The notes beneath the pieces were generated by a model. That model was not told the DNA's origin and ran no database searches. It worked only from the letters and a program-made list of their open reading frames with translations. A program made the translations under genes and the position numbers. From the NCBI RefSeq assembly GCF_000308375.1, contig NZ_BAFQ01000295.1, positions 1 to 64,000 on the forward strand: a stretch of 64,000 nt of DNA, in the 5' to 3' direction. Below are positions 1-64,000 of the stretch, one piece after another. This DNA comes from Nocardia aobensis NBRC 100429 (GTDB lineage: Bacteria; Actinomycetota; Actinomycetes; Mycobacteriales; Mycobacteriaceae). Position 1 is the stretch's first letter, and each line of letters opens with the position of its first letter.

Positions 1-1043
1 GCGTTATCGGTGGTGGGATCGCGGGCAGTTGCCTGGCCGGTGGTCTCGCCCGGCGAGGGCATCGGGTAGCGGTCTACGAACAACAGCGCCCGGGGCCCGG
101 AGCCGGGGCGTTTCTGTTCATCGACGGGCGCGGGCACGACGCGATGGCGGCGATGGGCGTCGATCGTTCGGCGCTGCACGAGGTTTCGTATCCGCTGGCG
201 GGTCTCGACTACGAGGACAGCCGCGGACGGCGCAGCGCAATGCCCAGTCGCGGTCATCGTTTCTGGTTGCGCCGCAACCTCATGGGCGTGCTGTCGGAGT
301 TCGTCGCGGGCTCGGGCGCCGAGCTGCGCTACGGCGAGCCGATCACCGGCGTGACCGTGGGCGAGGACAACCACACGATCCGGCGCGGCTCCGAAGTCCT
401 CGCCGCCGAGGGACTGCTGATCGGCGCCGACGGTATCGACTCCGTCGTCCGCGCCGCGCTGGAACCCGCTCGCACTCCCGTCTACGCCGGTGACGTCGTG
501 CTGTACGGAATGACCGGCACGCCACTGGATCCGCCACCGCCCACCACCCCCGCAGTCCTCCACTTCTACGCCGAGGTCGCCGAAGACGGCAGTGCCGGAA
601 GTACTTTCGGCCACATCTGGCGTCCCGAGGATCCGGCAGCCCTGTGGTTCGTGCGGATCCCGCGCGATCCGCTCCCCGGCACCCGCGACGATATCGGGAT
701 GCGACCGGTCGACGAGTGGGCCGAAACCGTCCTGGCCGCAACACCTTCCAGCCGGGCGCTGGTGTCGGCCTTCCTGTCGCGGACGGAACAGGTGCACGTC
801 AGCAACGCCCGCAACGTCCCCCTGGAAGATGCACGCGCACCGCAGGATTCGGTCATCCTCATCGGTGACGCCGACCACGCGATCACTCCGGCCGCCGGAG
901 TGGGCGCCCGCGACGCGCTCGAGGACGCCCGCGCCGTCTTCGACGCGATCGTCGGCACCGCCTCACCCGCCGAAGCGATGACGCAACGCCGCAAGCAGAT
1001 CGTCATCGACCGCGAAGCGGCTCTGCGGGCGCGGCGCCGATGA
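1..1043 (+). CDS. FAD-dependent monooxygenase, 5' end outside window
   Basis: Open from base 3 to a TGA at 1041-1043, with no start in the window, so this is the last 346 residues. The first visible residues form the Rossmann dinucleotide fold GGGIAGSCLAGGLARRGHRV, ending in an acidic residue (VYE) that binds the FAD ribose. Near the C-terminus IGDADHAITPAAGVGARDAL is the second FAD motif of the p-hydroxybenzoate hydroxylase (PHBH) family. The family hydroxylates or oxidises aromatic substrates with NAD(P)H and O2 in the cytoplasm. The substrate is not predictable. It is 3'-adjacent to a convergent gene with three bases between them. Confidence 0.85.
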   Translation, partial: VIGGGIAGSCLAGGLARRGHRVAVYEQQRPGPGAGAFLFIDGRGHDAMAAMGVDRSALHEVSYPLAGLDYEDSRGRRSAMPSRGHRFWLRRNLMGVLSEFVAGSGAELRYGEPITGVTVGEDNHTIRRGSEVLAAEGLLIGADGIDSVVRAALEPARTPVYAGDVVLYGMTGTPLDPPPPTTPAVLHFYAEVAEDGSAGSTFGHIWRPEDPAALWFVRIPRDPLPGTRDDIGMRPVDEWAETVLAATPSSRALVSAFLSRTEQVHVSNARNVPLEDARAPQDSVILIGDADHAITPAAGVGARDALEDARAVFDAIVGTASPAEAMTQRRKQIVIDREAALRARRR

Positions 1044-1046
1044 CGA

Positions 1047-1463
1047 CTATCGCACCGGCAGCCCTGTGAGCCGGGCGAGGGCGGTATAACCGTCGTCGGT
1101 GCCGGGCCAATGGGCGCGGACCGCCTCCGGGCCGGCGGCGCGGACGACGCTGCGCAGGACCGCGGTGACGATGATGGCGTCGTCGGCGTATCCGATGACG
1201 GGGATGATGTCGGGGATCAGGTCCAGGGGTGAGGCGAGGTAGGCCAGCACCAGCCAGAGCCGGATCCGGACGCCGCGTGGCAGGGAGCGGTCGGCGGCCA
1301 GGCGGCGGATCAGGCGCAGGGTGTCGGGCAGGATCCGCAGGGCTTCCCGCAGCAGGTTGCCCCGCGGCCGGACGATGATCAGCGCCGTGATCAGCGCAAA
1401 CCAGCACACGATGAGCGCGGCCGCGACCGCGATCAGCAGATCCCACCACCACGAGCCGGTCAT
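1047..1463 (-). CDS. DUF1232 (YkvA-type) membrane-associated protein
   Basis: A 138-residue protein. A hydrophobic span at about residues 5-30 (WWWDLLIAVAAALIVCWFAL...) is followed by a basic stretch and the DUF1232 core YLASPLDLIPDIIPVIGYAD at about residues 80-105. The function of this family is unknown; it is small and membrane-associated. The frame stays open upstream to 1574, but the ATG at 1463 puts the TM segment at the N-terminus, has a GGTGGGA purine stretch upstream, and leaves a promoter for the divergent gene, so it is preferred. The assignment rests on the SPLDLIPD signature. Confidence 0.75.
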   Translation of the reverse strand: MTGSWWWDLLIAVAAALIVCWFALITALIIVRPRGNLLREALRILPDTLRLIRRLAADRSLPRGVRIRLWLVLAYLASPLDLIPDIIPVIGYADDAIIVTAVLRSVVRAAGPEAVRAHWPGTDDGYTALARLTGLPVR

Positions 1464-1637
1464 GATCGGTATCCCACCATCACACGTCGCCTCGATCGGC
1501 GGTGGGGTCCCCGGGTCCGGTCGTGTTCGCCTCCACACGATCGTGGCGGACACTTCGACCGCAGGTTTGCCCATAGCTTGCCCGGTCGCTTGGCGGTACC
1601 GTATTCACAAGCCTCCGCCGTCGGATTGGAGAGCATC

Positions 1638-2129
1638 GTGAGCGACGAATCGGCTCGCAAGACATTCACCGAACTGAAGGAACGCGCCGGGCGCCGTCTC
1701 GTCAGCGGACCGGAGCGTTCGTTCATCCCGGACGCCGATCTCGACGAGTTCTGGGCCACGCTGGAGCCCGCGACCATCGATTTCATGATCGGTGAATGGC
1801 AGGGCGGCGAGTTCGACACCGGCCACCGGGAGAACGGAACGCTGGCCCTCATCAACTGGTTCGGCAAGACGTTCGATTCGGCCACCGATGTGAAGCCGCT
1901 GGTCTGTCTGGACGCCGACGGCAACAAATACTCGAACACCGACAACGGCGAGGGCAGCCTCTGGATGGAGGAATTTCGCGGCGAGGTCACCGCGACGATG
2001 GTGTTCGACGGGCAGCCCGTGCACGACCATTTCAAGAAGATCGACGACGACGCCGTGATGGGCATCATGGACGGCAAATACGCACTCGACGACGGCCGCT
2101 ACGCCTACTTCTATCTCGAACGGGCCTGA
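1638..2129 (+). CDS. GXWXG/DUF4334 domain protein
   Basis: A 163-residue soluble protein. The start is GTG 1638, chosen because GGAG (1628-1631) lies 6 nt upstream; an upstream ATG at 1578 has no such site. The N-terminal half carries the GXWXG signature (DFMIGEWQGGEFDTGH, about residues 47-62). The C-terminal half has the DUF4334 pattern ending in IMDGKYALDDGRYAYFYLER. These are small beta-rich proteins of unknown function, often annotated as lipocalin-like. It stands alone between convergent and divergent neighbours and shows none of the 17-bp operator found in the catabolic region to its right. Confidence 0.8.
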   Translation: MSDESARKTFTELKERAGRRLVSGPERSFIPDADLDEFWATLEPATIDFMIGEWQGGEFDTGHRENGTLALINWFGKTFDSATDVKPLVCLDADGNKYSNTDNGEGSLWMEEFRGEVTATMVFDGQPVHDHFKKIDDDAVMGIMDGKYALDDGRYAYFYLERA

Positions 2130-2230
2130 TCCGGCGTCGATGACCGCCTCGCGGGCGATCCGATTCGGTACTCCTGGTCGATGATGCCGACGCCCGCGCG
2201 TGGTCGAGCGGCGGCGGTGACCCGTGGCCG

Positions 2231-3172
2231 CTACGCCCCCGCGAGGGTCTCGAGGTGGACAGCGGTGGCCGGCGAGGTCACCGAATAGTCGGTGGTGCCG
2301 GTGAAGTAGGCGCGGGTCCATGTCGTGGTGGTTCGTTCGAGCATGGCCCAGTTGGCGGGCTGCGGTGTGCCGCAGAATAATTCGCCCAATCCATCGCTGG
2401 AAGGTCCTTCGGCGTCGGTGTGTTCGCCGGAGGTGAGGCGAATGCCGACGAACGGCCGGTGCAGGTGCGTCTGAAGGGCCGCTGTGCCGCTGGCGAAGTT
2501 GTTGCACAGACCGGGTGGGCCGGAGATCGTGAGAATCGGCAGGGCGGTAGGGGCGAGATCGGCCAGAGCGGTGTCGGTGTTGGTGCCGAGGAAGGATTTC
2601 ACCGGATCCAGCAGGATCAGTCCGCGCAGATTCGGCCAGGCCTGCGCAGCGCCGGCGTGCAGGCGGTGGGCGACGTACTCGACCGCCTCGGCCCCGGCCG
2701 AATGGCCGATGAACACGAACTGCCGCGGCAGGGCGGGTGCGGTGACGCCGGCCTGCGCGGCGGCGGTGGCGAGGGCGGTGGCCAGTGGGCCGGTGGGATC
2801 GTTCGCGGTAGCGAACAATCGGGCCACCTGATCCAGGAACACCGTATTGTCGCCGAGGTTCTGCAGCGTGCAGCCCGACAGGTTCATGAACGGCAGGCTC
2901 GGCGCGAAGACGAGGTTGCCGGCACCGGCCAGACGAGCGGCGAGCGCGGCGACATTGCCGTCGGCGCGGGCGAATCCGTGCTGCAACCACACCAGTCCGC
3001 GCGGTGCGCCGGTGGGCAGATACCAGTCGGCATGTTGCTCGAGGGTCGTCCCGGCGCACGGCAGCGCGATCGTCCCCGGCAAACCTGGCGAGTCGGCGGC
3101 CGCTGGGGCGAATCCGAGGACGGCGACGCATGCCGCGGCCATGACGGTGAGGGCCGAAGTTCGAAAGGCCAT
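2231..3172 (-). CDS. Secreted alpha/beta hydrolase
   Basis: A 313-residue protein with a Sec signal peptide (MAFRTSALTVMAAACVAVLGFAPAAA, probable cleavage after residue 26). The nucleophile elbow is FIGHSAG with Ser about 158, and the oxyanion region is WLQHGF. Cysteines at about 39, 101 and near the C-terminus suggest disulfides, which fits export. The ATG at 3172 is preferred over the ORF start at 3244 because AGGGAG sits 6 nt upstream and the signal peptide begins there. It is divergent from the CitE-like lyase, with a GTTTC-N7-GAAAC operator and a TACTAT -10-like element in between, so it probably belongs to the regulon. Substrate unknown; an ester of a complex natural product is plausible. 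Confidence 0.8.
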   Translation of the reverse strand: MAFRTSALTVMAAACVAVLGFAPAAADSPGLPGTIALPCAGTTLEQHADWYLPTGAPRGLVWLQHGFARADGNVAALAARLAGAGNLVFAPSLPFMNLSGCTLQNLGDNTVFLDQVARLFATANDPTGPLATALATAAAQAGVTAPALPRQFVFIGHSAGAEAVEYVAHRLHAGAAQAWPNLRGLILLDPVKSFLGTNTDTALADLAPTALPILTISGPPGLCNNFASGTAALQTHLHRPFVGIRLTSGEHTDAEGPSSDGLGELFCGTPQPANWAMLERTTTTWTRAYFTGTTDYSVTSPATAVHLETLAGA

Positions 3173-3275
3173 CGCGACTCCCTGTGCCGGGCAGCCGGTT
3201 TCGGCGCGGTGAGCCGACCGCGAGGGGGTTCCTGAGAAACCCAACGGGTGGACAGCTCCGGGCCGAGACCGCTAT

Positions 3276-3292
3276 GTTTCATTCACCGAAAC
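3276..3292. promoter_or_regulatory. IclR-type operator candidate 1 (GTTTC-N7-GAAAC)
   Basis: A perfect 17-bp interrupted palindrome, GTTTCATTCACCGAAAC, between the divergent secreted hydrolase and CitE-like lyase genes. It is the first of six perfect copies in the window. An extra GTTTC half-site follows at 3296-3300. Confidence 0.65.
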
Positions 3293-3309
3293 GGTGTTTC
3301 TTCCAAGGG

Positions 3310-3323
3310 AATAGTACGGCGAT
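3310..3323 (-). promoter_or_regulatory. Shared -10-like element (TACTATT on the minus strand)
   Basis: Plus strand AATAGTACGGCGAT. On the minus strand this reads ATCGCCGTACTATT, with a TACTAT -10-like hexamer facing the secreted hydrolase and lying just upstream of operator 1. Near-identical sequence occurs at 31099-31112 and a shorter version at 14271-14282, each placed the same way relative to an operator. Confidence 0.4.
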
Positions 3324-3349
3324 TCCCGAGCCGGTGCGAGGGGTAGTTG

Positions 3350-4192
3350 ATGAGATCGGCGCTCTATGTTCCGGGCAACCGTCCGGCGCTGTTCGACAAG
3401 GCGTTGGCCGGACCTGCCGATGTGGTTCTGCTGGACCTCGAGGACTCCGTCCCGGCAGGGGAGAAGGTCCGCGCCCGTGAACTGGTGTCGGCATGGCTGG
3501 CCACACTCCCCGCGACGAGCCGCGAACGCATCTGGGTCCGGGTGAATTCCGGCGACGACGCCGATCTGTGCGCGGTGGCGGGCGCCGGACCCGCCGCGGT
3601 ATGCCTGGCGAAAACCGAATCGGCCGAACAGGTCCGCGCGGCGGCGGGCGTGCTGAGCGACCATGAGCCGGCACCGGGCGTTGTCGGCATCTGCCCGCTG
3701 CTCGAAAGCGCGGCGGCGGTGCTCGCTGCCCGCGAGATCGCCGCGGCGCCGCGGGTGCTGCGACTGCAGCTGGGTGAGGCGGATCTGTGTGCCGATATCG
3801 GGATGGCGCCGGGCCCCGACGGCGCGGAACTGCTGGCGATCCGCACTCACCTGGTGCTGGTCAGCGGGGCCGCGGGTCTCGAACCGCCGCCGGCTCCGGT
3901 CAGCACCGACTTCCGCGATCTGGCCGCACTCCGAGAGAGCACCGAAGCGTTGGCGCGCTTGGGGTTTCGCGGCCGCACCTGTATCCATCCCGCCCAGCTG
4001 CCGGTCGTGAACGCGGTGTTCACCCCGTCCGCCGAGGAGCTGACGCGCGCCCGGGATCTGGTGGCGCGCTTCGAGGCCGGGGCCGGTGGCGTCGTACTGG
4101 ACGCCGACGGTCGTATGGTCGATCTCGCTGTCGTCCGCCGCGCCCAGCGATTGCTGGCCGAAGCGGGCGATCGGTCACTGTTCGCGCAGTAG
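3350..4192 (+). CDS. HpcH/HpaI-family (CitE-like) CoA-ester lyase
   Basis: A 280-residue cytoplasmic lyase of the citrate lyase beta/malyl-CoA lyase fold. Family motifs are RSALYVPGNRPALFDKAL at the N-terminus, VVLLDLEDSVP (Mg-binding acidic loop, about residues 26-36), LQLGEADLCADIGM (second acidic site) and CIHPAQL near the C-terminus. Relatives split 3-hydroxyacyl-CoA esters such as citramalyl-CoA or malyl-CoA into acetyl-CoA plus a 2-oxoacid. The start is ATG 3350, with GAGGGG 6 nt upstream. It lies just downstream of operator 1 and overlaps the convergent isomerase-like gene by 18 bp. The likely role is the final C-C cleavage of a branched dicarboxylate. Confidence 0.85.
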   Translation: MRSALYVPGNRPALFDKALAGPADVVLLDLEDSVPAGEKVRARELVSAWLATLPATSRERIWVRVNSGDDADLCAVAGAGPAAVCLAKTESAEQVRAAAGVLSDHEPAPGVVGICPLLESAAAVLAAREIAAAPRVLRLQLGEADLCADIGMAPGPDGAELLAIRTHLVLVSGAAGLEPPPAPVSTDFRDLAALRESTEALARLGFRGRTCIHPAQLPVVNAVFTPSAEELTRARDLVARFEAGAGGVVLDADGRMVDLAVVRRAQRLLAEAGDRSLFAQ

Positions 4193-4918
4193 TCGTCCGG
4201 CCCCTTCGACGCGGTCGTCGATCCCGTGCTCGCGCAACGCATGCCACAGCGTCGCGGCATTGATCGCGATCACCGGTTTTCCCAACTCGCGTTCCAGTTC
4301 GTCGGCCGTTGCCACGAAGGACAGATTCGTGCCCACCTGCACGATCGCCTCCACCTGCGGCCCGTCCAGTCCCGCGACCACCGCGCGCAGCCGGTCGGGC
4401 CGGACCTTGGCGATATCCATGGCGGTCGAGCAGCGCAGCCCGGTGATCGCGGCGACCTCGAAGCCCGCCTCGGTGAAGAACCGACCCACCTCCTCGTCGG
4501 CGACCGGCTGATACGGCGAGAACACCGCGATCCGCCGGCACCCCAGGGCGTGCAGCGCCGCGCGGCACGAACTCGCCCCCGTCGTCACCGGCAGGCCGGT
4601 GCGTTCCCGCAGCCGTCGTTCGAAGGCCGCATTGCCCTCGACCCCGCCCCAGAACGTTTCCGCGGACATGCCCATGACCATGCGGTCCGGTTCGGCGGTG
4701 AGCACATCGCGCACGGCGGTATCGATGGAGGCGCGGATCTGGCCCAGCAGCGCCCGGAAATCGTCGTCGTCGCCCATGGCCGGATCGGGAATGTACATCG
4801 AACCGGCCCGGTAGCTGATTCCCGGCAGCCCGGCCCGCCAATAGTCGTGTTCGACAACGGTATTGGTACTGGGCACGATGACGCCGAAGACGGCGCGGGT
4901 TCCCACGGCATTGGTCAT
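4175..4918 (-). CDS. Maleate isomerase / arylmalonate decarboxylase-like protein (copy 1)
   Basis: A 247-residue Asp/Glu racemase-superfamily protein. VIVPSTNTVVEHDY near the N-terminus and NLSF plus INAATLWH near the C-terminus are maleate cis-trans isomerase family features. It is a close paralogue of the gene at 6541. The two positions that normally hold the catalytic cysteines appear to be Met (VMGMSAETFWGG) and Gly (QVGTNLS), so standard Cys/Cys chemistry is unlikely. It follows the TetR gene by 33 bp on the same strand, so the two may be cotranscribed. Family membership is good; the exact reaction is unknown. Confidence 0.75.
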   Translation of the reverse strand: MTNAVGTRAVFGVIVPSTNTVVEHDYWRAGLPGISYRAGSMYIPDPAMGDDDDFRALLGQIRASIDTAVRDVLTAEPDRMVMGMSAETFWGGVEGNAAFERRLRERTGLPVTTGASSCRAALHALGCRRIAVFSPYQPVADEEVGRFFTEAGFEVAAITGLRCSTAMDIAKVRPDRLRAVVAGLDGPQVEAIVQVGTNLSFVATADELERELGKPVIAINAATLWHALREHGIDDRVEGAGRLLREQ

Positions 4919-4951
4919 CTCGAGTCTCCTCGCTCGCTGCGACCGGCCGCC

Positions 4952-5518
4952 TCAGCGACGGCCGGAACTGTGTTCCAGTGCCTGATCGACCGCGCGGTGT
5001 GCGCGGTCCCGGTCGACGGGGCCGTCCAACAGCAGTACGTCCACGAGCAGCGGCGCCACGATGGACAGCGCGATCTCCTCGATCGCCGCCTGCTCCCGCA
5101 CTCCGGCGCGGCGCACCGCGGCGCGGAACGGCGCGAGCAGGTCGCTGACGTATCGGTGGCGCAATTCGACGCAGTCGGGATCTGCCGCCGAGGCGGTCAC
5201 CAGGGCGCGAAGGAACGCGGCAACCGGCTTGTCGCGCAGTCGATCACAGAGTGAATCGACCTCGCCGTGCAGGTCGGCGACCGGATCGCCGGTCGGCTCC
5301 GGGGAGGGGTGGGGTGCCACGGTGATGAGTGCGGCGAGGAAGTCCTTGGGTGCCGGCCAATGGCGGTAGATGGTGGTGCGCGCAACGCCTGTCACGGCGT
5401 GCAGCCGCCGGGGCGTCAGGGCGGCCGCGCCCTCGGTGAGGACCAGTTCCAGCGCGGCGGTGAGCACGATCTCCGCGGTGTCGGTGGCCGGTCCGGAAGG
5501 ACGTCCGGGTCTGTTCAC
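4952..5518 (-). CDS. TetR/AcrR family regulator
   Basis: A 188-residue protein with an N-terminal HTH (GAAALTPRRLHAVTGVARTTIYRHWPAPKDFLAAL, about residues 30-64) and a helical ligand-binding remainder. The start is GTG at 5518; no convincing Shine-Dalgarno sequence precedes it, so it may be leaderless. It is divergent from the DUF4437 cupin gene and the two share an 82-bp gap containing a long symmetric dyad (5528-5573), the probable autoregulatory operator. It is probably cotranscribed with the isomerase-like gene downstream. Confidence 0.85.
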   Translation of the reverse strand: MNRPGRPSGPATDTAEIVLTAALELVLTEGAAALTPRRLHAVTGVARTTIYRHWPAPKDFLAALITVAPHPSPEPTGDPVADLHGEVDSLCDRLRDKPVAAFLRALVTASAADPDCVELRHRYVSDLLAPFRAAVRRAGVREQAAIEEIALSIVAPLLVDVLLLDGPVDRDRAHRAVDQALEHSSGRR

Positions 5519-5527
5519 GGTAATAAA

Positions 5528-5573
5528 CGATACATCTTGTTTTGCTTATTGATAAGCACTACATTCTGTATCG
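5528..5573. promoter_or_regulatory. Nested symmetric dyad, probable TetR operator
   Basis: Outer arms CGATACA (5528-5534) and TGTATCG (5567-5573) surround inner arms GCTTAT and ATAAGC (5544-5557, centre TG). The spacers are 9 bp on both sides, so the 46-bp element has one common centre. A promoter TTGTTT (5538-5543), 16 bp, TACATT (5560-5565) for the cupin gene is embedded in it, so repressor binding would occlude it. Confidence 0.6.
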
Positions 5574-5600
5574 GAAAGTCAGCTCCGGGAGGAGGACCCC

Positions 5601-6494
5601 ATGCGTCCACATGTAGAGCTCATCGACGACAAAGATCTGATCTGGCACCGCGCCGAGTTCCAGCGCGCCACGGGCAGTGCCGAACAACGCAACCTCAGTT
5701 ATGACGAGGAGGACGGTTCGGCCTCGCTGAAGGTCCGGTTCACCAGCGACTGGTCCCGGCCCGCAGGCGTGCACGTGGCCGACACCGAATGGTTCGTGCT
5801 GTCCGGGCGAATAACCGTGGGCGACAACGAACTCGGAACCCACGGCTACTGGACGGCGCCGGCCGGGGTGTGGACGCCGCCGATCCGGGTAGCGGCCGGT
5901 ACGGAGATTCTGCTGTTCCGGGAGGGGGGCGGCTGGGGGTTCGACCTGGCGGACGGTGATCGCGAATTCGTGCGTCCCGACCAGGAACTCGTCGTCCTGG
6001 ATACCGCGTCGATGCCGTGGATCGATGTGAAGGACGGCAGCCCGATGCGGTTCGATCTGGGAGGCACCCCCGTGCCCGGGCTCTACATCAAACTGCTGCA
6101 CCGCGACGAGAAGACCGGCTTCTACACCCGCCTGATCAAGGCGAAGCCGGGATGGCGGGAGGTGCCGCTGGCGCATCATCCGTGCAGCGAGGAAGCGTAT
6201 TGTCTCGACGGCGGTTTCGAGTACAACTTCGGCACCATGTGGCCGGGCACCTACTTCTGGCGCCCGCCGTACATCCGGCACGGTGACTTCACCGCCGACG
6301 CCGAGCGCGGCTGCACCTGGATCATCCGCTCGGACGCGGACCTGGTCGACTGGTACACCGAGAACGCGAGCGTGTCCATGGCGGGCGATGCCACCAACTG
6401 GGGGCCGGACTTCCCGGAGACGGCGGCGCCGCGGTTCATCGAACCGGTCCGGTCGAAATCGGTCGGCGCGTGGGCGAATCCGAGCTATCAGTAG
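5601..6494 (+). CDS. DUF4437-like bicupin protein
   Basis: A 297-residue cytoplasmic protein with two beta-barrel cupin-like halves: about residues 40-120 (LKVRFTSDWSRPAGVHVADTEWFVLSGRI) and about 160-250 (HHPCSEEAYCLDGGFEYNFGTM...YFWRPPYIRHGDF). His, Glu and His residues in the second half (HHPCSEE, RHGDF) are placed to bind a metal. The start is ATG 5601 with a strong GGAGGAGGA site. It is divergent from TetR and overlies its dyad. Cupins of this type include dioxygenases and isomerases; no specific reaction can be given. It converges on the isomerase-like gene at 6541 across a strong hairpin. Confidence 0.7.
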   Translation: MRPHVELIDDKDLIWHRAEFQRATGSAEQRNLSYDEEDGSASLKVRFTSDWSRPAGVHVADTEWFVLSGRITVGDNELGTHGYWTAPAGVWTPPIRVAAGTEILLFREGGGWGFDLADGDREFVRPDQELVVLDTASMPWIDVKDGSPMRFDLGGTPVPGLYIKLLHRDEKTGFYTRLIKAKPGWREVPLAHHPCSEEAYCLDGGFEYNFGTMWPGTYFWRPPYIRHGDFTADAERGCTWIIRSDADLVDWYTENASVSMAGDATNWGPDFPETAAPRFIEPVRSKSVGAWANPSYQ

Positions 6495-6501
6495 GTCGCG
6501 G

Positions 6502-6535
6502 CCCGTGCCCCTCCCTGGCGCCGGAGGGGCACGGG
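6502..6535. terminator. Bidirectional terminator hairpin
   Basis: A perfect 13-bp stem, CCCGTGCCCCTCC (6502-6514) pairing with GGAGGGGCACGGG (6523-6535), with an 8-nt loop. It lies between the convergent cupin gene (+) and the end of the long minus-strand operon, and would terminate both. Confidence 0.7.
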
Positions 6536-6540
6536 ACCGG

Positions 6541-7284
6541 TCAATGGTCGCGCAGCAGTGAGCCCGCGCCCTCGATGCGATCGGTGAACCCGTTGTCGCG
6601 CAACGCCATCCACCAGGTCGCCGCATTGATCGCCAGCACGGGTTTGCCCAGCCAGCGTTCGGCCTCGTCGGCCAACCGCACCATCGACAGGTTGGTTCCG
6701 CACTGCACCAGCGCGTCCACGCCGTCACCGTCGACCTCGCGCAGCGCGGAGCGCAGCTCGTCCTCGGTGACGTGGGCGATGGAAACGGCTGTGGGGCAGC
6801 GCAGTCCCTTGATCGCCTTCACCTCGAATCCGAGCTCGCCGAAGAATCGCACCACATTCTCGTCGCCCACGGGTTGATAGGGCGTGACCACGCCGATGCG
6901 GCGCGCACCGTAGAGCGCCAGTGCGCGCCGGCACGCCTCGGCGCCGGTGGCGACCTCGAGTCCGGTCACGTCGTGAATCTGGCGCACGAAGCGGCGGTTG
7001 CCCTCGACGCCGCCCCAGAACGTCTCGGCCGACATTCCCATCACCATGTAATCGGGTTCGCAGGTCAGCACCCGCTCGCACGCGGCGACGATCTCGTCGC
7101 GGATCTGCTCGAGCAGCCGGCCCATTCCGGCGTCGTCGCTCATATCCTGGTCGCGGATGTGAATGCGGCCGAAATGCGCGGTCACCCCGGGCACACCCAG
7201 GCGCGCGAAATCGGGCTCGACCACGGTATTGGTGGACGGGGCCAGGACTGCGAACTTGGCTCGCCAGCCGAGTACGTCGGGCAT
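6541..7284 (-). CDS. Maleate isomerase / arylmalonate decarboxylase-like protein (copy 2)
   Basis: A 247-residue Asp/Glu racemase-superfamily protein and close paralogue of the gene at 4175, sharing APSTNTVVE, MVMGMSAETFWGGVEGN and GTNLS. Compared with maleate isomerases, the first catalytic Cys position is Met. Around the second, the motif reads QCGTNLS: a Cys sits one residue before the usual place. It is the last gene of the 14219-6541 operon, 24 bp after the SDR and just before a terminator hairpin. A role in isomerising or decarboxylating a substituted maleate from an opened imide ring is plausible but unproven. Confidence 0.75.
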   Translation of the reverse strand: MPDVLGWRAKFAVLAPSTNTVVEPDFARLGVPGVTAHFGRIHIRDQDMSDDAGMGRLLEQIRDEIVAACERVLTCEPDYMVMGMSAETFWGGVEGNRRFVRQIHDVTGLEVATGAEACRRALALYGARRIGVVTPYQPVGDENVVRFFGELGFEVKAIKGLRCPTAVSIAHVTEDELRSALREVDGDGVDALVQCGTNLSMVRLADEAERWLGKPVLAINAATWWMALRDNGFTDRIEGAGSLLRDH

Positions 7285-7308
7285 CGAAACAGCTCCTTCT
7301 GGAATCGG

Positions 7309-8076
7309 CTACGCGGCGAACGGGTCGCGGGTGCGAAACGGTGCCGCGGCGAAGCGGCGGATCACCTTGCCCGTGGTCAGCCACTCGACTCGCGCACCGT
7401 TGCGGATGCGAGTGACGGCCCGCTCGGCCAGCCAGGGCGCGACGGTGTCCACCGGATCTGCGAGAATCGCGAAGATCTTGCGGGCCTTGGCCAACTCGTC
7501 CGGGTCGGTGTATCCGTGGGTGAGCAGGTCGGTGGTGACCATGCCGGGGCTGAGGACACCGACCGAGACGCCGGGCGGAACCTCCTTGGCGAGCGCCACG
7601 GTGAGGTAGCCGACCGCACGCTTGCTGGCTCCGTAGACACCGAGACCGGGTACGGTGCGCCCGTCGCTGCCCAACCCCTCCATATTCCAGATGTGGCCGC
7701 CGTGCTCGGACATACCGGCGATCGCGACCGCGCAGCCGTTGAGGACGCCGATCAGGTTGGTGTCGATCACCTTTCGCACCGCGGCGTCCGGTAGCTCCCA
7801 CATCGGCGCGCGGGTCTGGGAGACGCCGGCGTTGTTGATCCAGATGTCCACGGCGCCGAATCGTTGCGCCGCCGCATCCCACAGGCTGCGCAGATCGTCA
7901 CGATCGGTGGTGTCGGCGGCCAGCACCACGGCGTCCTCGCCGAGTTCGGTGCGTGCCGATTCGATCCGTTGCGGGTCGGTGCCGCAGACCGCGACGCGAT
8001 GGCCGCGGGCCAGTAGCGCCCGGGCCATCCCCAATCCGATACCCCGGGTGCCGCCGGTGATGACCACGTTGCTCAT
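7309..8076 (-). CDS. SDR-family oxidoreductase
   Basis: A 255-residue classical short-chain dehydrogenase/reductase. It has the cofactor motif TGGTRGIG at about residues 8-15, INNAG at about 80-84, and the active-site YGASK at about 148-152. The C-terminal part is variable. The start overlaps the stop of the preceding gene (ATGA at 8073-8076), implying translational coupling. Within the RCCR/Rieske operon it could reduce a carbonyl, or oxidise a hydroxyl, on a ring-opened intermediate. The cofactor is NAD(P)H; its preference is not obvious. Confidence 0.85.
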   Translation of the reverse strand: MSNVVITGGTRGIGLGMARALLARGHRVAVCGTDPQRIESARTELGEDAVVLAADTTDRDDLRSLWDAAAQRFGAVDIWINNAGVSQTRAPMWELPDAAVRKVIDTNLIGVLNGCAVAIAGMSEHGGHIWNMEGLGSDGRTVPGLGVYGASKRAVGYLTVALAKEVPPGVSVGVLSPGMVTTDLLTHGYTDPDELAKARKIFAILADPVDTVAPWLAERAVTRIRNGARVEWLTTGKVIRRFAAAPFRTRDPFAA

Positions 8077-8987
8077 TGCCGCTCCAGGACGCCGTGCACG
8101 ATCACCGACAGCCGGTTGTGTTCGAACACTTGATAGGCGACCGCGAGAGTGGACCCTGCGCCCATACCTGGTTCGGCGTCCATCATGAATTCGCGGCCGA
8201 TGAGCCGACGGCCGTCACGGTGGTGCAGCCGTACGAAATTGGCTCGGCCGCAAGCCAATCCGTTGCCGAACGCGTCGGGGCCCTCGTGGAATGTGCGTGC
8301 GCCGTCGCGACGGACGACGACATCGATCACGGATCCGAGCGGCCCTGCGAACTCGAGCCGATGGGCCGCGGTGAGCAGGTCGAGGGGTCCGACGGTGCGG
8401 GTCAGCTGAGTAGTGCCTAGGCTGCGCTGCTCCACCGACCACACTTCCAGATCGCCGGCATAGCAACTGTCGTCCTTGGTGGGAAAAATGAATGTCACTC
8501 CACCACAGCGCGTTTCGGTATTCACTCGTTCCTCGGCGAGCGCCGGGTCTCGGGTGTAGAGCCCGGTGAACACGCCGACCATCGCCGGGCCCTGATACAG
8601 CACCGACGAATACACCTGGGTGTCGTCGATCGTCTGATTCCACGTGTTCAGCGAGACCTGCCAGCCGGGCCCGTAGTAGTGGGCGTCGACGAATCCGCCG
8701 TAGGGCTGCCCGGAGCCGTAGAAGTCGGGCCCGGTGTAGATGCGATCGCCGTCGGAGTCCAGGACACCGAATTCGAACGGGGCGCCGAGGGCGAACCGCC
8801 CAGCCATCCGTCCGCCGCCGGAGAGCCCGCCGTCCATGTAGTAGGTGGTCGTGCCGTCCTCGAACACCGAGGACCGGCGGATATCCTCGAATCCCAGCCA
8901 GACGCCCTCGGCGTCGAACAGCGAGGGCCGCCCCACCCATTCGCCCGCGATCCGCTGCTGCCAGCGGCTCGGCTCCGTGGTGCTCAT
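8073..8987 (-). CDS. Conserved protein of unknown function, beta-rich, lipocalin-like N-terminus
   Basis: A 304-residue protein with no signal peptide and no TM. The ATG at 8987 is chosen because it overlaps the upstream stop (ATGA) and has GGGAG upstream; the ORF extension to 9233 is only open frame. The N-terminus, WQQRIAGEWVG, recalls the G-x-W strand of lipocalin/nitrobindin-like barrels. The rest is rich in Gly, Tyr and Trp with alternating hydrophobic strands (YYMDGGLSGGGRMAGRF, IYTGPDFYGSGQPYGG). I cannot name the family; a DUF3598-like or tetrapyrrole-binding lipocalin is one possibility. It is coupled to the RCCR-like gene before it and the SDR after it. Confidence 0.6.
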   Translation of the reverse strand: MSTTEPSRWQQRIAGEWVGRPSLFDAEGVWLGFEDIRRSSVFEDGTTTYYMDGGLSGGGRMAGRFALGAPFEFGVLDSDGDRIYTGPDFYGSGQPYGGFVDAHYYGPGWQVSLNTWNQTIDDTQVYSSVLYQGPAMVGVFTGLYTRDPALAEERVNTETRCGGVTFIFPTKDDSCYAGDLEVWSVEQRSLGTTQLTRTVGPLDLLTAAHRLEFAGPLGSVIDVVVRRDGARTFHEGPDAFGNGLACGRANFVRLHHRDGRRLIGREFMMDAEPGMGAGSTLAVAYQVFEHNRLSVIVHGVLERQ

Positions 8988-9673
8988 CCCTGCAACTCCC
9001 GGCGCACCTGTTCGGATTGCTCGGTGCCCAGCAGGCGGGTCACCTGATGCCACACCGGGTCGACCTCGGGGCTGAACAGGTTGGCGCGATTCGCGCGATC
9101 GCGGGCCGGCAGATCGGCATCCGGGGCCGGAACGCCCTTGTCCAGCAGGGTGAGCCAATGCCGCAGGTATGCGTCGACGGTCTCGGTGAGTTGCCCGAAC
9201 GCCGATTCGCTCGCCCGGCACACCACCATCCACGGTGACATCAGCGCCCGCTGCCGGGGACCGATGGCGGCCGGTGCGACGCCGTCGAGCTGCCAGGCCG
9301 CATCCAGCAGCGGCGTCAACGGCAGATAGACGGCGTCCAGATAATCCAGATTCACCGCCAGATCGGCACGCGGAATCAGGTCCAGGTGCATGGCGTAGTA
9401 CTCGCCGCCGTAGACCGCGTCGAGCGTGAAATGCGGCACCGCGGAATCGGCCGCGGTGAACGCGAAGATCATATGGCTGTCCAGGCCGATGGGCGGCACC
9501 ACCAGATCGACGGTCACCACCTTGTCGATCTGACCACCGCGCAACACCCGCAACCTGCCCACCGGTCCGGGTGACATGGGACTGTGCAGCGCTCTGTCCT
9601 CGACGACGATCGAACCCGTTGCGCCGGAAAGTGTTTCGAGAGTGCGCGTACTCAGCGTGGTGGGCAGGCTCAT
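8984..9673 (-). CDS. Red chlorophyll catabolite reductase-like protein 1
   Basis: A 229-residue protein that aligns by eye with plant RCC reductase (the ACD2 protein). VPHFTLDAVYGGEYYAMHLD (about residues 79-98), then IPRADLAVNLDYLDAVY, match the plant core APNFVVELIQ...LDLPHRKDLVLNPDYLKEYY. Asp85 sits where the plant enzyme has its catalytic Glu. A C-terminal EVDPVW may match the second catalytic Asp. RCCR reduces a linear tetrapyrrole with ferredoxin in chlorophyll breakdown. The start is ATG 9673 (GGAGGAG upstream), overlapping the Rieske stop as ATGA, so the two are translationally coupled. The match is from memory and not from a search. Confidence 0.65.
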   Translation of the reverse strand: MSLPTTLSTRTLETLSGATGSIVVEDRALHSPMSPGPVGRLRVLRGGQIDKVVTVDLVVPPIGLDSHMIFAFTAADSAVPHFTLDAVYGGEYYAMHLDLIPRADLAVNLDYLDAVYLPLTPLLDAAWQLDGVAPAAIGPRQRALMSPWMVVCRASESAFGQLTETVDAYLRHWLTLLDKGVPAPDADLPARDRANRANLFSPEVDPVWHQVTRLLGTEQSEQVRRELQG

Positions 9674-10791
9674 CGTGGGTCTCCTCCCTGGCGGGCCTTG
9701 TGCACCCAGGCGGCGGCGAGTTCGGGATCGTCCAGGCGCGCGGGGGAGGCGATGACGGTGGCCCTGCGTCGCGGCGAATCGCCGGTGATCACATCGTCGC
9801 CGCCGAGCCACCAGCCGTCCTTGATCAACTGGGCGCGGCGCCGGCGGTAGGCGACCTGCAGGGCATCGCTGCGCACATGCAGCTCATCGGACAGGTCGAA
9901 CGGAAGCAGCTCCGGACGTTGGGATTCCACCACCGGCCGGTCCTGCAGCAGGATCTTCTCGATGCGCTTGCGGGCGTTGCCGTCGGCCCAGGAGGCGGTG
10001 AAGAAGTTTCGGAAGCCGAGAATCTTGATCAGTGTGCGGTCCTGCGAAAGCGGAATGTTGAAGTCGTAGAGCATCAGATTGCCGATCGGCAGCCGCACAT
10101 GCAGTTTCACGATATTCGGCAGATACCAGGCATTGGTGACGGTGACGTACTCCGGCATCGCCTTGCCGCGAAACAGCAGGCCCCACAGCCCCTTCGGTGG
10201 TGGCGGGCTCAGCGGAATATCCGCCTCCGCCGACCAGTCCGTCTGCCGTATCCGGAAATCCGGGATCTGCGGTTTGTCCGGGTTGCCGAACGCGGTGCCG
10301 TGCACGAAGGGTGTGTGCGAGGCGTCCACCACGTTCTCGAAGGCGCGTTCGTAGTTGGCGTCGATGACCATCTCGTACTGCACGGCCCGGAACGCCGGAT
10401 CCTCCCACTGCGGAATCTCCGGAATCGGTGGCCGCTGCGACTCGGGTAGATCGCCGAGGAACGCCCACACCATGCCGTAGCGCTCCACCGCCGGATAGGC
10501 GTCCACTCGCGCCTTGCGGGGGATGGCCCGTTCGGGCGCGTTGGCGGGGATGCGCACGCACACGCCGCCGGAGTCGTATTGCCAGCCGTGGTACGGGCAG
10601 GTGATGCAGTCCCCGCTCACCGTTCCCAGCGACAGGGCGCCGCCGCGGTGCACGCACAGATCCGACAGGCAGACCGGCGCGCCGGATTCGGCGCGATAGA
10701 GCACGAAGTCCTGGCCCAGGCAGGTCACCCGGCGCGGCGCCCGGCCGACCTTGTCCGCGAATTCCATTGCGTACCAAAAGTTCTTGAGCAC
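9670..10791 (-). CDS. Rieske non-haem iron oxygenase, pheophorbide a oxygenase-like
   Basis: A 373-residue alpha-subunit-type oxygenase. The Rieske [2Fe-2S] ligands are Cys46-x-His48 and Cys65-x2-His68 (CPYHGW). The mononuclear iron site is ENVVDASHTPFVHG, with His159 and His164. The catalytic domain resembles the PaO/TIC55 group: ENVxDxSH, then LPIGN...YDFNIPL...RNFF, then a late basic region. It lacks the C-terminal membrane anchor and CxxC of plant PaO. PaO opens the pheophorbide macrocycle. The start is at 10791, 10 bp after the preceding stop; the stop overlaps RCCR-like 1. Electron donors are not encoded nearby. An aryl-demethylase or other aromatic monooxygenase role is the alternative. 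Confidence 0.8.
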   Translation of the reverse strand: MLKNFWYAMEFADKVGRAPRRVTCLGQDFVLYRAESGAPVCLSDLCVHRGGALSLGTVSGDCITCPYHGWQYDSGGVCVRIPANAPERAIPRKARVDAYPAVERYGMVWAFLGDLPESQRPPIPEIPQWEDPAFRAVQYEMVIDANYERAFENVVDASHTPFVHGTAFGNPDKPQIPDFRIRQTDWSAEADIPLSPPPPKGLWGLLFRGKAMPEYVTVTNAWYLPNIVKLHVRLPIGNLMLYDFNIPLSQDRTLIKILGFRNFFTASWADGNARKRIEKILLQDRPVVESQRPELLPFDLSDELHVRSDALQVAYRRRRAQLIKDGWWLGGDDVITGDSPRRRATVIASPARLDDPELAAAWVHKARQGGDPR

Positions 10792-10801
10792 CGTGATCTC
10801 C

Positions 10802-11743
10802 TCAGCGCCGCTTCAGCAGCAGTCCGTCGTCGAAACCCGACAGTTCGTCGCGGGCGGTCGCCGAATCCTTCAGGTGGGCGTTCAGGAACAGTGTGGTCAG
10901 CCGTGCGAATCGGGGCAGGGCATCGGACTCCGCGGGCCCGTCGAGGAATGCGCGGGCCGCGGTCGGATCGGCGTCGGCGATGCCGAAATGATTGGCGCCC
11001 GGCACGATCGCGAGCAGATGCTCACCCTCGGGCAGTGCCTCGGCGAAGGTGCGGGCCACCGGATCCGGCCGATCCGCGCCCTCACCGTAGCGGTCGGCGC
11101 TGCCCTGGATCACGCCGTCGTTGCCGCCGACACCCAGCAGCACCGGGCAGCTCACCTGCGCGGGAAGCACCGTACCCGGGTCCCAGCCCAGCATGGTGGC
11201 GACCATGGTGTGCGCGCCCCACGCGAAAACCGCTCGCACGGAAGCGAAGTACCGCGCGGACTGCAACACCACGGTGCCGCCCGCCGAATGGCCGCCCAGT
11301 GCGACGCGCTCCGGATCGAGTGCGCCGCGCAACGGTGCGGTGGTGTTCAGTTCGGCCAGCGCGTCCAGCACCGCCGGGATGGTCGGGCAGGTGGGCCGGG
11401 TGCCGTAGGTGTCGGGTCGCGCGGCCGCCAGATCGACGCCGGGCGTGAGCCCGCGCTGCCCACCGAACAGATCGGCCACCCGATCGAAGGTGACCACCAC
11501 ATAACCGGATTCGGCGATCGCGGTCGCGAATCGGCGATAGCTGTCCTGCCCGACATTGACACCGGACAGGAAAACCACCACCGGATAGGGTGCGCCGGCC
11601 GGATCGGGGGCGAAGACGCCGGTGAGCCGCTCGGCGTCGTCGCCGGAGGCGACGGCGGGGTAGTAGAGCTTGAGGTGGGCAGTGTCGAAGGGGGCGTCGC
11701 CGTCGGTGCGCGCGGACCACCACAGGGAGCGGATCAGGCTCAT
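10802..11743 (-). CDS. Alpha/beta hydrolase, chlorophyllase/dienelactone hydrolase-like
   Basis: A 313-residue cytoplasmic serine hydrolase. PYPVVVFLSGVNVGQDSYRR (about residues 52-71) and YVVVTFDRV resemble the oxyanion region of chlorophyllases. The nucleophile is GGHSAGG with Ser153, the acid is probably Asp209 (GGNDG), and the base is His252 (GANHFGI). The start is ATG 11743, two bases after the previous stop (TGACCATG); the longer ORF to 12115 is spurious. Between a Rieske PaO-like gene and an RCCR-like gene, removal of phytol or another ester group from a tetrapyrrole is a natural guess. The chlorophyllase assignment is weak. Confidence 0.65.
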   Translation of the reverse strand: MSLIRSLWWSARTDGDAPFDTAHLKLYYPAVASGDDAERLTGVFAPDPAGAPYPVVVFLSGVNVGQDSYRRFATAIAESGYVVVTFDRVADLFGGQRGLTPGVDLAAARPDTYGTRPTCPTIPAVLDALAELNTTAPLRGALDPERVALGGHSAGGTVVLQSARYFASVRAVFAWGAHTMVATMLGWDPGTVLPAQVSCPVLLGVGGNDGVIQGSADRYGEGADRPDPVARTFAEALPEGEHLLAIVPGANHFGIADADPTAARAFLDGPAESDALPRFARLTTLFLNAHLKDSATARDELSGFDDGLLLKRR

Positions 11744-11745
11744 GG

Positions 11746-12555
11746 TCACCCCACCGGCCGCGGCAGCACCCGGTCCCCGCCCCAGAGGGCGCGCACCAGT
11801 CGCTGGGTGAGTTCGGGGCCGAACATGCGCTCGCCCATGACGTTCGCAGGATCGCGTTCGGCGATGTTGCGGCGTATCCGCAGATCCCGGGCCGCGAGGT
11901 CGGCGCGCTCGTCGTCGGGTACCGGTTCGGCGGCGTCCACCCATCCCAGCCACTGGTCGACCTTGGCGGTGAGCAGTTCGGCCACGGTGTCGAGATTGGG
12001 TCGGGTGGGTGGGAAGGAATAGCAGTAGGCGACCGGTGAGAGGCTGGTGCGGATGAATCCGGTGCGGCTGGTGAACCAGGTGAAGTCGGGGTGGTCCGCC
12101 TTGAACGCCAGCCACGGCTCGTCGGCCTCGGCGTAGTAGCGGTCGTAATAGTCGCCGTCGCCCACCAGATCACCACGAGGCACCGCATCCACGTAGAACC
12201 AGCCCTGCGGCCACAGCAGCAGCGCCGACGCCAGATGCGGTACCCGTACCTGCGGCCCGAGCCACGCCGTGAGGTGCATGTTCACGAAACCGGTGCGGGG
12301 ATCGCCGATCCAGGAATGCACCAGCCAGTCGATCTCGGGTCCGGTGTAGGCGGCGAGGCGGCCGGAGGGTCCGGTCGCCGCGTCTCCGTAGGAGTCGAGG
12401 TCGGCGGTACTGGGGTCGCGGGTCAGCTCGAACCGGCCGGCGATCCTGGCCTGCAGTCCGGCCAGCAGCCGCTGCCATTCCGAAAATGTCTCGGTGACAT
12501 CGGTTCTGGGGTTCTCGTCGACCATCTGCTCGACATGTCGCACGGTTTCACTCAT
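11746..12555 (-). CDS. Red chlorophyll catabolite reductase-like protein 2
   Basis: A 269-residue protein with full-length similarity to plant RCC reductase by eye: EIDWLVHSWIG (about 74-84; plant PIDFVIGSWI), VRVPHLASALLLWPQGWFYV, VPRGDLVGDGDYYDRYY, FIRTSLSPVAY, and the tail RDLRIRRNIAERDP...ERMFG (plant RDKSFRRKSIEDD...PRMFG). The plant catalytic Glu position is Ala here, but the C-terminal Asp (ERDP) is kept. This is the inverse of RCCR-like 1, so the two may work as a pair or on different substrates. The start is ATG 12555, overlapping the preceding stop (ATGA). The ORF extension to 12774 is not supported. Confidence 0.7.
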   Translation of the reverse strand: MSETVRHVEQMVDENPRTDVTETFSEWQRLLAGLQARIAGRFELTRDPSTADLDSYGDAATGPSGRLAAYTGPEIDWLVHSWIGDPRTGFVNMHLTAWLGPQVRVPHLASALLLWPQGWFYVDAVPRGDLVGDGDYYDRYYAEADEPWLAFKADHPDFTWFTSRTGFIRTSLSPVAYCYSFPPTRPNLDTVAELLTAKVDQWLGWVDAAEPVPDDERADLAARDLRIRRNIAERDPANVMGERMFGPELTQRLVRALWGGDRVLPRPVG

Positions 12556-14219
12556 GGCAGCTCCGGTTCGGTTGTCGCGGTGGCAGGTTCGCGCAGGAGG
12601 GCGGACACGGCGGCGGCGGGACGTCCCGCGACCAGATCGGTGCCCCGGGATACGGCGCGGTTCACGGCTTGGGCCGGTCGGATGTCGGCCTGCACCCGGT
12701 TCGCGCCGGGCGGGGCGGAGGTCACCTGCGGGGCGCTGATCACCCCGGTGAACGGCCCGCTCCAGGCCGTCCACAAGGTGAAATCCGGGCTCAGCGCGTA
12801 GATCGAACCGGCCAGCGCCCCGGTCGAATCCACGGCGGCGGCGACGATGTTGAGCCGATTCTCGGCCGCTCGTTCCGGCAGGCCGAGCCGCGTTTCCCAG
12901 GGTTCACCGAGAGCGTGCGGCACTGCCACCACATCGGCGTCCCCGACCGCGGCCAGGCGGAAGGTTTCGGGGAACAGCGCGTCGTCGCCGACCACGAGAG
13001 CCAGTCGGCCCCAGGGCATGTCGAAGATTTCGAGGGCATCGCCCAGATCCGACAGCCACGGGTGGCGTTCGGTGCGGTGCAACTGGCGCTGATATCCGGC
13101 CACGCCCTCGGCGTTCACCAGCACTCCGACATGCGCGTCACCGTCGCGCAGGGATACCACGACATGCGCCGTCGTCCCCCGCAGCGCCGCCGCCACCTCC
13201 GGAACAGACACCGTCGCTGATGGGCGCTCGGCCGACGCCGTGCCGGTCAGCGCCGGCAGCACGATCAATGCGGCGCCGCTGCGGGCGATATCGCCGATGA
13301 GGCCGACATCGGCGAGTGCCGCGGCCACGGGGAGGGTCGGCGCACCGGCAGGGGCGCGCCGGGGTGAGATGTCGAGCATCGGGGCGTAGAGGCGGGGGCG
13401 GCGAGCGGCGAGCACATCGGTTCCGTCGGGACGCCGTTTGTCGTCGGCGAGACCGATATCGATATCCGCCACGACCACCGCCTCACCGCGTGCCGGTGCG
13501 CGCGCCACCGTCGTCCCGTCCGGTGCGACGATCTGGCTCTCGCCGGCACCGTGCAACCGATCCGGCGGGACTCCCAGCCGGGCCGCGATCGAGGGCAGCT
13601 CGTCCTCGGGTAGCAGCGGGCCGACCTTGTTGGCCGCCACCACCCATACCTTGTTCTCCGCCGCGCGTACCGGAATGTGCAGGCTCGCCTCGTCGGTGGC
13701 GAAGGAGTTGAGGCTGTTGAGCAGCAGCTGCGCGCCGCGTATCGCCAGCGACCGGGTCACCTCGCAGATGACGCCCTCCATGCAGGCGTACAGGCCGATG
13801 CGGCCCAGCGGGGTGTCGACGACCTCGGAATCGGAGTCACCGGGGTCGAGGTGATCGTTCTCCGCGCCCATCAGAATCTGCTTGTCGGACTGCCCGAGCA
13901 GGGCGCCGTCGGGGCCGAACAGCAGGCCGGTGCCGGTGGTGCGGCCGTCCTCGCGGGCCAGCGTCACCCCGATCTTGGTGTACATCCGATGCTGTGCGGC
14001 GCGTTCGGCGATCGCGGTCAGGAATCGATCTCCGATCCGGCACGCCATTCGGTGCGCGTGGTCGCGGTCGGCGTACCACGATAGGTGGTTACAGAACTCG
14101 GGCAGGACCACCAGATCCGGCGCGTGCGCTGCGGCGTCGTCGATGAGGCGCAGGCAGGTGGCGAGGTTGACCGCGACATCGGTGCCGGCGGCGAGCTGGA
14201 CGGCGGCGATTCGCGTCAT
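12552..14219 (-). CDS. Tandem carbon-nitrogen hydrolase, second domain degenerate
   Basis: A 555-residue protein with two nitrilase-superfamily domains. Domain 1 (about 1-300) has the complete triad Glu41 (LPEFCN), Lys113 (SDKQIL) and Cys146 (YACMEG). Domain 2 (about 330-540) keeps the fold (IVLPAL, AENRLNIVAA) but has VVGDDALFPE where Cys should be, so it is probably non-catalytic. The family hydrolyses amides, carbamoyl groups or nitriles. The start is ATG 14219 with a perfect AAGGAGGT 8 nt upstream; the 644-codon open frame to 14486 is rejected. It is the first gene of the operon, behind operator 2. Confidence 0.8.
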   Translation of the reverse strand: MTRIAAVQLAAGTDVAVNLATCLRLIDDAAAHAPDLVVLPEFCNHLSWYADRDHAHRMACRIGDRFLTAIAERAAQHRMYTKIGVTLAREDGRTTGTGLLFGPDGALLGQSDKQILMGAENDHLDPGDSDSEVVDTPLGRIGLYACMEGVICEVTRSLAIRGAQLLLNSLNSFATDEASLHIPVRAAENKVWVVAANKVGPLLPEDELPSIAARLGVPPDRLHGAGESQIVAPDGTTVARAPARGEAVVVADIDIGLADDKRRPDGTDVLAARRPRLYAPMLDISPRRAPAGAPTLPVAAALADVGLIGDIARSGAALIVLPALTGTASAERPSATVSVPEVAAALRGTTAHVVVSLRDGDAHVGVLVNAEGVAGYQRQLHRTERHPWLSDLGDALEIFDMPWGRLALVVGDDALFPETFRLAAVGDADVVAVPHALGEPWETRLGLPERAAENRLNIVAAAVDSTGALAGSIYALSPDFTLWTAWSGPFTGVISAPQVTSAPPGANRVQADIRPAQAVNRAVSRGTDLVAGRPAAAVSALLREPATATTEPELP

Positions 14220-14244
14220 CAGCGCGCACCTCCTTGTCGAACCC

Positions 14245-14261
14245 GTTTCGTAGAACGAAAC
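14245..14261. promoter_or_regulatory. IclR-type operator candidate 2
   Basis: GTTTCGTAGAACGAAAC, a perfect GTTTC-N7-GAAAC palindrome. It lies 26 bp upstream of the first gene (12552-14219) of the RCCR/Rieske operon, just upstream of its Shine-Dalgarno site. Confidence 0.7.
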
Positions 14262-14270
14262 GATGTTTCC

Positions 14271-14282
14271 AATAGTTGCGAT
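14271..14282 (-). promoter_or_regulatory. Shared -10-like element
   Basis: Plus strand AATAGTTGCGAT; minus strand ATCGCAACTATT, with an AACTAT -10-like hexamer about 10 bp upstream of operator 2. It is related to the elements at 3310 and 31099. Confidence 0.35.
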
Positions 14283-14391
14283 TCTGTACCGGCGCCGCGC
14301 ATCTGTCCAGTGGACGGTCGAGATTTCTGTCGCAATCCTCACCGGATCGCGAAAATCGGCTGTTTCCATGCCGTTACGTGCTTGTTCTCGC

Positions 14392-14420
14392 TTGACAGCC
14401 GTCGTCGCCGACGGTTCAAT
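14392..14420 (+). promoter_or_regulatory. Promoter of the membrane protein / NCS-like operon
   Basis: TTGACA (14392-14397), a 17-bp spacer, then TTCAAT (14415-14420). This is a good sigma-70-type promoter, upstream of operator 3, which would then lie at about +15 to +30, a roadblock position. Confidence 0.5.
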
Positions 14421-14439
14421 ATGGCAACTGCGAAACCGT

Positions 14440-14456
14440 GTTTCTTTCTGCGAAAC
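14440..14456. promoter_or_regulatory. IclR-type operator candidate 3
   Basis: GTTTCTTTCTGCGAAAC, a perfect GTTTC-N7-GAAAC site ending 17 bp before the ATG of the membrane protein gene at 14474. Confidence 0.65.
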
Positions 14457-14473
14457 GCGGGCGGAGGTGAGAT

Positions 14474-15691
14474 ATGACGACACCACCGGCGGGAGCGCGG
14501 CCCGGGTCCGGAGCCACGCGTGCTGAACTGCCCCCCGCGAGCCGGACCGGAACGTGGCTGCTCGCCATCGCCGCGGCGGCGGCCGGGCCTATGACGGGTA
14601 TCGAGATCGTCTTGCTGAGCAAACCGCTCGGTGGTGTGGTCGGGCTGCCCGCCGCGGTCGTGGGGTATATCGCCCTGACCGCGGGGATGCTCGGGGGTCT
14701 GACGGTGTTGCCGGGCGTGCGGCTCCGGTTCACCGCGTCGAGTCGCCGCACCGGCGCGCTCGCCGTCCTCGGTGGCGTGGGAATACTTGTCGCAGCGCTG
14801 TTTTCGTCGATGCCCGCCTTCCTGTGTGGCGTGGTCGTGGCCGGTGTGGCGGCGGGACCGCTGCTCGTCACTGCTCGGGCCGTCGCCGGTGTCCGAGTCT
14901 GCTACGCAGCGGTGACGGTCGCGTTGCTCGCGGGTGCCGTGCTGGCCGGCGCGTGCGGCCGGCAACCGGACGAGGCGCTGTTCGTGGCCGGGAGTGTGGT
15001 GATCGCGGCCGGATTGTCGGTGTCGGTGCGGAACGCATCTTTCGGCGGTGTCGCGGGCGGCCTGCGCGTGTCCGGTACCGCGCTGCGCGGCGGGATGGGA
15101 TATGCGGCAGTCGGATTCGCCCTGGGGGCGACGGTGCTGCCGGCCCTGCACCTGCTGCTGTTTCGCTGGGAGGTGCTCGACGCCGATCAGCCTGCGCGCC
15201 TAGCCCTCGCGATGGTGCCGGCGGTGCTCGTGGTCGCCGCGCGCGGATACCGGCTGTGTGCGGTGCCGCCGCTGCTGATTCTCGCCGCCGGCGGCCCGGT
15301 GCTGGTGGCGACCGCGCCCGGCGCATGGCAGTCGATGATCGGTGTGGCGGTCACCGTCACGGCAGCGATCCGTTGCCTCTCCGTGCTGGACCACGAACTG
15401 CGACAGCGACTTCCGGGTAGCGAACAGTGGTGGAGCGCAGTGACCGGACTCGTCGTCGGGGTCGGTGGGATCTGCGGCCTCGGCGGCGCCGTCGCCTGCG
15501 GGCGGCTGTGGGGGACCGGCTCCGCGCTCACCCTGGCCGGCGTGCCGGTGTTGCTGGCCGCGCTGGTGATCGCGCGGACGTCGGCGCCCGGCGGCGGCCG
15601 AACCCAGACCGTCGACCGCCGCGCCGATGCGGACGACCGTCCCACCGCCCCTCAGCCCAGCGAGATCGCCGTCGAAGGAGGCGCCCGATGA
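14474..15691 (+). CDS. Multi-pass membrane protein, possible MFS-like transporter
   Basis: A 405-residue protein with about 11-12 hydrophobic segments, starting at residue 29 (WLLAIAAAAAGPMTGIEIVLLSKPL) and ending with LTLAGVPVLLAALVIART before a charged C-terminal tail. It looks like a 12-TM transporter of about MFS size, but I see no diagnostic MFS loop motif. The start is ATG 14474 with GGAGGTGA upstream and operator 3 in front. The stop overlaps the start of the first exported NCS-like gene (ATGA at 15688-15691), so uptake or export of the ligand bound by those proteins is a reasonable inference. Confidence 0.65.
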   Translation: MTTPPAGARPGSGATRAELPPASRTGTWLLAIAAAAAGPMTGIEIVLLSKPLGGVVGLPAAVVGYIALTAGMLGGLTVLPGVRLRFTASSRRTGALAVLGGVGILVAALFSSMPAFLCGVVVAGVAAGPLLVTARAVAGVRVCYAAVTVALLAGAVLAGACGRQPDEALFVAGSVVIAAGLSVSVRNASFGGVAGGLRVSGTALRGGMGYAAVGFALGATVLPALHLLLFRWEVLDADQPARLALAMVPAVLVVAARGYRLCAVPPLLILAAGGPVLVATAPGAWQSMIGVAVTVTAAIRCLSVLDHELRQRLPGSEQWWSAVTGLVVGVGGICGLGGAVACGRLWGTGSALTLAGVPVLLAALVIARTSAPGGGRTQTVDRRADADDRPTAPQPSEIAVEGGAR

Positions 15692-16266
15692 AACGCGCAC
15701 TACTACGGGGTGGACTGGGCCTCGCGTTCGCGGCCGCCATCGCGGCACCCGCCGCGGCCGACACGCCCGCCACTCTGCACATCGACGCCGCGACGGACCT
15801 GCGGGAGGGGCAGCGAGTCACGGTGGACGGCAGCGGTTTCCAGCCAGGCCTGGCGGCGGTTGCCGTGGGGCTGTGTAAACAGGGCTATACCAACGGGTTG
15901 AACGATTGCGATCTCGACGGCGGCGCCACCTTCGTCAATATCGCCTCCGACGGAACCTTTCCGACGCTCGTGCTCACTCTGCATCCGAAGTTCGAGAACA
16001 TCGACTGCCTGCGGCAGCAGTGCGTGATCGCGGCCGCGCCGCTGCCCGGTACCGAACCCGCCGGAGTCATCGCCGCCAATTCCGCCGTGACTCCCGTGGT
16101 TTTCGCGGGCTCGAGCCTTCCCCCGCCCGCGGCCGTGCCGGTGGCCGGCACGGTGGCGGCGGGCTCCACCGATACGCGCGGCCCGTCCGCGGTGCTGTGG
16201 TCGCTGACCGCGGCACTGCTGGTCGTCGTCGCCGCAATCGCCCTCGCCGACCGGCGGCGGCTCTAG
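15688..16266 (+). CDS. Exported neocarzinostatin-like protein 1, C-terminal membrane anchor
   Basis: A 192-residue protein with a signal peptide (MKRALLRGGLGLAFAAAIAAPAAA), an immunoglobulin-like neocarzinostatin-family domain (GQRVTVDGSGFQPGLAAVAVGLC, about residues 37-60, paired cysteines later), a Pro/Ala linker, and a C-terminal TM segment followed by ADRRRL. It is therefore probably displayed on the outer face of the membrane. The start is ATG 15688 with AAGGAG 7 nt upstream, overlapping the transporter stop. Neocarzinostatin apoproteins bind bulky aromatic ligands. Capture of a hydrophobic macrocycle fits the context but is inference. Confidence 0.75.
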   Translation: MKRALLRGGLGLAFAAAIAAPAAADTPATLHIDAATDLREGQRVTVDGSGFQPGLAAVAVGLCKQGYTNGLNDCDLDGGATFVNIASDGTFPTLVLTLHPKFENIDCLRQQCVIAAAPLPGTEPAGVIAANSAVTPVVFAGSSLPPPAAVPVAGTVAAGSTDTRGPSAVLWSLTAALLVVVAAIALADRRRL

Positions 16267-16284
16267 GAAATCCAGGAGGAGCAC

Positions 16285-16692
16285 ATGTTTCGAACCAGAA
16301 ACCTGGTGAGCGCGGTATTCGCGGGACTCACCGCTGTCGCGATGTTCGGTGGGGCGCCCGCCCAGGCGGCCACGGTCGCGGTGAGCCAGTCCGGTGGTGT
16401 CGCGGTCGGGCAGAGCGTCAGCGTCTCGGTGAGCGGGCTGGCACCTGATCTGGCCTCGGTCGCGGTCGGGCAGTGCACGACGAACATCTCCGGGCCCTCG
16501 GACTGCAATCTCGCCGGCTCGCTGCTGGGCACCGCCGACGCGCAGGGTAATTGGGACGCCGGCAGTATCACCCTGGTCGGCTCCGTCGGTGGCGTGGACT
16601 GCACGGCGCAGGCGGGCGCGTGCACGATCGCGGTCACCAGCCTGACCGACCCGACCAATATCCTCGCCTCGATTCCCCTCAGCTTCGGATGA
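16285..16692 (+). CDS. Secreted neocarzinostatin-like protein 2
   Basis: A 135-residue protein with a signal peptide ending near AQAA (about residue 29) and a single neocarzinostatin-type Ig fold. VGQCTTNISGPSDC has the 10-residue Cys-Cys spacing of the first disulfide of neocarzinostatin. VDCTAQAGAC is the probable second disulfide. There is no C-terminal anchor, so it is free or periplasmic-like. The start is ATG 16285 with AGGAGGAG upstream, 18 bp after the previous stop. It is highly similar to the next gene (QGNWDAG/QGAWQPG, TSLTDPTNILAS/TSLTDPGNILAS), indicating tandem duplication. Confidence 0.75.
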   Translation: MFRTRNLVSAVFAGLTAVAMFGGAPAQAATVAVSQSGGVAVGQSVSVSVSGLAPDLASVAVGQCTTNISGPSDCNLAGSLLGTADAQGNWDAGSITLVGSVGGVDCTAQAGACTIAVTSLTDPTNILASIPLSFG

Positions 16693-16702
16693 GGTCGACA
16701 CC

Positions 16703-17281
16703 ATGAGACGCAGCATCTTTCGCAGCGCCGTCGGCGCGGCGGTGACGGCCGTCGCGCTGCTGGTGACGGCCCCGCTCGCCGCGGCCGCACCCACCCTGCA
16801 TCCCACGCCCACCGGCGATGTCACCGTCGGTGAGGTCGTCACCGTCGCCGTGGACGGACTGCCATCCAACCTGGCCCAGGTGGCGGTCGGCCAGTGTAAA
16901 CCGCAGGTGGTCGCGCCCACCGACTGCAATCTCGGCGCCTCCCTGCTCGGCTCCGCCGACGCGCAGGGGGCCTGGCAGCCCGGAATGCGCGGCAACACCA
17001 TCACGCTGACCGCGTCGGTCGGTGCGGTGGACTGCACCTCGGCGCCCGGCGCCTGCACCCTGGCCGTCACCAGCCTCACCGACCCCGGCAATATCCTCGC
17101 CTCGGTGCCGCTGACGTTCACCCACGCCCCGGCGGTCGCCACGACGGCACCGAAAGCTGCTGCGGCGGACAGTGATTCATCCGACTCGCACACGACGGCG
17201 ATCGTCGTCGCGATCGTGGTGGTCGTGGTCGTCGTGCTCGCGGTGGCCGGATTGCTGGTGCGGCGACGACGTCGAACCTGA
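16703..17281 (+). CDS. Exported neocarzinostatin-like protein 3, C-terminal membrane anchor
   Basis: A 192-residue protein with a signal peptide (MRRSIFRSAVGAAVTAVALLVTAPLAAAA) and a neocarzinostatin-type domain (VGQCKPQVVAPTDC, VDCTSAPGAC). A Ser/Asp-rich linker, a Val-rich TM segment and a basic tail RRRRRT form a type I anchor. It is a paralogue of the 135-residue protein before it. The start is ATG 16703 with a weak GAGG site 10 bp after the previous stop. It is the last gene of the four-gene plus-strand unit, which ends in a 40-bp palindromic terminator. Surface ligand binding is inferred from the fold and topology. Confidence 0.75.
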   Translation: MRRSIFRSAVGAAVTAVALLVTAPLAAAAPTLHPTPTGDVTVGEVVTVAVDGLPSNLAQVAVGQCKPQVVAPTDCNLGASLLGSADAQGAWQPGMRGNTITLTASVGAVDCTSAPGACTLAVTSLTDPGNILASVPLTFTHAPAVATTAPKAAAADSDSSDSHTTAIVVAIVVVVVVVLAVAGLLVRRRRRT

Positions 17282-17288
17282 CCTCGGC

Positions 17289-17328
17289 GTGTTCGTCCCT
17301 GTGCGGATATCCGTACAGGGACGAACAC
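17289..17328. terminator. 40-bp near-perfect palindrome, bidirectional terminator
   Basis: Outer arms GTGTTCGTCCCTGT (17289-17302) and ACAGGGACGAACAC (17315-17328), with an inner palindrome CGGATATCCG (17304-17313). The only imperfection is G17303 against T17314, a wobble pair in RNA. It sits between two convergent operons. Confidence 0.8.
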
Positions 17329-17337
17329 GTGTGCCGA

Positions 17338-18744
17338 TCAGGGCGGGTAGGCGCGAGCGGACAGCCCCGCACCGCCGGCGCGGAACGCTGCGGGCAGGTG
17401 GGTGACGGTGGTCTGCACGTATTCGCGCAGTCCCTCATCGCCGTATTCCCGGCCGTATCCGCTGCGTTTGGTCCCGCCGAACGGGGCACGCAGTGACATT
17501 CCGGTGCGGTTGTGGGTGTTGACGAAGGTGAAGCCGGCTTCCAGTCGCGCGGCGAAGTCGAAGGCGCGCTCCTCGTCGGCCGACCACACCGACGCCGCGA
17601 GCCCGAGCGCGGAATCGTTGGCGCGAGCCCGGACTTCGTCCTGCGTGCGGTAGGTGAGCAGCGGTACCGCGGGCCCGAACTGTTCGGTGACCACGAGCGG
17701 CGCATCGTCGGGCAGATCCAGGACGAGCACGGGGTCGACGAAATAGCCCTCTCCCACCGGGCCTTTCGCCAGCGGGACGACGCGTCCACGGCTGCCCGCC
17801 TCCGCGATCAGTGCTCGAAGTCGTTCCGCGGCGGCGCGCGTCACCACCGGGCCCATGGTGACATCCTCGTCGACCGGATCGCCGACCCGCAGAATCCGCT
17901 GGGCCGCAGCGGTATACGCCGCCAGGAACTCCGCCGCGCGGTGTTCGGGCACATAGAGCCGTTTGGCGGCCATGCATACCTGTCCGGAGGTGGCGAAGGA
18001 GGCAAGCACCAGGCGTTCGTAGTCGTCCGGAGAGAGCGCGAAATCATCGAGGAAGACCGCCGGATCGTTGCCGCCGAGTTCGAGCACCACCGGCGTCAGC
18101 GCTTCCCCCGCCGCGGCGGCGATGCTGCGCCCGGCGCTCTCGCCGCCGGTGAAGGCGACCTTCCCGACCGCGGGATGGGCGATCAGCGTCCGCACCACCT
18201 CCGGCCCGCCGTGCACCACGGTGGTCTCCGGCAGCGCCTCGGCGACCGCCGACACCGCGAGCGGCGCCAGCGGTGAGGGCTTGAGCACCACCGTATTTCC
18301 GGCGGCCAAGGCGGGACCGAGTTTCACCATCGCCAGAATGATGGGAGCGTTCCACGGTGTGATAGCGGCGATCACACCGAACGGGCGCGGCGTGATCCGC
18401 AACCGCCCTTGGGCGTCATCGATCTCGGTGTCGGCGAAGATCACCGGGGCCCGATCGCAGAGCCAGCGCAGATAGGTGACGGCGAAACCGATTTCGCCCC
18501 GGCAGTCGGCGATGGGCTTGCCGGACTCCCGGGCGAGCAGCAGCGCCAGCGCCTCCCGGTCCGCCGCGATGCGGTCGGCGGCGGTGCGGAGTCGGGCCAG
18601 CCGTTCGTCCAACGGCCGCCGCGACCAGTCCCGAAAACTCCGTTCCGCGTGCCGCACGAGCGCATCCACCTGTTCCGGTGCGGTGACCCGGACCGAGCCG
18701 ACGATCTCGGCCGGACGGGCCGGATTCTCGCGCTCGATCCTCAC
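17338..18744 (-). CDS. NAD(P)-dependent aldehyde dehydrogenase 1
   Basis: A 468-residue ALDH-superfamily enzyme. GVIAAITPWNAP begins the cofactor domain, FTGGESAGRSI is the NAD-binding turn, VLELGGNDP carries the general base Glu, and SGQVCMAAKR carries the catalytic Cys. FGGTKRSGYGREYG is the C-terminal signature. It starts at GTG 18744, which overlaps the stop of the monooxygenase (GTGA); the 643-codon open frame to 19269 is rejected. It is the last gene of the 23015-17338 operon and ends at the palindromic terminator. It probably oxidises an aldehyde formed by the monooxygenases upstream. Confidence 0.85.
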   Translation of the reverse strand: MRIERENPARPAEIVGSVRVTAPEQVDALVRHAERSFRDWSRRPLDERLARLRTAADRIAADREALALLLARESGKPIADCRGEIGFAVTYLRWLCDRAPVIFADTEIDDAQGRLRITPRPFGVIAAITPWNAPIILAMVKLGPALAAGNTVVLKPSPLAPLAVSAVAEALPETTVVHGGPEVVRTLIAHPAVGKVAFTGGESAGRSIAAAAGEALTPVVLELGGNDPAVFLDDFALSPDDYERLVLASFATSGQVCMAAKRLYVPEHRAAEFLAAYTAAAQRILRVGDPVDEDVTMGPVVTRAAAERLRALIAEAGSRGRVVPLAKGPVGEGYFVDPVLVLDLPDDAPLVVTEQFGPAVPLLTYRTQDEVRARANDSALGLAASVWSADEERAFDFAARLEAGFTFVNTHNRTGMSLRAPFGGTKRSGYGREYGDEGLREYVQTTVTHLPAAFRAGGAGLSARAYPP

Positions 18745-19883
18745 GCCGTCGACTCCAGGCTGTCCATCAGGCAGGCGCGGCGCAGATAGGCGCGGGCCGC
18801 GGCGGGATCGGCAGCCAACTCCCGCAGACCACGGCGGTATTCGGCCTCGTGGGTGCGCAAGCGCGTCCAGTTGGCCCGGCTCGTGCGCTGCACATGGTCG
18901 ACCGCCACCCTCCGGCGCTGCCGGACCGCCTGCTCCAGCACCTCGTCGGGAGCGCCCGCCAGCACGTCGGCGAGAGCGGACCCCATCCACACCGCGTCGT
19001 GAATGCCGCTGTTCATCCCCAGCCCACCGAGCGGATTGTTCACGTGCGCGGCATCGCCCATCAACAACACCCGGCCATAGCGGAACCGTGGCGCGACCCG
19101 CTCGTGCACGTGATACAGCGAGGCATGCGCGATCCGCCACGGCCGGCCGAGGTCGGCTACCCGCGCCAAACGTTCGGGCAGACGGCGCAATTCGAGATCG
19201 TCGGCGGTATCCGCGGGCGTCGGCAGCAGCACCCGCCAGTGGTCGGGGGTGCGCAGCAGCACCAGCCACTCGTCGGGGTCGAACACGTAGTTGATCGGGG
19301 CGATACCCGGCAGCGCCGCGTCGAGCTGTTCGTCGACCGAGGCGACCAGGAACCGCTCCGGATAGGTGCTGCCCTCGAACTCCGCGCCGACCCCACCCCG
19401 GACCGCCGAATGTGCCCCGTCCGCGCCGATCAGCCAGTCACATCGCACCGGCCCGCGCGAGGTGGACATCCGCACGCCGTGGGATCCCGTCTCGACGCCG
19501 TCGACGGTATGGCCGAACCGCACGCGCACCGAATCGGGTAGCGCGTCGAGCAGTATCGGGGTGAGTTTGCTCTGCTCACACTGCACCCGGTACGGGAAAT
19601 CGGTATCACCGGCCAGTACGCCGAGATCGAGGGTGGCCACCGGGTCGCCGCCACGCTCGCGGTACTGAAAGGTGCTCGCTACCAGTCCTTTTCCCAGCAG
19701 GGCGTCGACGACACCGAGATCGCGCAGCATTTCCAGCGTGGGCGGATGGAAGGTCGACGCGCGCGATTCACCCGCCAGTCCCGCACCCTGCTCGAGGACG
19801 GTGACCTCCACACCGCGCCGCGCCAGCACCAAGGCGGCGGTGAGCCCCACGGGCCCGGCCCCGGCGATCGCCACCGTGGTCAT
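18741..19883 (-). CDS. FAD-dependent PHBH-type monooxygenase
   Basis: A 380-residue flavoprotein monooxygenase. The N-terminal GAGPVGLTAALVLARRGVEV binds FAD, RASTFHPPTLEML is a substrate-domain entry, LIGADGAHSAVR is the conserved DG motif, and MGDAAHVNNPLGGLGMNSGI is the GD motif. The family hydroxylates aromatic or enolic rings. Start and stop both overlap neighbours (ATGA at 19880-19883, GTGA at 18741-18744). In this operon it could hydroxylate a pyrrole- or bilin-type intermediate, but the substrate is unknown. Confidence 0.85.
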   Translation of the reverse strand: MTTVAIAGAGPVGLTAALVLARRGVEVTVLEQGAGLAGESRASTFHPPTLEMLRDLGVVDALLGKGLVASTFQYRERGGDPVATLDLGVLAGDTDFPYRVQCEQSKLTPILLDALPDSVRVRFGHTVDGVETGSHGVRMSTSRGPVRCDWLIGADGAHSAVRGGVGAEFEGSTYPERFLVASVDEQLDAALPGIAPINYVFDPDEWLVLLRTPDHWRVLLPTPADTADDLELRRLPERLARVADLGRPWRIAHASLYHVHERVAPRFRYGRVLLMGDAAHVNNPLGGLGMNSGIHDAVWMGSALADVLAGAPDEVLEQAVRQRRRVAVDHVQRTSRANWTRLRTHEAEYRRGLRELAADPAAARAYLRRACLMDSLESTA

Positions 19884-21268
19884 GACGTGTGCAGGGCGAA
19901 GCGCCCCTCGACGCCGACGACCCGCGCGCCGGTGAAGAACTGCAAGGTCTCGGCCGTCCCCTCTTCGCCGAGTCCCGATATGCCCCAGGCGGGACGCGGG
20001 GTCATCGGATGCAGGCTCATGATCGAGGAGCCGTTCACCTTCACCTCACCGGCTCGGATCCGGCGCGCGACCGCGAGCGCGAATTCGGTGTCCGTTCCGC
20101 ATACATAGCCTTCCAGGCCGTAGGGCACGGCGTTCGCGATGTTCACCACGTCCTCGACGCGGTCGTAGGTGACGACCCCGGCGACCGGGCCGAAGATCTC
20201 CTCGTGCGAGTCGCCGTCCAGAAGTGCTGGGGCGCAATAACTTCCCGACTGCGGCAGCACCCCGTACACGTGGTGTTCGCTACCGTCCAGCGCGGCGCGG
20301 ATCGCGGCCACATGCCGTGAGTGCACGAGCGGGCCCAGATCGGTGCCGAGATCCAGTGGTGGACCGATGGACAGCGTCGCGAGCTGCTTACCGATGGCCT
20401 CTGTCAATTCCCCGGCGCGGTCCGCGGGCACGATCAGCCGCCCCAGCGCTCGGCACCATTGCCCGTTGAGGGTGGTGAGCAGTTCGGCGGCCATCCGCGC
20501 CGCGGTCTCGGTGTCGGCGTCGGGAAGGACGACCAGGGGATTGTTCCCGCCCAATTCCAGCTGGCACGGCCGCAACAGCGGCGCCGACGCGCCCGCCACA
20601 GCGCGCCCGCCCGCCACGCCACCGGTGAACGACACCGCCTTGATCCGGGCATCGGCGGTGAGCCGGGCGCCGGTGCCCGCATCGCCGTGCACCAGCTGGA
20701 ACATGCCGGCCGGCACCCGTTCGGCGATCGCCTCGGCCAGTATCACCGCACTGTAGGGCGCCAATTCGCTCACCTTCAGGATCACCGGGCAGCCGGCGGC
20801 GAGGGCGCCCGCGACCTTGTGCGCGGCCATCGGCGCGGGTGCGTTCCACGGCACCAGGCACAGCGCCGGACCCAGCGGCAGTCGATGCACCTCGACGCCG
20901 TCGCGATCCGCGCGCAGTGCGCCGCCCCGAATCTGCGCGGCGGCCAGGCGGAACGAACCGGCGACGATCGCCCCGAGCGGCCGGGTCTGCCGCAGCGGCA
21001 CCCCCGTCGCGAAGGCGTCCAGTTCGGCGATGCGTTCCAGACGTGGTTCGAGGTCGTCGGCGATCGCCTCGAGGGTTTCGGGCTCGATGCGTCCGGTGGC
21101 GTTGTCGGCCACCGCGAGTGCGCGCTCGAGCCGGTCGGCGGTGGTGGCGACGGTACGGCTCACAACCTGCCCGGTGGCCGGATCTTCCAGCGTCCCCTCG
21201 AGTTCCGTGCCGGGCATACTCCAGGTGTCGTCGATCAGATCGCGAATCGCGGGCAGGCGCACCGTCAT
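19880..21268 (-). CDS. NAD(P)-dependent aldehyde dehydrogenase 2
   Basis: A 462-residue ALDH. LCLVPWNAPAPMAAHKVAGALAAG is the cofactor/active-site entry, SFTGGVAGGR the NAD turn, QLELGGNNP the Glu motif, and GQWCRALGR the catalytic Cys. EEIFGPVAGVVTYD is typical of class enzymes. It is not closely similar to the ALDH at 17338, so the operon carries two different aldehyde oxidisers, which suggests two distinct aldehyde products. It is coupled to the flavoprotein upstream and the monooxygenase downstream by ATGA overlaps. Confidence 0.85.
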   Translation of the reverse strand: MTVRLPAIRDLIDDTWSMPGTELEGTLEDPATGQVVSRTVATTADRLERALAVADNATGRIEPETLEAIADDLEPRLERIAELDAFATGVPLRQTRPLGAIVAGSFRLAAAQIRGGALRADRDGVEVHRLPLGPALCLVPWNAPAPMAAHKVAGALAAGCPVILKVSELAPYSAVILAEAIAERVPAGMFQLVHGDAGTGARLTADARIKAVSFTGGVAGGRAVAGASAPLLRPCQLELGGNNPLVVLPDADTETAARMAAELLTTLNGQWCRALGRLIVPADRAGELTEAIGKQLATLSIGPPLDLGTDLGPLVHSRHVAAIRAALDGSEHHVYGVLPQSGSYCAPALLDGDSHEEIFGPVAGVVTYDRVEDVVNIANAVPYGLEGYVCGTDTEFALAVARRIRAGEVKVNGSSIMSLHPMTPRPAWGISGLGEEGTAETLQFFTGARVVGVEGRFALHTS

Positions 21269-22539
21269 TTCGCGGCCTCCGCCGGCGCGGTGGCGAACAG
21301 GTCGTTGGCGCGCGCGTCGGTGACGATGCGGGCCACCTCGAGGAGTCCGCGTTCGGCCGGGAAGGTCATGACCAGCCCCATGGCCAGATCGCGCAGTGCG
21401 CGGCCGGCGATACCGTTCATCGACGCCGCCGATGTCCCGCCCGCCTTCAGCGCGCCCAGTGCTACCTGGAAACAGGCCTCGGTGACCGCGCCCTTACCCA
21501 GGCGCCACTGCGCGAACACCTCCTGCTTCGGCTTGAACGGCACCTCCGCGGTCTCCACCGCGAGCTGATAGCGCAACCACAGGTACGCGGTCTCCAGCTG
21601 GCGGGTCATCTCACCGAACAACACCTGATGCACCGGTGAGGACGCGATCGGCTCGCCGGTATCGGCGAAAGTCTTCGTCGTTGTCGCCGTGAGGATTTCG
21701 TCATACACCCGCTGTGCGCATCCGGTGTAGACCGCGGCGATGGCGAGCTGATTGCCGACGAAACTGCCGCGGCTCATGGTCAGCATCTTGGTGAAGGCCC
21801 CCGGAACAGCGAGCGCTTCGTCGTCGGGGATGAACACGGTGTCGAGCCGGATGCCGTTGTTGGCGGTCGCGCGCATTCCCAGACCGTCCCACGGCGCCCG
21901 CACACTCACCCCGTCGGCGGCGCGTGGCACGAAGAAGGTGGCCAGACCCTCCGCGGTGTCGTAACCCTCCAGTTTCGCGGAGGTCAGATAGTAATCGGCG
22001 ACGCCGGTCGCGCAGCCGAAAGACTTCTCCCCGTGGAGAACCCATCCGCCGTCGACCTTCGTCGCGGTCGTCGCGATGGTGATGTTGGCGGACGAGGTCT
22101 TCACCGATTCGGAGGCGAAATTGGCCAGCCACACCCCGTCGGCCATCCGGGTGAGCACCTTCTCGGCGAAGGCGCGCACCACCGGAATCTCCGCCTCGTC
22201 GAACAATCCGGCGTCGATCGCCTCCAACGGCAGCAGCCCGCGCGAGGCGCTGGTGTTGTGGAAGAAGTAGGCCAGTGCCGTGGACGGGCAGGCGGTGCCC
22301 ATGGCGTAGGTGGCGGCGGCGAGATCGCGCAATGTGCCGCCGAGGCCGCCGAATTTCTCCGGAACCACCAGCCCCAGCAATCCGGCGTCGCGGAGCAGCG
22401 CGATATGCGAGACCGGGAAGGTGGCGGTGCGGTCGGCCTCCTCGGCCGCCGCACGCAGTGCCGGTAGCACCGATTCGACGCGACGGGCGCGTTCGCGCTC
22501 CGCGGCGGTCATCTGTTCGACGAGTCGTTCTCCGATCAT
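21265..22539 (-). CDS. Acyl-CoA dehydrogenase-fold flavoprotein, probable two-component monooxygenase
   Basis: A 424-residue protein with the acyl-CoA dehydrogenase fold: GLLGLVVPEKFGGLGG (N-terminal helical domain), KTSSANITIATTATKVDGGWVLHGEKSFG (middle beta domain) and FGEMTRQLETAYLWLRYQ (C-terminal helices). I do not see the usual catalytic Glu motif of true dehydrogenases. The gene directly follows a flavin reductase. Both points favour a class D monooxygenase (DszC/HpaB-like) using reduced FMN or FAD. The start is ATG 22539, overlapping the reductase stop (ATGA). A CoA-ester dehydrogenase role remains possible. Confidence 0.7.
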   Translation of the reverse strand: MIGERLVEQMTAAERERARRVESVLPALRAAAEEADRTATFPVSHIALLRDAGLLGLVVPEKFGGLGGTLRDLAAATYAMGTACPSTALAYFFHNTSASRGLLPLEAIDAGLFDEAEIPVVRAFAEKVLTRMADGVWLANFASESVKTSSANITIATTATKVDGGWVLHGEKSFGCATGVADYYLTSAKLEGYDTAEGLATFFVPRAADGVSVRAPWDGLGMRATANNGIRLDTVFIPDDEALAVPGAFTKMLTMSRGSFVGNQLAIAAVYTGCAQRVYDEILTATTTKTFADTGEPIASSPVHQVLFGEMTRQLETAYLWLRYQLAVETAEVPFKPKQEVFAQWRLGKGAVTEACFQVALGALKAGGTSAASMNGIAGRALRDLAMGLVMTFPAERGLLEVARIVTDARANDLFATAPAEAAK

Positions 22540-23015
22540 CGGGCAATCCCCTCGTGGTAGCAGCGGTCGTGGTAAATGAGCGGTGCGGCCGGGCGCGGCG
22601 TGGCCGCATCGTGGACCAGGCCCAGGATGATGGTGTGGTCGCCGGCCGGATAGCTTGCCGCGACAACGCAATCCACCCACGCGACCGCGTCGGCGAGCAC
22701 GGCCGCACCGGTGGTCGCGGTCTGCCAGCGTCCGGTCGCGAAGCGGTCACCGGACGCCGGGGCGGAGAATCGGCGGCCGATCTCCTCGTGATCGCTGCCG
22801 AGCATGTTGACCGCGAAAACGCCGCTGTCGTGGATCATCCGGCAGGTGGTGCCCTGCGAGGCCACACAGATCGAGACGAGCGGCGGATCGAGCGCCACAC
22901 TGGTGAAGGAACTGGCGGTCATGCCGTGTCGTCCACCGCCGGCGGCGGGGGTGGTGATCACCACGACCCCGCTCGCCCACTGTGCCAGCACCGTACGGAG
23001 ATACTGCGAATCCAT
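22536..23015 (-). CDS. Flavin reductase (FMN-binding split barrel)
   Basis: A 159-residue flavin reductase-like protein: WASGVVVITT, GMTASSFTSVALDPPLVSICVA (flavin-binding signature, about residues 31-52), FAVNMLG, and C-terminal PLIYHDRCYH. It would supply reduced flavin to the acyl-CoA-dehydrogenase-fold enzyme encoded immediately downstream. The start is ATG 23015 with GGAG 6 nt upstream; the longer frame to 23111 would run through operator 4. It is the first gene of the oxidation operon. Confidence 0.85.
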   Translation of the reverse strand: MDSQYLRTVLAQWASGVVVITTPAAGGGRHGMTASSFTSVALDPPLVSICVASQGTTCRMIHDSGVFAVNMLGSDHEEIGRRFSAPASGDRFATGRWQTATTGAAVLADAVAWVDCVVAASYPAGDHTIILGLVHDAATPRPAAPLIYHDRCYHEGIAR

Positions 23016-23024
23016 CTCTACTCC

Positions 23025-23041
23025 GTTTCGGTAGTGGAAAC
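23025..23041. promoter_or_regulatory. IclR-type operator candidate 4
   Basis: GTTTCGGTAGTGGAAAC, a perfect GTTTC-N7-GAAAC site directly upstream of the Shine-Dalgarno site of the flavin reductase gene. Confidence 0.65.
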
Positions 23042-23102
23042 GCTGTAACGCACAAGGTAACGCCATGGACCTGGTCGCGCAAGGGGAACGAATGGGGATG
23101 GT

Positions 23103-23119
23103 GTTTCCCATGGGGAAAT
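23103..23119. promoter_or_regulatory. IclR-type operator candidate 5 (near-perfect, autoregulatory)
   Basis: GTTTCCCATGGGGAAAT differs from the consensus in the last base only. It lies 20 bp upstream of the GTG of the IclR regulator gene, so autoregulation is likely. Confidence 0.55.
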
Positions 23120-23139
23120 CCGCCGCCTAGACTGGCTGG

Positions 23140-23925
23140 GTGACCGTTACCGAATCCGACAGTCAGAGCCGGTCCATCGCCGCGGTCGAACGCGCTATGG
23201 ACGTGCTGCTGCTCTTCGGCCGCAGCGGCCGGCCCGATCTCGGCGTCACCGAGATCGCCAACGAACTCGGCATCACCAAGGCCGCTGTCCACCGCATTCT
23301 CACCGCGCTGCGCAGCCGCGACCTGATCACGCTGGAGCCGACCACCCGCCGCTACGCGCTCGGGCATGCCGCGATGGCGCTGGGGCGGGCGTATCTGGCA
23401 CGCACCGATCTGCGGGTGGTGGCCGGTCCGGAGTTGCGGCGGCTGGCGACGCTGACGGGGGAGACCGCGACCCTGTCCATTCGGCGCGGTGACACGCGCA
23501 TGTACGTGGACCAGGTGGTGCCGGATCAGGAATTGCGAATGGAAGTGGCGCTGGGACAGCCGTATCCGTTGCATGCCGGCAGCTCCTCGAAGGTGATTCT
23601 GGCGCATCTGCGCAAGCAGGAGATCGACGACTATCTCGAACGGCACGAGTTGACCGCGCTCACCGACGCCACGGTGACTTCGCAGCGCAAACTGCGCGCC
23701 GAGCTGACCGCGATCCGCAAACGCGGCTACGCGGTATCGCTGGGGGAGCGGCAGGTCGGCGCGGCATCGATCGCCGCGCCGATTCTCGACCACGACGGCG
23801 GGGTGGTGGCGGCCATCAGTGTGTGCGGGCCACTGTCGCGCTTCGAGCCGCGCATGGACGAGTGCGTGCCGATGCTGCTCAAGGCATCCGGGGCGCTCTC
23901 GACCCAATTGGGCTATTCGGGTTAG
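23140..23925 (+). CDS. IclR family transcriptional regulator
   Basis: A 261-residue regulator. The N-terminal winged HTH (VERAMDVLLLFGRSG..., LGVTEIANELGITKAAVHRILTAL, about residues 12-55) is followed by the IclR effector domain (GSSSKVILAHLR, GYAVSLGERQVGAASIAAPI). It lies in the middle of the catabolic region, flanked by operators 4 and 5, and is the obvious candidate to bind the GTTTC-N7-GAAAC sites. The start is GTG 23140 without a clear ribosome site. It is convergent with the membrane protein gene, with stop codons overlapping by 3 bases. Confidence 0.9.
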   Translation: MTVTESDSQSRSIAAVERAMDVLLLFGRSGRPDLGVTEIANELGITKAAVHRILTALRSRDLITLEPTTRRYALGHAAMALGRAYLARTDLRVVAGPELRRLATLTGETATLSIRRGDTRMYVDQVVPDQELRMEVALGQPYPLHAGSSSKVILAHLRKQEIDDYLERHELTALTDATVTSQRKLRAELTAIRKRGYAVSLGERQVGAASIAAPILDHDGGVVAAISVCGPLSRFEPRMDECVPMLLKASGALSTQLGYSG

Positions 23926-24629
23926 AGATTCGCGCCCGGTTTGAACACCCCGAGCGCCGCGGCCCCCAGGACACTGCCCCAGATCACCCAGACATACGGC
24001 AGGCAGCCGTTCACGCTACGGCGCAGCACCGACTCGAGGCCCGGGCTCGAACCCTCGGACTGGAGCCGGCCGAAGGCGGGACCGAAGGGGCGCAACGTCA
24101 TTCGGATTCCGAGGCCCGCGGCCACGGCGGCGGTGTAGAGCAGGATCTTCCCGCCCAGCCATCGGGGATCGGTGGTGACGCCGAACGGATCCTCGGCGGC
24201 CAGGGTGCAGACCCCGGCGACGGCCGCCGCGGCGATCACCGCGATCCGGATGGTCAGATCGGCGCGATGGACGACGACGATCCGGCCGTGAGTGCGGTGG
24301 GCGGTGATCGCCAGCGCCAGCCATCCTGCCGCGAACAACCAGACCAGCACCACGAACCACCACGGAAACAGGGCGATTCCGAACAGGGTGGCCCCGTGTG
24401 GATCCAGCGCCATGAGGGTGATGCCGCTCGGCAGGAACAGGATCAGGCAGATCTTCGGCCCCAGATCGAGACCGCTCATGATGGCCAGGGCGGTGGCGCG
24501 GGCCGTAGGGGTGCGTTCGGGATCGATGACGAAGCGGCTGGAGTAGAAGACGCCGAGATCACCGCCCAGCCAGAAGACGAACAGCACCAGATGCAGCAGG
24601 ATCCACCAGCCGTGCGGATGCGGGCCCAT
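23922..24629 (-). CDS. Multi-pass membrane protein of unknown function
   Basis: A 235-residue protein with about six TM segments: WWILLHLVLFVFWLGGDLGVF, ICLILFLPSGITLMAL, FPWWFVVLVWLFAAGWLALAI, IAVIAAAAVAGVCTLA, ILLYTAAVAAGLGI and YVWVIWGSVLGAAALGVF. The first segment (HLxxFVFWLGGDxG) is reminiscent of CopD/DUF2269-type proteins, but I cannot assign it. ATG 24629 is preferred to GTG 24641 because AGGAA lies 5 nt upstream. It is the last gene of the 26521-23922 minus-strand unit and may be a transport or redox partner. Confidence 0.6.
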   Translation of the reverse strand: MGPHPHGWWILLHLVLFVFWLGGDLGVFYSSRFVIDPERTPTARATALAIMSGLDLGPKICLILFLPSGITLMALDPHGATLFGIALFPWWFVVLVWLFAAGWLALAITAHRTHGRIVVVHRADLTIRIAVIAAAAVAGVCTLAAEDPFGVTTDPRWLGGKILLYTAAVAAGLGIRMTLRPFGPAFGRLQSEGSSPGLESVLRRSVNGCLPYVWVIWGSVLGAAALGVFKPGANL

Positions 24630-24674
24630 AGCGTTCCTCACGATCGAGTCGAAAAGTGATGTGACAGTGCATGT

Positions 24675-25298
24675 TCAGCGCGCGTCGAGTACCGACAGGG
24701 CGCCGGCGAGGTCGACGACGTCGGCGTACTTGGCATCCAGATCGAGCAGATTGGCCTCGTGCAGGCGCGGATCGCGATCACCACAGGCATCGGCGACCAC
24801 CAGCGGACGGAAGCCGTGCTGCAGCGCATCGGTGGCAGTGGCGCGCACACAGCCGCTGGTGGTCAGGCCGGTGATCATGACGGTGTCCACGCGCTGCGCG
24901 GTGAGGGTCGCCGCCAGCGAGGTGCCGTGGAAGGCACTCGCATACTGTTTGGTGACGACCACCTCACCGGGCTCCGGTGCCGGGGTGTCGAGGAATGCGC
25001 CGAGTGGATTACCTTCCTCGAAGACGTCGAGCGCCGGCACTTTCCGGCGGAACAGGCCGCCGTCCGCGCTGCCGGGGCGATAGTGCACGCGGGTGAAGAT
25101 GACGGGGTGTGCGGCGGCGCGAGCGTGCGTGACCACCCGGTCCGCGGCCGCCACGGCCGCTTCCACCGGTGCGCGCAGCGGTGAGCCGTCGGTCAGGTAC
25201 GCCGCGCAGATGTCGACGACCAGCACGGCGGGCCGCTCGCCCGCGCCGAGGCGGGCGGCGAATCCGTGCCGGCGATAGTCCTCGGCGAGGTCGGACAT
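24675..25298 (-). CDS. Isochorismatase-family amidohydrolase
   Basis: A 207-residue cysteine hydrolase with the complete triad Asp29 (VLVVDICAAY), Lys117 (VVTKQYASAFHGT) and Cys150 (TTSGCVRA), including the expected turn before Cys. Relatives include N-carbamoylsarcosine amidohydrolase and maleamate amidohydrolase (NicF), which releases ammonia from maleamate. Next to imide and maleate genes, a maleamate-type amidase role is attractive. It starts at ATG 25298, 11 bp after the CoA-transferase stop, and is clearly in the same unit. Confidence 0.8.
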   Translation of the reverse strand: MSDLAEDYRRHGFAARLGAGERPAVLVVDICAAYLTDGSPLRAPVEAAVAAADRVVTHARAAAHPVIFTRVHYRPGSADGGLFRRKVPALDVFEEGNPLGAFLDTPAPEPGEVVVTKQYASAFHGTSLAATLTAQRVDTVMITGLTTSGCVRATATDALQHGFRPLVVADACGDRDPRLHEANLLDLDAKYADVVDLAGALSVLDAR

Positions 25299-25309
25299 GG
25301 GACAACCCT

Positions 25310-26521
25310 TCAGACGATGCCGTTTTCGGCCAGCCGGCTCAGTTCGTCCGGGCCGATGCCGAGCAGCCGCTCGTATACCTCGGCAGTGTGCTCACCCAGT
25401 TCGGGCCCGGTATGGCGCACGCTGCCCGGAGTTTCGCTCAGTTTCGGAAAGACGTTCTGCATGGGAATCTCGCCGAGCTCGGGATGAGCCAGGCGCACGA
25501 TCGCCTCGCGGGCGGCGAAATGTGGATCGGCGAACATGTCGCGGGCGGTGTAGATGGGTCCGGCGGGCACACCGGCGGCGTGCAGGCGGTCCAGAAGGTC
25601 GTTCGTCGGCAGTGTGCGGGTCCACTCGCCGATGATGTCGTCGAGCTCGGCCATGTTCTCCCCGCGCGTCGAATGCGTGGCGAACCGTTCTGTCGTCGCG
25701 AGCTCGGGGCGGCCCATGACCTTCACCAGCCGCCCGAACACCGTGTCCTGATTGGCCGCGATGAGGACGAGATCATCGCCGGCGGCGGGATACACATTGC
25801 TCGGAGCCACATTGGGCAGCACCGCACCGGTGCGTTCGCGTTGGTACTGCGTGATATCCCATTCGGGCAGCAGCGATTCCATCATCGCCAGCACCGCCTC
25901 GTAGATCGCGGAATCCACCAGCTGACCGTGTCCGGTGCGCTCCCGGTGGTGCAGTGCGGCCAGCGTGCCGATGGTCGCGAAGACCGCGGCCAGGGAATCG
26001 CCGAGGGAGATACCGGTTCTGGCGGGCGGATGACCGGGATCGCCGGTGGTGTAACGGATTCCGCCCATCGCCTCGCCGATGGAACCGTATCCGGCGCGCG
26101 GTGCGTAGGGGCCGGTCTGTCCGTAGCCGGTGACCCGGGTGAGGATCAGTCCGGGATTGCCGGCGCGCAGGGTCTCGAAGTCCAGGCCCCACCGCTCGAG
26201 GGTGCCGGGGCGGAAATTCTCGACGACGATATCGGCCTGCGCGATGAGATCGCGGGCCAGCTTCTGTCCCTGCGCCGTGCGCAGATCGCAGGTCACCGAC
26301 TTCTTGTTGCGCGCCACTACCGGCCACCACAGCGATCGGCCGTAGGGCTTCTCCCGGCCCCACTCCCGCATCGGATCGCCGCGGCCCGGAGATTCGAGTT
26401 TGATCACCTCGGCCCCGAAATCGCCCAGTAGCTGACCACAGAACGGGCCCGCCAGCAACTGTCCCATTTCGATGACCCGCAGGTCGGCCAGCGGACCCGC
26501 CGCGGCGTGATGGTCTGGCAT
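25310..26521 (-). CDS. CaiB/BaiF family (type III) CoA-transferase 1
   Basis: A 403-residue CoA-transferase. Family hallmarks are LRVIEMGQLLAGPFCGQLLGDFGAEVIKLE at the N-terminus, NKKSVTCDLRTAQGQ, ADIVVENFRPGTLERWGL, and SLGDSLAAVFA, whose Asp is the probable catalytic residue forming the acyl-CoA anhydride. The enzyme would activate a carboxylate using a CoA-ester donor. ATG 26521 (GGAG upstream) is preferred to the 497-codon open frame. It is divergent from the HMG-CoA-lyase-like gene across a shared regulatory region, and paralogous to the gene at 29836. Confidence 0.85.
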   Translation of the reverse strand: MPDHHAAAGPLADLRVIEMGQLLAGPFCGQLLGDFGAEVIKLESPGRGDPMREWGREKPYGRSLWWPVVARNKKSVTCDLRTAQGQKLARDLIAQADIVVENFRPGTLERWGLDFETLRAGNPGLILTRVTGYGQTGPYAPRAGYGSIGEAMGGIRYTTGDPGHPPARTGISLGDSLAAVFATIGTLAALHHRERTGHGQLVDSAIYEAVLAMMESLLPEWDITQYQRERTGAVLPNVAPSNVYPAAGDDLVLIAANQDTVFGRLVKVMGRPELATTERFATHSTRGENMAELDDIIGEWTRTLPTNDLLDRLHAAGVPAGPIYTARDMFADPHFAAREAIVRLAHPELGEIPMQNVFPKLSETPGSVRHTGPELGEHTAEVYERLLGIGPDELSRLAENGIV

Positions 26522-26584
26522 CGGGCCAACTCCGTTCTGTCGCAGCGCCGCGGGAGGAATCCGGCCGCGCGGTCCCGTGAGAAT

Positions 26585-26599
26585 GGATACAATGTATCC
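26585..26599. promoter_or_regulatory. Palindrome GGATACA-A-TGTATCC
   Basis: A perfect 15-bp palindrome between the divergent CoA-transferase and lyase genes, overlapping operator 6. Its GATACA/TGTATC arms also form the outer arms of the TetR dyad at 5528-5573, although the spacing differs. Confidence 0.4.
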
Positions 26600-26610
26600 C
26601 GTAGCGAAAC
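26594..26610. promoter_or_regulatory. IclR-type operator candidate 6 (near-perfect)
   Basis: GTATCCCGTAGCGAAAC is one mismatch from GTTTC-N7-GAAAC. It lies between CoA-transferase 1 and the HMG-CoA-lyase-like gene. Confidence 0.45.
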
Positions 26611-26639
26611 ACTCGGCAAGATCAGGAAACGGAGGAGCC

Positions 26640-27545
26640 GTGGAGATCACGCTGGTCGACGTCGCGCCGCGGGACGGATTGCAGAACGAGCCGGAGCCGA
26701 TCGCGACGGCTGACAAGATCGAGCTCGTTCGCCGATCGGTCGATGCCGGACTGCGCCGGATCGAGGCGGTGAGTTTCGTGCATCCCGACCGGGTGCCCCG
26801 CATGGCCGACGCCGAAGCGGTGCTGGCCGGTGTACCGCGCGACGACGAAACCTCCTATGCCGGGCTGATTTTCAACGACCGTGGACTCGACCGTGCCCTC
26901 GCCGCAGGCGTCGACGAGATCAATGTGGTGGTGGTCGCGACCGATACCTTCAGCCGTCGCAACCAGGGCTGCGACACGGAGGAGGGCATTGCCCGCTGGG
27001 CGCGGTTGGCGGCCCGCGCCGCCGAGGCCGGACTGTGGCGCACCGTCACCATCGCGGCCGCCTTCGGCTGTCCGTTCGAAGGGGAGGTGCCGGAGTCACG
27101 CGTGCTCGACCTCGTCTCCCGAGTCGCCGAATCCCGCCCCGACGAAATCGCGCTGGCCGACACCATCGGCGTCGGCACCCCGGACCGCGTGCGACGCCTG
27201 GTCTCCGGCGTGCGCCGCCGGGCGCCCGGGGCCGTGGCTCGCTGCCATTTTCACAACACTCGAAACACCGGCTACGCCAATGCGATAGCGGCGCTCGATG
27301 CCGGCGTGCAAGTTCTCGACGCCAGCACCGGCGGTATCGGCGGTTGCCCCTTCGCTCCCGCCGCCACCGGCAACATCGCCACCGAGGATCTGCTGTACAC
27401 CCTCGACCGCATGGGCGTCACCACCGGCGTCCGCATCGAGCCGGTCATCGAGACGGCGAACTGGCTCGGCGGGGTCTTGGGCGCGCCGGTGCCCGCCCTG
27501 CTCGGCCGAGCCGGAGTCTTCCCCGGCGCACCCGCGGCGTCCTGA
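26640..27545 (+). CDS. Hydroxymethylglutaryl-CoA lyase-like enzyme
   Basis: A 301-residue TIM-barrel lyase of the HMGL-like family. DVAPRDGLQNE (metal and catalytic loop) lies at the N-terminus. CHFHNTRNTGYANA supplies metal ligands, and GGIGGCPFAPAATGNIATED is the signature with the catalytic Cys. It would cleave a 3-hydroxy-3-methylglutaryl-CoA-type ester to acetyl-CoA plus an oxoacid. The start is GTG 26640 with GGAGGAG upstream. CoA-transferase 1 is divergent and MmgE/PrpD converges on it, so it may work on the CoA ester of a branched diacid derived from the pathway. Confidence 0.85.
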   Translation: MEITLVDVAPRDGLQNEPEPIATADKIELVRRSVDAGLRRIEAVSFVHPDRVPRMADAEAVLAGVPRDDETSYAGLIFNDRGLDRALAAGVDEINVVVVATDTFSRRNQGCDTEEGIARWARLAARAAEAGLWRTVTIAAAFGCPFEGEVPESRVLDLVSRVAESRPDEIALADTIGVGTPDRVRRLVSGVRRRAPGAVARCHFHNTRNTGYANAIAALDAGVQVLDASTGGIGGCPFAPAATGNIATEDLLYTLDRMGVTTGVRIEPVIETANWLGGVLGAPVPALLGRAGVFPGAPAAS

Positions 27546-27593
27546 GCGGAGTGCTCGAGAACAACGGGGATCTGGCCGGCGCCACAACGGCGT

Positions 27594-29024
27594 TCATTGG
27601 GCCCCCTGCGCCGACCCGATCGTGCGCAGGGGTTCCAGCAGCGGGTCGAGGGTCGCGGCTCCAGCCAGGTTGAAGGCGGTTTCGCTGAGGATGTCCGCTG
27701 CCACGGGGGAGAGCGCTCGCTCGGTGTTGAGCCGGAATTTGAGGGCCAATTCCTCCGGGGTGAGCGGATTGCCGGGGCCTCCCCGGTTGGATTCGACGCG
27801 TTCGGTGAGGGTGCGGCCGTCGTGCAGGCGCGCGGTGAGGACCGCGGGGAACTGCGTGGGAAAGATGTCGTCGCTGCGGAGATCGGGAACGCAGCGCACC
27901 CGAGCGGCCAGGTCCAGGCGGTCGGGGTCGCGGGCGGCGGTGTCGGTGAAATCCTCATGGAACACCCCGAGTCCACCGCCGCCGGTGAGGGCCGCCGCGA
28001 CGGTGTAAGGCCCGGAAAAGGCGGCGTGATAACCGGATTCGGGACGAGACTTCAGTTCCGGTGGATAGCCGATGGTGCGCAATGCCGCCGCGGGTGCGCC
28101 CAATTCCAGTTCCGCGATGTCCTCGGGCCGCACACCCTGCGCGCGCAGGCGCAGTGCCGCGTCGATGCCGGCATGGGTGAAGTGATTGCAGGGGTAGGGC
28201 TTGAAGCACACCTCGGGCAGCCGCCACCGGTCGCCGAGCCCGTCGACCAGTGCGGCGGGATCGGCCTGATCGCCGCAGAAGGCGTGCAGCAGACCGAATC
28301 TGCCCTCGAAGACCGTCGGGGGGCCGGTGAGCCCGGCGCGTGCCAGCCCCGCCGCGGCCACCGCGGCATGCGCCGCCCATCCACAGTGCACGCGCTTGAC
28401 GGTGCCACCGGTGCGATTGGCCTCCAGCAGACCCGAGCCCATACTCGCCGCGATCGCCATGGCATGGGCGATGCCGTCCGCCTCGAGACCGGACAGCATC
28501 GCCGCGGCCGCCGCACCCCCGACGGCGCCGCAGATGGCGGTCGCATGCAATCCGCGTTCGAAGAACACCGAATTGCGCAGCGTCGCATCGTATCCGGCCA
28601 TTCCGGCTCGCACCGTGATCTCGATTCCCACGGCCACCGCGTCGAGCAGGGCGGCTCCGCTCGCGTCGCGGGATTCGGCGACCGCGAGCGCCGCGGGTAC
28701 CACCGACGCCGACGGATGCAGCACCGACGGCAGGTGGGTGTCGTCGAAATCCAGAGCGTGCGCGAGCGTGCCACCCAGCAGTGCGACGCTGGGCGCCGGA
28801 TATCCGCCCTCCAGTCCGAGCGCGGTCGCACCGGTGTGGCCACCCCACTCGGTGATCACCGCGCGCACCGCCACCGCGGGCGGGGTGTCCAACGCCGCAA
28901 TGCTGTTACCGAGCACATCCAGCACTCGGCGCGACGTATCGGCGCGCAATTCGGCTCCGACTCCGGTGACTCGCGCGGCCGCGGCGAAGTCGGCGAGCCG
29001 GGCGAGAATCGTCTGTTCGGTCAT
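27594..29024 (-). CDS. MmgE/PrpD family protein
   Basis: A 476-residue member of the 2-methylcitrate dehydratase / cis-aconitate decarboxylase / iminodisuccinate epimerase family. The family signature GGTLAHALDFDDTH (about residues 86-99) is followed by GLHATAICGAVGGAAAAAMLSGL and FKPYPCNHFTH (active-site loop). The family hydrates, dehydrates or decarboxylates branched tricarboxylates and dicarboxylates. The start is ATG 29024, overlapping the cyclase stop (ATGA). The 31023-27594 unit pairs CoA activation, hydrolysis and hydration steps. Confidence 0.85.
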   Translation of the reverse strand: MTEQTILARLADFAAAARVTGVGAELRADTSRRVLDVLGNSIAALDTPPAVAVRAVITEWGGHTGATALGLEGGYPAPSVALLGGTLAHALDFDDTHLPSVLHPSASVVPAALAVAESRDASGAALLDAVAVGIEITVRAGMAGYDATLRNSVFFERGLHATAICGAVGGAAAAAMLSGLEADGIAHAMAIAASMGSGLLEANRTGGTVKRVHCGWAAHAAVAAAGLARAGLTGPPTVFEGRFGLLHAFCGDQADPAALVDGLGDRWRLPEVCFKPYPCNHFTHAGIDAALRLRAQGVRPEDIAELELGAPAAALRTIGYPPELKSRPESGYHAAFSGPYTVAAALTGGGGLGVFHEDFTDTAARDPDRLDLAARVRCVPDLRSDDIFPTQFPAVLTARLHDGRTLTERVESNRGGPGNPLTPEELALKFRLNTERALSPVAADILSETAFNLAGAATLDPLLEPLRTIGSAQGAQ

Positions 29025-29839
29025 CGGCTCACCGCCGCGAGCGGGCGCACCGGTGATCCGGTGCCGCCGACAATGCGCAACGGTGCCGCCAAGAAGACGA
29101 ATTCCGGAAGCTTCTCGGCGGCAAGCTCTTCCAGGGCCAGATGCTCCATGATGTAGATCCCCGACTCCACCAGCAGCACCCGGTGTACCGGCAGCACCCT
29201 GTGCCCCGCGCCCGGCTGGACGCATTCGTAGGCGGTGGTGTCGCAGCCGGTGGCCACCACCCCGCGGCCCGCCAGCCAGCGCGCCGCCTCGACCCCCACG
29301 CCCGGCACACCGGTGGCCGCACCGAGGTAGGCGTCGCCTTCATCGAACAATCGCGACCATCCCGTCCGGATCAGCGCGACGTCGCCCGGCTGCGGTTCCG
29401 ATCCGGTCGCTTTCGCCGCCCGCCGCAGATCCTCGACCGTGATCTCGTACCCGCCCGGCAGCGTCGGCACCCCGTGCAGGGCAGCCACGTCGAGCAGCAC
29501 CCCGCGCCGCAGCAGTCCCGGCAGGTTCTCCGCCCCGAGTTCGTGGAAGAGACCGCCGCGCTGTGCCTGTGCGGCATCCACCCCGCCGTGCAGCAATCCG
29601 TCGTGGCTGACGTGGCTGAGCGCATCGATATGCGTCCCGACATGCCCACCGGTGACGATGATCTCGTTGGCGGCCGAACCACCGTCGGGGCGCGTCATGT
29701 CACCGTGGCGGCGGATGAGGGTCATGCGGAAACCGGGGTGATTCGGTGAACACGGCATCCCGGTGAAGAACGGCTGGCCCAGTTCGATCAGTCGCACTCC
29801 GCCGGAGACCGCCGCCGTCAACGGATCCCGCGCGCTCAT
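29021..29839 (-). CDS. Cyclase-family metal-dependent hydrolase (kynurenine formamidase-like)
   Basis: A 272-residue protein with the metal motif GGHVGTHIDALSHVSHDG (HxGTHxDxxxH, about residues 64-81) and the downstream GVLLDV, ALIRTGW and GCDTTAYE motifs of the cyclase/KynB family. Members hydrolyse formamides, lactones or cyclic imide-like bonds using Zn or Mn. It is coupled by ATGA overlaps to CoA-transferase 2 upstream and MmgE/PrpD downstream. Opening of a cyclic or N-formyl product of tetrapyrrole cleavage would suit the context. Confidence 0.8.
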   Translation of the reverse strand: MSARDPLTAAVSGGVRLIELGQPFFTGMPCSPNHPGFRMTLIRRHGDMTRPDGGSAANEIIVTGGHVGTHIDALSHVSHDGLLHGGVDAAQAQRGGLFHELGAENLPGLLRRGVLLDVAALHGVPTLPGGYEITVEDLRRAAKATGSEPQPGDVALIRTGWSRLFDEGDAYLGAATGVPGVGVEAARWLAGRGVVATGCDTTAYECVQPGAGHRVLPVHRVLLVESGIYIMEHLALEELAAEKLPEFVFLAAPLRIVGGTGSPVRPLAAVSR

Positions 29840-31023
29840 CGGATCACCCCCGCTGTACGCAGCCGGGCCAGGTGCGCCTCGCCGACCCCGTAGGAGCCCA
29901 GGACCTCCTCGGTATGTGCCCCCAGCGGGGGGCCGGTCCAGCGGATGCGGCCAGGGGTGTCGGAGAGCCGGAACAGCACGTTCTGCATCCGCAGCGCACC
30001 GAGTTCCGGATCATCGAGGGTGATGATCGATCCCAGCGCGCGGAACTGCGGGTCGGCGAGGATGTCGGCGGCGGTGTAGATCGGGGCGACCGCCGCCTCG
30101 GCCTTCTCGAACGCGCGCACCACCTCATCGGTGTCGCGGTGGGAAATCCATTCCCCGACAGCGGCATCGAGCTCGTCGGCGTGCGCGGCGCGGCCGGTGC
30201 CGGTGGCGAACCACGGCTGCTCGATGTAGTCGGGCCGTTCGACCAGGCGCATCACTCGTTCGGCGATCGATTGCGCGCTGGTCGACACCGCGACCCAGCC
30301 ACCGTCGGCGGTGCGATAGGTATTGCGTGGCGCGTTGTTGGTGGAGCGGTTGCCGGTGCGCGGCGCCATCTCCCCGAGCTGATCGTAGGCGAGGATGTGC
30401 GGGCCGAGCAGGGTGAGGATCGGCTCGATGATGGCCAGATCGATCTGCTGGCCGCGACCGTCGCGATCGCGGGCCCGCAGTGCGGACATGATCGCGAAAG
30501 ACGCGGCGAGAGCGGCGATCCCATCGGCCAAGCCGAAGGGCGGCAGCGTGGGTGGGCCGTCGGGTTCGCCGGTCATCGCCGCGAAACCGCTCATCGCCTC
30601 CGCCAGGGTGCCGAATCCGGGCCGGCGAGCATACGGCCCCACCTGCCCGAACCCGGTCACCCGCGCCAGGACGAGACCCGGATTGTGTTCCCGCAGTGCG
30701 GAATAGCCCAATCCCCACCGTTCCAGGGTGCCGGGCCGGAAGTTCTCGATCACCACGTCGGCGTCGGAGGCCATCCGCCGGAACAACTCCTGCCCCTCGG
30801 CCGACCCGAGATACAAGGTCACCGACTTCTTTCCGCGCCCCAGCATCTTCCACCACAGACCGACACCGTCGCGCTGCGCGCCGTGCCCGCGCACCGGATC
30901 GCCATCCGGATGTTCGATCTTGATCACCTCGGCGCCGAAGTCGGCGAGCAGCGTCGCCGCGAGCGGGCCCGCGAACAGCGTCGCCGCATCGATGACCCGG
31001 ATTCCCGACAGTGGTCCCGCCAT
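29836..31023 (-). CDS. CaiB/BaiF family (type III) CoA-transferase 2
   Basis: A 395-residue CoA-transferase with GIRVIDAATLFAGPLAATLLADFGAEVIKIE, KKSVTLYLGSAEGQ, VVIENFRPGTLERWGLGY and FGLADGIAALAAS (probable catalytic Asp). It is related to the gene at 25310 but diverged, so two different acids may be activated. ATG 31023 (GGAG 7 nt upstream) is preferred to ATG 31038. It is the first gene of its unit, with operator 7 just upstream. Confidence 0.85.
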   Translation of the reverse strand: MAGPLSGIRVIDAATLFAGPLAATLLADFGAEVIKIEHPDGDPVRGHGAQRDGVGLWWKMLGRGKKSVTLYLGSAEGQELFRRMASDADVVIENFRPGTLERWGLGYSALREHNPGLVLARVTGFGQVGPYARRPGFGTLAEAMSGFAAMTGEPDGPPTLPPFGLADGIAALAASFAIMSALRARDRDGRGQQIDLAIIEPILTLLGPHILAYDQLGEMAPRTGNRSTNNAPRNTYRTADGGWVAVSTSAQSIAERVMRLVERPDYIEQPWFATGTGRAAHADELDAAVGEWISHRDTDEVVRAFEKAEAAVAPIYTAADILADPQFRALGSIITLDDPELGALRMQNVLFRLSDTPGRIRWTGPPLGAHTEEVLGSYGVGEAHLARLRTAGVIR

Positions 31024-31047
31024 GACTGAACTCCTCATCGACCAAAC

Positions 31048-31064
31048 GTTTCTCAGAGCGAAAC
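31048..31064. promoter_or_regulatory. IclR-type operator candidate 7
   Basis: GTTTCTCAGAGCGAAAC, a perfect GTTTC-N7-GAAAC site 25 bp upstream of CoA-transferase 2. Confidence 0.65.
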
Positions 31065-31098
31065 ATGCGCAAGCCGCCGTACCGATTGACTACCTGCG

Positions 31099-31112
31099 AA
31101 TAGTACTGCGAT
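31099..31112 (-). promoter_or_regulatory. Shared -10-like element
   Basis: Plus strand AATAGTACTGCGAT, identical to 3310-3323 at 13 of 14 positions. On the minus strand it gives a TACTAT hexamer facing CoA-transferase 2, upstream of operator 7. Confidence 0.4.
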
Positions 31113-31133
31113 GATCGCTTCGTTGGTAAGAAT

Positions 31134-31150
31134 GTTTCGCAGGACGAAAC
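31134..31150. promoter_or_regulatory. IclR-type operator candidate 8
   Basis: GTTTCGCAGGACGAAAC, a perfect site placed directly before the Shine-Dalgarno site of the cyclic amidohydrolase gene at 31162. Confidence 0.65.
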
Positions 31151-31161
31151 TGGAGAAGGTT

Positions 31162-32625
31162 GTGGCGGAGATCGAGCTGCTGATCCGGAATGCCCGCGTG
31201 GTTCACCCCGATGGCGACGCGGAGGTGCCGGAGCCCGTGGATATCGCCGTCGCCGGAGGAGTGGTCCGCCATATCGCCCGCGACATCGCGGCCGGGCCGG
31301 CGACCGAAGTCGTCGATGCCCGCGGACTGCTGGCGTTTCCGGGGGTGGTCGACGCGCATCAGCACTGGGGCATCTATTCCGACCTGGCCGCGGACACCGA
31401 ATCAGAGAGCCGGGCGTGTGCGCAGGGCGGGGTGACGACGTCGTTGAGCTATCTGCGCACCGGCCGCTACTATCTCAACCGCGGCGGCCCCTACCGCGAC
31501 TTCGTCCCCGAGGCGCTCGACCGCATGTCCGGACGCTCGTATGTCGATTTCGGTGTCCACCTGGCGCCGATGACCCGGGAGCACATCGGCGAAATCCCCA
31601 CGCTGGTGGAGGATTTCGGTATCACGTCGTTCAAGATCTTCATGTTCTACGGTGGTCACGGCTTGCACGGACGCTCCGGCGACCAATCCGAATTCCTGAT
31701 GATCGGCCCGGACGAACGCTACGACCTGGCGCATTTCGAATTCGTCATGCGCGGGCTCGCCGAGGCCCGGGAACGCTACGGCGATGCCGTCTCGCTGTCG
31801 CTGCACTGCGAAACCGCCGAAATCATGGCCGCCTACACCGAACTCGTCGAACGCGAGGGCACGCTCAGCGGGCTGCGCGCCTACAGCGCCTCCCGCCCGC
31901 CCCATTCGGAAGGACTGGCCATCACGATGGCCGCCTACCTCGCCCACGAAACCGGTTTCCCCAATATCAACCTGCTGCATCTGTCATCGGCGAAAGCGGT
32001 GGATGCCGCGTTGCGGATGGCGAAGGCGTTTCCGCACATCGACTTTCGGCGCGAGGTGACCATCGGGCATCTGCTCGCCGACGTCGACACCGCAGACGGT
32101 ATCGGCGGCAAGGTGAATCCGCCCCTGCGCGAACGTCGCGACGTCGAGGCGCTGTGGCAGCATCTGCTGGCCGGCGATATCGACTGGGTGGTCAGCGATC
32201 ACGCCTGCTGCCGCGACGAACAGAAGTTCGCCACCGACCGCGCCGACGTCTTCGGCGCCAAATCCGGATTCGGCGGTGCCGAGTACCTCCTGCCCGGCCT
32301 GGTGAGCGAGGGAACCAAACGCGGATTGCCCCTGGCCCGGGTCGCGGCCCTCACTGCCACCGAACCCGCCCGTCGCTACGGCCTCACGCGCAAAGGGCGC
32401 ATCGCACCCGGCTACGACGCCGACGTCGCCCTCGTCGACCTCGGCGCCCGCTGGACCGTCCACGCCGAATCCTCCGAATCAGCCCAGGAATATACGCCTT
32501 TCGAAGGATTCGACATGTCTGCCCGCGTCACCGACGTTTTCCTGCGCGGTCGGCGAATACTGCGTGACGGAGCAGTCTGCGGACCGCCGCGCGGTGAGTA
32601 CCTGCGTCGCGCGGCCCTACCGTGA
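31162..32625 (+). CDS. Cyclic amidohydrolase (dihydropyrimidinase/hydantoinase/allantoinase-like)
   Basis: A 487-residue binuclear-metal amidohydrolase with all expected ligands: His66 and His68 (DAHQHWG), Lys158 for carbamylation (TSFKIFMFYGG), His215 (LSLHCE), His273 (LLHLSSAK) and Asp346 (VVSDHACC). The family opens cyclic amides such as hydantoins, dihydropyrimidines and imides. The start is GTG 31162, with GGAG 6 nt upstream and operator 8 before it; the ATG at 31111 would place the operator inside the gene. In this regulon a maleimide- or succinimide-opening role (imidase) is a good hypothesis. Confidence 0.85.
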   Translation: MAEIELLIRNARVVHPDGDAEVPEPVDIAVAGGVVRHIARDIAAGPATEVVDARGLLAFPGVVDAHQHWGIYSDLAADTESESRACAQGGVTTSLSYLRTGRYYLNRGGPYRDFVPEALDRMSGRSYVDFGVHLAPMTREHIGEIPTLVEDFGITSFKIFMFYGGHGLHGRSGDQSEFLMIGPDERYDLAHFEFVMRGLAEARERYGDAVSLSLHCETAEIMAAYTELVEREGTLSGLRAYSASRPPHSEGLAITMAAYLAHETGFPNINLLHLSSAKAVDAALRMAKAFPHIDFRREVTIGHLLADVDTADGIGGKVNPPLRERRDVEALWQHLLAGDIDWVVSDHACCRDEQKFATDRADVFGAKSGFGGAEYLLPGLVSEGTKRGLPLARVAALTATEPARRYGLTRKGRIAPGYDADVALVDLGARWTVHAESSESAQEYTPFEGFDMSARVTDVFLRGRRILRDGAVCGPPRGEYLRRAALP

Positions 32626-32679
32626 TATCTGCTCGACATTCGCCGATGAATTTCGGGCGCGCACAACGTCTGTCCCGTT

Positions 32680-33231
32680 ATGAGGAGACTGAGCTACGGG
32701 ATCAGCATGTCCCTGGACGGTTACATCAACGACCGCGACGGCAGCATCGACTGGTCCCATCCGGACGACGAGTTGCACCAGTTTCACAACGACCGGTATC
32801 GGGACATCGAGATGTCGCTGCACGGTCGTCGCCTGTACGAGCTGATGGCCGATTACTGGCCGCATGTGCCCGAGGACGCGCCGCCGATCCAGCGTGAATT
32901 CGGCAGGTTGTGGACGGAGAAGCCGAAGGTCGTCTTCTCGCGGACACTGACCGAGGTGCACTGGAACAGCACGCTGGTCAGCGAGAACGCCGTGGAGGAG
33001 GTGCGCAGGCTCAAGGCCGAGGGCGACGGCGTCATGGAGGTCGGCGGCGCGAGTCTCGCGGCCTCGCTGATTCCGCACGGGCTCATCGACGAGTATCAAG
33101 TGTTCGTCCTGCCCGTGGTGCTCGGCGGCGGTACACCGATGTTTCCCCTGCTGGACAAGCGTATTCCGCTCCGGTTGGCGGAGACGAGGCATTTCGACAC
33201 GGCGGTGATGCTGCGCTACATCCTCGACTGA
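32680..33231 (+). CDS. Dihydrofolate reductase-family (RibD C-terminal domain) protein
   Basis: A 183-residue stand-alone RibD_C/DHFR-fold protein: SYGISMSLDGYINDRDG at the N-terminus, MEVGGASLAASLIPHGLIDEYQVFVLPVVLGGGTPMF near the C-terminus. Such proteins are common in actinobacteria as NADPH-dependent reductases of unknown substrate. The start is ATG 32680. It follows the amidohydrolase by 54 bp but has its own context and may not belong to the regulon. Confidence 0.85.
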   Translation: MRRLSYGISMSLDGYINDRDGSIDWSHPDDELHQFHNDRYRDIEMSLHGRRLYELMADYWPHVPEDAPPIQREFGRLWTEKPKVVFSRTLTEVHWNSTLVSENAVEEVRRLKAEGDGVMEVGGASLAASLIPHGLIDEYQVFVLPVVLGGGTPMFPLLDKRIPLRLAETRHFDTAVMLRYILD

Positions 33232-33364
33232 GGTCGGGTCCGGTTCGAGGCGTCGCCATTGTGCACGTGCTCCGACTCGGGCACAGTTCGGTGCGGCGGT
33301 GACGGGGTCGTCCACCGCCGGTTGGGATCGTTCGAGGCTCGGGTAGCGGAAAGCAGGCGATGCG

Positions 33365-34216
33365 GTGGGTGTGTACGTGGTGACCGGGGCGGCGTCCGGA
33401 ATGGGACGGGCCGCGGCGGAGAAGTTGCGCGAGCGGGGCCATACGGTGGTCGGGGTCGATCTGCGGGACGCACAGGTGGTGGCGGATCTGTCGACTCCGG
33501 CCGGGCGCCGCACCGCGATCGACGGTGTGCTCGCACAGGTGGACGGGCATCTCGACGGCGCGATCCTGGCGGCGGGGGTGGGCCCGGCGCCCGGTGCGGA
33601 CCGGCCGCGGCTGATCTTCGAGGTGAACTATCGCGGCGTCGTCGACCTGCTCGACGGCTGGCGCTCGGCGCTGGCGCGCGCGGACGAGGCGAAAGTCGTT
33701 GTGTTCGGCAGCAATTCGACGACCACCACGCCGCTGGTGCCGCGCCGGGCGATTCGAGCGCTGCTGGCGGGTGACACCGAGAAGGCGCTGCGAGCGTTGC
33801 GGATCTTCGGCAGGAATGCGCCGTCGATCGCGTACGGGACGTCGAAGATCGCGGTGAGTCACTGGGTGCGCCGCCAGGCGACGACCGCGCAGTGGGCCGG
33901 GGCGGGAATCCGGCTCAACGCCCTGGCGCCCGGCGCGGTGCTGACGCCGCTGCTGGAGAAGCAGCTCGCGACTGCGGCCGAGGCCAAGAATATCGAGCGG
34001 TTCCCGGTTCCGATCGGCGGATTCGGCGATCCGGGCGATCTGGCCGAGTGGGCGGTGTTCATGCTGTCGCCGGCGGCGCGTTTCCTGTGCGGCAGTATCG
34101 TTTTCGTCGACGGCGGCAGCGACGCCTACTTCCGTGCCGGCGATTGGCCTCGCGCTGTCCCGCTGCGCAAGCTGCCCGGGTATCTGTGGCGATTCTTCGG
34201 CTCGGGACCGCGCTGA
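33365..34216 (+). CDS. SDR-family oxidoreductase
   Basis: A 283-residue SDR. VTGAASGMGRAAAEKLRERGHTVVGVDL is the cofactor site, AAGVG replaces NNAG, FGSNS holds the catalytic Ser, and YGTSK the Tyr/Lys pair. The C-terminal FVDGGSDAYFR is typical. It resembles 3-alpha-hydroxysteroid dehydrogenase-like SDRs. The start is GTG 33365. The 132-bp gap upstream holds no obvious regulatory repeat. The 3' end is 12 bp from the convergent amine oxidase. Confidence 0.8.
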   Translation: MGVYVVTGAASGMGRAAAEKLRERGHTVVGVDLRDAQVVADLSTPAGRRTAIDGVLAQVDGHLDGAILAAGVGPAPGADRPRLIFEVNYRGVVDLLDGWRSALARADEAKVVVFGSNSTTTTPLVPRRAIRALLAGDTEKALRALRIFGRNAPSIAYGTSKIAVSHWVRRQATTAQWAGAGIRLNALAPGAVLTPLLEKQLATAAEAKNIERFPVPIGGFGDPGDLAEWAVFMLSPAARFLCGSIVFVDGGSDAYFRAGDWPRAVPLRKLPGYLWRFFGSGPR

Positions 34217-34228
34217 ACGCTTCGGCCC

Positions 34229-35587
34229 TCAGACCGCGGCGAGTTCGTGTCGCAGTACCTCGCTCGCGGCGCGTTCCCCCGAGCGAACCGCTCCGTCGAC
34301 CCACCCGCACATCACGGGCGAGCTCTCGGTTCCGGCCCAGTGGATCCGTCCGCACGGTTCGCGCAGCGCACGGCCGAACCCGGTGAGCACCCCGGTCGGG
34401 AGGTGACTGAGCATTCCGCCGCCGGAATAGCGTTCGGCACTCCAGTCCTGCTCGACGTAGTCGACCGGGGAACCGGCTCTGTTCCCGAACCGGGCGACCA
34501 GCTCACGCACGATCGCGGTCCTGCGTTCGGTGGCGTCGAGCCGGCCGATCCGTCGTGCGGTGGGCCCCTCCGTGATGACGCACAGCACTCCGGGGCGCGC
34601 GGTATCGGTGCAGGCGTCGATGGTGACGGTGGCCGGTGACCCCGGCGCGGCCGACTGACCGGACAATCCGTCGTACCGCCAGAACGGCTCGTCGTAGACG
34701 ACGGAGGTTTTGATGATCGAGCCACTCGGCACGCGCTGATGCAGCAACGAGCGATCGACCGGCAGCATCGGCTCGTACCGGATCTGCCCGGCGACCGCGA
34801 GCGGGACGGCGACGATCGCCCGAGGAGCGCGCAGCGTCGACGCTCCGGCGTGCACGGTCACCCCGGACTCGTCCTGCTCGATGCCGTGCACCGGATGCGA
34901 CAGGTGAATGGAGTCGCCGACCTGGTCGGCCATCGCACCGTAGATCGCGCCCATGCCGCCCACGGGCCGCGAGTCCTGGGCGCCGCCGCGGACGCTGAAC
35001 ATGAAGTTCGGCCCGCCCCCGGACGCCATCTGATACAGCGCGAACAGCATGGACACTTCCGAGGCGGCGGAGGTATAGCTGCCCGCGATGGCGGTCTCGA
35101 GCAGATCGTGGGCGGTCTTCGACCGGATGCGAGTCAGCCACTGCGCCACCGTGATCCGATCCCATTTCTCGGCCTTGCGGGCATCCCACGGCGCCTCGAG
35201 CGGGATCGACTTGCACAGGTAGGCGAGCTCGGCGAAGCCGGCGCCGAGGTTGATGGCGGCCCACGGACTCATCGTCCACGGGATCGTGCCGGTGTAGCGG
35301 TACTGCTCGCCGTCGACGACCATCATCGCCTCGCCGTCGGTGTACTGCCGGTAGCTCCCGATCCCGAATTCGGCCATCAGGGCACGGATGCGGTCCTGTC
35401 CGGGCCCGATCCAGGCGCCGCCGCGGTCGATCCAGCAGCCGTCCGTGCGCACCTCGGTGAACGTGCGCCCGCCGAGCCGGTCGCGTGCTTCGAGCAGCGC
35501 CACCGATCGACCCGCCTGTTTCAGTCGCAGCGCGGCGGTCAATCCGGCGAATCCGCCACCGATCACGCAACAGTCCACGTCTGTCAT
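34229..35587 (-). CDS. Flavin-containing amine oxidase
   Basis: A 452-residue monoamine-oxidase-like flavoprotein. CVIGGGFAGLTAALRLKQAG with LLEARDRLGGRT is the N-terminal FAD motif, GGAWIGPGQDRI follows, and the C-terminal IHWAGTESSPVMCGWVDGAVRSG closes the FAD site. It oxidises primary amines or related substrates to aldehydes with release of H2O2. The start is ATG 35587; the short extension to 35623 is not needed. No partner genes are adjacent. Confidence 0.85.
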   Translation of the reverse strand: MTDVDCCVIGGGFAGLTAALRLKQAGRSVALLEARDRLGGRTFTEVRTDGCWIDRGGAWIGPGQDRIRALMAEFGIGSYRQYTDGEAMMVVDGEQYRYTGTIPWTMSPWAAINLGAGFAELAYLCKSIPLEAPWDARKAEKWDRITVAQWLTRIRSKTAHDLLETAIAGSYTSAASEVSMLFALYQMASGGGPNFMFSVRGGAQDSRPVGGMGAIYGAMADQVGDSIHLSHPVHGIEQDESGVTVHAGASTLRAPRAIVAVPLAVAGQIRYEPMLPVDRSLLHQRVPSGSIIKTSVVYDEPFWRYDGLSGQSAAPGSPATVTIDACTDTARPGVLCVITEGPTARRIGRLDATERRTAIVRELVARFGNRAGSPVDYVEQDWSAERYSGGGMLSHLPTGVLTGFGRALREPCGRIHWAGTESSPVMCGWVDGAVRSGERAASEVLRHELAAV

Positions 35588-35746
35588 CGAGAGCCGCCTT
35601 CGTGTCGACGTTCTCCGGGCCACTGTCGGGCCACGGCACGGCTCGCATCCACGATTTCGTCGCTACGAACCACTTCGGTCGGATCGACATCTCAGGTGGG
35701 CAATTTTATAGCAAACTTCGAGGGTGGCAGACCGGAAATCCGGTGG

Positions 35747-37123
35747 CTATCCCTGTCGGCCGGTCGAGACGGCTGCCGGGGAGCCGGCGCGGGGAACGAG
35801 CGCGACGCGCCTGCCCGAGATCTGTAACCGCAGACCGGCGGCACGGGCGAGGACGACACCGATCAGCGCCGCCGATGCCGCCGAGACCGCCCCGCAGGCG
35901 AACAGCCCGAACCGGGGGCCGAATTCCTCGGTGAGCCATCCGACGATCGGGCCGCCGATAGGGGTGCCGCCGGTGAAGACCATCATGTACAGCGACATCA
36001 CCCGCCCCCGCATGGTGGGGTCGGTCTCCAGTTGCACCATCGAATTACCGGACGTGCTGAAGGTGAGTCCGAGCAGACCCACCACCGCGAGCAGGACGGT
36101 GAAGAGCCAGAAGTCCGGCGCGAAGGCGGTGACCGCCTCGAGTGCGCCGAAGCCGACCGCGGTGGCGACCAGCGTGCGCATCCGAACCCGCCCGCGGCGG
36201 CTGGCCAGCAGCGCACCCGCGAGCGAACCCACGGCCAGTGCGGTGTTGAGCAGCCCGTACTTACCGGCGTCGACATCGAAGACGTGATAGGCGAAGCCCG
36301 ACAGCACGGTGGGGAAGTTGTAGCCGAAGGTGCCGATGAAGCCCACCATGACGATCGGCCAGAGCAGTTGCGGATGTGCTCTCACATAGCGGAGACCGTC
36401 GCGCAGTTGACCTTTCCGCCGAGGCAGGCGCGGCACCGGTGTCAGCTCCGACGGTCGCATGGCCAGCAGACCGGCGATCACGGCGGCGAAGGAGCAGGCG
36501 TTGATAGCGAAGGCCCAGCCGGACCCGACGGCGGCGATCAACGCTCCGGCGACCGCCGGCCCGACCAGTCGCGCGGCCTGGAAATTCGCGGAGTTCAGGC
36601 TGACGGCATTGCGCAGTCGCTGCCGGCCGACGATTTCCGGGACGAACGACTGGCGGGTCGGGTTGTCGACTACGGTCACCATGCCCAGCAGCAGCGCCAG
36701 CAGGTAGACGTGCCACACCTCGACCGTGCCGGTCAGTGTCAGGACCGCGAGTACCGCGGCGAGCACGCCCATGGTGGCCTGGGTGAGGACCAGAAGCCCC
36801 CGCTTGGGAAAGCGGTCGGCGATGACGCCGCCGTAGAGACCGAACAGCAGCATCGGCAGGAACTGCATGGCAGTGGTGATGCCGACGGCGAACGAGCTAC
36901 CGGTGAGGCCGAGCACCAGCCAGTCCTGCGCGATCCGCTGCATCCAGGTGCCGGTATTCGAAACCACCTGGCCCGCAAAGTAATAGCGATAGTTCGGGAC
37001 GGTGAGGGAGGCGAACATCCCGCCCGTGCGTTCCGGCGGTGCCGGTGGTGGTGCGGGCAGATCGGGCGGAAGCGAATCGGGGGCGGTGGTGGTCTGGAAG
37101 TCGTCGGTGCGGGTCGCGGTCAA
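35747..37123 (-). CDS. MFS transporter (MFS_3, EntS-like exporter)
   Basis: A 458-residue major facilitator with a Pro-rich N-terminal tail, then FASLTVPNYRYYFAGQVVSNTGTWMQRIAQDWLVL and GLYGGVIADRFPKRGLL, typical of the EntS/MFS_3 group of siderophore and drug exporters. About 12 TM segments. The start is chosen as TTG 37123, with AGGAAAGG 5 nt upstream; the GTG at 37219 lacks a ribosome site. A 12-of-19 match to the IdeR iron box lies upstream at 37228-37246, so iron-regulated export of a siderophore is possible. Confidence 0.8.
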   Translation of the reverse strand: MTATRTDDFQTTTAPDSLPPDLPAPPPAPPERTGGMFASLTVPNYRYYFAGQVVSNTGTWMQRIAQDWLVLGLTGSSFAVGITTAMQFLPMLLFGLYGGVIADRFPKRGLLVLTQATMGVLAAVLAVLTLTGTVEVWHVYLLALLLGMVTVVDNPTRQSFVPEIVGRQRLRNAVSLNSANFQAARLVGPAVAGALIAAVGSGWAFAINACSFAAVIAGLLAMRPSELTPVPRLPRRKGQLRDGLRYVRAHPQLLWPIVMVGFIGTFGYNFPTVLSGFAYHVFDVDAGKYGLLNTALAVGSLAGALLASRRGRVRMRTLVATAVGFGALEAVTAFAPDFWLFTVLLAVVGLLGLTFSTSGNSMVQLETDPTMRGRVMSLYMMVFTGGTPIGGPIVGWLTEEFGPRFGLFACGAVSAASAALIGVVLARAAGLRLQISGRRVALVPRAGSPAAVSTGRQG

Positions 37124-37227
37124 AACTGCCTTTCCTGCGTTCAGCTCCTTGTTCGGTGAAGAGCAACGTTCGGTTGCCGCGGATGGGCCGGAGGGTGGAT
37201 GCGGCGTGGTGCCGGACACCGATCCAT

Positions 37228-37246
37228 GTTGCTTAGCCTATCTAAT
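37228..37246. promoter_or_regulatory. Possible IdeR/DtxR iron box
   Basis: The minus strand reads ATTAGATAGGCTAAGCAAC, matching 12 of 19 positions of the TTAGGTTAGSCTAACCTAA consensus with a strong AGGCTAA core. It lies in an unusually AT-rich stretch about 105 bp upstream of the MFS exporter start. Confidence 0.35.
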
Positions 37247-37383
37247 TAATTATACTGCACCGGATCCCGTCACCGGCCGGCGAATTCTGTGCGGTTGGCG
37301 ACACGGCGGCGGCGGATTCTTAACGTTTTCCCTACGGCTCGCGGCGGCCGGGTTCGGGTTTGCCGGATTTACGCTGATTAATC

Positions 37384-39378
37384 GTGGTTTCACCGATCGA
37401 CGTCGCCAAACGAGTTGTGCTGGGACGACCGTTCCGCAGCGATCGGCTCGGGGAGACGCTGTTGCCCAAGCGGCTGGCGTTGCCGATCTTCGCCAGCGAT
37501 CCGCTGTCCTCGGTGGCGTATGCGACCCAGGAAATTCTGCTCATCCTGACGTTGGGCGGCCTCAGCTACCTGTATCTGACCCCGTGGGTGGCCGGCGGTG
37601 TCGTGGTGCTGCTGGCGGTGGTCGCGTTGTCGTATCGCCAAGTCGTGCGCGCCTATCCCTCGGGTGGCGGATCCTATGAGGTGGTCGCCGAAAACCTCGG
37701 TGCGATACCGGGTTTGGTCGTGGCGGCGGCGCTGCTGGTCGACTACGTCATGACGGTGGCCGTGTCGGTCGCGGCGGGGGTGGACAACATCATCTCCGCG
37801 GCGCCGGCGTTGAACCCGCATCGGGTGCTGATCGATATCGGGTTCATCGTGGCGCTGACCGCGATGAACCTGCGCGGGGTGCGAGAATCCGGCCGCGCGT
37901 TCGCCGTGCCGACCTACGGATTCGTCGCCGGCGTCATGGTGATGATCTCCATCGGCCTGATCGAGACACTGATCGGACACGCACCGGTCGCCGAGAGCGC
38001 GCACTACCAGATCAACGCCGCGCACGCCGGCCTCGGGACGGCCGCGGTGGCGTTTCTCGCGCTGCGGGCGTTTTCCTCGGGATGCACGGCGCTGACGGGC
38101 GCCGAAGCGATCTCCAACGGCGTCCCCGCGTTCCGGAAACCGAAGTCGCTCAACGCGGCCCGGACGATGACCGCGATGGGTGTGCTGGCGATCGCCATGT
38201 TCACCGGTGTGACCGCGCTGGCCATGATCACCCACACGCGGGTCGCCGAGAACACCTGCGACCTGATCGGATTTCCCGGGGATTGCCGCACCGACGCCCA
38301 GAAAACCGTGATCGCGCAGATCGCGGGGGCGGTGTTCGGCGACACCAGCCCGGGTTTCTACTACCTCATGGTCACCACCGCGCTGATCCTGATCCTCGCC
38401 GCGAACACCGCCTACAACGGGTTCCCGCTGCTGACCTCGATTCTGGCTCAGCATCGCTACCTGCCGCGCCAATTGCACACGCGCGGGGACCGGCTCGCCT
38501 ACTCCAACGGCATCATCCTGCTCGCCGCGGTCGCCGCCGGGTTGATCTACGCCTTCGACGGGCAGACCACCAGGCTGATTCAGCTGTATATCGTCGGCGT
38601 GTTCACCTCGTTCACGCTGTGCCAGACCGGCATGGTCCGGCACTGGAATCGCGAGCTACTCGACGTGACGGCCCCGGCGCAACGACAACGCATCCACCGA
38701 GCCCGGGCGATCAACGCGTTCGGCGCCTGCTTCACCGGTGTGGTGCTGGTCGTGGTCATGATCACCAAATTCGGCCACGGCGCCTATCTCGTGGTCATCG
38801 CGATGCCGTTGCTGGTGCTGATGATGTATTCCATCCACACCCACTACACGAGCGTGCGCGCCGAACTCGATATCGATCCGGACGAGGAAACAACTCTGCC
38901 CGGCCGGGTGCATGCGATCGTGCTGGTTTCGGACTGGCACAAGGCCACTCGGCGAGCGGTTCAATTCGCGCGCGCGACCCGTCCCGACACCCTCACCGCG
39001 ATCACGGTCAACGTCGACGACAGTGATACGAGGGCACTGACCCAGTCCTGGGAGAGCCACGATGTCACCATCCCGCTGAAGGTCGTGGAGTCGCCCTACC
39101 GCGAAATCACCCGCCCCGTCATCGAATACATCAAGCGAGTCCGCCGCTCAGGGCCCCGGGACGTCGTCAGCGTCTACATTCCGGAGTACGTCGTCGGGCA
39201 CTGGTGGGAAAACCTGCTCCACAATCAGAGTTCGCTGCGACTCAAGGCGCGCCTGCTGTTCGAACCGGGTGTGATGGTCACCAGCGTGCCCTATCAGTTG
39301 CGCTCTTCGCGAAACCGCAAGCCGCCCACTGTCACACCGAGCCCCGGGCAGGTCCGCCGCGGAATCGTCGCTCCCTGA
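37384..39378 (+). CDS. APC-superfamily transporter, KimA/YdaO-like
   Basis: A 664-residue protein. The first 450 residues hold about 12 TM segments, starting with LPIFASDPLSSVAYATQEILLIL (the unwound TM1 signature of KimA-type K+ transporters). The C-terminal about 180 residues form a cytosolic USP-like alpha/beta domain (VHAIVLVSDWHKATRRAVQFARATRP, DVVSVYIPEYVVGHWWENLLHNQS). Bacillus KimA imports K+ and is controlled by c-di-AMP. The start is GTG 37384 with no clear ribosome site. The 260-bp upstream gap contains the iron box for the divergent gene and no recognisable ydaO riboswitch. Confidence 0.8.
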   Translation: MVSPIDVAKRVVLGRPFRSDRLGETLLPKRLALPIFASDPLSSVAYATQEILLILTLGGLSYLYLTPWVAGGVVVLLAVVALSYRQVVRAYPSGGGSYEVVAENLGAIPGLVVAAALLVDYVMTVAVSVAAGVDNIISAAPALNPHRVLIDIGFIVALTAMNLRGVRESGRAFAVPTYGFVAGVMVMISIGLIETLIGHAPVAESAHYQINAAHAGLGTAAVAFLALRAFSSGCTALTGAEAISNGVPAFRKPKSLNAARTMTAMGVLAIAMFTGVTALAMITHTRVAENTCDLIGFPGDCRTDAQKTVIAQIAGAVFGDTSPGFYYLMVTTALILILAANTAYNGFPLLTSILAQHRYLPRQLHTRGDRLAYSNGIILLAAVAAGLIYAFDGQTTRLIQLYIVGVFTSFTLCQTGMVRHWNRELLDVTAPAQRQRIHRARAINAFGACFTGVVLVVVMITKFGHGAYLVVIAMPLLVLMMYSIHTHYTSVRAELDIDPDEETTLPGRVHAIVLVSDWHKATRRAVQFARATRPDTLTAITVNVDDSDTRALTQSWESHDVTIPLKVVESPYREITRPVIEYIKRVRRSGPRDVVSVYIPEYVVGHWWENLLHNQSSLRLKARLLFEPGVMVTSVPYQLRSSRNRKPPTVTPSPGQVRRGIVAP

Positions 39379-39397
39379 TCCGTGACCTCCGCCGCGA

Positions 39398-40669
39398 TCA
39401 GCGAGCCTCTCCGCCGGTGACGGAGTCGACGTCGACGAGCAGATGCCGTGGCCCCCGGAAGATCTGGCTGCGCCGATACGGTGGCGGATCGACGACCAGC
39501 CGTGGGGTCGCCACGCGGCGCAGGAAAATCTCGAGCGCGAGATTGACTTCCAGTCGGGCCAGTGGGCCGCCCGGACAGGTGTGAATGCCACTGCCCCAAC
39601 CGAAATGCTCGTTATCGGGGCGCTGGAGGTCGAATCGGTTCGGGTCGGCGAATCGGTTCGGGTCGCGGTTGGCGGCGGCGTAGACCAGATGCAGCGCGGC
39701 CCCTTCCGGGATGACGGTGCCGGCGATCTCGATATCGGCGGTGACGCTGCGGCTGGGGAAGAACTGCACCGCCGCCTGCAACCGCTGGACCTCTTCGATC
39801 GCGCGGGGAATCAGCTGCGGTCGATCGCGTACCTGATCGTAGGAGCCGGGGTTGCGCAGGAGCGTCATCACACAGTTGGCGATGGTGTTGACCGTCGAGT
39901 CGTGGCCGGCGATCAACAGCAGCACCGCATTGGCCAATACCTCCTCGGCCGGCATCGGGCCGTCGGGGCCGTCGTCGTGCAGTAGTCGCGACAGCAGCCC
40001 CGGCCCCGGCTCGTGCTGGAGCTGTTCGATCAGGTCCGCCAGATATCGCGTGAGGGCGTCACGGCCGGCGTGGGCCTTACCGGCGCGAATTCTGCCGTCT
40101 TCGGTACCCGCGTCCGGACCCAGATCGGTGCCGGTGAGCATGTCGTAGATCCAGGCGTGGAACCGGGGCTCGTCCGCGAGCGGGATGCCGAGGATCGTGC
40201 TGATCACCGTCACCGGTACCGGATAGGCGTACTCGTCGACCACGTCCAGCCGCGTCTTGCCGCTTGCCTCGACGTCGTCGAGCAGCTTGTCGCACAACCC
40301 GACGATGACGGGTTCCATGCCGGGGATGACGTGCGGGGAGTGCGGTGGGCCGAAGTGGCGCATCACCTGCCGGCGTGCCCGGTCGTGTGCGGGCGGATCG
40401 GAGGCGATGATGCTCTGCGGGCGAGTGTGCGGCGGCGGCGTGCTCGCCGCGTCGGTGCCCGCCAGGGGATTGCCCAGCGGGCTGCGGCTGATATCGGAGC
40501 TGACCCGGGGGTCGTGCGCCAGGGCCAGCAGTTCCTGATATCCCGTCACCACGTACAGGTTGTCGGCCACACGCGCGACCGGGGTCCTGCGCAGCTGGTC
40601 GAAGTACGGGTACGGGTCGGCGCGGTGTTCGTATTTCATCGCCTCGGTCCAGGCGGTCGCCGCGGTCAT
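39398..40669 (-). CDS. Cytochrome P450
   Basis: A 423-residue soluble bacterial P450. I-helix AGHDST, K-helix EEVQR region, and haem-binding FGWGSGIHTCPGG with the axial Cys. It forms a self-contained class I system with the ferredoxin reductase and ferredoxin encoded just upstream. The start is ATG 40669, 47 bp after the reductase stop. The substrate is unknown. The neighbouring amine oxidase and APC genes do not point to a pathway. Confidence 0.9.
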   Translation of the reverse strand: MTAATAWTEAMKYEHRADPYPYFDQLRRTPVARVADNLYVVTGYQELLALAHDPRVSSDISRSPLGNPLAGTDAASTPPPHTRPQSIIASDPPAHDRARRQVMRHFGPPHSPHVIPGMEPVIVGLCDKLLDDVEASGKTRLDVVDEYAYPVPVTVISTILGIPLADEPRFHAWIYDMLTGTDLGPDAGTEDGRIRAGKAHAGRDALTRYLADLIEQLQHEPGPGLLSRLLHDDGPDGPMPAEEVLANAVLLLIAGHDSTVNTIANCVMTLLRNPGSYDQVRDRPQLIPRAIEEVQRLQAAVQFFPSRSVTADIEIAGTVIPEGAALHLVYAAANRDPNRFADPNRFDLQRPDNEHFGWGSGIHTCPGGPLARLEVNLALEIFLRRVATPRLVVDPPPYRRSQIFRGPRHLLVDVDSVTGGEAR

Positions 40670-40716
40670 TGCTGCCCTACCTTTCTGGTGTGCGCCCGCT
40701 CGGTGGAACTCGGCGC

Positions 40717-42108
40717 TCAGTGGAATTCGGCGCCTCGTGAGGTGGGGTCGTGGCCGGTCAGCACTACGTCGGGAATGCCGGTCGGCACGCGCGGGTCGGG
40801 GAAGCGGGCCGGTATGGGCGCCGGATCGGGGGCTCGGTCGTAGCCCGGCGGTGGCGGCGGAAACGGCGCCGACCGTTCGATCATCGCCGCGTAGTAGGGC
40901 AGCCATTTGCCGTGATCGAACGTCACCGCACCGACGATGCGGCCCCGCCTTCCGTAGACGGCGGCGAACCGATGGTTCTCGGGACAGCCCTGGGTGAACG
41001 CGATCTCGTCACCGAACGAGCAGACCCCCACGCCTTTGATGTTCACCCCGAATTGCGCCGACCAGAACGACGGCAGCGGCAGGTGTGGTCGCCGTTCGGT
41101 CTCGAGGCTGATCATGTTGTTCGCGGCGACCTGCGCACCGCACACCGCGTTGTCCCAATGCTCCATCGAGATGAACTGATACTCGTACAGCACGTGCGGC
41201 TGCCGGGCGACATCCCCGGCCACGAAGATGTTGTCGGTCACCACCCCGTTGATGTCGAAGGCACGACAGCCCGCATCACATCCGACGCCCCAGAAACCTG
41301 CGGCCAGCCCGGCACCCTGCAACCATTCGACATTGCGGATCGACCCCAGCGACGCGACCACCACATCGACGTCCAGTGTGGTTCCGTCCGAGAGGCAGGC
41401 CTGGCGCACCCGGCCCTCGGCGTCACCGTCGAGGGATCGGACGGACACACCGGTGCGCAGGTCGACCCCCGCGCCGCGCTGCATCCGCGCGGCGATATCG
41501 CCGATCACCCCGCCGAGCGGGCCGATCAGTGGTCCGCCGCCGCGTTCGGCGACGGTCACCGGCACGCCGCGCTCGCGGCACACCGAGGCCAGCTCGGAGC
41601 CGATGAATCCCGAGCCGACGACCAGGACGCGCTTCGGATTCGCGTTGAGCGCGGCCTGGAGTCCCGCCGCGTCCTCGCGGGTGCGCACCGTGAACACTCC
41701 GCGCAGCGCGCCCTCGGCGGGGTTCGGCCACGGCCGGGCTCGAACGCCGGTGGCGATGAGCAACCGGTCGTAGGGCACCGTGTCGCCGGTGGCCAGCAGG
41801 ACCCGCCGGTTCACTCGGTCCAGACCGGTCGCGGCCACTCCCAGCCGCCAGTCCGCGTCGACGGCCCGCATCCGCGGAAGTGCGGTGTGATCGGCGCCGA
41901 CCCACCCCTGCAGGACCTGTTTCGACAACGGCGGACGGTCGTACGGTTCGTGCGGCTCGTCGCCGATGAGGGTCAGGTTGCCGTGAAAGCCTCTCTCCCG
42001 CAACGCTTCCGCCGCGCGCAGTCCGGCCAGGGAGGCGCCCACGATGACGATGCGGCCTTCCGCCCGGAATGTCTCGACCAGGTCCGCGACCAGCGAGGCG
42101 GTCCTCAT
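40717..42108 (-). CDS. Ferredoxin reductase (FAD/NAD(P)-binding)
   Basis: A 463-residue reductase of the putidaredoxin reductase type. It has two Rossmann folds: GRIVIVGASLAGLRAAEALRERG (FAD, about residues 18-40) and RVLVVGSGFIGSELASVCRERG (NAD, about 150-171). FVAGDVARQPH is the second FAD motif. It has a C-terminal extension rich in Pro. The start is ATG 42108, overlapping the ferredoxin stop (ATGA), so the two are translationally coupled. It passes electrons from NAD(P)H to the ferredoxin and the P450 at 39398. Confidence 0.85.
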   Translation of the reverse strand: MRTASLVADLVETFRAEGRIVIVGASLAGLRAAEALRERGFHGNLTLIGDEPHEPYDRPPLSKQVLQGWVGADHTALPRMRAVDADWRLGVAATGLDRVNRRVLLATGDTVPYDRLLIATGVRARPWPNPAEGALRGVFTVRTREDAAGLQAALNANPKRVLVVGSGFIGSELASVCRERGVPVTVAERGGGPLIGPLGGVIGDIAARMQRGAGVDLRTGVSVRSLDGDAEGRVRQACLSDGTTLDVDVVVASLGSIRNVEWLQGAGLAAGFWGVGCDAGCRAFDINGVVTDNIFVAGDVARQPHVLYEYQFISMEHWDNAVCGAQVAANNMISLETERRPHLPLPSFWSAQFGVNIKGVGVCSFGDEIAFTQGCPENHRFAAVYGRRGRIVGAVTFDHGKWLPYYAAMIERSAPFPPPPPGYDRAPDPAPIPARFPDPRVPTGIPDVVLTGHDPTSRGAEFH

Positions 42109-42323
42109 GGCGCGGGCTCGGCGTCCTCGGGAGTGTGGGTTTCCACCGCGATGGCCTGGACCGGACACGACGCCGCCGCCCGCAGGACCCGGCGGCGCTG
42201 TTCGTCGTCCGGGTTGGGGTCGTAGGTCAGCGCCTCCTCGCCCAGTAATCGCAGCACTTGCGGTGCCAGCGGAACGCACTGCGCGTATCCCTGACACTTG
42301 TTCAGATCGACCACGATGCGCAT
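42105..42323 (-). CDS. [3Fe-4S]-type ferredoxin
   Basis: A 72-residue ferredoxin. MRIVVDLNKCQGYAQCVPLAP supplies Cys10 and Cys16, and ASCPVQAI the third ligand. Loss of one of the four usual cysteines implies a [3Fe-4S] cluster, normal for P450 partners in actinobacteria. The start is ATG 42323; the upstream extension to 42365 is not supported. First gene of the three-gene P450 operon. Confidence 0.85.
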   Translation of the reverse strand: MRIVVDLNKCQGYAQCVPLAPQVLRLLGEEALTYDPNPDDEQRRRVLRAAASCPVQAIAVETHTPEDAEPAP

Positions 42324-42391
42324 GCCCTCAGCTCCCCTTCCGAACCCGTGCGGAGCACTCACCAAGGATTCGTAGCGGCCGGGCCGACGGG

Positions 42392-42889
42392 TTATCGCCG
42401 GCGGCGGGGTGTTGCCGAGCGGGGTGGCGCCGCACGCATGTGGTCGCGCACCGGAGACAGCAGATCGGCCAGCGCCGTGGTGTCCTCGCGTGACAACGGC
42501 TCGAACAGTTGCTGGTTGACGACCTCGGTGTGGCCGGGCAGCACCTCGGCGAGCAGCGCCCGGCCGGCATCGGTGATCGTGACCGTGACGCCGCGCTCGT
42601 CGTCCGCGGAGGGTGCGCGCGTGACCAGGCCCGCCTTCTCGAGCAGACCTGCCTGGTAGGTCAATCCGCTGCGGCTGTAGACGACGCCGTCGGCCAAGTC
42701 GGTCATGCGTTCACTGCCGGTGGGGGAGTCGAGGCCGAGCCGCGCCAGAAGCTGGAACTGCACGTAGCTCAGATCGCCGGCGTCTCGCAGCTGTTGCTCG
42801 ACCGCGTGCCGCAGCAGGCCGGCCACCTCCATGAGGGCGAAGTACGCGCCCAGTTGGGCGGCGTCCAGCGGCCGCGGGGTGTCGGACAT
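42392..42889 (-). CDS. MarR family regulator
   Basis: A 165-residue winged-helix regulator: LRDAGDLSYVQFQLLARLGL, TDLADGVVYSRSGLTYQAGLLEKAGLVTRAPSADDERGVTVTITDAGR (HTH plus wing, about residues 60-107). The start is ATG 42889. It is divergent from the quinone-oxidoreductase-like gene, with three related palindromes in the 116-bp gap, a typical layout for a MarR repressor sensing electrophiles or phenolics and controlling itself and the reductase. Confidence 0.85.
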   Translation of the reverse strand: MSDTPRPLDAAQLGAYFALMEVAGLLRHAVEQQLRDAGDLSYVQFQLLARLGLDSPTGSERMTDLADGVVYSRSGLTYQAGLLEKAGLVTRAPSADDERGVTVTITDAGRALLAEVLPGHTEVVNQQLFEPLSREDTTALADLLSPVRDHMRAAPPRSATPRRRR

Positions 42890-42905
42890 GGCACGACTGT
42901 ACCAC

Positions 42906-42980
42906 TTGCTTCGATTTCGAACCTCTTGCTTCGAATTCAAAGCACTGCTACGGTTGCACAGTGCTTCGAGTTCGAAGCAC
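42906..42980. promoter_or_regulatory. Three MarR operator-like palindromes
   Basis: Box 3 is a perfect palindrome GTGCTTCGAGTTCGAAGCAC (42961-42980). Box 2 is TGCTTCGAATTCAAAGCA (42927-42944), one base pair off symmetry. Box 1 is the weaker TTGCTTCGATTTCGAA (42906-42921). All share TGCTTCGA/TCGAAGCA arms and lie between marR and the divergent reductase. Confidence 0.7.
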
Positions 42981-43005
42981 ATCACATCGAGAGTGAGGCA
43001 CCACG

Positions 43006-43950
43006 ATGAAGGCGATCCGATTTCACGAGTACGGCGATCCCGACGTTCTTCGCTACGAGGACGTCGACCTGCCCGTTCCCGGTCCCGGGCAGGTGCGGGT
43101 GCGCGTCGCGGCGACCTCGTTCAACGCCGTCGACGGCAATATTCGCGCCGGGTTCATGCAGGGCCCCATGCCGCTGACCCTGCCGCACATTCCCGGCGTG
43201 GACGTCGCGGGAACGGTCGACGCACTCGGCGAGGGCGTCGCCGAGTGGGCGGTCGGTGAGCGGGTCGTCGGCTTCCTGCCGTTCACCGACGACGGGGCCG
43301 CGGCGGAGTACGTCCTCGCGTCCGCGGAGATTCTGGCGGCGGCGCCGGCGAGTATCCCGCTCACCGATGCGGCCGCGCTCCCGGTGGTCGGTCTCACGGC
43401 GTGGCAGGCGTTGTTCGACCACGCCGAACTGAAGCCCGGCCAGCGGATTCTGATCAGCGGCGCCGGCGGCGCCGTGGGTGGTTATGCGCTACAGCTGGCC
43501 AAGGCGGCCGGTGCCTACGTGATCGCCACCGGCAGTCCGCGCAGCCGCGAGCGCGTCGCGGCGCGGGGTGCCGACGAGGTCGTCGACCACACCACCACCG
43601 AGGTGACCGCCGCGGTGACCGAGCCGGTCGACGTCCTGCTCAACCTCGCGCCGATCGGCCCGGCCGAGTACGCGGCGCTGGCCGGTCTGGTCCGCGACGG
43701 CGGCGTCGTGGTCGGCACCACCGTGTGGATGCCCGCCCCGGCGGACGAGGCACGCGGTGTGCGTGCGGTCGACGTCTACGTCCGCGGTGATGCGCGGCAA
43801 CTGGCGGAACTCGTTGCGCGCGTGGATCTTCGCGAGCTGATCGTGGACGTCGACGAGCGTGCGCCTCTGGCCGAGCTGGCGTCGGTGCACACCCGGGCGG
43901 CCGCGGGGACGCTGCCGGGCAAGGTCGTCGTCGTTGCGGCCACGGACTGA
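43006..43950 (+). CDS. Quinone oxidoreductase-like MDR family protein
   Basis: A 314-residue medium-chain reductase: MKAIRFHEYGDPDVLRYED and PGVDVAGTVDALGEGV (substrate domain), ILISGAGGAVGGYALQLAKAAGA (NADPH-binding, about residues 149-171). It lacks zinc ligands, as in the zeta-crystallin/QOR group, so NADPH-dependent reduction of quinones or enones is likely. The ATG at 43006 follows the strongest MarR box by 25 bp, so repression by the divergent MarR is expected. Confidence 0.85.
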   Translation: MKAIRFHEYGDPDVLRYEDVDLPVPGPGQVRVRVAATSFNAVDGNIRAGFMQGPMPLTLPHIPGVDVAGTVDALGEGVAEWAVGERVVGFLPFTDDGAAAEYVLASAEILAAAPASIPLTDAAALPVVGLTAWQALFDHAELKPGQRILISGAGGAVGGYALQLAKAAGAYVIATGSPRSRERVAARGADEVVDHTTTEVTAAVTEPVDVLLNLAPIGPAEYAALAGLVRDGGVVVGTTVWMPAPADEARGVRAVDVYVRGDARQLAELVARVDLRELIVDVDERAPLAELASVHTRAAAGTLPGKVVVVAATD

Positions 43951-43995
43951 CCACCACCGGCGGGCTGCCCGGACGCCCCGCTCGCGGAGACCGGA

Positions 43996-44799
43996 CTACT
44001 TGCGGGCGACGCCCGCGTAGGCCGACACCTGCGCGTCCATCTTCTTCGGCGGGGCCACGCCGTCGGGGTGCCAGCGGTGGGGCACCTCGATACCCGGTTC
44101 GACCAGGTCCATACCGTCGAAGAAGCGCGCGAACTCGTCGCGGCTGCGGACCTGGCACGGCAGGCCGCTGCGGCGGTAGATCTCGACCACGGTGGCTATC
44201 GCCGCCGGATCGAAGTCCGGGGTGACGTGTGTCATCACCAGGTACGAGCCGGGGACGAACCGGTTCATCAACGTCTCGATGATGCCGTAGGCGTCCTGCT
44301 CGTCGGGCACGAAGTGCATCAGCGCGTTGAGGCTGACCGCGACCGGCCGGGTCAGGTCCAATGTCTCGTGCAAACCGGGCGCATCGAGAATGTCCTGGGG
44401 TGTGGTGACGTCGGCGGAGAGGTAATTGGTGCGTCCCTCCGGGGAACTGATCATCAACGCTCGGGCGTGGACGAGCACGATCGGATCGTTGTCGACGTAG
44501 ACCACTCGTGCGTCGGGGGCGACCTCCTGGGCCACCTGATGCAGATTCGGCTCGGTCGGGATACCCGTTCCGATATCGAGGAATTGGCGAATCCCCTTGT
44601 GCGCGAGGAATCGTGTCACGCGGTGGATGAAGGCCCTGTTCTGCTGCGCGGCCGTCCGCACTCCGGGCCAGGTCGCCACGACCTTTTCGGCCGCTTCCGC
44701 ATCCGCGCTGTAGTGATCCTGGCCGCCGAGGTAGTAGTCGTACATGCGGGCGGTGTGTGGCTGGTTCTGTCGCAGATCGACAGGGGCGCCGGATTCCAC
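43996..44799 (-). CDS. DUF574 (Methyltransf_19) SAM-dependent methyltransferase
   Basis: A 267-residue protein of the actinobacterial DUF574 family: NQPHTARMYDYYLGGQDHYSADAEAA at the N-terminus, QFLDIGTGIPTEPNLHQVAQ (SAM motif I), VVYVDNDPIVLVHARAL (motif II), and a C-terminal GVAR. The family is abundant in Nocardia and Streptomyces; substrates are unknown. GTG 44799, with GAAAGGA upstream, gives the usual family length; TTG 44871 has no ribosome site. Divergent from the hydrogenase operon. Confidence 0.85.
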   Translation of the reverse strand: MESGAPVDLRQNQPHTARMYDYYLGGQDHYSADAEAAEKVVATWPGVRTAAQQNRAFIHRVTRFLAHKGIRQFLDIGTGIPTEPNLHQVAQEVAPDARVVYVDNDPIVLVHARALMISSPEGRTNYLSADVTTPQDILDAPGLHETLDLTRPVAVSLNALMHFVPDEQDAYGIIETLMNRFVPGSYLVMTHVTPDFDPAAIATVVEIYRRSGLPCQVRSRDEFARFFDGMDLVEPGIEVPHRWHPDGVAPPKKMDAQVSAYAGVARK

Positions 44800-44871
44800 G
44801 GTCGCAGTCCTTTCCGAGACGAAGTGGCCCTGGCGAAATGCGGTGCGCCGGGTCGAACGTGTTGCGGGCAA

Positions 44872-44922
44872 CGGGAATCGGCGACCCGGCCGATTCCCGC
44901 ACGCCGGGTGAGTCTACCCGGC
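44872..44922. other. Two adjacent perfect hairpins in the gap before the hydrogenase operon
   Basis: Hairpin 1: CGGGAATCGGC (44872-44882) with GCCGATTCCCG (44889-44899), 6-nt loop. Hairpin 2: GCCGGGT (44903-44909) with ACCCGGC (44916-44922), 6-nt loop. They lie in the 350-bp gap 44800-45149, which holds no gene. They could be a regulator site or an attenuator-like leader; role unknown. Confidence 0.5.
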
Positions 44923-45149
44923 ACCCTCGGCAGGGACCCGGTTCTCCGACGATCTTGTCACCGCCTCCGTCGGGGTCCGGGGCGCGGGCCTCGGGGACGG
45001 CGCGGGCCTGCGTTGCCGTGGATCGATGCGATTCGGGCCTTCCGTCCCCTCGGCCGGGACCTTCGGCGCTCCCGATCGGGCAGCGCCGCGACGAGGCTGG
45101 AACGCGAACCGGCGACGAACACCGACTCTGCGGCGAACAGAGGCCCCAC

Positions 45150-46280
45150 ATGACCATCGGCGACAGCGTGACGATCGACCGGGCGGGCCTGGATCGGCTC
45201 GTCACGGTCCTGATCGAGCACGGCTACCGGGTCATCGGCCCGCAGGTCCGCGACGGGGCGATAGTCCTCGACGAGCTCGACTCGGGCGCCCGGCTGCCGG
45301 CGGGCTGGGGAGCGCATACCGAGCCGGGGCGATATCGGCTGTTCCGGCGCGACGACGAAGCCGTCTTCTCGCATTCCGCCGGTCCGGGATCGTGGAAGCA
45401 ATTCCTCCACCCGCCGCATCGCAGGCTCGCCGGACTCGATGCGGATCTGAATGCCGAACCGGTGCGGGAAGTTCCGACGCCGACCGCGTTTCTCGGCGTA
45501 CGCGGCTGCGATATGGCCGCGATCGGCGTGCTTGGGCAGGTGCTCGGCGGCGGTGCGCATCCCGATGCGGCGTTCGCGGCTCGGCGGCGGGAGCTGTTCA
45601 TCATCGGTGTGAACTGCACCGAGCCCGGCGGAGTGTGCTTCTGCGCGTCGATGCACACCGGCCCGGACGTGTCCGCCGGCTACGACCTGGCCCTCACCGA
45701 ACGCCTCGATCACGCCGGTCACCGGTTCCTCGTCGACGTGGGCACCGAGGCGGGTGCGCGCATCGCCGCCGAGCTGGTCACCGAACCGAGTTCGGAGACG
45801 GAGATATCGGCGGCACGCGCCGAGGTCGCGGCGGCGGCCGGCCGGATGGGGCGCAGCATGCCGGATGTCGATGTGCGCGACGTGCTTCGCCGCTCCCAGG
45901 AGTCACCCCACTGGGAGGACGTCGCGAGCCGCTGTCTCACCTGCGCCAACTGCACGATGGTGTGCCCCACCTGCTTCTGCACCACCACCGAGGACGTCAC
46001 CGATCTCACCGGCACGCATGCCGAGCGCTGGGAGCGCTGGGCCTCGTGCTTCGAACTCGACTTCTCCCATCTGCACGGCGGCAGTGTCCGGCAGTCGGGA
46101 GAGAGCCGGTACCGGCAGTGGCTCAGCCACAAATTGAGTACCTGGTACGACCAATTCGGCAGTTCCGGCTGCGTGGGGTGCGGACGCTGCATCGCGTGGT
46201 GCCCGGCGGGTATCGACTTGACCGTCGAGGTCGCCCGCCTGGCCGAAACGGCCGACGGAGGCGACGATGACCGCCGTTGA
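45150..46280 (+). CDS. Group 3b [NiFe]-hydrogenase iron-sulfur subunit (beta/HyhB type)
   Basis: A 376-residue protein of the sulfhydrogenase beta / anaerobic sulfite reductase A type. The N-terminal half (FLGVRGCDMAAIGVLGQVL, NCTEPGGVCFC) is followed by two [4Fe-4S] motifs: CLTCANCTMVCPTCFC and CVGCGRCIAWCPAG. It wires electrons between the hydrogenase dimer and the NAD(P)-reducing subunit. ATG 45150 (AGAGG upstream) is preferred to the long open frame from 44757. First gene of the hydrogenase operon, overlapping the next by 14 bp. Confidence 0.85.
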   Translation: MTIGDSVTIDRAGLDRLVTVLIEHGYRVIGPQVRDGAIVLDELDSGARLPAGWGAHTEPGRYRLFRRDDEAVFSHSAGPGSWKQFLHPPHRRLAGLDADLNAEPVREVPTPTAFLGVRGCDMAAIGVLGQVLGGGAHPDAAFAARRRELFIIGVNCTEPGGVCFCASMHTGPDVSAGYDLALTERLDHAGHRFLVDVGTEAGARIAAELVTEPSSETEISAARAEVAAAAGRMGRSMPDVDVRDVLRRSQESPHWEDVASRCLTCANCTMVCPTCFCTTTEDVTDLTGTHAERWERWASCFELDFSHLHGGSVRQSGESRYRQWLSHKLSTWYDQFGSSGCVGCGRCIAWCPAGIDLTVEVARLAETADGGDDDRR

Positions 46281-46791
46281 GGAGACCACCGCTGAGGAGC
46301 TGTCCGCCTTCGCTCCGCTCGCCACGCTGGACCGCGGCAAACTCGCCACGCTCGCCCACGCGGGACGAAACGTTCGCTATCCCGCCGGGCAGCGGTTGAT
46401 CACCGAGGGCCGCCGAGCCGACCGATGCTGGCTCATCCGATCGGGATGTGTGGGCGTGGACGCGGCGCTGCCCGGACGCGACCCGGTTGTGGTGCAGACT
46501 CTGGGACCCGGTGATCTGCTGGGATGGTCGTGGCTGGTGCCGCCGTACCGCTGGCACTTCGGCGCCGTCACCACCGAGCCCGTGCAGGCGATCGAATTCG
46601 ACGCGGCCCGCCTGGCCGACATCGCCGATACCGACCCGAAATTCGGCTACACGCTCACCCTGCTGCTGTTCGAGGCGCTCGTGGAGCGGCTGCAGGCGAC
46701 CCGGGCCAGATTGCTGAACCTCTACCGCAACCCGGGCGAGACGGCCGCGACCGCCCCACTGCGCATGGGGGAGAGCGGAGGTGGGCGGTGA
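46267..46791 (+). CDS. Cyclic nucleotide-binding domain protein in the hydrogenase operon
   Basis: A 174-residue protein with one Crp-type cNMP-binding barrel (LATLAHAGRNVRYPAGQRLITEGRRADRCWLIRSGCVGV, about residues 18-56; LGPGDLLGWSWLVPPYRW) followed by a helix, but no DNA-binding HTH. It is embedded between the Fe-S and diaphorase subunits with overlaps on both sides (14 bp and GTGA), as in mycobacterial group 3b clusters. It may sense a nucleotide or redox state and regulate the complex allosterically. Confidence 0.8.
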   Translation: MTAVEETTAEELSAFAPLATLDRGKLATLAHAGRNVRYPAGQRLITEGRRADRCWLIRSGCVGVDAALPGRDPVVVQTLGPGDLLGWSWLVPPYRWHFGAVTTEPVQAIEFDAARLADIADTDPKFGYTLTLLLFEALVERLQATRARLLNLYRNPGETAATAPLRMGESGGGR

Positions 46792-47642
46792 GCAGCGCGC
46801 CGGCTGCGGCCGTGGCCGCGGACCCGGACACCATGCTCCGTTATCGGGTGGTCGACCGCATCCGGCAGACCGCCGATACCGCGACCTTGGTCCTCGCCCC
46901 GATAGATGGTGCGGCACAACGGTTCCGGGCCGGCCAGTTCATGATGCTCTACCGATTCGGGGTGGGCGAGATCGCGATCTCGATCAGCGGCGATCCGTGT
47001 GCCCCCGGCGATCTCCTCGAGCACACCATTCGTTCGGTCGGCGCGGTGAGCGCGGCGCTGCACGACTCGCCGCCCGGCGCGGTGATCGGGGTGCGCGGGC
47101 CGTTCGGCACCGGATGGGATCTCGATTCCGTCGTCGGCCGCGATCTCGTCGTCGTCGGTGGCGGAGTCGGTGTGGCGCCGCTGCGTCCGATCGTGCTGGA
47201 GGCGCTGGCGCGGCGAGCCGAATACGGCCGGATCGTGCTGATCACCGGCGCTCGGACACCCGATGAGATCCTCTTCCGGGACGATCAGCGTGCATGGCAC
47301 GCCGACGGCCGGCTCGAGCTTTACCGAACCGTCGATCACCCGGCTCCCGGCTGGACGGGAAGGGTCGGCTTCGTCACCGAACCCCTCCGCACGCTCGTCG
47401 TCGACCCGGGGCGCACCACGGCATTCCTGTGCGGACCGGAACCGATGATGCGGTTCTGCGCGCAGACGCTGATCCGGCACGGCATGGCACGCGCTGACAT
47501 TCGCCTGTCGATGGAGCGCAATATGCAGTGCGGAGTGGGCCGATGCGGCCACTGTCAGCTCGGGCCGCTGCTGATCTGCCGCGACGGTCCCGTCGTCGAC
47601 TACGCGGTGGCCGGGCCGCTGATGACGGTGCGGGAGTTGTGA
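46788..47642 (+). CDS. Group 3b [NiFe]-hydrogenase FAD/NAD(P) subunit (gamma/HyhG type)
   Basis: A 284-residue ferredoxin-NADP-reductase-type subunit. GQFMMLY and the FAD barrel come first, then [20 protein letters not shown] (NAD(P) loop, about residues 122-141) and [10 protein letters not shown]. The C-terminal [20 protein letters not shown]...C carries four Cys for a [2Fe-2S] cluster. It exchanges hydride with NAD(P). GTG 46788 follows GGAGGTGG and overlaps the previous stop (GTGA); the stop overlaps the small-subunit ATG by one base. Confidence 0.85.
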
Positions 47643-48415
47643 TGGCCGTCCCGACCCTCGCGGTATGGAAGTTCACCTCCTGCGACGGCTGTCAGCTCAC
47701 CCTGCTGGACTGCGAGGACGAACTGCTGACCCTCGCGGGCCGGATCCGGATCGCGCATTTCACCGAGGCGTCCAGTGCGGTCGAACCCGGTCCGTACGAC
47801 GTGTCGCTGGTCGAGGGATCGGTCTCCACCCCCGAAGAGGTGGATCGGATCGCCGAAATCCGCGCGCAGTCACGCATTCTCGTCACGATCGGCGCCTGCG
47901 CCAGTCACGGCGGCATCCAGGCACTGCGCAACTTCGCCGATATCGCGGACTTCACCTCGATCGTGTACGCGAGCCCGCAGTACATATCGACGCTGGACAC
48001 CGTGACCCCGATCGCCGCGCATGTGCGAGTGGACTACGAACTGCGCGGCTGCCCCATCGACCGCCGCCAGCTCCTCGACACTCTCTGCGCGCTGCTGGCC
48101 GGTCGCGCACCCGACCTGCCGGACACCAGTGTGTGCACCGAATGCAAACGCCGCGGCACTACCTGCGTCATGGTGGCCGACGGCATACCGTGCCTGGGCC
48201 CGGTGACCCAGGCCGGCTGCGGCGCCCTGTGCCCGTCGTATCACCGTGGCTGTTTCGGATGCTTCGGGCCGATGGCGCGACCCAATATCGGTGCGCTGCT
48301 TCCGATTCTGCGCGTCAACGGCATGTCCTACGAGGATGTCGACCGAGTGTTCCACACAGTTGCCGCAGCCGCACCGCCGTTCGCGCAGAGGGGGCGAGAT
48401 GACCCGCCGCGGTAG
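47642..48415 (+). CDS. hyhS: Group 3b [NiFe]-hydrogenase small subunit
   Basis: A 257-residue small (delta) subunit with no Tat signal, so cytoplasmic. The proximal [4Fe-4S] cluster is CDGC at residues 14-17 with GACASHGG and GCPIDR. The medial and distal clusters come from [28 protein letters not shown]. It conducts electrons from the NiFe site to the Fe-S subunit. The 3' end overlaps the large-subunit start by 17 bp. Confidence 0.9.
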
Positions 48416-49691
48416 GCGATTGACGGTGAACTCGCTGGCTCGGGTGGAGGGGGAAGGGGCGCTGCGGGTGGTCGTCGAAGACGGCACGGTCACCCGTGCG
48501 GAATTGAACATCTATGAGCCACCACGATTCTTCGAGGCGTTCCTGCGGGGCAGGGCGTACACCGAGCCGCCCGATATCACCGCGCGCATCTGCGGGATCT
48601 GCCCGGTGGCGTATCAGACCAGCGCGTGCAACGCCCTCGAACAGCTCTGCGGTATCCGTCTCGACGCGCCGCTGGCGGCGCTGCGGCGGCTGCTGTATTG
48701 CGGTGAGTGGATCGCCAGCCACGCCCTGCACATCTATCTGCTGCACCTGCCCGATTTCCTGGGCTATCCCGATGCCGTCGCGCTGGCCGCCGACCACCGG
48801 GACCTGGTGGAACACGGTCTGGCGGTGAAGAAGGCGGGCAACAGCCTGCTCGAACTGCTCGGGGGACGCTCGATCCATCCGATCAACGTCCGAGTCGGGG
48901 GCTTCTATTCGGTGCCCGACCGGGACCGGCTCGAGCCGATCGCCGAACAGCTGCGTCGTGCGCGCGACTACGCCGCCGACACCGCCGAATTCGCCGCGGG
49001 ATTCGAATTTCCCGACCTCGAGCTCGACCACGACCTGCTCGCGCTCACCGCGCCGGACGGGTATGCCATCGAAGACGGAGACCTGCGCAGCGACACCGGA
49101 ACATCGTTCATCGCAGCCGATTTCGGTGCCCACGTCGTCGAACGGCAGGTGCCGCATTCCACCGCGTTGCACGCCCGATTGGACGGCCGGCGATATCTGG
49201 CCGGTCCGCTCGCCCGCTACAGCCTCAACTCCGCGCAGTTGTCACCGCTGGCCCGCGAGGTCGCCGCGGCCACCGGCCTGCGAGAGCAATGCCGAAACCC
49301 GTTCCGCAGCATCCTCGTTCGCGCCGTCGAACTGGTCTACGCGCTCGACGAAGCGCTGCGGCTGATCGGGGACTACGAGCGGCCCGCGCGACCGGCGATC
49401 ACGGCCCGCCCCCGTGCCGGCGTCGGCCACGGCGTCAGCGAAGCGCCACGCGGTGTGCTCTACCACCGGTACGAAACCGACGACGCCGGAGTGGTGAGCG
49501 CGGCCACCGTCATCCCGCCGACCTCGCAGAACCAGGCCGCGATCGAGGAGGACCTACGCCAGGTGGTGGAGGCCAACCTCGAACTGGACGACGCGGCACT
49601 CACCCACCTGTGTGAACTCACCATCCGCAACTACGACCCGTGCATCTCCTGCTCGGCCCACTTCCTCGACCTCGACCTGGTGCGCCGATGA
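48399..49691 (+). CDS. hyhL: Group 3b [NiFe]-hydrogenase large subunit
   Basis: A 430-residue catalytic subunit. The L1 motif [19 protein letters not shown] (about residues 62-80) and L2 motif DPCISCSAH near the C-terminus give the four Cys ligands of the NiFe(CN)2CO site. The residues after the L2 His (FLDLDLVRR) are the tail removed by the maturation protease encoded next. Bidirectional, oxygen-tolerant NAD(P)-linked hydrogenases of this group ferment or recycle reductant. ATG 48399 is preferred to the open frame from 48246. Stop and the next ATG overlap (ATGA). Confidence 0.9.
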
Positions 49692-50179
49692 TCGAGCCGC
49701 GGGCCGTGGTGATCGGTGTCGGCAACGACTACCGGCGCGACGACGGCATCGGCCCTGCCGTGGCTCGCCGCCTCGAATCGCTGCGTATCCCCGCCGTAGC
49801 GGTGGCACGGTGGGACGGCGACCCCGCCGGTCTTCTCGACCTGTGGGCAGATGTCGAGCTCGCGGTGGTCGTGGACGCGGTTCGCTGCGATCCCTCGAAT
49901 CCCGGCCGGATATGGCGAACCACGGTCGAGGCTCTGCGCGGGTGCGCCCGCGCCACCGGCTCGCACGCGCTGGGCATTCCCGATGTGCTGCCGCTCGGAC
50001 GAGTCCTGGGCAGTGTTCCGGCCGAACTGGTCGTCGTCGCGGTCGAGGCACAGAGCCTCGACCTGGGTGTCGGCATGTCCGGTCCGGTAGCGGCTGCTGT
50101 CCCGGACGTCGTCGCGGTCGTGCTGAGCGAACTCGCGCGCCTCGGTCTGCGCCCGTCCGAGCCGGCGCTGCCGGAGTGA
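49688..50179 (+). CDS. [NiFe]-hydrogenase maturation protease
   Basis: A 163-residue HyaD/HybD/HycI-type endopeptidase. VIGVGNDYRRDDGIGP (Ni-sensing Asp) starts the fold; VVVDAVR and GSHALGIPDVL carry the other metal ligands. It cleaves the C-terminal tail of the large subunit after nickel insertion. Translationally coupled to hyhL. Only hypA and hypB are seen among the pleiotropic accessory genes, 12 kb away. Confidence 0.85.
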   Translation: MIEPRAVVIGVGNDYRRDDGIGPAVARRLESLRIPAVAVARWDGDPAGLLDLWADVELAVVVDAVRCDPSNPGRIWRTTVEALRGCARATGSHALGIPDVLPLGRVLGSVPAELVVVAVEAQSLDLGVGMSGPVAAAVPDVVAVVLSELARLGLRPSEPALPE

Positions 50180-50287
50180 CGCCGCACCCGGCCGGTCGGG
50201 GCGGCTCACCGGTGCGGGCACCGGCCGTTCGGCACGAGCGGCACCGAGGAAAACGCCGGGCCGTCGCGGGCGTGGTAAGCATGTCGA

Positions 50288-51100
50288 GTGGGTGTGCGTG
50301 AGAGAAACAACGTGGTAGTCGTCGGCTCGACGGCTGGGCCGACGGTGCTGCTCGCGCACGGATTCGGCTGTGACCAGAACATGTGGCGACTCGTCACCCC
50401 GATTCTGGCGCGGCGTTTTCGGGTGGTGCTTTTCGATCATGTCGGCTCGGGCCGCTCGGACGTCTCGGCGTGGTCGAGCGATCGGTACGGCGACCTGCAC
50501 GCCTATGCCGAGGACATCGTCGACATCTGTGCCGAGTTGGAGCTGCGGGACGTGGTGCTGGTCGGCCATTCGGTGGCGGCGACGATCGCGGTGCTGGCGG
50601 CGAATCGGTCGCCGGAGTGGTTCGCGAAGCTGGTGCTGGTGACGCCGTCACCGCGGTATATCGACGAGGGTGACTACCGTGGCGGATTCAGCCACGCCGA
50701 TATCGAGGAATTGCTCGACGCGCTCGAGGCCAACTATCTGGGCTGGTCGGCATCCATGGCCCCGGTGATCATGGGCAATCCGGACCGGCCCGAATTGGGC
50801 GCCGAGCTGACCGAGAGTTTCTGCCGCATGGATCCGGCGATCGCTCGGGTTTTCGCGCGCGCGACCTTTCTGTCCGACAATCGCGCCGACCTGCGGCAGG
50901 TGCGTGTGTCGACGCTGATCCTGGAAACCGCGCAGGATCCGATCGCCCCGCGCGAGGTCGGCCGATTCGTTCGCGACCAGATCGCGGGAAGTGAACTCGT
51001 CACCCTCGACGCCACCGGGCACTGCCCGCAGCTGAGCGCCCCCGAACTCACCGCCGCCGCCATCGAGGCGTTCGCCGAGCAGTCGACGATGAGCCGCTGA
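50288..51100 (+). CDS. rsbQ: RsbQ-like alpha/beta hydrolase
   Basis: A 270-residue hydrolase with the RsbQ hallmarks LLAHGFGCDQNMWR, VGHSVAATIA (Ser95), TAQDPIAP and GHCPQLSAP (catalytic His). In Bacillus, RsbQ supplies a small molecule needed by RsbP to activate the general stress sigma factor under energy stress. The start is GTG 50288; the stop overlaps the RsbP-like start (TGATG), a conserved rsbQ-rsbP arrangement. It sits directly after the hydrogenase operon, which suggests a link to energy limitation. Confidence 0.85.
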   Translation: MGVRERNNVVVVGSTAGPTVLLAHGFGCDQNMWRLVTPILARRFRVVLFDHVGSGRSDVSAWSSDRYGDLHAYAEDIVDICAELELRDVVLVGHSVAATIAVLAANRSPEWFAKLVLVTPSPRYIDEGDYRGGFSHADIEELLDALEANYLGWSASMAPVIMGNPDRPELGAELTESFCRMDPAIARVFARATFLSDNRADLRQVRVSTLILETAQDPIAPREVGRFVRDQIAGSELVTLDATGHCPQLSAPELTAAAIEAFAEQSTMSR

Positions 51101-52341
51101 TGATGTCCCCGCAGGGCGAGGCGGGCCATCGCGACAGCGAGCGGTCGCCGAATGCCGATCCCGCGTTCTCGGCGATGCTGGAAGACAGCGCCGAGGACCT
51201 CTACGCCCACGCACCCTGCGGCTACCTGTCCACCCTGATGGACGGCACGATCGCGAAAATCAACCACACGCTGGTTGGCTGGCTGGGCTACGAGCAGTCC
51301 GAGCTGGTCGGACGCCGCACCTTCACCGATCTTCTCGCGGTGGGCGCGCGCATCTACTACGAGACCCATATGGCGCCGATGCTGGCCATGCACGGCCAGG
51401 TCAACGGCCTGGCGCTGGATCTGCGGTGCGCCGACGGGACCAGGCTTCCGGTGCTGGTGACATCGGTGGTGAAATGCGGTTCCGACGGCACCGCACAACT
51501 GATCCGCACCACGATCTTCGATGCCCGCGAACGCCGCGCCTACGAGCAGGAACTTCTGCGCGCGCGCCAGGCCGCCGAACGGGAACGCGAACGGGCCCTC
51601 ACACTGGCCGCGACCCTGCAGCGCAGCCTGTTGCCGTCCGAACTGCCGGCGGTGCCGGGGATGCAGGTCGCCGCCTACTACCATCCGGCGTCCGTCGACG
51701 AGGTCGGCGGCGACTTCTACGACCTGTTTCCGCTCACGCCCGACACCTGGGGATTCTTCCTCGGCGACGTCTGCGGTAAGGGCGCCGACGCCGCGGTGGT
51801 GACGTCCTCGGCGCGGTACACGATGCGCGCCGCGGCGGTCTACGACCCGGACCCGCCTGCTGTGCTGGCACATCTCAACACGGTGCTGTGCCGCGAATTC
51901 CACACGGGCACACCACGTTTCTGCACCGTGGTCTACGGGTCCATGCGGCCGACCCCCACCGGCGCCACGCTCATCCTGGCCGCCGGCGGACATCCACCTC
52001 CGGTGGTGATCCGCGCGAACGGCACCACCGAGGTGATCGAGATGACGGGAGGCATGCTGGTCGGGGCACTTCCCGACGCCGTATTCGCCGCCCGAACAGT
52101 GCAACTCGTTCCCGGCGACACGGTGCTGCTCTACAGCGACGGCCTCACCGAGGCCCGTGTCCGCGGCCGCGAACGCCTCGGTGAGGAGCACCTCCGCGAG
52201 TTCATCGACACCCTCGGCCCGGTCACCGCGCCCGCGCTGGTCGCCGCGCTGACCGAGATGCTCGCCGGATTCGAGGGCGTCGACGACGACACCGCTCTGC
52301 TCGCGCTCGGCGTCCCGCCGACCGCGGATCGGTCGGCGTAG
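51100..52341 (+). CDS. rsbP: RsbP-like PAS-PP2C phosphatase
   Basis: A 413-residue protein: PAS domain (about 30-145, GYLSTLMDGTIAKINHTLVGWLGYEQSELVGR), a charged coiled coil (ERRAYEQELLRARQAAERERERAL, about 148-171), then a SpoIIE/PP2C domain with metal-binding Asp residues in EVGGDFYDLF, LGDVCGKG and LYSDGLTEA. It would dephosphorylate an anti-anti-sigma factor. No anti-sigma or sigma gene is adjacent. Paired with the RsbQ-like gene upstream, it forms an energy-stress sensor. Confidence 0.85.
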   Translation: MMSPQGEAGHRDSERSPNADPAFSAMLEDSAEDLYAHAPCGYLSTLMDGTIAKINHTLVGWLGYEQSELVGRRTFTDLLAVGARIYYETHMAPMLAMHGQVNGLALDLRCADGTRLPVLVTSVVKCGSDGTAQLIRTTIFDARERRAYEQELLRARQAAERERERALTLAATLQRSLLPSELPAVPGMQVAAYYHPASVDEVGGDFYDLFPLTPDTWGFFLGDVCGKGADAAVVTSSARYTMRAAAVYDPDPPAVLAHLNTVLCREFHTGTPRFCTVVYGSMRPTPTGATLILAAGGHPPPVVIRANGTTEVIEMTGGMLVGALPDAVFAARTVQLVPGDTVLLYSDGLTEARVRGRERLGEEHLREFIDTLGPVTAPALVAALTEMLAGFEGVDDDTALLALGVPPTADRSA

Positions 52342-52386
52342 ACGCGGTCCGTTGGCGCATAACGAGTTTCGGCGAAGCGGTCTCGG

Positions 52387-53244
52387 CTACTTACCGCTGA
52401 AGACCGGGAATTTGCCGGCGTCGCCGTAATCCCGGAACTGTTCCATGTTCCGCAACGTGTGCATGTCGTCGTCGGAGATCGTGAAGTCGACCTGAGCGTT
52501 GCTTCGCATATGTTCCGGATTCGCCGTTTTCGGCAGCGGGAGAGTGCCGAGCTGCAGCGTGTAGCGGATGCACAGCTGGGGCACGGTGGCCCCGTAGCGG
52601 TCCGCCATCGCGGCGACATCCTGGTTGTTCAGTATCTCCCCGTGTGCGATGGGGGAGTAGGCCTGCACGAGGATGTCCTTGCCCTCGCAGTAGGCGATGA
52701 GGTCGGCCGGGGTGTTTCCGACGTGGACGAGCAGTTGATTCACCTGTGGTGCGACGGTGCAGGCCGCGAGGATGTTGTCGAGGTCGTGCTGTTCGAAGTT
52801 GGAGACGCCGATGGAGCGGAGCTTGCCCGCCCGATACGCGTCTTCGAGCGCGCGCCACGCCTCCCGATTGCCGTCCGCGTAGTCTCCGCCGCGGAAATCG
52901 GCCCAGGGCTGCGGACTGTGGATCAGCATGAGGTCGATGTGGTCGAGCCCCATCGTGGCGAGGGAACCGTCGATGGCGGCGGCCGCGTCGGCGTAGTTCT
53001 TGATCTCCGCCGCCAGTTTGCTGGACACGAACAACTCGTCTCGCGCTACGCCGCTGGTGCGGACCCCTTCGCCCACGCCTCGTTCGTTCCCGTACGCCTG
53101 CGCGGTGTCGATATTGCGGTACCCGATGCCGACGGCATCGACCACCGCCCGCGCGGCCTTGTCGTCGTCGATGAACCAGGTACCCAAGCCCAGCTTGGGC
53201 GTGCGCACCCCGTTGGACAGCGTGTACGTCTCGTTCAGAACCAT
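52387..53244 (-). CDS. Aldo/keto reductase
   Basis: A 285-residue AKR barrel: KLGLGTWFIDDD, NIDTAQAYGNE (catalytic Asp and Tyr), SSKL (Lys), LMLIHSPQPW (His), and IGVSNFEQHDL. It reduces carbonyls with NADPH. The start is ATG 53244. The 202-bp divergent gap to the double acyl-CoA dehydrogenase contains no striking repeat. Confidence 0.9.
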   Translation of the reverse strand: MVLNETYTLSNGVRTPKLGLGTWFIDDDKAARAVVDAVGIGYRNIDTAQAYGNERGVGEGVRTSGVARDELFVSSKLAAEIKNYADAAAAIDGSLATMGLDHIDLMLIHSPQPWADFRGGDYADGNREAWRALEDAYRAGKLRSIGVSNFEQHDLDNILAACTVAPQVNQLLVHVGNTPADLIAYCEGKDILVQAYSPIAHGEILNNQDVAAMADRYGATVPQLCIRYTLQLGTLPLPKTANPEHMRSNAQVDFTISDDDMHTLRNMEQFRDYGDAGKFPVFSGK

Positions 53245-53446
53245 CGATGTCCACTCCTTCGGTCGTCGAATCGTCTGCGGGATCGACTACCCACTGCAGC
53301 CCGGCTGTACCGGCAACGAGATCGACTACTCCCACTCAGGGCGGCACGCCGTCGCGGTGAACGGCTCCGCGATTCGATGCAACCTGTTCTAATCGGGGTG
53401 TCCGGGCGGCAACCCGGACCGTATCGACGCCGAGCGGAGTGAGATC

Positions 53447-55648
53447 GTGCCCCTAGCTCTGACCGCGGATCAGGCGGCGCTGGCGCAGGCCGTCAGCGGA
53501 TTCGCCGACCGCCACCACACGCGTGAGTACACCCGTAAGCACACCGATCGGCTCGCCGCCGGCGAACTGCCCACCTTCTGGGCGGACCTGGTCGCGCTGG
53601 GACTGCCCGGTGTGCATCTGCCGGACGAGGTGGGCGGGCAGGGCGGAACGCTCGACGAGATGGCGGTGGTGCTCGCCGAATCCGGGCGGGCGCTGCTACC
53701 CGGCCCGCTACTGCCTTCGGTGATCACGAGCGCCATCGTCGCGTCCGCGGAAACCGTTGCGTCGGTGCGTGATATGTTGCGGCGTTTCGCCGAGGGCGGG
53801 ACCGGCGCGACGGTGGACGCGGGTCACGGGGTGCGGTTCGCCGATGGCGGCTCGAGCGGTGAGACCGGCCCGGTGCTGGGCGCCGCCGCGGCCGATGTGC
53901 TGCTGGTGGCCGCGGCCGACGGCGACCGCACTCGCTGGTTCCTGGTGGAACGTGACGCCCAGGGTGTGCAGATCGAGGCGTGTGCCGGATCGGATCTGGG
54001 CCGTGACCTCGCCGTCGTCCGTTTGCGCGAGGTCGCCGGAATCGAGCTCACCGGCATCGACACCGGCTATGCCGAGGCGGTCGCCACCGCGTTCCTGGCC
54101 GCCGAAGCCGCCGGGGTGATCCGCTGGTGTTCGGACACGGCCACCGAATACATCAAGGCCCGCAAGCAGTTCGGCCGTCCCGTCGGTTCCTTTCAGGCCG
54201 TGCAGCACCGCGCCGCGCAACTGCTGATCACCAGTGAGCTCGCCACCTCGGCGGCCTGGGACGCGGTGCGCGGTCTCGCCGACGAACCGGCCCAGCGCAC
54301 GCACGCCGCGGCCGGTGCCGCGCTCACCACCCTCGGCACTGCCGTGCACGCGGCCGTGGAATGTCTGTGCCTGCACGGCGCGACCGGTTTCACCTGGGAG
54401 CACGATCTGCACCTGTACTGGCGGCGGGCCATGTCCCTGGCCGGGCTCGGCGGCTCCGCGGAGAGCTGGGAACGCAGGCTCGGCGAGGTGGCGCTCGGTG
54501 GTCCGCGCACGTTCGCGGTACCGCTGCCGGAAACCGATTCCTCGTTCCGCACATGGGTGTCGGATATTCTGGATCGTGCTGCCGCCCTGGACAACCCGAC
54601 TCCCGGCAAGATCGGTGACCACGACGCCACCAATACCGGTCCTCGCCGCACGCTGCTCGCCGATTCCGGCCTGGTGTCGCCGCCGATGCCGAAACCGTGG
54701 GGGATCGAGGCGGGCCCGCTGGAACAGCTGATCCTGCAGGACGAATACGACCGGCACGGAATCACGCAGCCCTCCATGGGCATCGGCCAGTGGGTGGTGC
54801 CGATCGTGCTGCAGCGCGGCACCCCCGAACAGCTCGCCCGACTGGCCGCGCCGGCACTGCGCGGCGAACAGATCTGGTGTCAGCTGATGAGCGAACCGGA
54901 AGCGGGTTCGGATGTGGCGTCGCTGAGCCTGCGCGCCACCAAGGACGGCGACGGCTGGCGGCTCAACGGCCAGAAGATCTGGACCACGCTGGCGCATCGC
55001 TGCGACTGGGGACTGCTCCTGGCGCGCACCGATCCCGAGGCCGAACGCCATCGTGGCCTGACCATGTTCCTGGTCGATATGCACGGTGCGGGTGTGACGG
55101 TCCGCCCGATCACCCAATCCAGCGGTCAGGCCGAATTCAACGAGGTGTTCTTCGACGACGCCTTCGTTCCCGACGACATGGTGCTCGGCGAGGTCGGGCA
55201 GGGCTGGGCGCTGACGCTGGAAACCCTTGCCCAGGAACGGCTTTTCATCGGCGGCGTCCGCGACCCGGGACACAACTCCCGCATCGTCGGCATCATCGAA
55301 CGTGCGGAGTACGCGGGCAGCCGTGAGAATGCCCTGCGCGTGCTGGGCCGGATCAGTGCGCGCGGAGCCGCCATCTCGGCGATGAATCTGCGCGAGACCA
55401 TTCGGCGCCTCGGCGGTCACGGGATCGGCCCGGCCACCAGTATGTCGAAGGCCGCGGCCTCGATGCTGCACACCGACGCCGCGGCCGCCGCTCTGGAACT
55501 CATCGGTCCCGCCGCGGCGTTGAACGAGAAGGACTGCGAGGTCGTCCTGCACGAACTCGACATCCCGAGCTGGGTGATCGGTGGCGGGACACTGGAAATC
55601 CAGCTCAACACGATCGCCACCCTGGTCATGGGGTTGCCTCGGAAGTAG
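53447..55648 (+). CDS. Fused tandem acyl-CoA dehydrogenase
   Basis: A 733-residue protein carrying two acyl-CoA dehydrogenase modules. Module 1 (about 1-350): GLPGVHLPDEVGGQGGTLDE, KQFGRPVGSFQAVQHR, LHGATGFTWEHDLHLYWRR. Module 2 (about 385-733): GQWVVPIVLQRGTPEQLARLAAPALRGE, CQLMSEPEAGSDVASLSLRATKDGDGWRLNGQKIWTT, and the C-terminal IGGGTLEIQLNTIATLVMGLPRK. This resembles the two-chain steroid-type FadE heteromers fused into one. The start is GTG 53447 with GGAGTGAG upstream. It converges on the P450 gene with 11 bp between them. Confidence 0.85.
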   Translation: MPLALTADQAALAQAVSGFADRHHTREYTRKHTDRLAAGELPTFWADLVALGLPGVHLPDEVGGQGGTLDEMAVVLAESGRALLPGPLLPSVITSAIVASAETVASVRDMLRRFAEGGTGATVDAGHGVRFADGGSSGETGPVLGAAAADVLLVAAADGDRTRWFLVERDAQGVQIEACAGSDLGRDLAVVRLREVAGIELTGIDTGYAEAVATAFLAAEAAGVIRWCSDTATEYIKARKQFGRPVGSFQAVQHRAAQLLITSELATSAAWDAVRGLADEPAQRTHAAAGAALTTLGTAVHAAVECLCLHGATGFTWEHDLHLYWRRAMSLAGLGGSAESWERRLGEVALGGPRTFAVPLPETDSSFRTWVSDILDRAAALDNPTPGKIGDHDATNTGPRRTLLADSGLVSPPMPKPWGIEAGPLEQLILQDEYDRHGITQPSMGIGQWVVPIVLQRGTPEQLARLAAPALRGEQIWCQLMSEPEAGSDVASLSLRATKDGDGWRLNGQKIWTTLAHRCDWGLLLARTDPEAERHRGLTMFLVDMHGAGVTVRPITQSSGQAEFNEVFFDDAFVPDDMVLGEVGQGWALTLETLAQERLFIGGVRDPGHNSRIVGIIERAEYAGSRENALRVLGRISARGAAISAMNLRETIRRLGGHGIGPATSMSKAAASMLHTDAAAAALELIGPAAALNEKDCEVVLHELDIPSWVIGGGTLEIQLNTIATLVMGLPRK

Positions 55649-55659
55649 GGGGAGCGCAC

Positions 55660-57003
55660 TCAGTTACGGACGAAGGTGATGGGCAGGCCGTCCTTGGGAT
55701 AGGGCAGGGAGTGATAGTCCAGGGGTGGGACGTAGGCGGGGTCCACCCGCCAGTGGTAGTCGCGCAGCAGGCGGTGCATGATCGACTTCACTTCCACTCC
55801 GCCGAAATGCATGCCGATGCATTTGTGCGCGCCCCCTCCGAAGGGCTCCCACGCGAAGCGATGCGATTTGTCCTCGCGGCGTTCGGGGCCGAAGCGGTCG
55901 GGATCGAAGGTGTGCGGGTCGGTCCAGTACTGCGGCATCAGGTGGGTGAACTGGATTCCGATGACGACATCGGTGCCCGCCGGAATCCGAACCCCTTGGA
56001 TCACAGTGTCTTTCACCGCGTAGCGGACCAGGACCGGGACCGGGGCGCGCAGTCGCAGCGCCTCGCGCATCACCAGATCGATGGACTCCAGCCGCTCGAG
56101 TTCGGCCATCGATGGTGCGGGCCCCAGCGCCGATGCCTCACTGCGGCACCGTTGCTGCCATTCCGGATGCTGTCCCAGATACTGCAGGATCGTGGAGGTG
56201 GTGATGGTGGAGGTGTCGTGGGCGGCCATCATCAGGAAGATCATGTGGTTGACCACATCGTCGTCGCTGAAGCGGGCGCCGTCCTCGTCCTCGATGTGGC
56301 ACAGCACCGAGAAGATGTCGTCGCTCTGTTCGGCGCGTTTCGCGGGCAGATAGTGGCGCAGAAAATCCTCGAGCACCTTTCGGCCGCGGTAGGCCTTGCC
56401 CCAGCGGGTGAACGGCACATTGCCGCGCACGATTCCGGCCGCGGCCTGCACGCACGCGATGAACGCCTGGTTGATCCGGTCCATCTCGGCCGGTGTGGTG
56501 TCCGCGGCGCCGCCCATGAACAGATCGGCGGCGATATCGAGGGTGAGTTGCTTGAGTTTCCAATAGGCGGGGAAGGATTCGCTCTCGTCCCAGTGCGCGA
56601 CACCCTGTTCGATCGCCGGATGCAGTCGCTCGGTATAGGCCTGCAGGCGGGGACGGGTGAACGCCTGCTGCATGATCCGCCGATGCCGCTTGTGCTCGTC
56701 GAAGTCGATGAGCATGAGTCCGCCGTGGAAGAACGGGCCGACCAGCCGCGACCAGGCGGGCTCGTTGGCCAGCGCCCCGTCCTTGTTCAGCAGCGCTTCC
56801 CCGCAGGCGTCGGGACCGAGCAGCAGAGCCGCGGTCCGGCCGAGGGAATACATCGGGGCGACGGGCCCGTAGTGATCCCATTCCCGCTGGAACAGTGCCA
56901 GCGGGTCCTGTGCGTATTGCAGCAGTTGCCCGAGCACCGGGTAGCCGCGATCCTCGCGCCGCTGGGTCGGGAGAGGCCTGGTCTCCAGGGCGTCAGCCGT
57001 CAT
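55660..57003 (-). CDS. Cytochrome P450
   Basis: A 447-residue P450: I-helix MMAAHDTST, K-helix MREALRLR, and haem loop FGGGAHKCIGMHF with the axial Cys. HKRHRRIMQQAF is a typical C-helix motif. The larger size and sequence resemble CYP families common in mycobacteria that act on lipids or steroids. ATG 57003 has GAGGTG 5 nt upstream; the frame opens to 57033. No redox partner is adjacent. A TetR gene is divergent. Confidence 0.85.
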   Translation of the reverse strand: MTADALETRPLPTQRREDRGYPVLGQLLQYAQDPLALFQREWDHYGPVAPMYSLGRTAALLLGPDACGEALLNKDGALANEPAWSRLVGPFFHGGLMLIDFDEHKRHRRIMQQAFTRPRLQAYTERLHPAIEQGVAHWDESESFPAYWKLKQLTLDIAADLFMGGAADTTPAEMDRINQAFIACVQAAAGIVRGNVPFTRWGKAYRGRKVLEDFLRHYLPAKRAEQSDDIFSVLCHIEDEDGARFSDDDVVNHMIFLMMAAHDTSTITTSTILQYLGQHPEWQQRCRSEASALGPAPSMAELERLESIDLVMREALRLRAPVPVLVRYAVKDTVIQGVRIPAGTDVVIGIQFTHLMPQYWTDPHTFDPDRFGPERREDKSHRFAWEPFGGGAHKCIGMHFGGVEVKSIMHRLLRDYHWRVDPAYVPPLDYHSLPYPKDGLPITFVRN

Positions 57004-57017
57004 CGCACACCTCGTCT

Positions 57018-57040
57018 CTGTGATGCCGCTCACGTCACAG
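57018..57040. promoter_or_regulatory. CTGTGA-N11-TCACAG inverted repeat
   Basis: Arms CTGTGA (57018-57023) and TCACAG (57035-57040) lie in the 99-bp gap between the P450 and the divergent TetR gene. A possible operator of that TetR; the spacer is too long for a CRP/GlxR site. Confidence 0.35.
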
Positions 57041-57102
57041 CCTGATTCAGGAAGGGCGTCCTGTCAACCTTGATCGCGAAGTCGCTGTGGCATGCTGGGG
57101 CC

Positions 57103-57714
57103 ATGGCCGTGCAATCAGGGGTCTACCGCGGAGCGACCGCCGCCGAACGGGCCACCGAACGCCGGTCGCGCCTGCTGGACGCGGGTCTCACGGTGTGGGC
57201 CGACGCGGGAACCCGGACGACGATGACCGCGGTCTGCGCCGAAGCCGGACTCAGTGAGCGCTACTTCTACGAGAGTTTCACCGGACTCGACGCCCTGCTC
57301 GAAGCCGTCCTGAACCAGATCGCCGTCGAAATCGAGGACAACAGCCGCAGCGCCGCCGAGGCCGCCGGAGACGATCCGGAAGCGCGTATGCGGGCATCGA
57401 TCGGCGCGTTCGTGCGGCTGCTGGTCGAGGATCCGCGCAAGGGCCGGGTCGCGATCGTCGAATCGGTGGCGTTTCCCCATTTGCGCAGGCGCCGTACCGA
57501 ATTGCTGCGGCACCTGGCGCACGAGTCGGCCCTCGAAGTACGAACGTGGCTCGGCGATTCCGGCCGCAGCCGGGCCGCCGACGAAACCTCCGGTCTGCTG
57601 TTCATCGGCGGCATGGCCGAACTGGTCACCGCCTGGCTCGACGGCGCCATCGAGGTGAGCGCCGAGGAGATGGTCGAGGCCGCGTGCCGGGCCCTGCGCG
57701 GTCTCTATCGCTGA
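57103..57714 (+). CDS. TetR/AcrR family regulator
   Basis: A 203-residue regulator with an N-terminal HTH (DAGTRTTMTAVCAEAGLSERYFYESFTGLDALLEAV, about residues 35-70). It probably controls the divergent P450. ATG 57103 is preferred because MAVQSGVYRGATAAERATERRSRLLDAG is a typical TetR N-terminus; the frame opens to 57070. Its 3' end overlaps the convergent TetR gene by 10 bp. Confidence 0.85.
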   Translation: MAVQSGVYRGATAAERATERRSRLLDAGLTVWADAGTRTTMTAVCAEAGLSERYFYESFTGLDALLEAVLNQIAVEIEDNSRSAAEAAGDDPEARMRASIGAFVRLLVEDPRKGRVAIVESVAFPHLRRRRTELLRHLAHESALEVRTWLGDSGRSRAADETSGLLFIGGMAELVTAWLDGAIEVSAEEMVEAACRALRGLYR

Positions 57715-58289
57715 ATGCCGGTGGTGAGGATGGTCGCGAGTTCACGGTAGGCGTCGGCGTCGTCGAGGCCGGTTTCGGTGCGGACGCCACCCTGCTGGAT
57801 GCGCACCATCATGGTCGCGGCGAGGTCCGCGGCGAAAGCGGCGTGGACTTCCCGGAATTCGCCGGCCGCGACGCCGTCGTCGACGAGTTCGCGGACTCGT
57901 CTCGCGGCGAGGCGGGTGTTCTGCTCGTACACCTCTCGGGCCGGTGCGAAGGCATCCAGGTCGGTCATGAACTGCTGGGATGCGGCGCCGAGGACGGTTC
58001 CGACGGCCGACAGGTAGGCGATGATGCGTGCGCGGGCTCCGGTGGTGGTGGCGATGCGCTGCTCGACATCGTCGGTGGCGCGCCGGAAGAAGTGCACGGT
58101 GGCGGCGCGGACCAGTTGTTCTTTACTGCCGGCCAGTGTGTAGAGCGTGCTTTTGGAACACCGCAGCCGCGAGGCGATCTCGTCGAGGGTCAGATGCGCG
58201 AAGCCCTCGGTCAGGAAGAGGTCGACCAGCGCGTCGAACAGTTCGGTACGCCGCCGGGTGCCGAAACCGCCACGAGTCGTCTGCGTCAT
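57705..58289 (-). CDS. TetR/AcrR family regulator
   Basis: A 194-residue regulator: RRTELFDALVDLFLTEGFAHLTLDEIASRLRCSKSTLYTLAGSKEQLV (HTH, about residues 12-60). The start is ATG 58289; the frame continues to 58715 through the neighbouring gene and is rejected. It is divergent from an acyl-CoA dehydrogenase, and the gap carries four AGTACT palindromes, which are the likely operators. Confidence 0.85.
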   Translation of the reverse strand: MTQTTRGGFGTRRRTELFDALVDLFLTEGFAHLTLDEIASRLRCSKSTLYTLAGSKEQLVRAATVHFFRRATDDVEQRIATTTGARARIIAYLSAVGTVLGAASQQFMTDLDAFAPAREVYEQNTRLAARRVRELVDDGVAAGEFREVHAAFAADLAATMMVRIQQGGVRTETGLDDADAYRELATILTTGIQR

Positions 58290-58297
58290 GCCTGAAT

Positions 58298-58360
58298 AGT
58301 ACTCAAGAGAGTCTTGCAGTACTGCCCGCCGGACAGTACTCTGGCCGATAACCGAGTACT
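58298..58360. promoter_or_regulatory. AGTACT array, probable TetR operators
   Basis: AGTACT at 58298, 58318, 58335 and 58355 (starts), spaced 20, 17 and 20 bp. The first pair encloses CAAGA-GAG-TCTTG, giving a nested inverted repeat. It lies between the TetR and acyl-CoA dehydrogenase genes. Confidence 0.6.
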
Positions 58361-58388
58361 GCCATCCGTGGCCGAGAGGGAGGATGTC

Positions 58389-59528
58389 GTGGCTGTCGAT
58401 CGATTGCTGCCCACCGACGAGGCGCACGAACTGATCCAGCTCACCCGTGACATCGCGGACAAGGCGCTCGCGCCGATCGTCGATGAGCACGAGCGGTCGG
58501 AGTCGTATCCGAGCGGTGTATTCGCCACGCTCGGCGAGGCGGGGTTGCTGAGTCTGCCGTATCCGCAGGAGTGGGGCGGTGGCGGTCAGCCCTACGAGGT
58601 GTATCTGCAGGTGCTCGAGGAGATCGCGGCGCGGTGGGCGGCGGTCGCGGTCGCGGTGAGCGTGCACAGCCTCGCGTGTCATCCGCTGATGGCGTTCGGG
58701 ACCGAGGAACAGCAACGTCGATGGCTACCGGAGATGCTGGGCGGCACGACAATCGGCGCCTACAGCCTGTCCGAGCCGCAAGCCGGATCCGATGCCGCGG
58801 CGGTGGCGTGCAAGGCCGCGCCCGCCGACGGCGGGTATCGGCTCAACGGCACCAAGGCGTGGATCACCCACGGTGGTGTCGCGGATTTCTACAACGTCTT
58901 CGCGCGGACCGGTGAAGGGTCGCGCGGGATTTCGTGCTTCCTGGTACCGAAGGACCTCGAGGGCCTGAGTTTCGGCAAGCCCGAGGAGAAGATGGGCCTG
59001 CACGCGGTGCCGACGACCACCGCGCATTACGACGATGCGTACCTGCCCGCGGAGCGGCGGATCGGCGCCGAGGGGCAAGGTCTGCAGATCGCTTTGAGCG
59101 CATTGGATTCCGGGCGCCTGGGGATCGCCGCGGTGGCGACGGGTCTGGCGCAGGCCGCCCTCGACGAGGCGGTCGGTTATGCGAAGGAGCGCAGCGCCTT
59201 CGGTAAGAAGATCATCGATCATCAGGGCCTCGGTTTCCTGCTCGCCGATATGGCCGCCGCCGTCGACTCTGCCCGGGCCACCTATCTCGACGCCGCGCGG
59301 CGTCGCGATGCCGGCTTGCCCTATTCGCGGCAGGCCTCGGTCGCCAAGCTGGTGGCCACCGATGCCGCGATGAAGGTGACCACCGATGCGGTGCAGGTCT
59401 TCGGAGGCTACGGCTACACCCGGGACTTCCGCGTCGAGCGGTACATGCGGGAAGCCAAGATCACCCAGATCTTCGAGGGCACCAACCAGATTCAGCGTCT
59501 GGTCATCAGCCGCTCACTCGCGAAGTAG
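58389..59528 (+). CDS. Acyl-CoA dehydrogenase
   Basis: A 379-residue enzyme of standard family length: GLLSLPYPQEWGGGGQPYE, IGAYSLSEPQAGSDAAAVACKA (FAD/substrate loop), KERSAFGKKIIDHQGLGFLLADM, FGGYGYTRDFRVERYMREAKITQIFEGTNQIQR with the catalytic Glu in IFEGT. It oxidises short- or medium-chain acyl-CoA esters. GTG 58389, after GGGAGG, is preferred to the longer frame from 58314. Probably repressed by the divergent TetR. Confidence 0.9.
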   Translation: MAVDRLLPTDEAHELIQLTRDIADKALAPIVDEHERSESYPSGVFATLGEAGLLSLPYPQEWGGGGQPYEVYLQVLEEIAARWAAVAVAVSVHSLACHPLMAFGTEEQQRRWLPEMLGGTTIGAYSLSEPQAGSDAAAVACKAAPADGGYRLNGTKAWITHGGVADFYNVFARTGEGSRGISCFLVPKDLEGLSFGKPEEKMGLHAVPTTTAHYDDAYLPAERRIGAEGQGLQIALSALDSGRLGIAAVATGLAQAALDEAVGYAKERSAFGKKIIDHQGLGFLLADMAAAVDSARATYLDAARRRDAGLPYSRQASVAKLVATDAAMKVTTDAVQVFGGYGYTRDFRVERYMREAKITQIFEGTNQIQRLVISRSLAK

Positions 59529-59548
59529 CCGCCACGGACCCGGTCGGC

Positions 59549-60496
59549 CTATCGGCCGGTGAAGAACTGCCAGATGACGGTGGCGGCGTCGAATTGACGG
59601 CTGACCTTGCCGATGAGGATGTCGGGCAGATATTGCGGGCCGCCGGGCCAGGTGTGGCCGCCGTTGTCGATCGAATACGCCGTTACCCGAGTGTCGTCGG
59701 CGCACGCGGCTGTCGCGGTGTGGACGGTGGTTCCGTCGTCGACGACAGTCGGCAGTTCAGCAGTCCTGACGGAGCCGCACCGGTTTGTCGTGCGCCACAG
59801 TTCCTGGGTGGCGTCGACGGACAGGACGGGGCTGGTGCCGGGGCCGAGGCGGCCGGAGGTCATCCGCACGACTCCGCCGTCGTAGGGGACGACCGGGTCT
59901 GCGGTGCCGTGGATTTCGAGCACCGACAGCGGGTGCGTGGGGGCGCAGTCGGCGGCATCGGCGACGGGAAGGGGTCCGGCGACCGGCGCGATGGCCGCGA
60001 TCTTCGCCGAGAGCCGGCAGCCGAGGTACTCGGTGAACATCGCGCCGTTGGACAGGCCGGTGGCATAGACGCGGTTCGGATCGACGTCGTCGTCGGCGAC
60101 GAGGCGGTCGATGATCGCGGAGACGAAGGCGACATCGTCGATCCGCTTCGCGCCCGCGGTGGTGTCCGCGCCGCGGCCGTCGTTCCAGCTCTTGTCCGAG
60201 CCGACGGGGTAGACGGCGAGGAAACCCTCGGTGTCGGCCAGGGTATCGAAACCGGTTGTGGCGGCCATGTTTTCGGCCGTACCGCCGCCGCCGTGGAAGA
60301 TCAGGACGGCCGGTCGCTTCCCCGGCCCGGGCGATGAGGGTTCGTGGATCAGATACTGCCGTGGCAGGCCGCTCGACTCCACTGTGACCGTCCGGTCCCC
60401 GGCCGGAGCGGCGTGCAAGGGAGCACATCCACTCACCGCGGCGATCAGACCGGCTGCCGCGACGAAGGCCTGGATCGGTGCGAATCGCTTCCCCAT
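59549..60496 (-). CDS. LpqC-like lipoprotein esterase
   Basis: A 315-residue PHB-depolymerase/feruloyl-esterase-type hydrolase. The N-terminal signal ends in a lipobox (AAVSGC, Cys about 24), so it is a lipoprotein outside the membrane. RPAVLIFHGGGGTAENMA and YATGLSNGAMFTEYLGC (Ser nucleophile) are followed by HGTADPVVPY (Asp) and NGGHTWPGG (His). It resembles mycobacterial LpqC. The start is ATG 60496. Confidence 0.85.
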   Translation of the reverse strand: MGKRFAPIQAFVAAAGLIAAVSGCAPLHAAPAGDRTVTVESSGLPRQYLIHEPSSPGPGKRPAVLIFHGGGGTAENMAATTGFDTLADTEGFLAVYPVGSDKSWNDGRGADTTAGAKRIDDVAFVSAIIDRLVADDDVDPNRVYATGLSNGAMFTEYLGCRLSAKIAAIAPVAGPLPVADAADCAPTHPLSVLEIHGTADPVVPYDGGVVRMTSGRLGPGTSPVLSVDATQELWRTTNRCGSVRTAELPTVVDDGTTVHTATAACADDTRVTAYSIDNGGHTWPGGPQYLPDILIGKVSRQFDAATVIWQFFTGR

Positions 60497-60646
60497 CGCA
60501 CAACGGTAAACCGGATCCGCGCCGCCTTCACCACGCGGCGCTGAGGATCGCCTGAAAATTGCAGCGAGGCCGGGACGTATCACGACGCGGTGTCCGCCGG
60601 ACGGCACCTCCGACCACGAAGCGCCGACTGCGACGATGATCGGATC

Positions 60647-61264
60647 ATGATCAGGCCGAGAGTGATCCTCAGCCGGGCTATGGAGGCAGGGCTCGTGGTG
60701 GTGGGGCTGGCCGTGTTGTGGGCCGGCGCGCCGAACGACTGGCTCGTGGTCTGGGACGTACTGGCGGCCGTGTACGTCGGGATCTGGGCGGTGCGGCTGC
60801 TGCGGAACCGGCGCGAGGAGAATCCTCAGGAATGGCTCGCCGAGGTTCAGGGCAACTGGGCGGCGCTGCTGGCGATCGGGTTGGCCAGTGCCGTCGGGCT
60901 GGTCGCGGTCGTATCGATGATCGCGGACGTCGACGAGAAGTTCGGGGCATTCGCGAAAGCCGTTGCGGCCGTTGCCGCATTGCTGGCCTGGTTTCTACTG
61001 CACCTGGGCTTCGCCGAACAGTATGCGCGAACCTATTACGCGCTGCTGCCGGACCGCGCGCTGTCGTTCCCGGGATCGGGGCAACCGAACCTCCTGGATT
61101 TCGCCTACTTCGCCTTCACCATCGGGGTTTCCTTCGCGGTCTCCGACGTCGAGACCCACCACCGGGACATCCGGGTACAGGTTCTGGTGCATTCGGTGCT
61201 CGGCTTCTTCTACAACGCCGCGGTCATCGGCGTCGCGGTCGGGGTGGTGACCGGTGGGCGGTGA
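60647..61264 (+). CDS. DUF1345 membrane protein
   Basis: A 205-residue protein with about five TM segments; the family signature is AWFLLHLGFAEQYARTYYALL (about 117-137) and DFAYFAFTIGVSFAVSDVE. Function unknown. ATG 60647 is preferred to the upstream start at 60590. The 274-bp gap after it (61265-61538) shows no gene, repeat or clear terminator. Confidence 0.75.
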   Translation: MIRPRVILSRAMEAGLVVVGLAVLWAGAPNDWLVVWDVLAAVYVGIWAVRLLRNRREENPQEWLAEVQGNWAALLAIGLASAVGLVAVVSMIADVDEKFGAFAKAVAAVAALLAWFLLHLGFAEQYARTYYALLPDRALSFPGSGQPNLLDFAYFAFTIGVSFAVSDVETHHRDIRVQVLVHSVLGFFYNAAVIGVAVGVVTGGR

Positions 61265-61538
61265 CCGGTGGAGGGCCCGGCCCCTGCGGTGGCGAGGTAT
61301 CGAAAACCGCCATCCCCGGTTCGGTGAGCAGCACCGATTCGGCGTCCGCACGCCCGCGCGCCAGAACGCATGCCCGAAACCGCCGCGCCGGAGTTCCGGC
61401 GAACGCCGGGCAGCCGCATCCAATGGGCGGGCGCGGAGACCTCGATGTGTGGAACGGCTGTATGGACGTGTCGTGCGATCGGGTCACCGCGCGGCAGCCG
61501 CAATCCTGGACCGCTTCGACTCCTGAGGTGCTGCGGCC

Positions 61539-62282
61539 CTACGGCGCGGGCCAGATTCCCCGCAACCGCGCCGCGGCGACCGCGCTCTGGCGCAGTCCCG
61601 CTTCGTAGGCGGGGCGCAGAGCGGCCGGGTCGAAGACGTCCGCACCTGTGGCGGCGATGGCTTGGGCGTCGGGGGACAGGGAAACCGTTGTGGCCGAGGC
61701 GAGTTCGTGGTCGGTGTCGGCTCGTGGGTAGAGGTGGGCGCCCGGTTCCAGGATCACGATCGTCTCGGCGCCGACCGCGAGGTCGGCATTGATCGGGGAG
61801 CGCACGCCGCCGTCGGCGTAGCGGGCACCGTCGATCGGGATCGGCGGGAACACTCCGGGCACCGCCGTGCTCGCCGCGACGGCCTCCGCCACGGACGCTA
61901 CGTCGGTGCGGGTCCACGCCCGCAGGTCTCCGGATTCGGCATGGACCGACGTGATGACCAGATCTCGGTCCGGCCAGTGCGGCATCGCCAGCAGGGCGTC
62001 CATCCGCGCGACGTGTTCTGCGGCATCGGCGGGGACGGCCGGGGCGGGGTCCTGCCCCGGCTCGGGCGGGGTGAGCAAGCGGGCGACGTCGCCGCCGTCG
62101 CCGAGTACCGCGGCGACGACCGCGCCGGCCGAGGTGCCGACGACACGATCCGCACGAGCGAGGTCGATCCCGGCTTCCCGCAGGCCGACCAGCAGCCCGA
62201 CCGTCCACACGGTGCCGACCGTCCCACCTCCGCCCAGTACGAGCGCGGACCGAAAACCGTTGGGCGGCAGAGCGGAAGTCAC
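61539..62282 (-). CDS. Patatin-like phospholipase
   Basis: A 247-residue protein with the oxyanion loop GGGGTVGTVWTVGLL, the nucleophile motif GTSAG and the catalytic-dyad Asp in DGGVRS. It hydrolyses acyl esters of lipids. It starts at GTG 62282. No operon partner. Confidence 0.85.
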   Translation of the reverse strand: MTSALPPNGFRSALVLGGGGTVGTVWTVGLLVGLREAGIDLARADRVVGTSAGAVVAAVLGDGGDVARLLTPPEPGQDPAPAVPADAAEHVARMDALLAMPHWPDRDLVITSVHAESGDLRAWTRTDVASVAEAVAASTAVPGVFPPIPIDGARYADGGVRSPINADLAVGAETIVILEPGAHLYPRADTDHELASATTVSLSPDAQAIAATGADVFDPAALRPAYEAGLRQSAVAAARLRGIWPAP

Positions 62283-62433
62283 GCGCCGAGCCTACCGGCG
62301 ACCCGGAGGGCGGTGCTCTCACAGCCGAGACGACCGGATGGTCCTGGTGAGCGGGTTGTGCGGGAAAGTTGCCGGAGTACGCTGAATGGGTCGGCCTTCG
62401 ATGACTCGGCCTCTCGATGAATCGAGACAACTC

Positions 62434-62811
62434 ATGCACGAGCTGGCAATCGCGCAGGGGATCGTGAGCGGCGCGTGTGAACACGCTGCCGGGCGGCGGG
62501 TGTACCGCGTGACCGTTGCGATCGGGATGCTCTGCGCGGTGGTCCCGGATGCCCTGCACTTCTGTTTCGGCCTCGCGGCCGAAGGCACCCTCGCCGAGGG
62601 CGCGGAACTCGTCGTCGAGGAAATTCCGGGCCGGGCGCGCTGCCGCACCTGCGGCGCCGAATTCGGCCTGCCCGATCTGATCCCGCTGTGCGCCTGCGGC
62701 AGCGCCGACGTCGACATCCGCGCCGGGCGGGAGCTGCGAATCCGCTCCATGGAGGTGAGTGAGACATGTGCGCAACCTGCGGATGCGGCGGCGACGACAC
62801 CCAGGCGGTGA
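62434..62811 (+). CDS. hypA: Hydrogenase nickel-insertion protein HypA
   Basis: A 125-residue HypA. It begins with the obligatory Met-His-Glu (nickel site) MHELAIAQGIVSGA. The zinc site is CRTCGAEFGLPDLIPLCACGS, with a C-x-C second half instead of the usual CxxC. ATG 62434 puts His at position 2, as required; the open frame from 62386 is rejected. It overlaps hypB by 46 bp. It serves the hydrogenase beginning downstream and possibly the group 3b enzyme 12 kb upstream. Confidence 0.9.
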   Translation: MHELAIAQGIVSGACEHAAGRRVYRVTVAIGMLCAVVPDALHFCFGLAAEGTLAEGAELVVEEIPGRARCRTCGAEFGLPDLIPLCACGSADVDIRAGRELRIRSMEVSETCAQPADAAATTPRR

Positions 62812-63707
62812 TCACCGGTCCGCACGAGCACGACCATCCGCACGATCACGATCACGACCACGGCGACACGCACGATCACCGCCACGGGGGCGCGCACGAT
62901 CACGGCGACGGGCGCGGGCATGACCACGGCGACGGGCATGCGCATGACCACCACGAGAACGCGCATCACCCCCACGGGCACGATCACGACCACTCCCACC
63001 CGCACGAGCACGGCGGTCCGCCGACCGAGACGGTGACTCTGGAACAGAAGGTGCTGGCCAAGAACGATCAACTGGCACAAGAGAATCGGCGCTGGCTGGC
63101 CGAGCGGGACATCCTCGCCCTGAATCTCACCAGTTCGCCGGGCGCGGGCAAGACGACGCTGCTCGAACGCACCATCCGTGAATGCCCGGGCATGCCGATC
63201 GCGGTCATCGAGGGCGATCAGGAGACCTTGCTGGACGCGCGGCGGATCGAATCCACCGGCTGCCCCGTGGTGCAGATCAACACCGGCGCCGGCTGTCATC
63301 TCGACGCGCAGATGACCCGCGGCGCGCTCGAATCACTGCACCCGGCGCGCGAGAGCGTGGTCCTGATCGAGAATGTCGGCAATCTGGTGTGTCCCGCCCT
63401 GTTCGACCTCGGCGAGCGCGCGAAGGTCGTCATCGTCTCGGTGACCGAGGGAACCGACAAGCCGTTGAAGTATCCCCATATGTTCGCCGCGGCCGGCCTC
63501 GTGCTGATCAACAAGATCGATCTGCTGCCGTATGTCGACTTCGATCTCGCCACCTGTACGCGCTACGTCCGGGCGATCAATTCCGGAGTGACGGTGCTCC
63601 CGGTATCCGCGACGAGCGGAGAGGGCCTCGGTGACTGGTACGGCTGGCTCGCCGGGCAACGCTCGTCGGTAGCCGCACCCATTGAGGTTCATTTGTCGCG
63701 AGACTAA
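62766..63707 (+). CDS. hypB: Hydrogenase nickel GTPase HypB, with long His-rich region
   Basis: A 313-residue nickel chaperone GTPase. N-terminal MCATCGC (high-affinity Ni site), then a His/Asp/Gly-rich stretch from about residue 20 to 83 with roughly 30 His residues, a nickel-storage domain. The G domain follows: LTSSPGAGKTTLLE (P-loop, about 119-132), VIEGD, VLINKIDLLP. The start is ATG 62766 with GGAGGTGAG upstream. Confidence 0.95.
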   Translation: MCATCGCGGDDTQAVITGPHEHDHPHDHDHDHGDTHDHRHGGAHDHGDGRGHDHGDGHAHDHHENAHHPHGHDHDHSHPHEHGGPPTETVTLEQKVLAKNDQLAQENRRWLAERDILALNLTSSPGAGKTTLLERTIRECPGMPIAVIEGDQETLLDARRIESTGCPVVQINTGAGCHLDAQMTRGALESLHPARESVVLIENVGNLVCPALFDLGERAKVVIVSVTEGTDKPLKYPHMFAAAGLVLINKIDLLPYVDFDLATCTRYVRAINSGVTVLPVSATSGEGLGDWYGWLAGQRSSVAAPIEVHLSRD

Positions 63708-63708
63708 T

Positions 63709-63732
63709 ATCTGTGTGGTCTGTATCACAGAT
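63709..63732. promoter_or_regulatory. Inverted repeat ATCTGTG-N10-CACAGAT before hhyS
   Basis: Seven-bp arms at 63709-63715 and 63726-63732, between hypB and the small-subunit gene. It could be an operator, since TGTG/CACA halves resemble Crp-family sites but are spaced 2 bp wider, or a weak terminator. Confidence 0.4.
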
Positions 63733-63789
63733 TGAGACGGCTTCGAGCCGGATCGGCCAGCCCCCGCCCGGCTCGGGAAGGCGGCATTC

Positions 63790-64000
63790 ATGCCAACCCA
63801 GGAAGCAGTTCGGGCCGAAGAGACGCTGATACACGTCCTGTGGATCAACGCGGGCCTCAGTTGTGACGGTGATTCGGTGGCGTTGACTGCCGCCACCCAG
63901 CCCAGTGTCGAGGAAATCGCGCTCGGAGCGCTTCCCGGCCTGCCCAAGATCGCCGTACATTGGCCGCTGATCGATTTCGAATGCGGTCCGAACGGGGGAG
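63790..64000 (+). CDS. hhyS: Group 1h [NiFe]-hydrogenase small subunit, 3' end outside window
   Basis: The first 70 codons of a hydrogenase small subunit with no Tat leader. LIHVLWINAGLSCDGDSVAL and LPGLPKIAVHWPLIDFECGP are characteristic of the actinobacterial high-affinity (group 1h) enzyme that scavenges atmospheric H2. The proximal cluster begins at SCDGD, where other groups have CxxC. ATG 63790 with GGAAGG upstream. It follows hypAB by 82 bp. Confidence 0.85.
   Translation, partial: MPTQEAVRAEETLIHVLWINAGLSCDGDSVALTAATQPSVEEIALGALPGLPKIAVHWPLIDFECGPNGG

Follow-up and report, generated by a model that had tools for sequence, protein, structure and literature searches.

A membrane transporter and three exported neocarzinostatin-family proteins of Nocardia share control sites with a pigment-breakdown-like gene cluster

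Introduction

Proteins of the neocarzinostatin (NCS) family are known for holding enediyne antibiotics; Isd/NEAT is a heme relay of Gram-positive bacteria. Here we describe a locus of the soil bacterium Nocardia aobensis NBRC 100429 that shares features with both, in which a transporter and three NCS-family proteins are encoded in a ~30-kb cluster with a relative of red chlorophyll catabolite reductase (RCCR), a Rieske oxygenase, a calycin, and imidase-, amidase- and maleate-isomerase-like enzymes. Like the neocarzinostatin, C-1027 and macromomycin apoproteins, the Nocardia trio scores above the PF00960 cut-off and retains four cysteines. Unlike them, it has two membrane-anchored members out of three, lies in one operon with a transporter gene as part of a catabolic regulon, and falls below the NCBIfam cut-off for enediyne chromoproteins. 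With Isd/NEAT, the NCS systems share the use of several small surface domains, a probable macrocycle cargo and surface anchoring as judged from sequence (transmembrane anchors in Nocardia, sortase-type tails in Micromonosporaceae, where an ABC transporter is also present). The differences are that the NCS family replaces NEAT, that a transporter of predicted MFS fold takes in Nocardia the position held by the ABC set in Micromonospora, and that the cargo would serve as food rather than as an iron source.

The enzymes of the cluster recall the plant PaO/phyllobilin route of chlorophyll breakdown in combining a Rieske oxygenase, the RCCR family and an esterase-type hydrolase, here in one operon. 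They depart from it in being bacterial and in the VanA_C type of their Rieske enzyme; the cluster also has a second RCCR-like protein, a calycin and, for the steps that follow ring opening, a putative maleimide arm. Among bacterial proteins, CwpG of Actinoplanes missouriensis is likewise a candidate cell-wall protein and sortase-substrate candidate with a neocarzinostatin-like domain, although the available text describes it without a link to an RCCR gene (PMC13251363). Relatives within the RCCR/bilin reductase superfamily also occur in the conserved Pre-PcyA/BBAG clusters of heterotrophic bacteria, for which RCCRs served as outgroup, but the partners named in the available text (heme oxygenase, V4R and globin) are not those of the Nocardia cluster (PMC10151467). 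No bacterial RCCR/Rieske/NCS cluster was among the matches listed from the open-licence literature, and in the available text of PMC4950323 terms for microbial or soil fate occur once, in the reference list.

Results

The window, that is, the whole 64,000-nucleotide stretch of DNA analysed, contains the features collected in Table 1. A Pfam scan of the transporter at E up to 1 returned no family. Its AlphaFold2 model (mean pLDDT 84.3, built from 22 sequences) has 14 helical segments, which we read as 12 membrane helices, and the best 50 structure matches listed by VIA-align reach Z 29.7-32.3 over ~340-360 residues with structures that we take to be MFS transporters. By its predicted structure the protein is a 12-helix MFS fold, which bears out the initial annotation of a transporter-like, 12-TM-like protein. 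The nearest MFS structures include exporters as well as importers, and the modelled fold cannot separate import from export. A search for transporter copies on plasmids gave no match.

Table 1. Features of the window, in order of position
Feature	Position	Strand	Evidence
Exported alpha/beta hydrolase, by eye	2231..3178	-	signal peptide and GHSAG in sequence
Operator between CitE-like gene and exported hydrolase gene	3276..3292	.	palindrome
CitE/HpcH-like C-C lyase	3350..4192	+	PF03328 4.3e-36
Maleate-isomerase-like enzyme	6541..7284	-	PF17645 4.8e-19; PDB maleate isomerase 5.3e-12
Short-chain dehydrogenase (SDR)	7309..8076	-	PF00106 4.9e-40
Two-barrel calycin, DUF3598/BFA1 fold	8073..8987	-	AF2 pLDDT 85.6; Z 19.4, 18.7, 13.6, 11.3
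RCCR2, weak second RCCR-like protein	8984..9673	-	PF06405 E 0.003, 17.3 vs 24.9 bits
Rieske oxygenase, VanA_C catalytic domain	9670..10791	-	PF00355 9e-21, PF19112 2.2e-24
Alpha/beta hydrolase, dienelactone-hydrolase/PETase/chlorophyllase-like	10802..11743	-	PF01738 1.8e-8
RCCR1, red chlorophyll catabolite reductase family	11746..12555	-	PF06405 1.3e-12
Carbon-nitrogen hydrolase (nitrilase/amidase superfamily), opens RCCR operon	12552..14219	-	PF00795 1.2e-41
Operator of nitrilase-RCCR operon	14245..14261	.	identical palindrome GTTTC-N7-GAAAC
Promoter-like TTGACA..TTCAATAT of transporter-NCS operon (inferred)	14392..14422	+	sequence and alignment; conserved in divergent Nocardia loci
Operator of transporter-NCS operon	14440..14456	.	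GTTTC-N7-GAAAC
MFS-fold membrane transporter (predicted), 405 aa, opens uptake operon	14474..15691	+	AF2 model, VIA-align
NCS1, exported PF00960 domain, C-terminal TM anchor, GPS-CTERM sorting tail	15688..16266	+	PF00960 E 8.5e-11
NCS2, unanchored exported PF00960 domain	16285..16692	+	PF00960 E 5e-11
NCS3, exported PF00960 domain, TM anchor at C-terminus	16703..17281	+	PF00960 E 6.1e-7
Aldehyde dehydrogenase	17338..18744	-	PF00171 8e-121
FAD-dependent monooxygenase	18741..19883	-	PF01494 3.3e-59
Aldehyde dehydrogenase 2	19880..21268	-	PF00171 8.3e-88
Acyl-CoA-dehydrogenase-fold flavin enzyme, possible two-component monooxygenase	21265..22539	-	PF02770/PF02771/PF08028
Flavin reductase	22536..23015	-	PF01613 2e-42
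Operator between flavin reductase operon and IclR gene	23025..23041	.	palindrome
IclR-family regulator	23140..23925	+	PF01614 2.9e-45
Isochorismatase-family amidohydrolase (N-carbamoylsarcosine-amidohydrolase-like)	24675..25298	-	PF00857 1.7e-37
MmgE/PrpD-family dehydratase	27594..29024	-	PF03972 4.2e-56
CoA-transferase family III	29836..31038	-	PF02515 1.5e-126
Operator of CoA-transferase/cyclase/MmgE-PrpD operon	31048..31064	.	palindrome
Hydantoinase/allantoinase-family amidohydrolase, candidate imidase, start uncertain	31111..32625	+	NCBIfam, PDB
Operator of hydantoinase-family gene	31134..31150	.	palindrome

NCS1, NCS2 and NCS3 score 42.3, 43.0 and 29.9 bits against the PF00960 cut-off of 25 (the scan of NCS1 began at an in-frame start upstream of 15688), and no other gene of the genome matches PF00960. 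Each has the four family cysteines (Cys 63/74/107/112 in NCS1, 64/74/106/113 in NCS2 and 65/75/111/118 in NCS3). The corresponding columns, which account for two intradomain disulfides, are filled in 70, 70, 69 and 70 of 70 aligned PF00960 proteins, three of them unlinked to RCCR. Both NCS1 and NCS3 end in a hydrophobic stretch followed by a basic tail, and NCS2 does not; thus two members would be anchored and one free. NCS1 also matches the NCBIfam GPS-CTERM model (40.4 against a cut-off of 28; E 2.4e-10). Pfam scans of the trio at E up to 1 gave no NEAT domain, and PF00960 alone passed its cut-off. The initial annotation had anticipated exported NCS-fold proteins in this arrangement, and it holds for this genome; the number three is not a fixed property, since among the 22 PF00960-bearing Nocardia genomes 15 carry two copies and 7 carry three.

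The divergently transcribed operon had been read as an RCCR operon, and RCCR1 indeed belongs to the RCC_reductase family PF06405 (47.9 bits against a cut-off of 24.9). As we read its alignment with RCCR, it retains one of two catalytic residues of the plant enzyme, the Asp, and lacks the other, the Glu. The N-terminal barrel of the calycin resembles nitrobindin and the CpeS bilin lyase in predicted structure, and its second barrel also matches OmpT-type proteases and designed barrels. Calycin barrels bind many kinds of ligand; the modelled resemblance is a hint of tetrapyrroles besides that given by RCCR.

A common operator had been proposed for the two divergent operons, and the claim can now be sharpened: each side has its own copy of one palindrome. 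The window contains six exact copies against 0.01 expected, all at cluster promoters, and the entire 7.55-Mb genome contains seven, the last lying within a gene. The median is 8 palindromes per genome in 22 cluster-bearing Nocardia genomes and 2.5 in 76 others; because cluster-negative genomes have 0-7 each, the 17-base pattern is by itself no proof. Where the transporter-NCS block has been relocated, it has its own palindrome in four of four loci (two exact, two with one mismatch), although these loci are kin among Nocardia genomes and hence not independent events. A count of upstream palindromes for the transporter itself (25/25) was left aside, as the neighbouring nitrilase operator may be caught in it. 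With one mismatch allowed, 12 of 53 nitrilase promoters outside Nocardia are without the palindrome in the 150-bp stretch upstream of the called start (two of 55 loci, with no usable nitrilase upstream stretch, were excluded), and in at least one of the 12, L133, it lies just inside that start. No exact copy is present in L073 and L074, the two distant clusters. In other genera, relatives of the exported hydrolase have the palindrome upstream, exact or with one mismatch.

PF00960 occurs in 22 of 98 Nocardia genomes, PF06405 in 21 and both in 21. The association is strong (Fisher p 1.7e-20, kinship ignored), although the genomes are related and the 22 carriers are therefore not 22 independent events. 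In all 21 shared genomes NCS and RCCR genes lie on one contig, with no more than ~10 kb between RCCR and the closest NCS gene. The initial annotation held that similar trios found widely without RCCR or Rieske genes would speak against a link. Within Nocardia that pattern is absent: the one PF00960 carrier among 77 RCCR-negative genomes, G054, has its copy on a 3.8-kb contig next to two other cluster genes. In Micromonospora, five genomes have a strong PF00960 match and three of these are without RCCR; in a tree (121 columns, 4 of 70 rows omitted as identical or short, root for drawing only, long branches meeting between the main groups) the PF00960 proteins of these three lie apart from the RCCR-linked group of 63 rows. 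All 19 full-length Nocardia loci (of 20, with L036 on its 3.8-kb contig set apart) keep RCCR1, Rieske, RCCR2, calycin, hydrolase, SDR, maleate isomerase, nitrilase, NCS1 and the transporter, the last at 37-51% identity in most; NCS2 has a best-match ortholog in 9 of 20 loci.

Micromonospora, too, links NCS proteins with a transporter, but one of another type; all four genomes found to have RCCR there carry NCS on the same contig. In the three loci examined (Pfam scan on one), NCS is gene 7 of an 8-gene operon that also encodes a fused branched-chain-type ABC permease/ATPase and has an exact palindrome at its head. Five of nine Micromonosporaceae NCS proteins have LPxTG or LAxTG followed by a hydrophobic stretch and a basic tail at their end, and in the tree Micromonosporaceae NCS is placed beside Nocardia NCS1. 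Two further candidates were rejected. One is kinship between the Nocardia transporter and the membrane portion of the TM-ATPase fusion in Micromonospora, to which a profile comparison assigns a probability of 7.6%; the other is a LivK-type binding protein encoded by the Micromonospora gene L070:908-2266, which has no Pfam family and no useful PDB match. The proposed coupling to the tetrapyrrole operon is thus kept within Nocardia in gene order, co-occurrence and operator, but does not extend to most other RCCR loci, since 46 of 55 outside Nocardia have no NCS gene inside 10 kb. NCS is therefore an accessory module, dispensable for the pathway as such.

Discussion

The placement of NCS proteins and a transporter under control sites common to a pigment-breakdown-like cluster suggests an undescribed form of bacterial pigment capture and use. 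Family-level gene identities, linkage, co-occurrence, a common operator sequence, surface-type anchors and a predicted MFS fold are directly supported, and on this basis we favor the view, with a probability of roughly 0.55 for the explanation as a whole, that the transporter-NCS operon serves a catabolic regulon for hydrophobic tetrapyrroles as its uptake arm. Both anatomy and regulation speak well for the idea of capture and import, in which the ligand and the direction of transport are putative; the cargo would most likely be a chlorophyll breakdown pigment. By analogy with Isd/NEAT, the NCS domains most likely keep a hydrophobic tetrapyrrole bound on the cell surface and feed a swappable importer.

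According to this uptake model, NCS1 and NCS3 on the outer cell face, together with free NCS2, would bind the macrocycle and pass it to the MFS-fold protein, which would import it. Inside the cell, in the order of steps that we infer, the calycin may carry the macrocycle, the alpha/beta hydrolase may cleave off an ester, the Rieske enzyme would open the ring and the RCCR relatives would reduce the opened chain. Flavin enzymes and aldehyde dehydrogenases could then split and oxidise the chain to maleimide-type fragments, which imidase-, amidase- and maleate-isomerase-like enzymes would route to central metabolism. All arms would be switched jointly through a single palindromic operator, whose reader is probably the IclR protein.

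A wider proposal is that a cluster-specific NCS branch acts as a surface relay for chlorophyll-type pigments, feeding MFS-fold importers in Nocardia and branched-chain-type ABC importers in Micromonosporaceae, and that the regulon constitutes a full bacterial pathway leading from tetrapyrrole by way of ring opening, RCCR-type reduction and maleimides to central metabolism in soil actinobacteria of several families. We advance it tentatively, as something we would sooner bet against than for. What stands behind it is a separate NCS branch tied to an RCCR catabolic regulon by operator, linkage and co-occurrence in two bacterial families with two transporter types. If true, the NCS fold gains a second job, macrocycle capture for uptake, and there is a concrete gene set for the handling of chlorophyll pigments or other tetrapyrroles by soil bacteria.

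The strongest competitor, not far short of an even chance, keeps the same uptake machine and changes its cargo to heme, bilins, prodiginines, alkylmaleimide or another pyrrolic or imide compound, with chlorophyll uninvolved. PDB relatives of the Rieske enzyme act on varied small aromatics, and genes of the maleimide type would suit any pyrrole. Pfam at E up to 1 finds no PaO-type C-terminal domain in the Rieske enzyme, only a weak KshA_C, and the hydrolase of the RCCR operon scores 23.7 bits (E 2.4e-5) against a cut-off of 26 for Chlorophyllase PF07224. The Staygreen Mg-dechelatase PF12638 has no match in the genome, in a search whose control was silent as well. Set against this are the profile of RCCR1 relatives, which is closer to plant RCCR (4.5e-17) than to bilin reductase (6.1e-8) in the PDB, and the operator-linked exported hydrolase, which has no Pfam match but would suit an esterified pigment.

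Alternatively, the NCS proteins might hold a phototoxic pigment or intermediate outside and the MFS-fold protein might act as its exporter, so that the cell is protected from it. Known NCS-family apoproteins sequester a toxic chromophore; exporters are among the nearest structures; and the operator of the transporter-NCS operon is also that of the enzymes. Such shielding nevertheless strikes us as unlikely. The Micromonospora NCS gene accompanies a branched-chain-type ABC permease/ATPase set, which belongs to an importer family, and a one-mismatch palindrome lies upstream of solute-binding-protein genes in two Streptosporangiaceae loci (L114 and L120). A catabolic regulon also needs an entry route, and Pfam scans of the operator-linked genes of the window show no further transporter family. 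Finally, that the trio is an antidote to enediyne antibiotics lying beside the RCCR operon by chance is highly improbable and is set aside, for although PF00960 is the enediyne apoprotein family, and the trio weakly resembles C-1027, macromomycin and kedarcidin in single-sequence comparison (E 0.03-0.07) and also matches the NCBIfam enediyne chromoprotein model NF040680 (E 1.8e-11 to 6e-13), the scores of 47.5, 48.8 and 44.1 bits miss that model's cut-off of 86, and the genes co-occur and share an operator with the RCCR regulon.

Returning to the uptake model, the NCS proteins and the transporter diverge faster than the cluster enzymes across Nocardia loci, a pattern that other selective pressures on surface proteins could explain as well. 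The operator of the hydantoinase-family gene lies past the called start at 31111, suggesting that the true start is downstream. The IclR gene adjoins the flavin-enzyme operon in many other genera too.

Results

The four plus-strand genes at 14474-17281 encode a membrane protein followed by three exported proteins of the neocarzinostatin family (PF00960; NCS1, NCS2 and NCS3), which are the only PF00960 matches in the whole genome. The membrane protein matched 0 Pfam families at E up to 1, and its AlphaFold2 model (mean pLDDT 84.3; 22 input sequences) contains 14 helical segments, read here as 12 predicted membrane helices. Compared with known structures, the model reaches Z 29.7-32.3 for the best 50 entries listed, which we take to be MFS carriers; FLVCR2 tops this list, with near-tied Z values that are uninformative on substrate. 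The NCS proteins belong to PF00960 by the family test and fall outside the enediyne chromoprotein equivalog. Their four fold cysteines are present in 70, 70, 69 and 70 of 70 aligned proteins, an alignment that takes in three comparison proteins not linked to red chlorophyll catabolite reductase (RCCR). A C-terminal membrane anchor is evident from the sequences of NCS1, where it is a GPS-CTERM sorting tail, and of NCS3, and NCS2 has none. The initial annotation, made from raw sequence, was correct, by predicted fold, family and C-terminal tails, in describing a membrane protein with three exported family members, two anchored and one free.

Features of the cluster and exact palindromes in the window
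Position	Feature	Setting
3276	palindrome	between CitE-like gene and exported hydrolase gene
8073-8987	calycin	
8984-9673	RCCR2	
10802	hydrolase	
11746-12555	RCCR1	
12552-14219	nitrilase	first gene of RCCR operon
14245	palindrome	nitrilase-RCCR operon
14440	palindrome	transporter-NCS operon
14474-15691	transporter	
15688-16266	NCS1	
16285-16692	NCS2	
16703-17281	NCS3	
23025	palindrome	between flavin reductase operon and IclR gene
23140	IclR protein	
31048 and 31134	palindromes	between CoA-transferase operon and hydantoinase gene

That annotation had also coupled these genes to the RCCR operon and to its operator, and both couplings stand. Profile searches of 98 Nocardia genomes (E up to 0.001) matched PF00960 in 22 and the RCC reductase family PF06405 in 21, all of them within the 22, and the remaining 76 matched neither family (Fisher p 1.7e-20, a naive value since the genomes are kin). 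The two families co-occur in 21/22 genomes, always on one contig and with the nearest NCS gene no more than about 10 kb from RCCR. The only genome with PF00960 and without PF06405, G054, is an assembly of about 1,340 contigs, whose NCS genes lie on a 3.8-kb contig adjoining the cluster's hydantoinase- and isochorismatase-like genes. All 19 full-length Nocardia loci carry the genes for maleate isomerase, SDR, calycin, RCCR2, Rieske protein, hydrolase, RCCR1, nitrilase, transporter and NCS1. Identity to the window's proteins in these loci is about 63-92% for the core enzymes, 50-78% for NCS and 37-56% for the transporter, and on these identities the surface part of the cluster is the one that changes fastest. 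The window's own cluster proteins are 97-100% identical to those of genome G077.

The shared operator is a palindrome, GTTTC-N7-GAAAC. Promoter-like blocks are conserved upstream of the nitrilase gene in an alignment of 26 Nocardia sequences, the divergent loci among which have two such palindromes. The window holds 6 exact copies against 0.01 expected from shuffles, and the 7.55-Mb genome holds 7, the seventh being intragenic; of a longer form, which has a third half-site, the genome has three copies, all inside the window. Copies per genome have a median of 8 (4-12) in the 22 cluster-bearing Nocardia versus 2.5 (0-7) in the 76 others (p 2.4e-12). Within 150 bp of the called nitrilase start, the palindrome is exact in 23/25 Nocardia loci and has one mismatch in 1 more (at L107 an exact copy lies 2 bases from the called start, hence outside the count), and in other genera it is found at one mismatch in 41/53 loci; the reversed pattern, used as a control at nitrilase starts, occurs in 0/78. 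The sharing of an operator between the two operons is seen in the window as a copy ahead of each, and its cleanest test comes from four Nocardia loci whose transporter-NCS block is found at the opposite end of the cluster: 4/4 have a palindrome at the transporter's own promoter (2 exact, 2 with one mismatch). These four may stem from a single move. NCS is thus tied to the RCCR pathway by regulation as well as by position. An IclR gene accompanies the cluster in many genera, and the palindrome is probably read by the IclR protein encoded beside the copy at 23025.

In the named genome collection we located RCCR1 relatives at 149 sites and compared the best 80 (25 Nocardia loci and 55 others, from Nonomuraea, Actinomadura, Streptosporangium, Micromonospora, Actinoplanes, Catellatospora, Dactylosporangium, Streptomyces and more). 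Enzyme order is much alike in most of these 80, the exceptions being L116, with hardly any cluster enzymes in reach, and L134, which is rearranged; calycin is present in 78/80. NCS genes lie inside the flanks of 22/25 Nocardia loci, just beyond them by genome coordinates in L099 and L108, and in L111 the transporter is at the extreme edge of the stretch. Outside Nocardia, NCS was seen in 9/55 loci, all 9 from Micromonosporaceae, and none was found within 10 kb in the other 46, so the NCS part is accessory.

NCS is on the same contig in all 4 Micromonospora genomes found with RCCR, and in 3/3 fetched stretches its gene is directly 3' of one for a fused protein, which in G288 consists of two branched-chain-type permease domains and an ATPase. 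The run comprises eight genes, including those for a second ATPase, a WxL-interacting-type protein and a WxL-like protein (below its cut-off), and each stretch has one exact palindrome, 79 bases ahead of the point at which the first gene of the run is called to start. A sortase-type tail (LPxTG or LAxTG, a hydrophobic stretch and basic residues) ends 5/9 Micromonosporaceae NCS proteins, from Actinoplanes, Paractinoplanes, Catellatospora and Hamadaea. An mBio 2026 paper (PMC13251363) lists CwpG, a neocarzinostatin-like sortase-substrate candidate, in Actinoplanes.

In an NCS-domain tree, three Micromonospora PF00960 proteins that lack RCCR linkage separate from the 63 RCCR-linked rows, among which those from Micromonosporaceae join Nocardia NCS1 (support 97/87). 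This grouping comes from a short alignment, in a tree rooted for drawing only and flagged by the program for long branches that meet; it points to NCS1 as the original component, with NCS2 and NCS3 as later additions within Nocardia. Where NCS is missing, the loci have different transport genes: an SBP_bac_5 importer in L114 (Microtetraspora), whose binding-protein gene is preceded by a palindrome at one mismatch, a close copy of it in L120 (Streptosporangium), and MFS-like proteins, recognized by eye, in Nonomuraea, Actinomadura and Streptomyces. The importer slot thus seems to have been swapped between lineages, with the enzymes staying in place.

Discussion

The observed families, anchors, predicted carrier fold, shared operator and co-occurrence lead us to a model whose cargo, direction, relay and regulator we infer: surface NCS domains would hold a hydrophobic pigment and hand it to the carrier, and the enzymes of the regulon would then open it and take it apart. 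Such a system would be alike in plan to the Isd/NEAT heme relay, but it is not a member of it, as the NCS proteins have no NEAT domain and the window has no ABC importer beside their genes. The regulon is the strongest element of this reading and chlorophyll its weakest link. RCCR1 scores above the PF06405 cut-off and is thus a family member, with a profile match to plant RCCR at 4.5e-17 versus bilin reductase at 6.1e-8. The Rieske protein, of VanA_C type with SxtDIOX/SxtT, NdmA and dicamba demethylase among its nearest PDB entries, is not a PaO by the tests made, and the dienelactone-hydrolase/PETase-like hydrolase, slightly below the chlorophyllase cut-off, is not a chlorophyllase by those tests. 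The calycin has no Pfam match, and its predicted structure is that of a two-barrel DUF3598/BFA1-type protein (Z 19.4, 18.7). Nitrobindin (Z 13.6) and the CpeS bilin lyase (Z 11.3) are similar to the first barrel, a likeness of predicted fold that implies no ligand, and the second barrel is also similar to OmpT-type and designed barrels.

Farther out, the cluster encodes an FAD monooxygenase, an acyl-CoA-dehydrogenase-fold flavin enzyme with flavin reductase, two aldehyde dehydrogenases, a hydantoinase/allantoinase-like enzyme, an isochorismatase-family amidohydrolase, two members of the arylmalonate decarboxylase/maleate isomerase family (of which we compared one with PDB entries), MmgE/PrpD, CoA-transferases, HMGL and a CitE-like lyase. 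Oxidised tetrapyrroles break up into maleimides, and an imidase, an amidase and a maleate isomerase together form the set required for converting maleimides to fumarate-type acids. Tetrapyrrole breakdown via maleimides, with a putative substrate for each enzyme, is the interpretation that best accounts for these genes. Among the matches listed in searches of the open-access literature were papers on the plant pathway and a PNAS 2023 study of bilin reductases from heterotrophic bacteria (PMC10151467), in which RCCRs serve as outgroup.

Several clusters carry further genes. An isocitrate-lyase/PEP-mutase-like protein, assigned by eye (L140:2181-3053 and members in five other loci), is encoded near the genes for ALDH2 and FMO in Micromonosporaceae clusters and recalls dimethylmalate lyase, which would suit alkylmaleate breakdown. 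In Streptomyces L128, L130 and L147, near 18649-19650, a relative of the cluster's alpha/beta hydrolase has a signal-peptide-like start and a palindrome at one mismatch directly upstream; ester cleavage may begin outside the cell in these clusters. In non-Nocardia L114, L117, L120, L113, L128 and L140, a gene immediately ahead of the nitrilase gene, in opposite orientation to it, encodes a 91-94 aa protein, Dabb-type (stress-responsive A/B barrel) by eye, whose protein cluster spans 18 loci, one of them from Nocardia (L099). Between SDR and maleate isomerase, many non-Nocardia clusters have a gene for a membrane protein of 210-230 aa (L131:15405-16070, L117:15375-16025 and others), one member of which, L069:11119-11802, has no Pfam match. 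The smaller clusters L073 and L074, distant in the phylum (G733, G773), have RCCR1, Rieske, RCCR2 and calycin at 34-48% identity; neither stretch matched the alpha/beta hydrolase or held an exact palindrome, and L073 has a single weak NCS-like match (3e-4) at 16537. Downstream in the window, at 46267-49691 and 62766-63707, a CRP-like protein, a protein starting like a NiFe-hydrogenase small subunit and a His-rich HypB-like protein, recognized by eye from translations, point to a possible hydrogenase locus.
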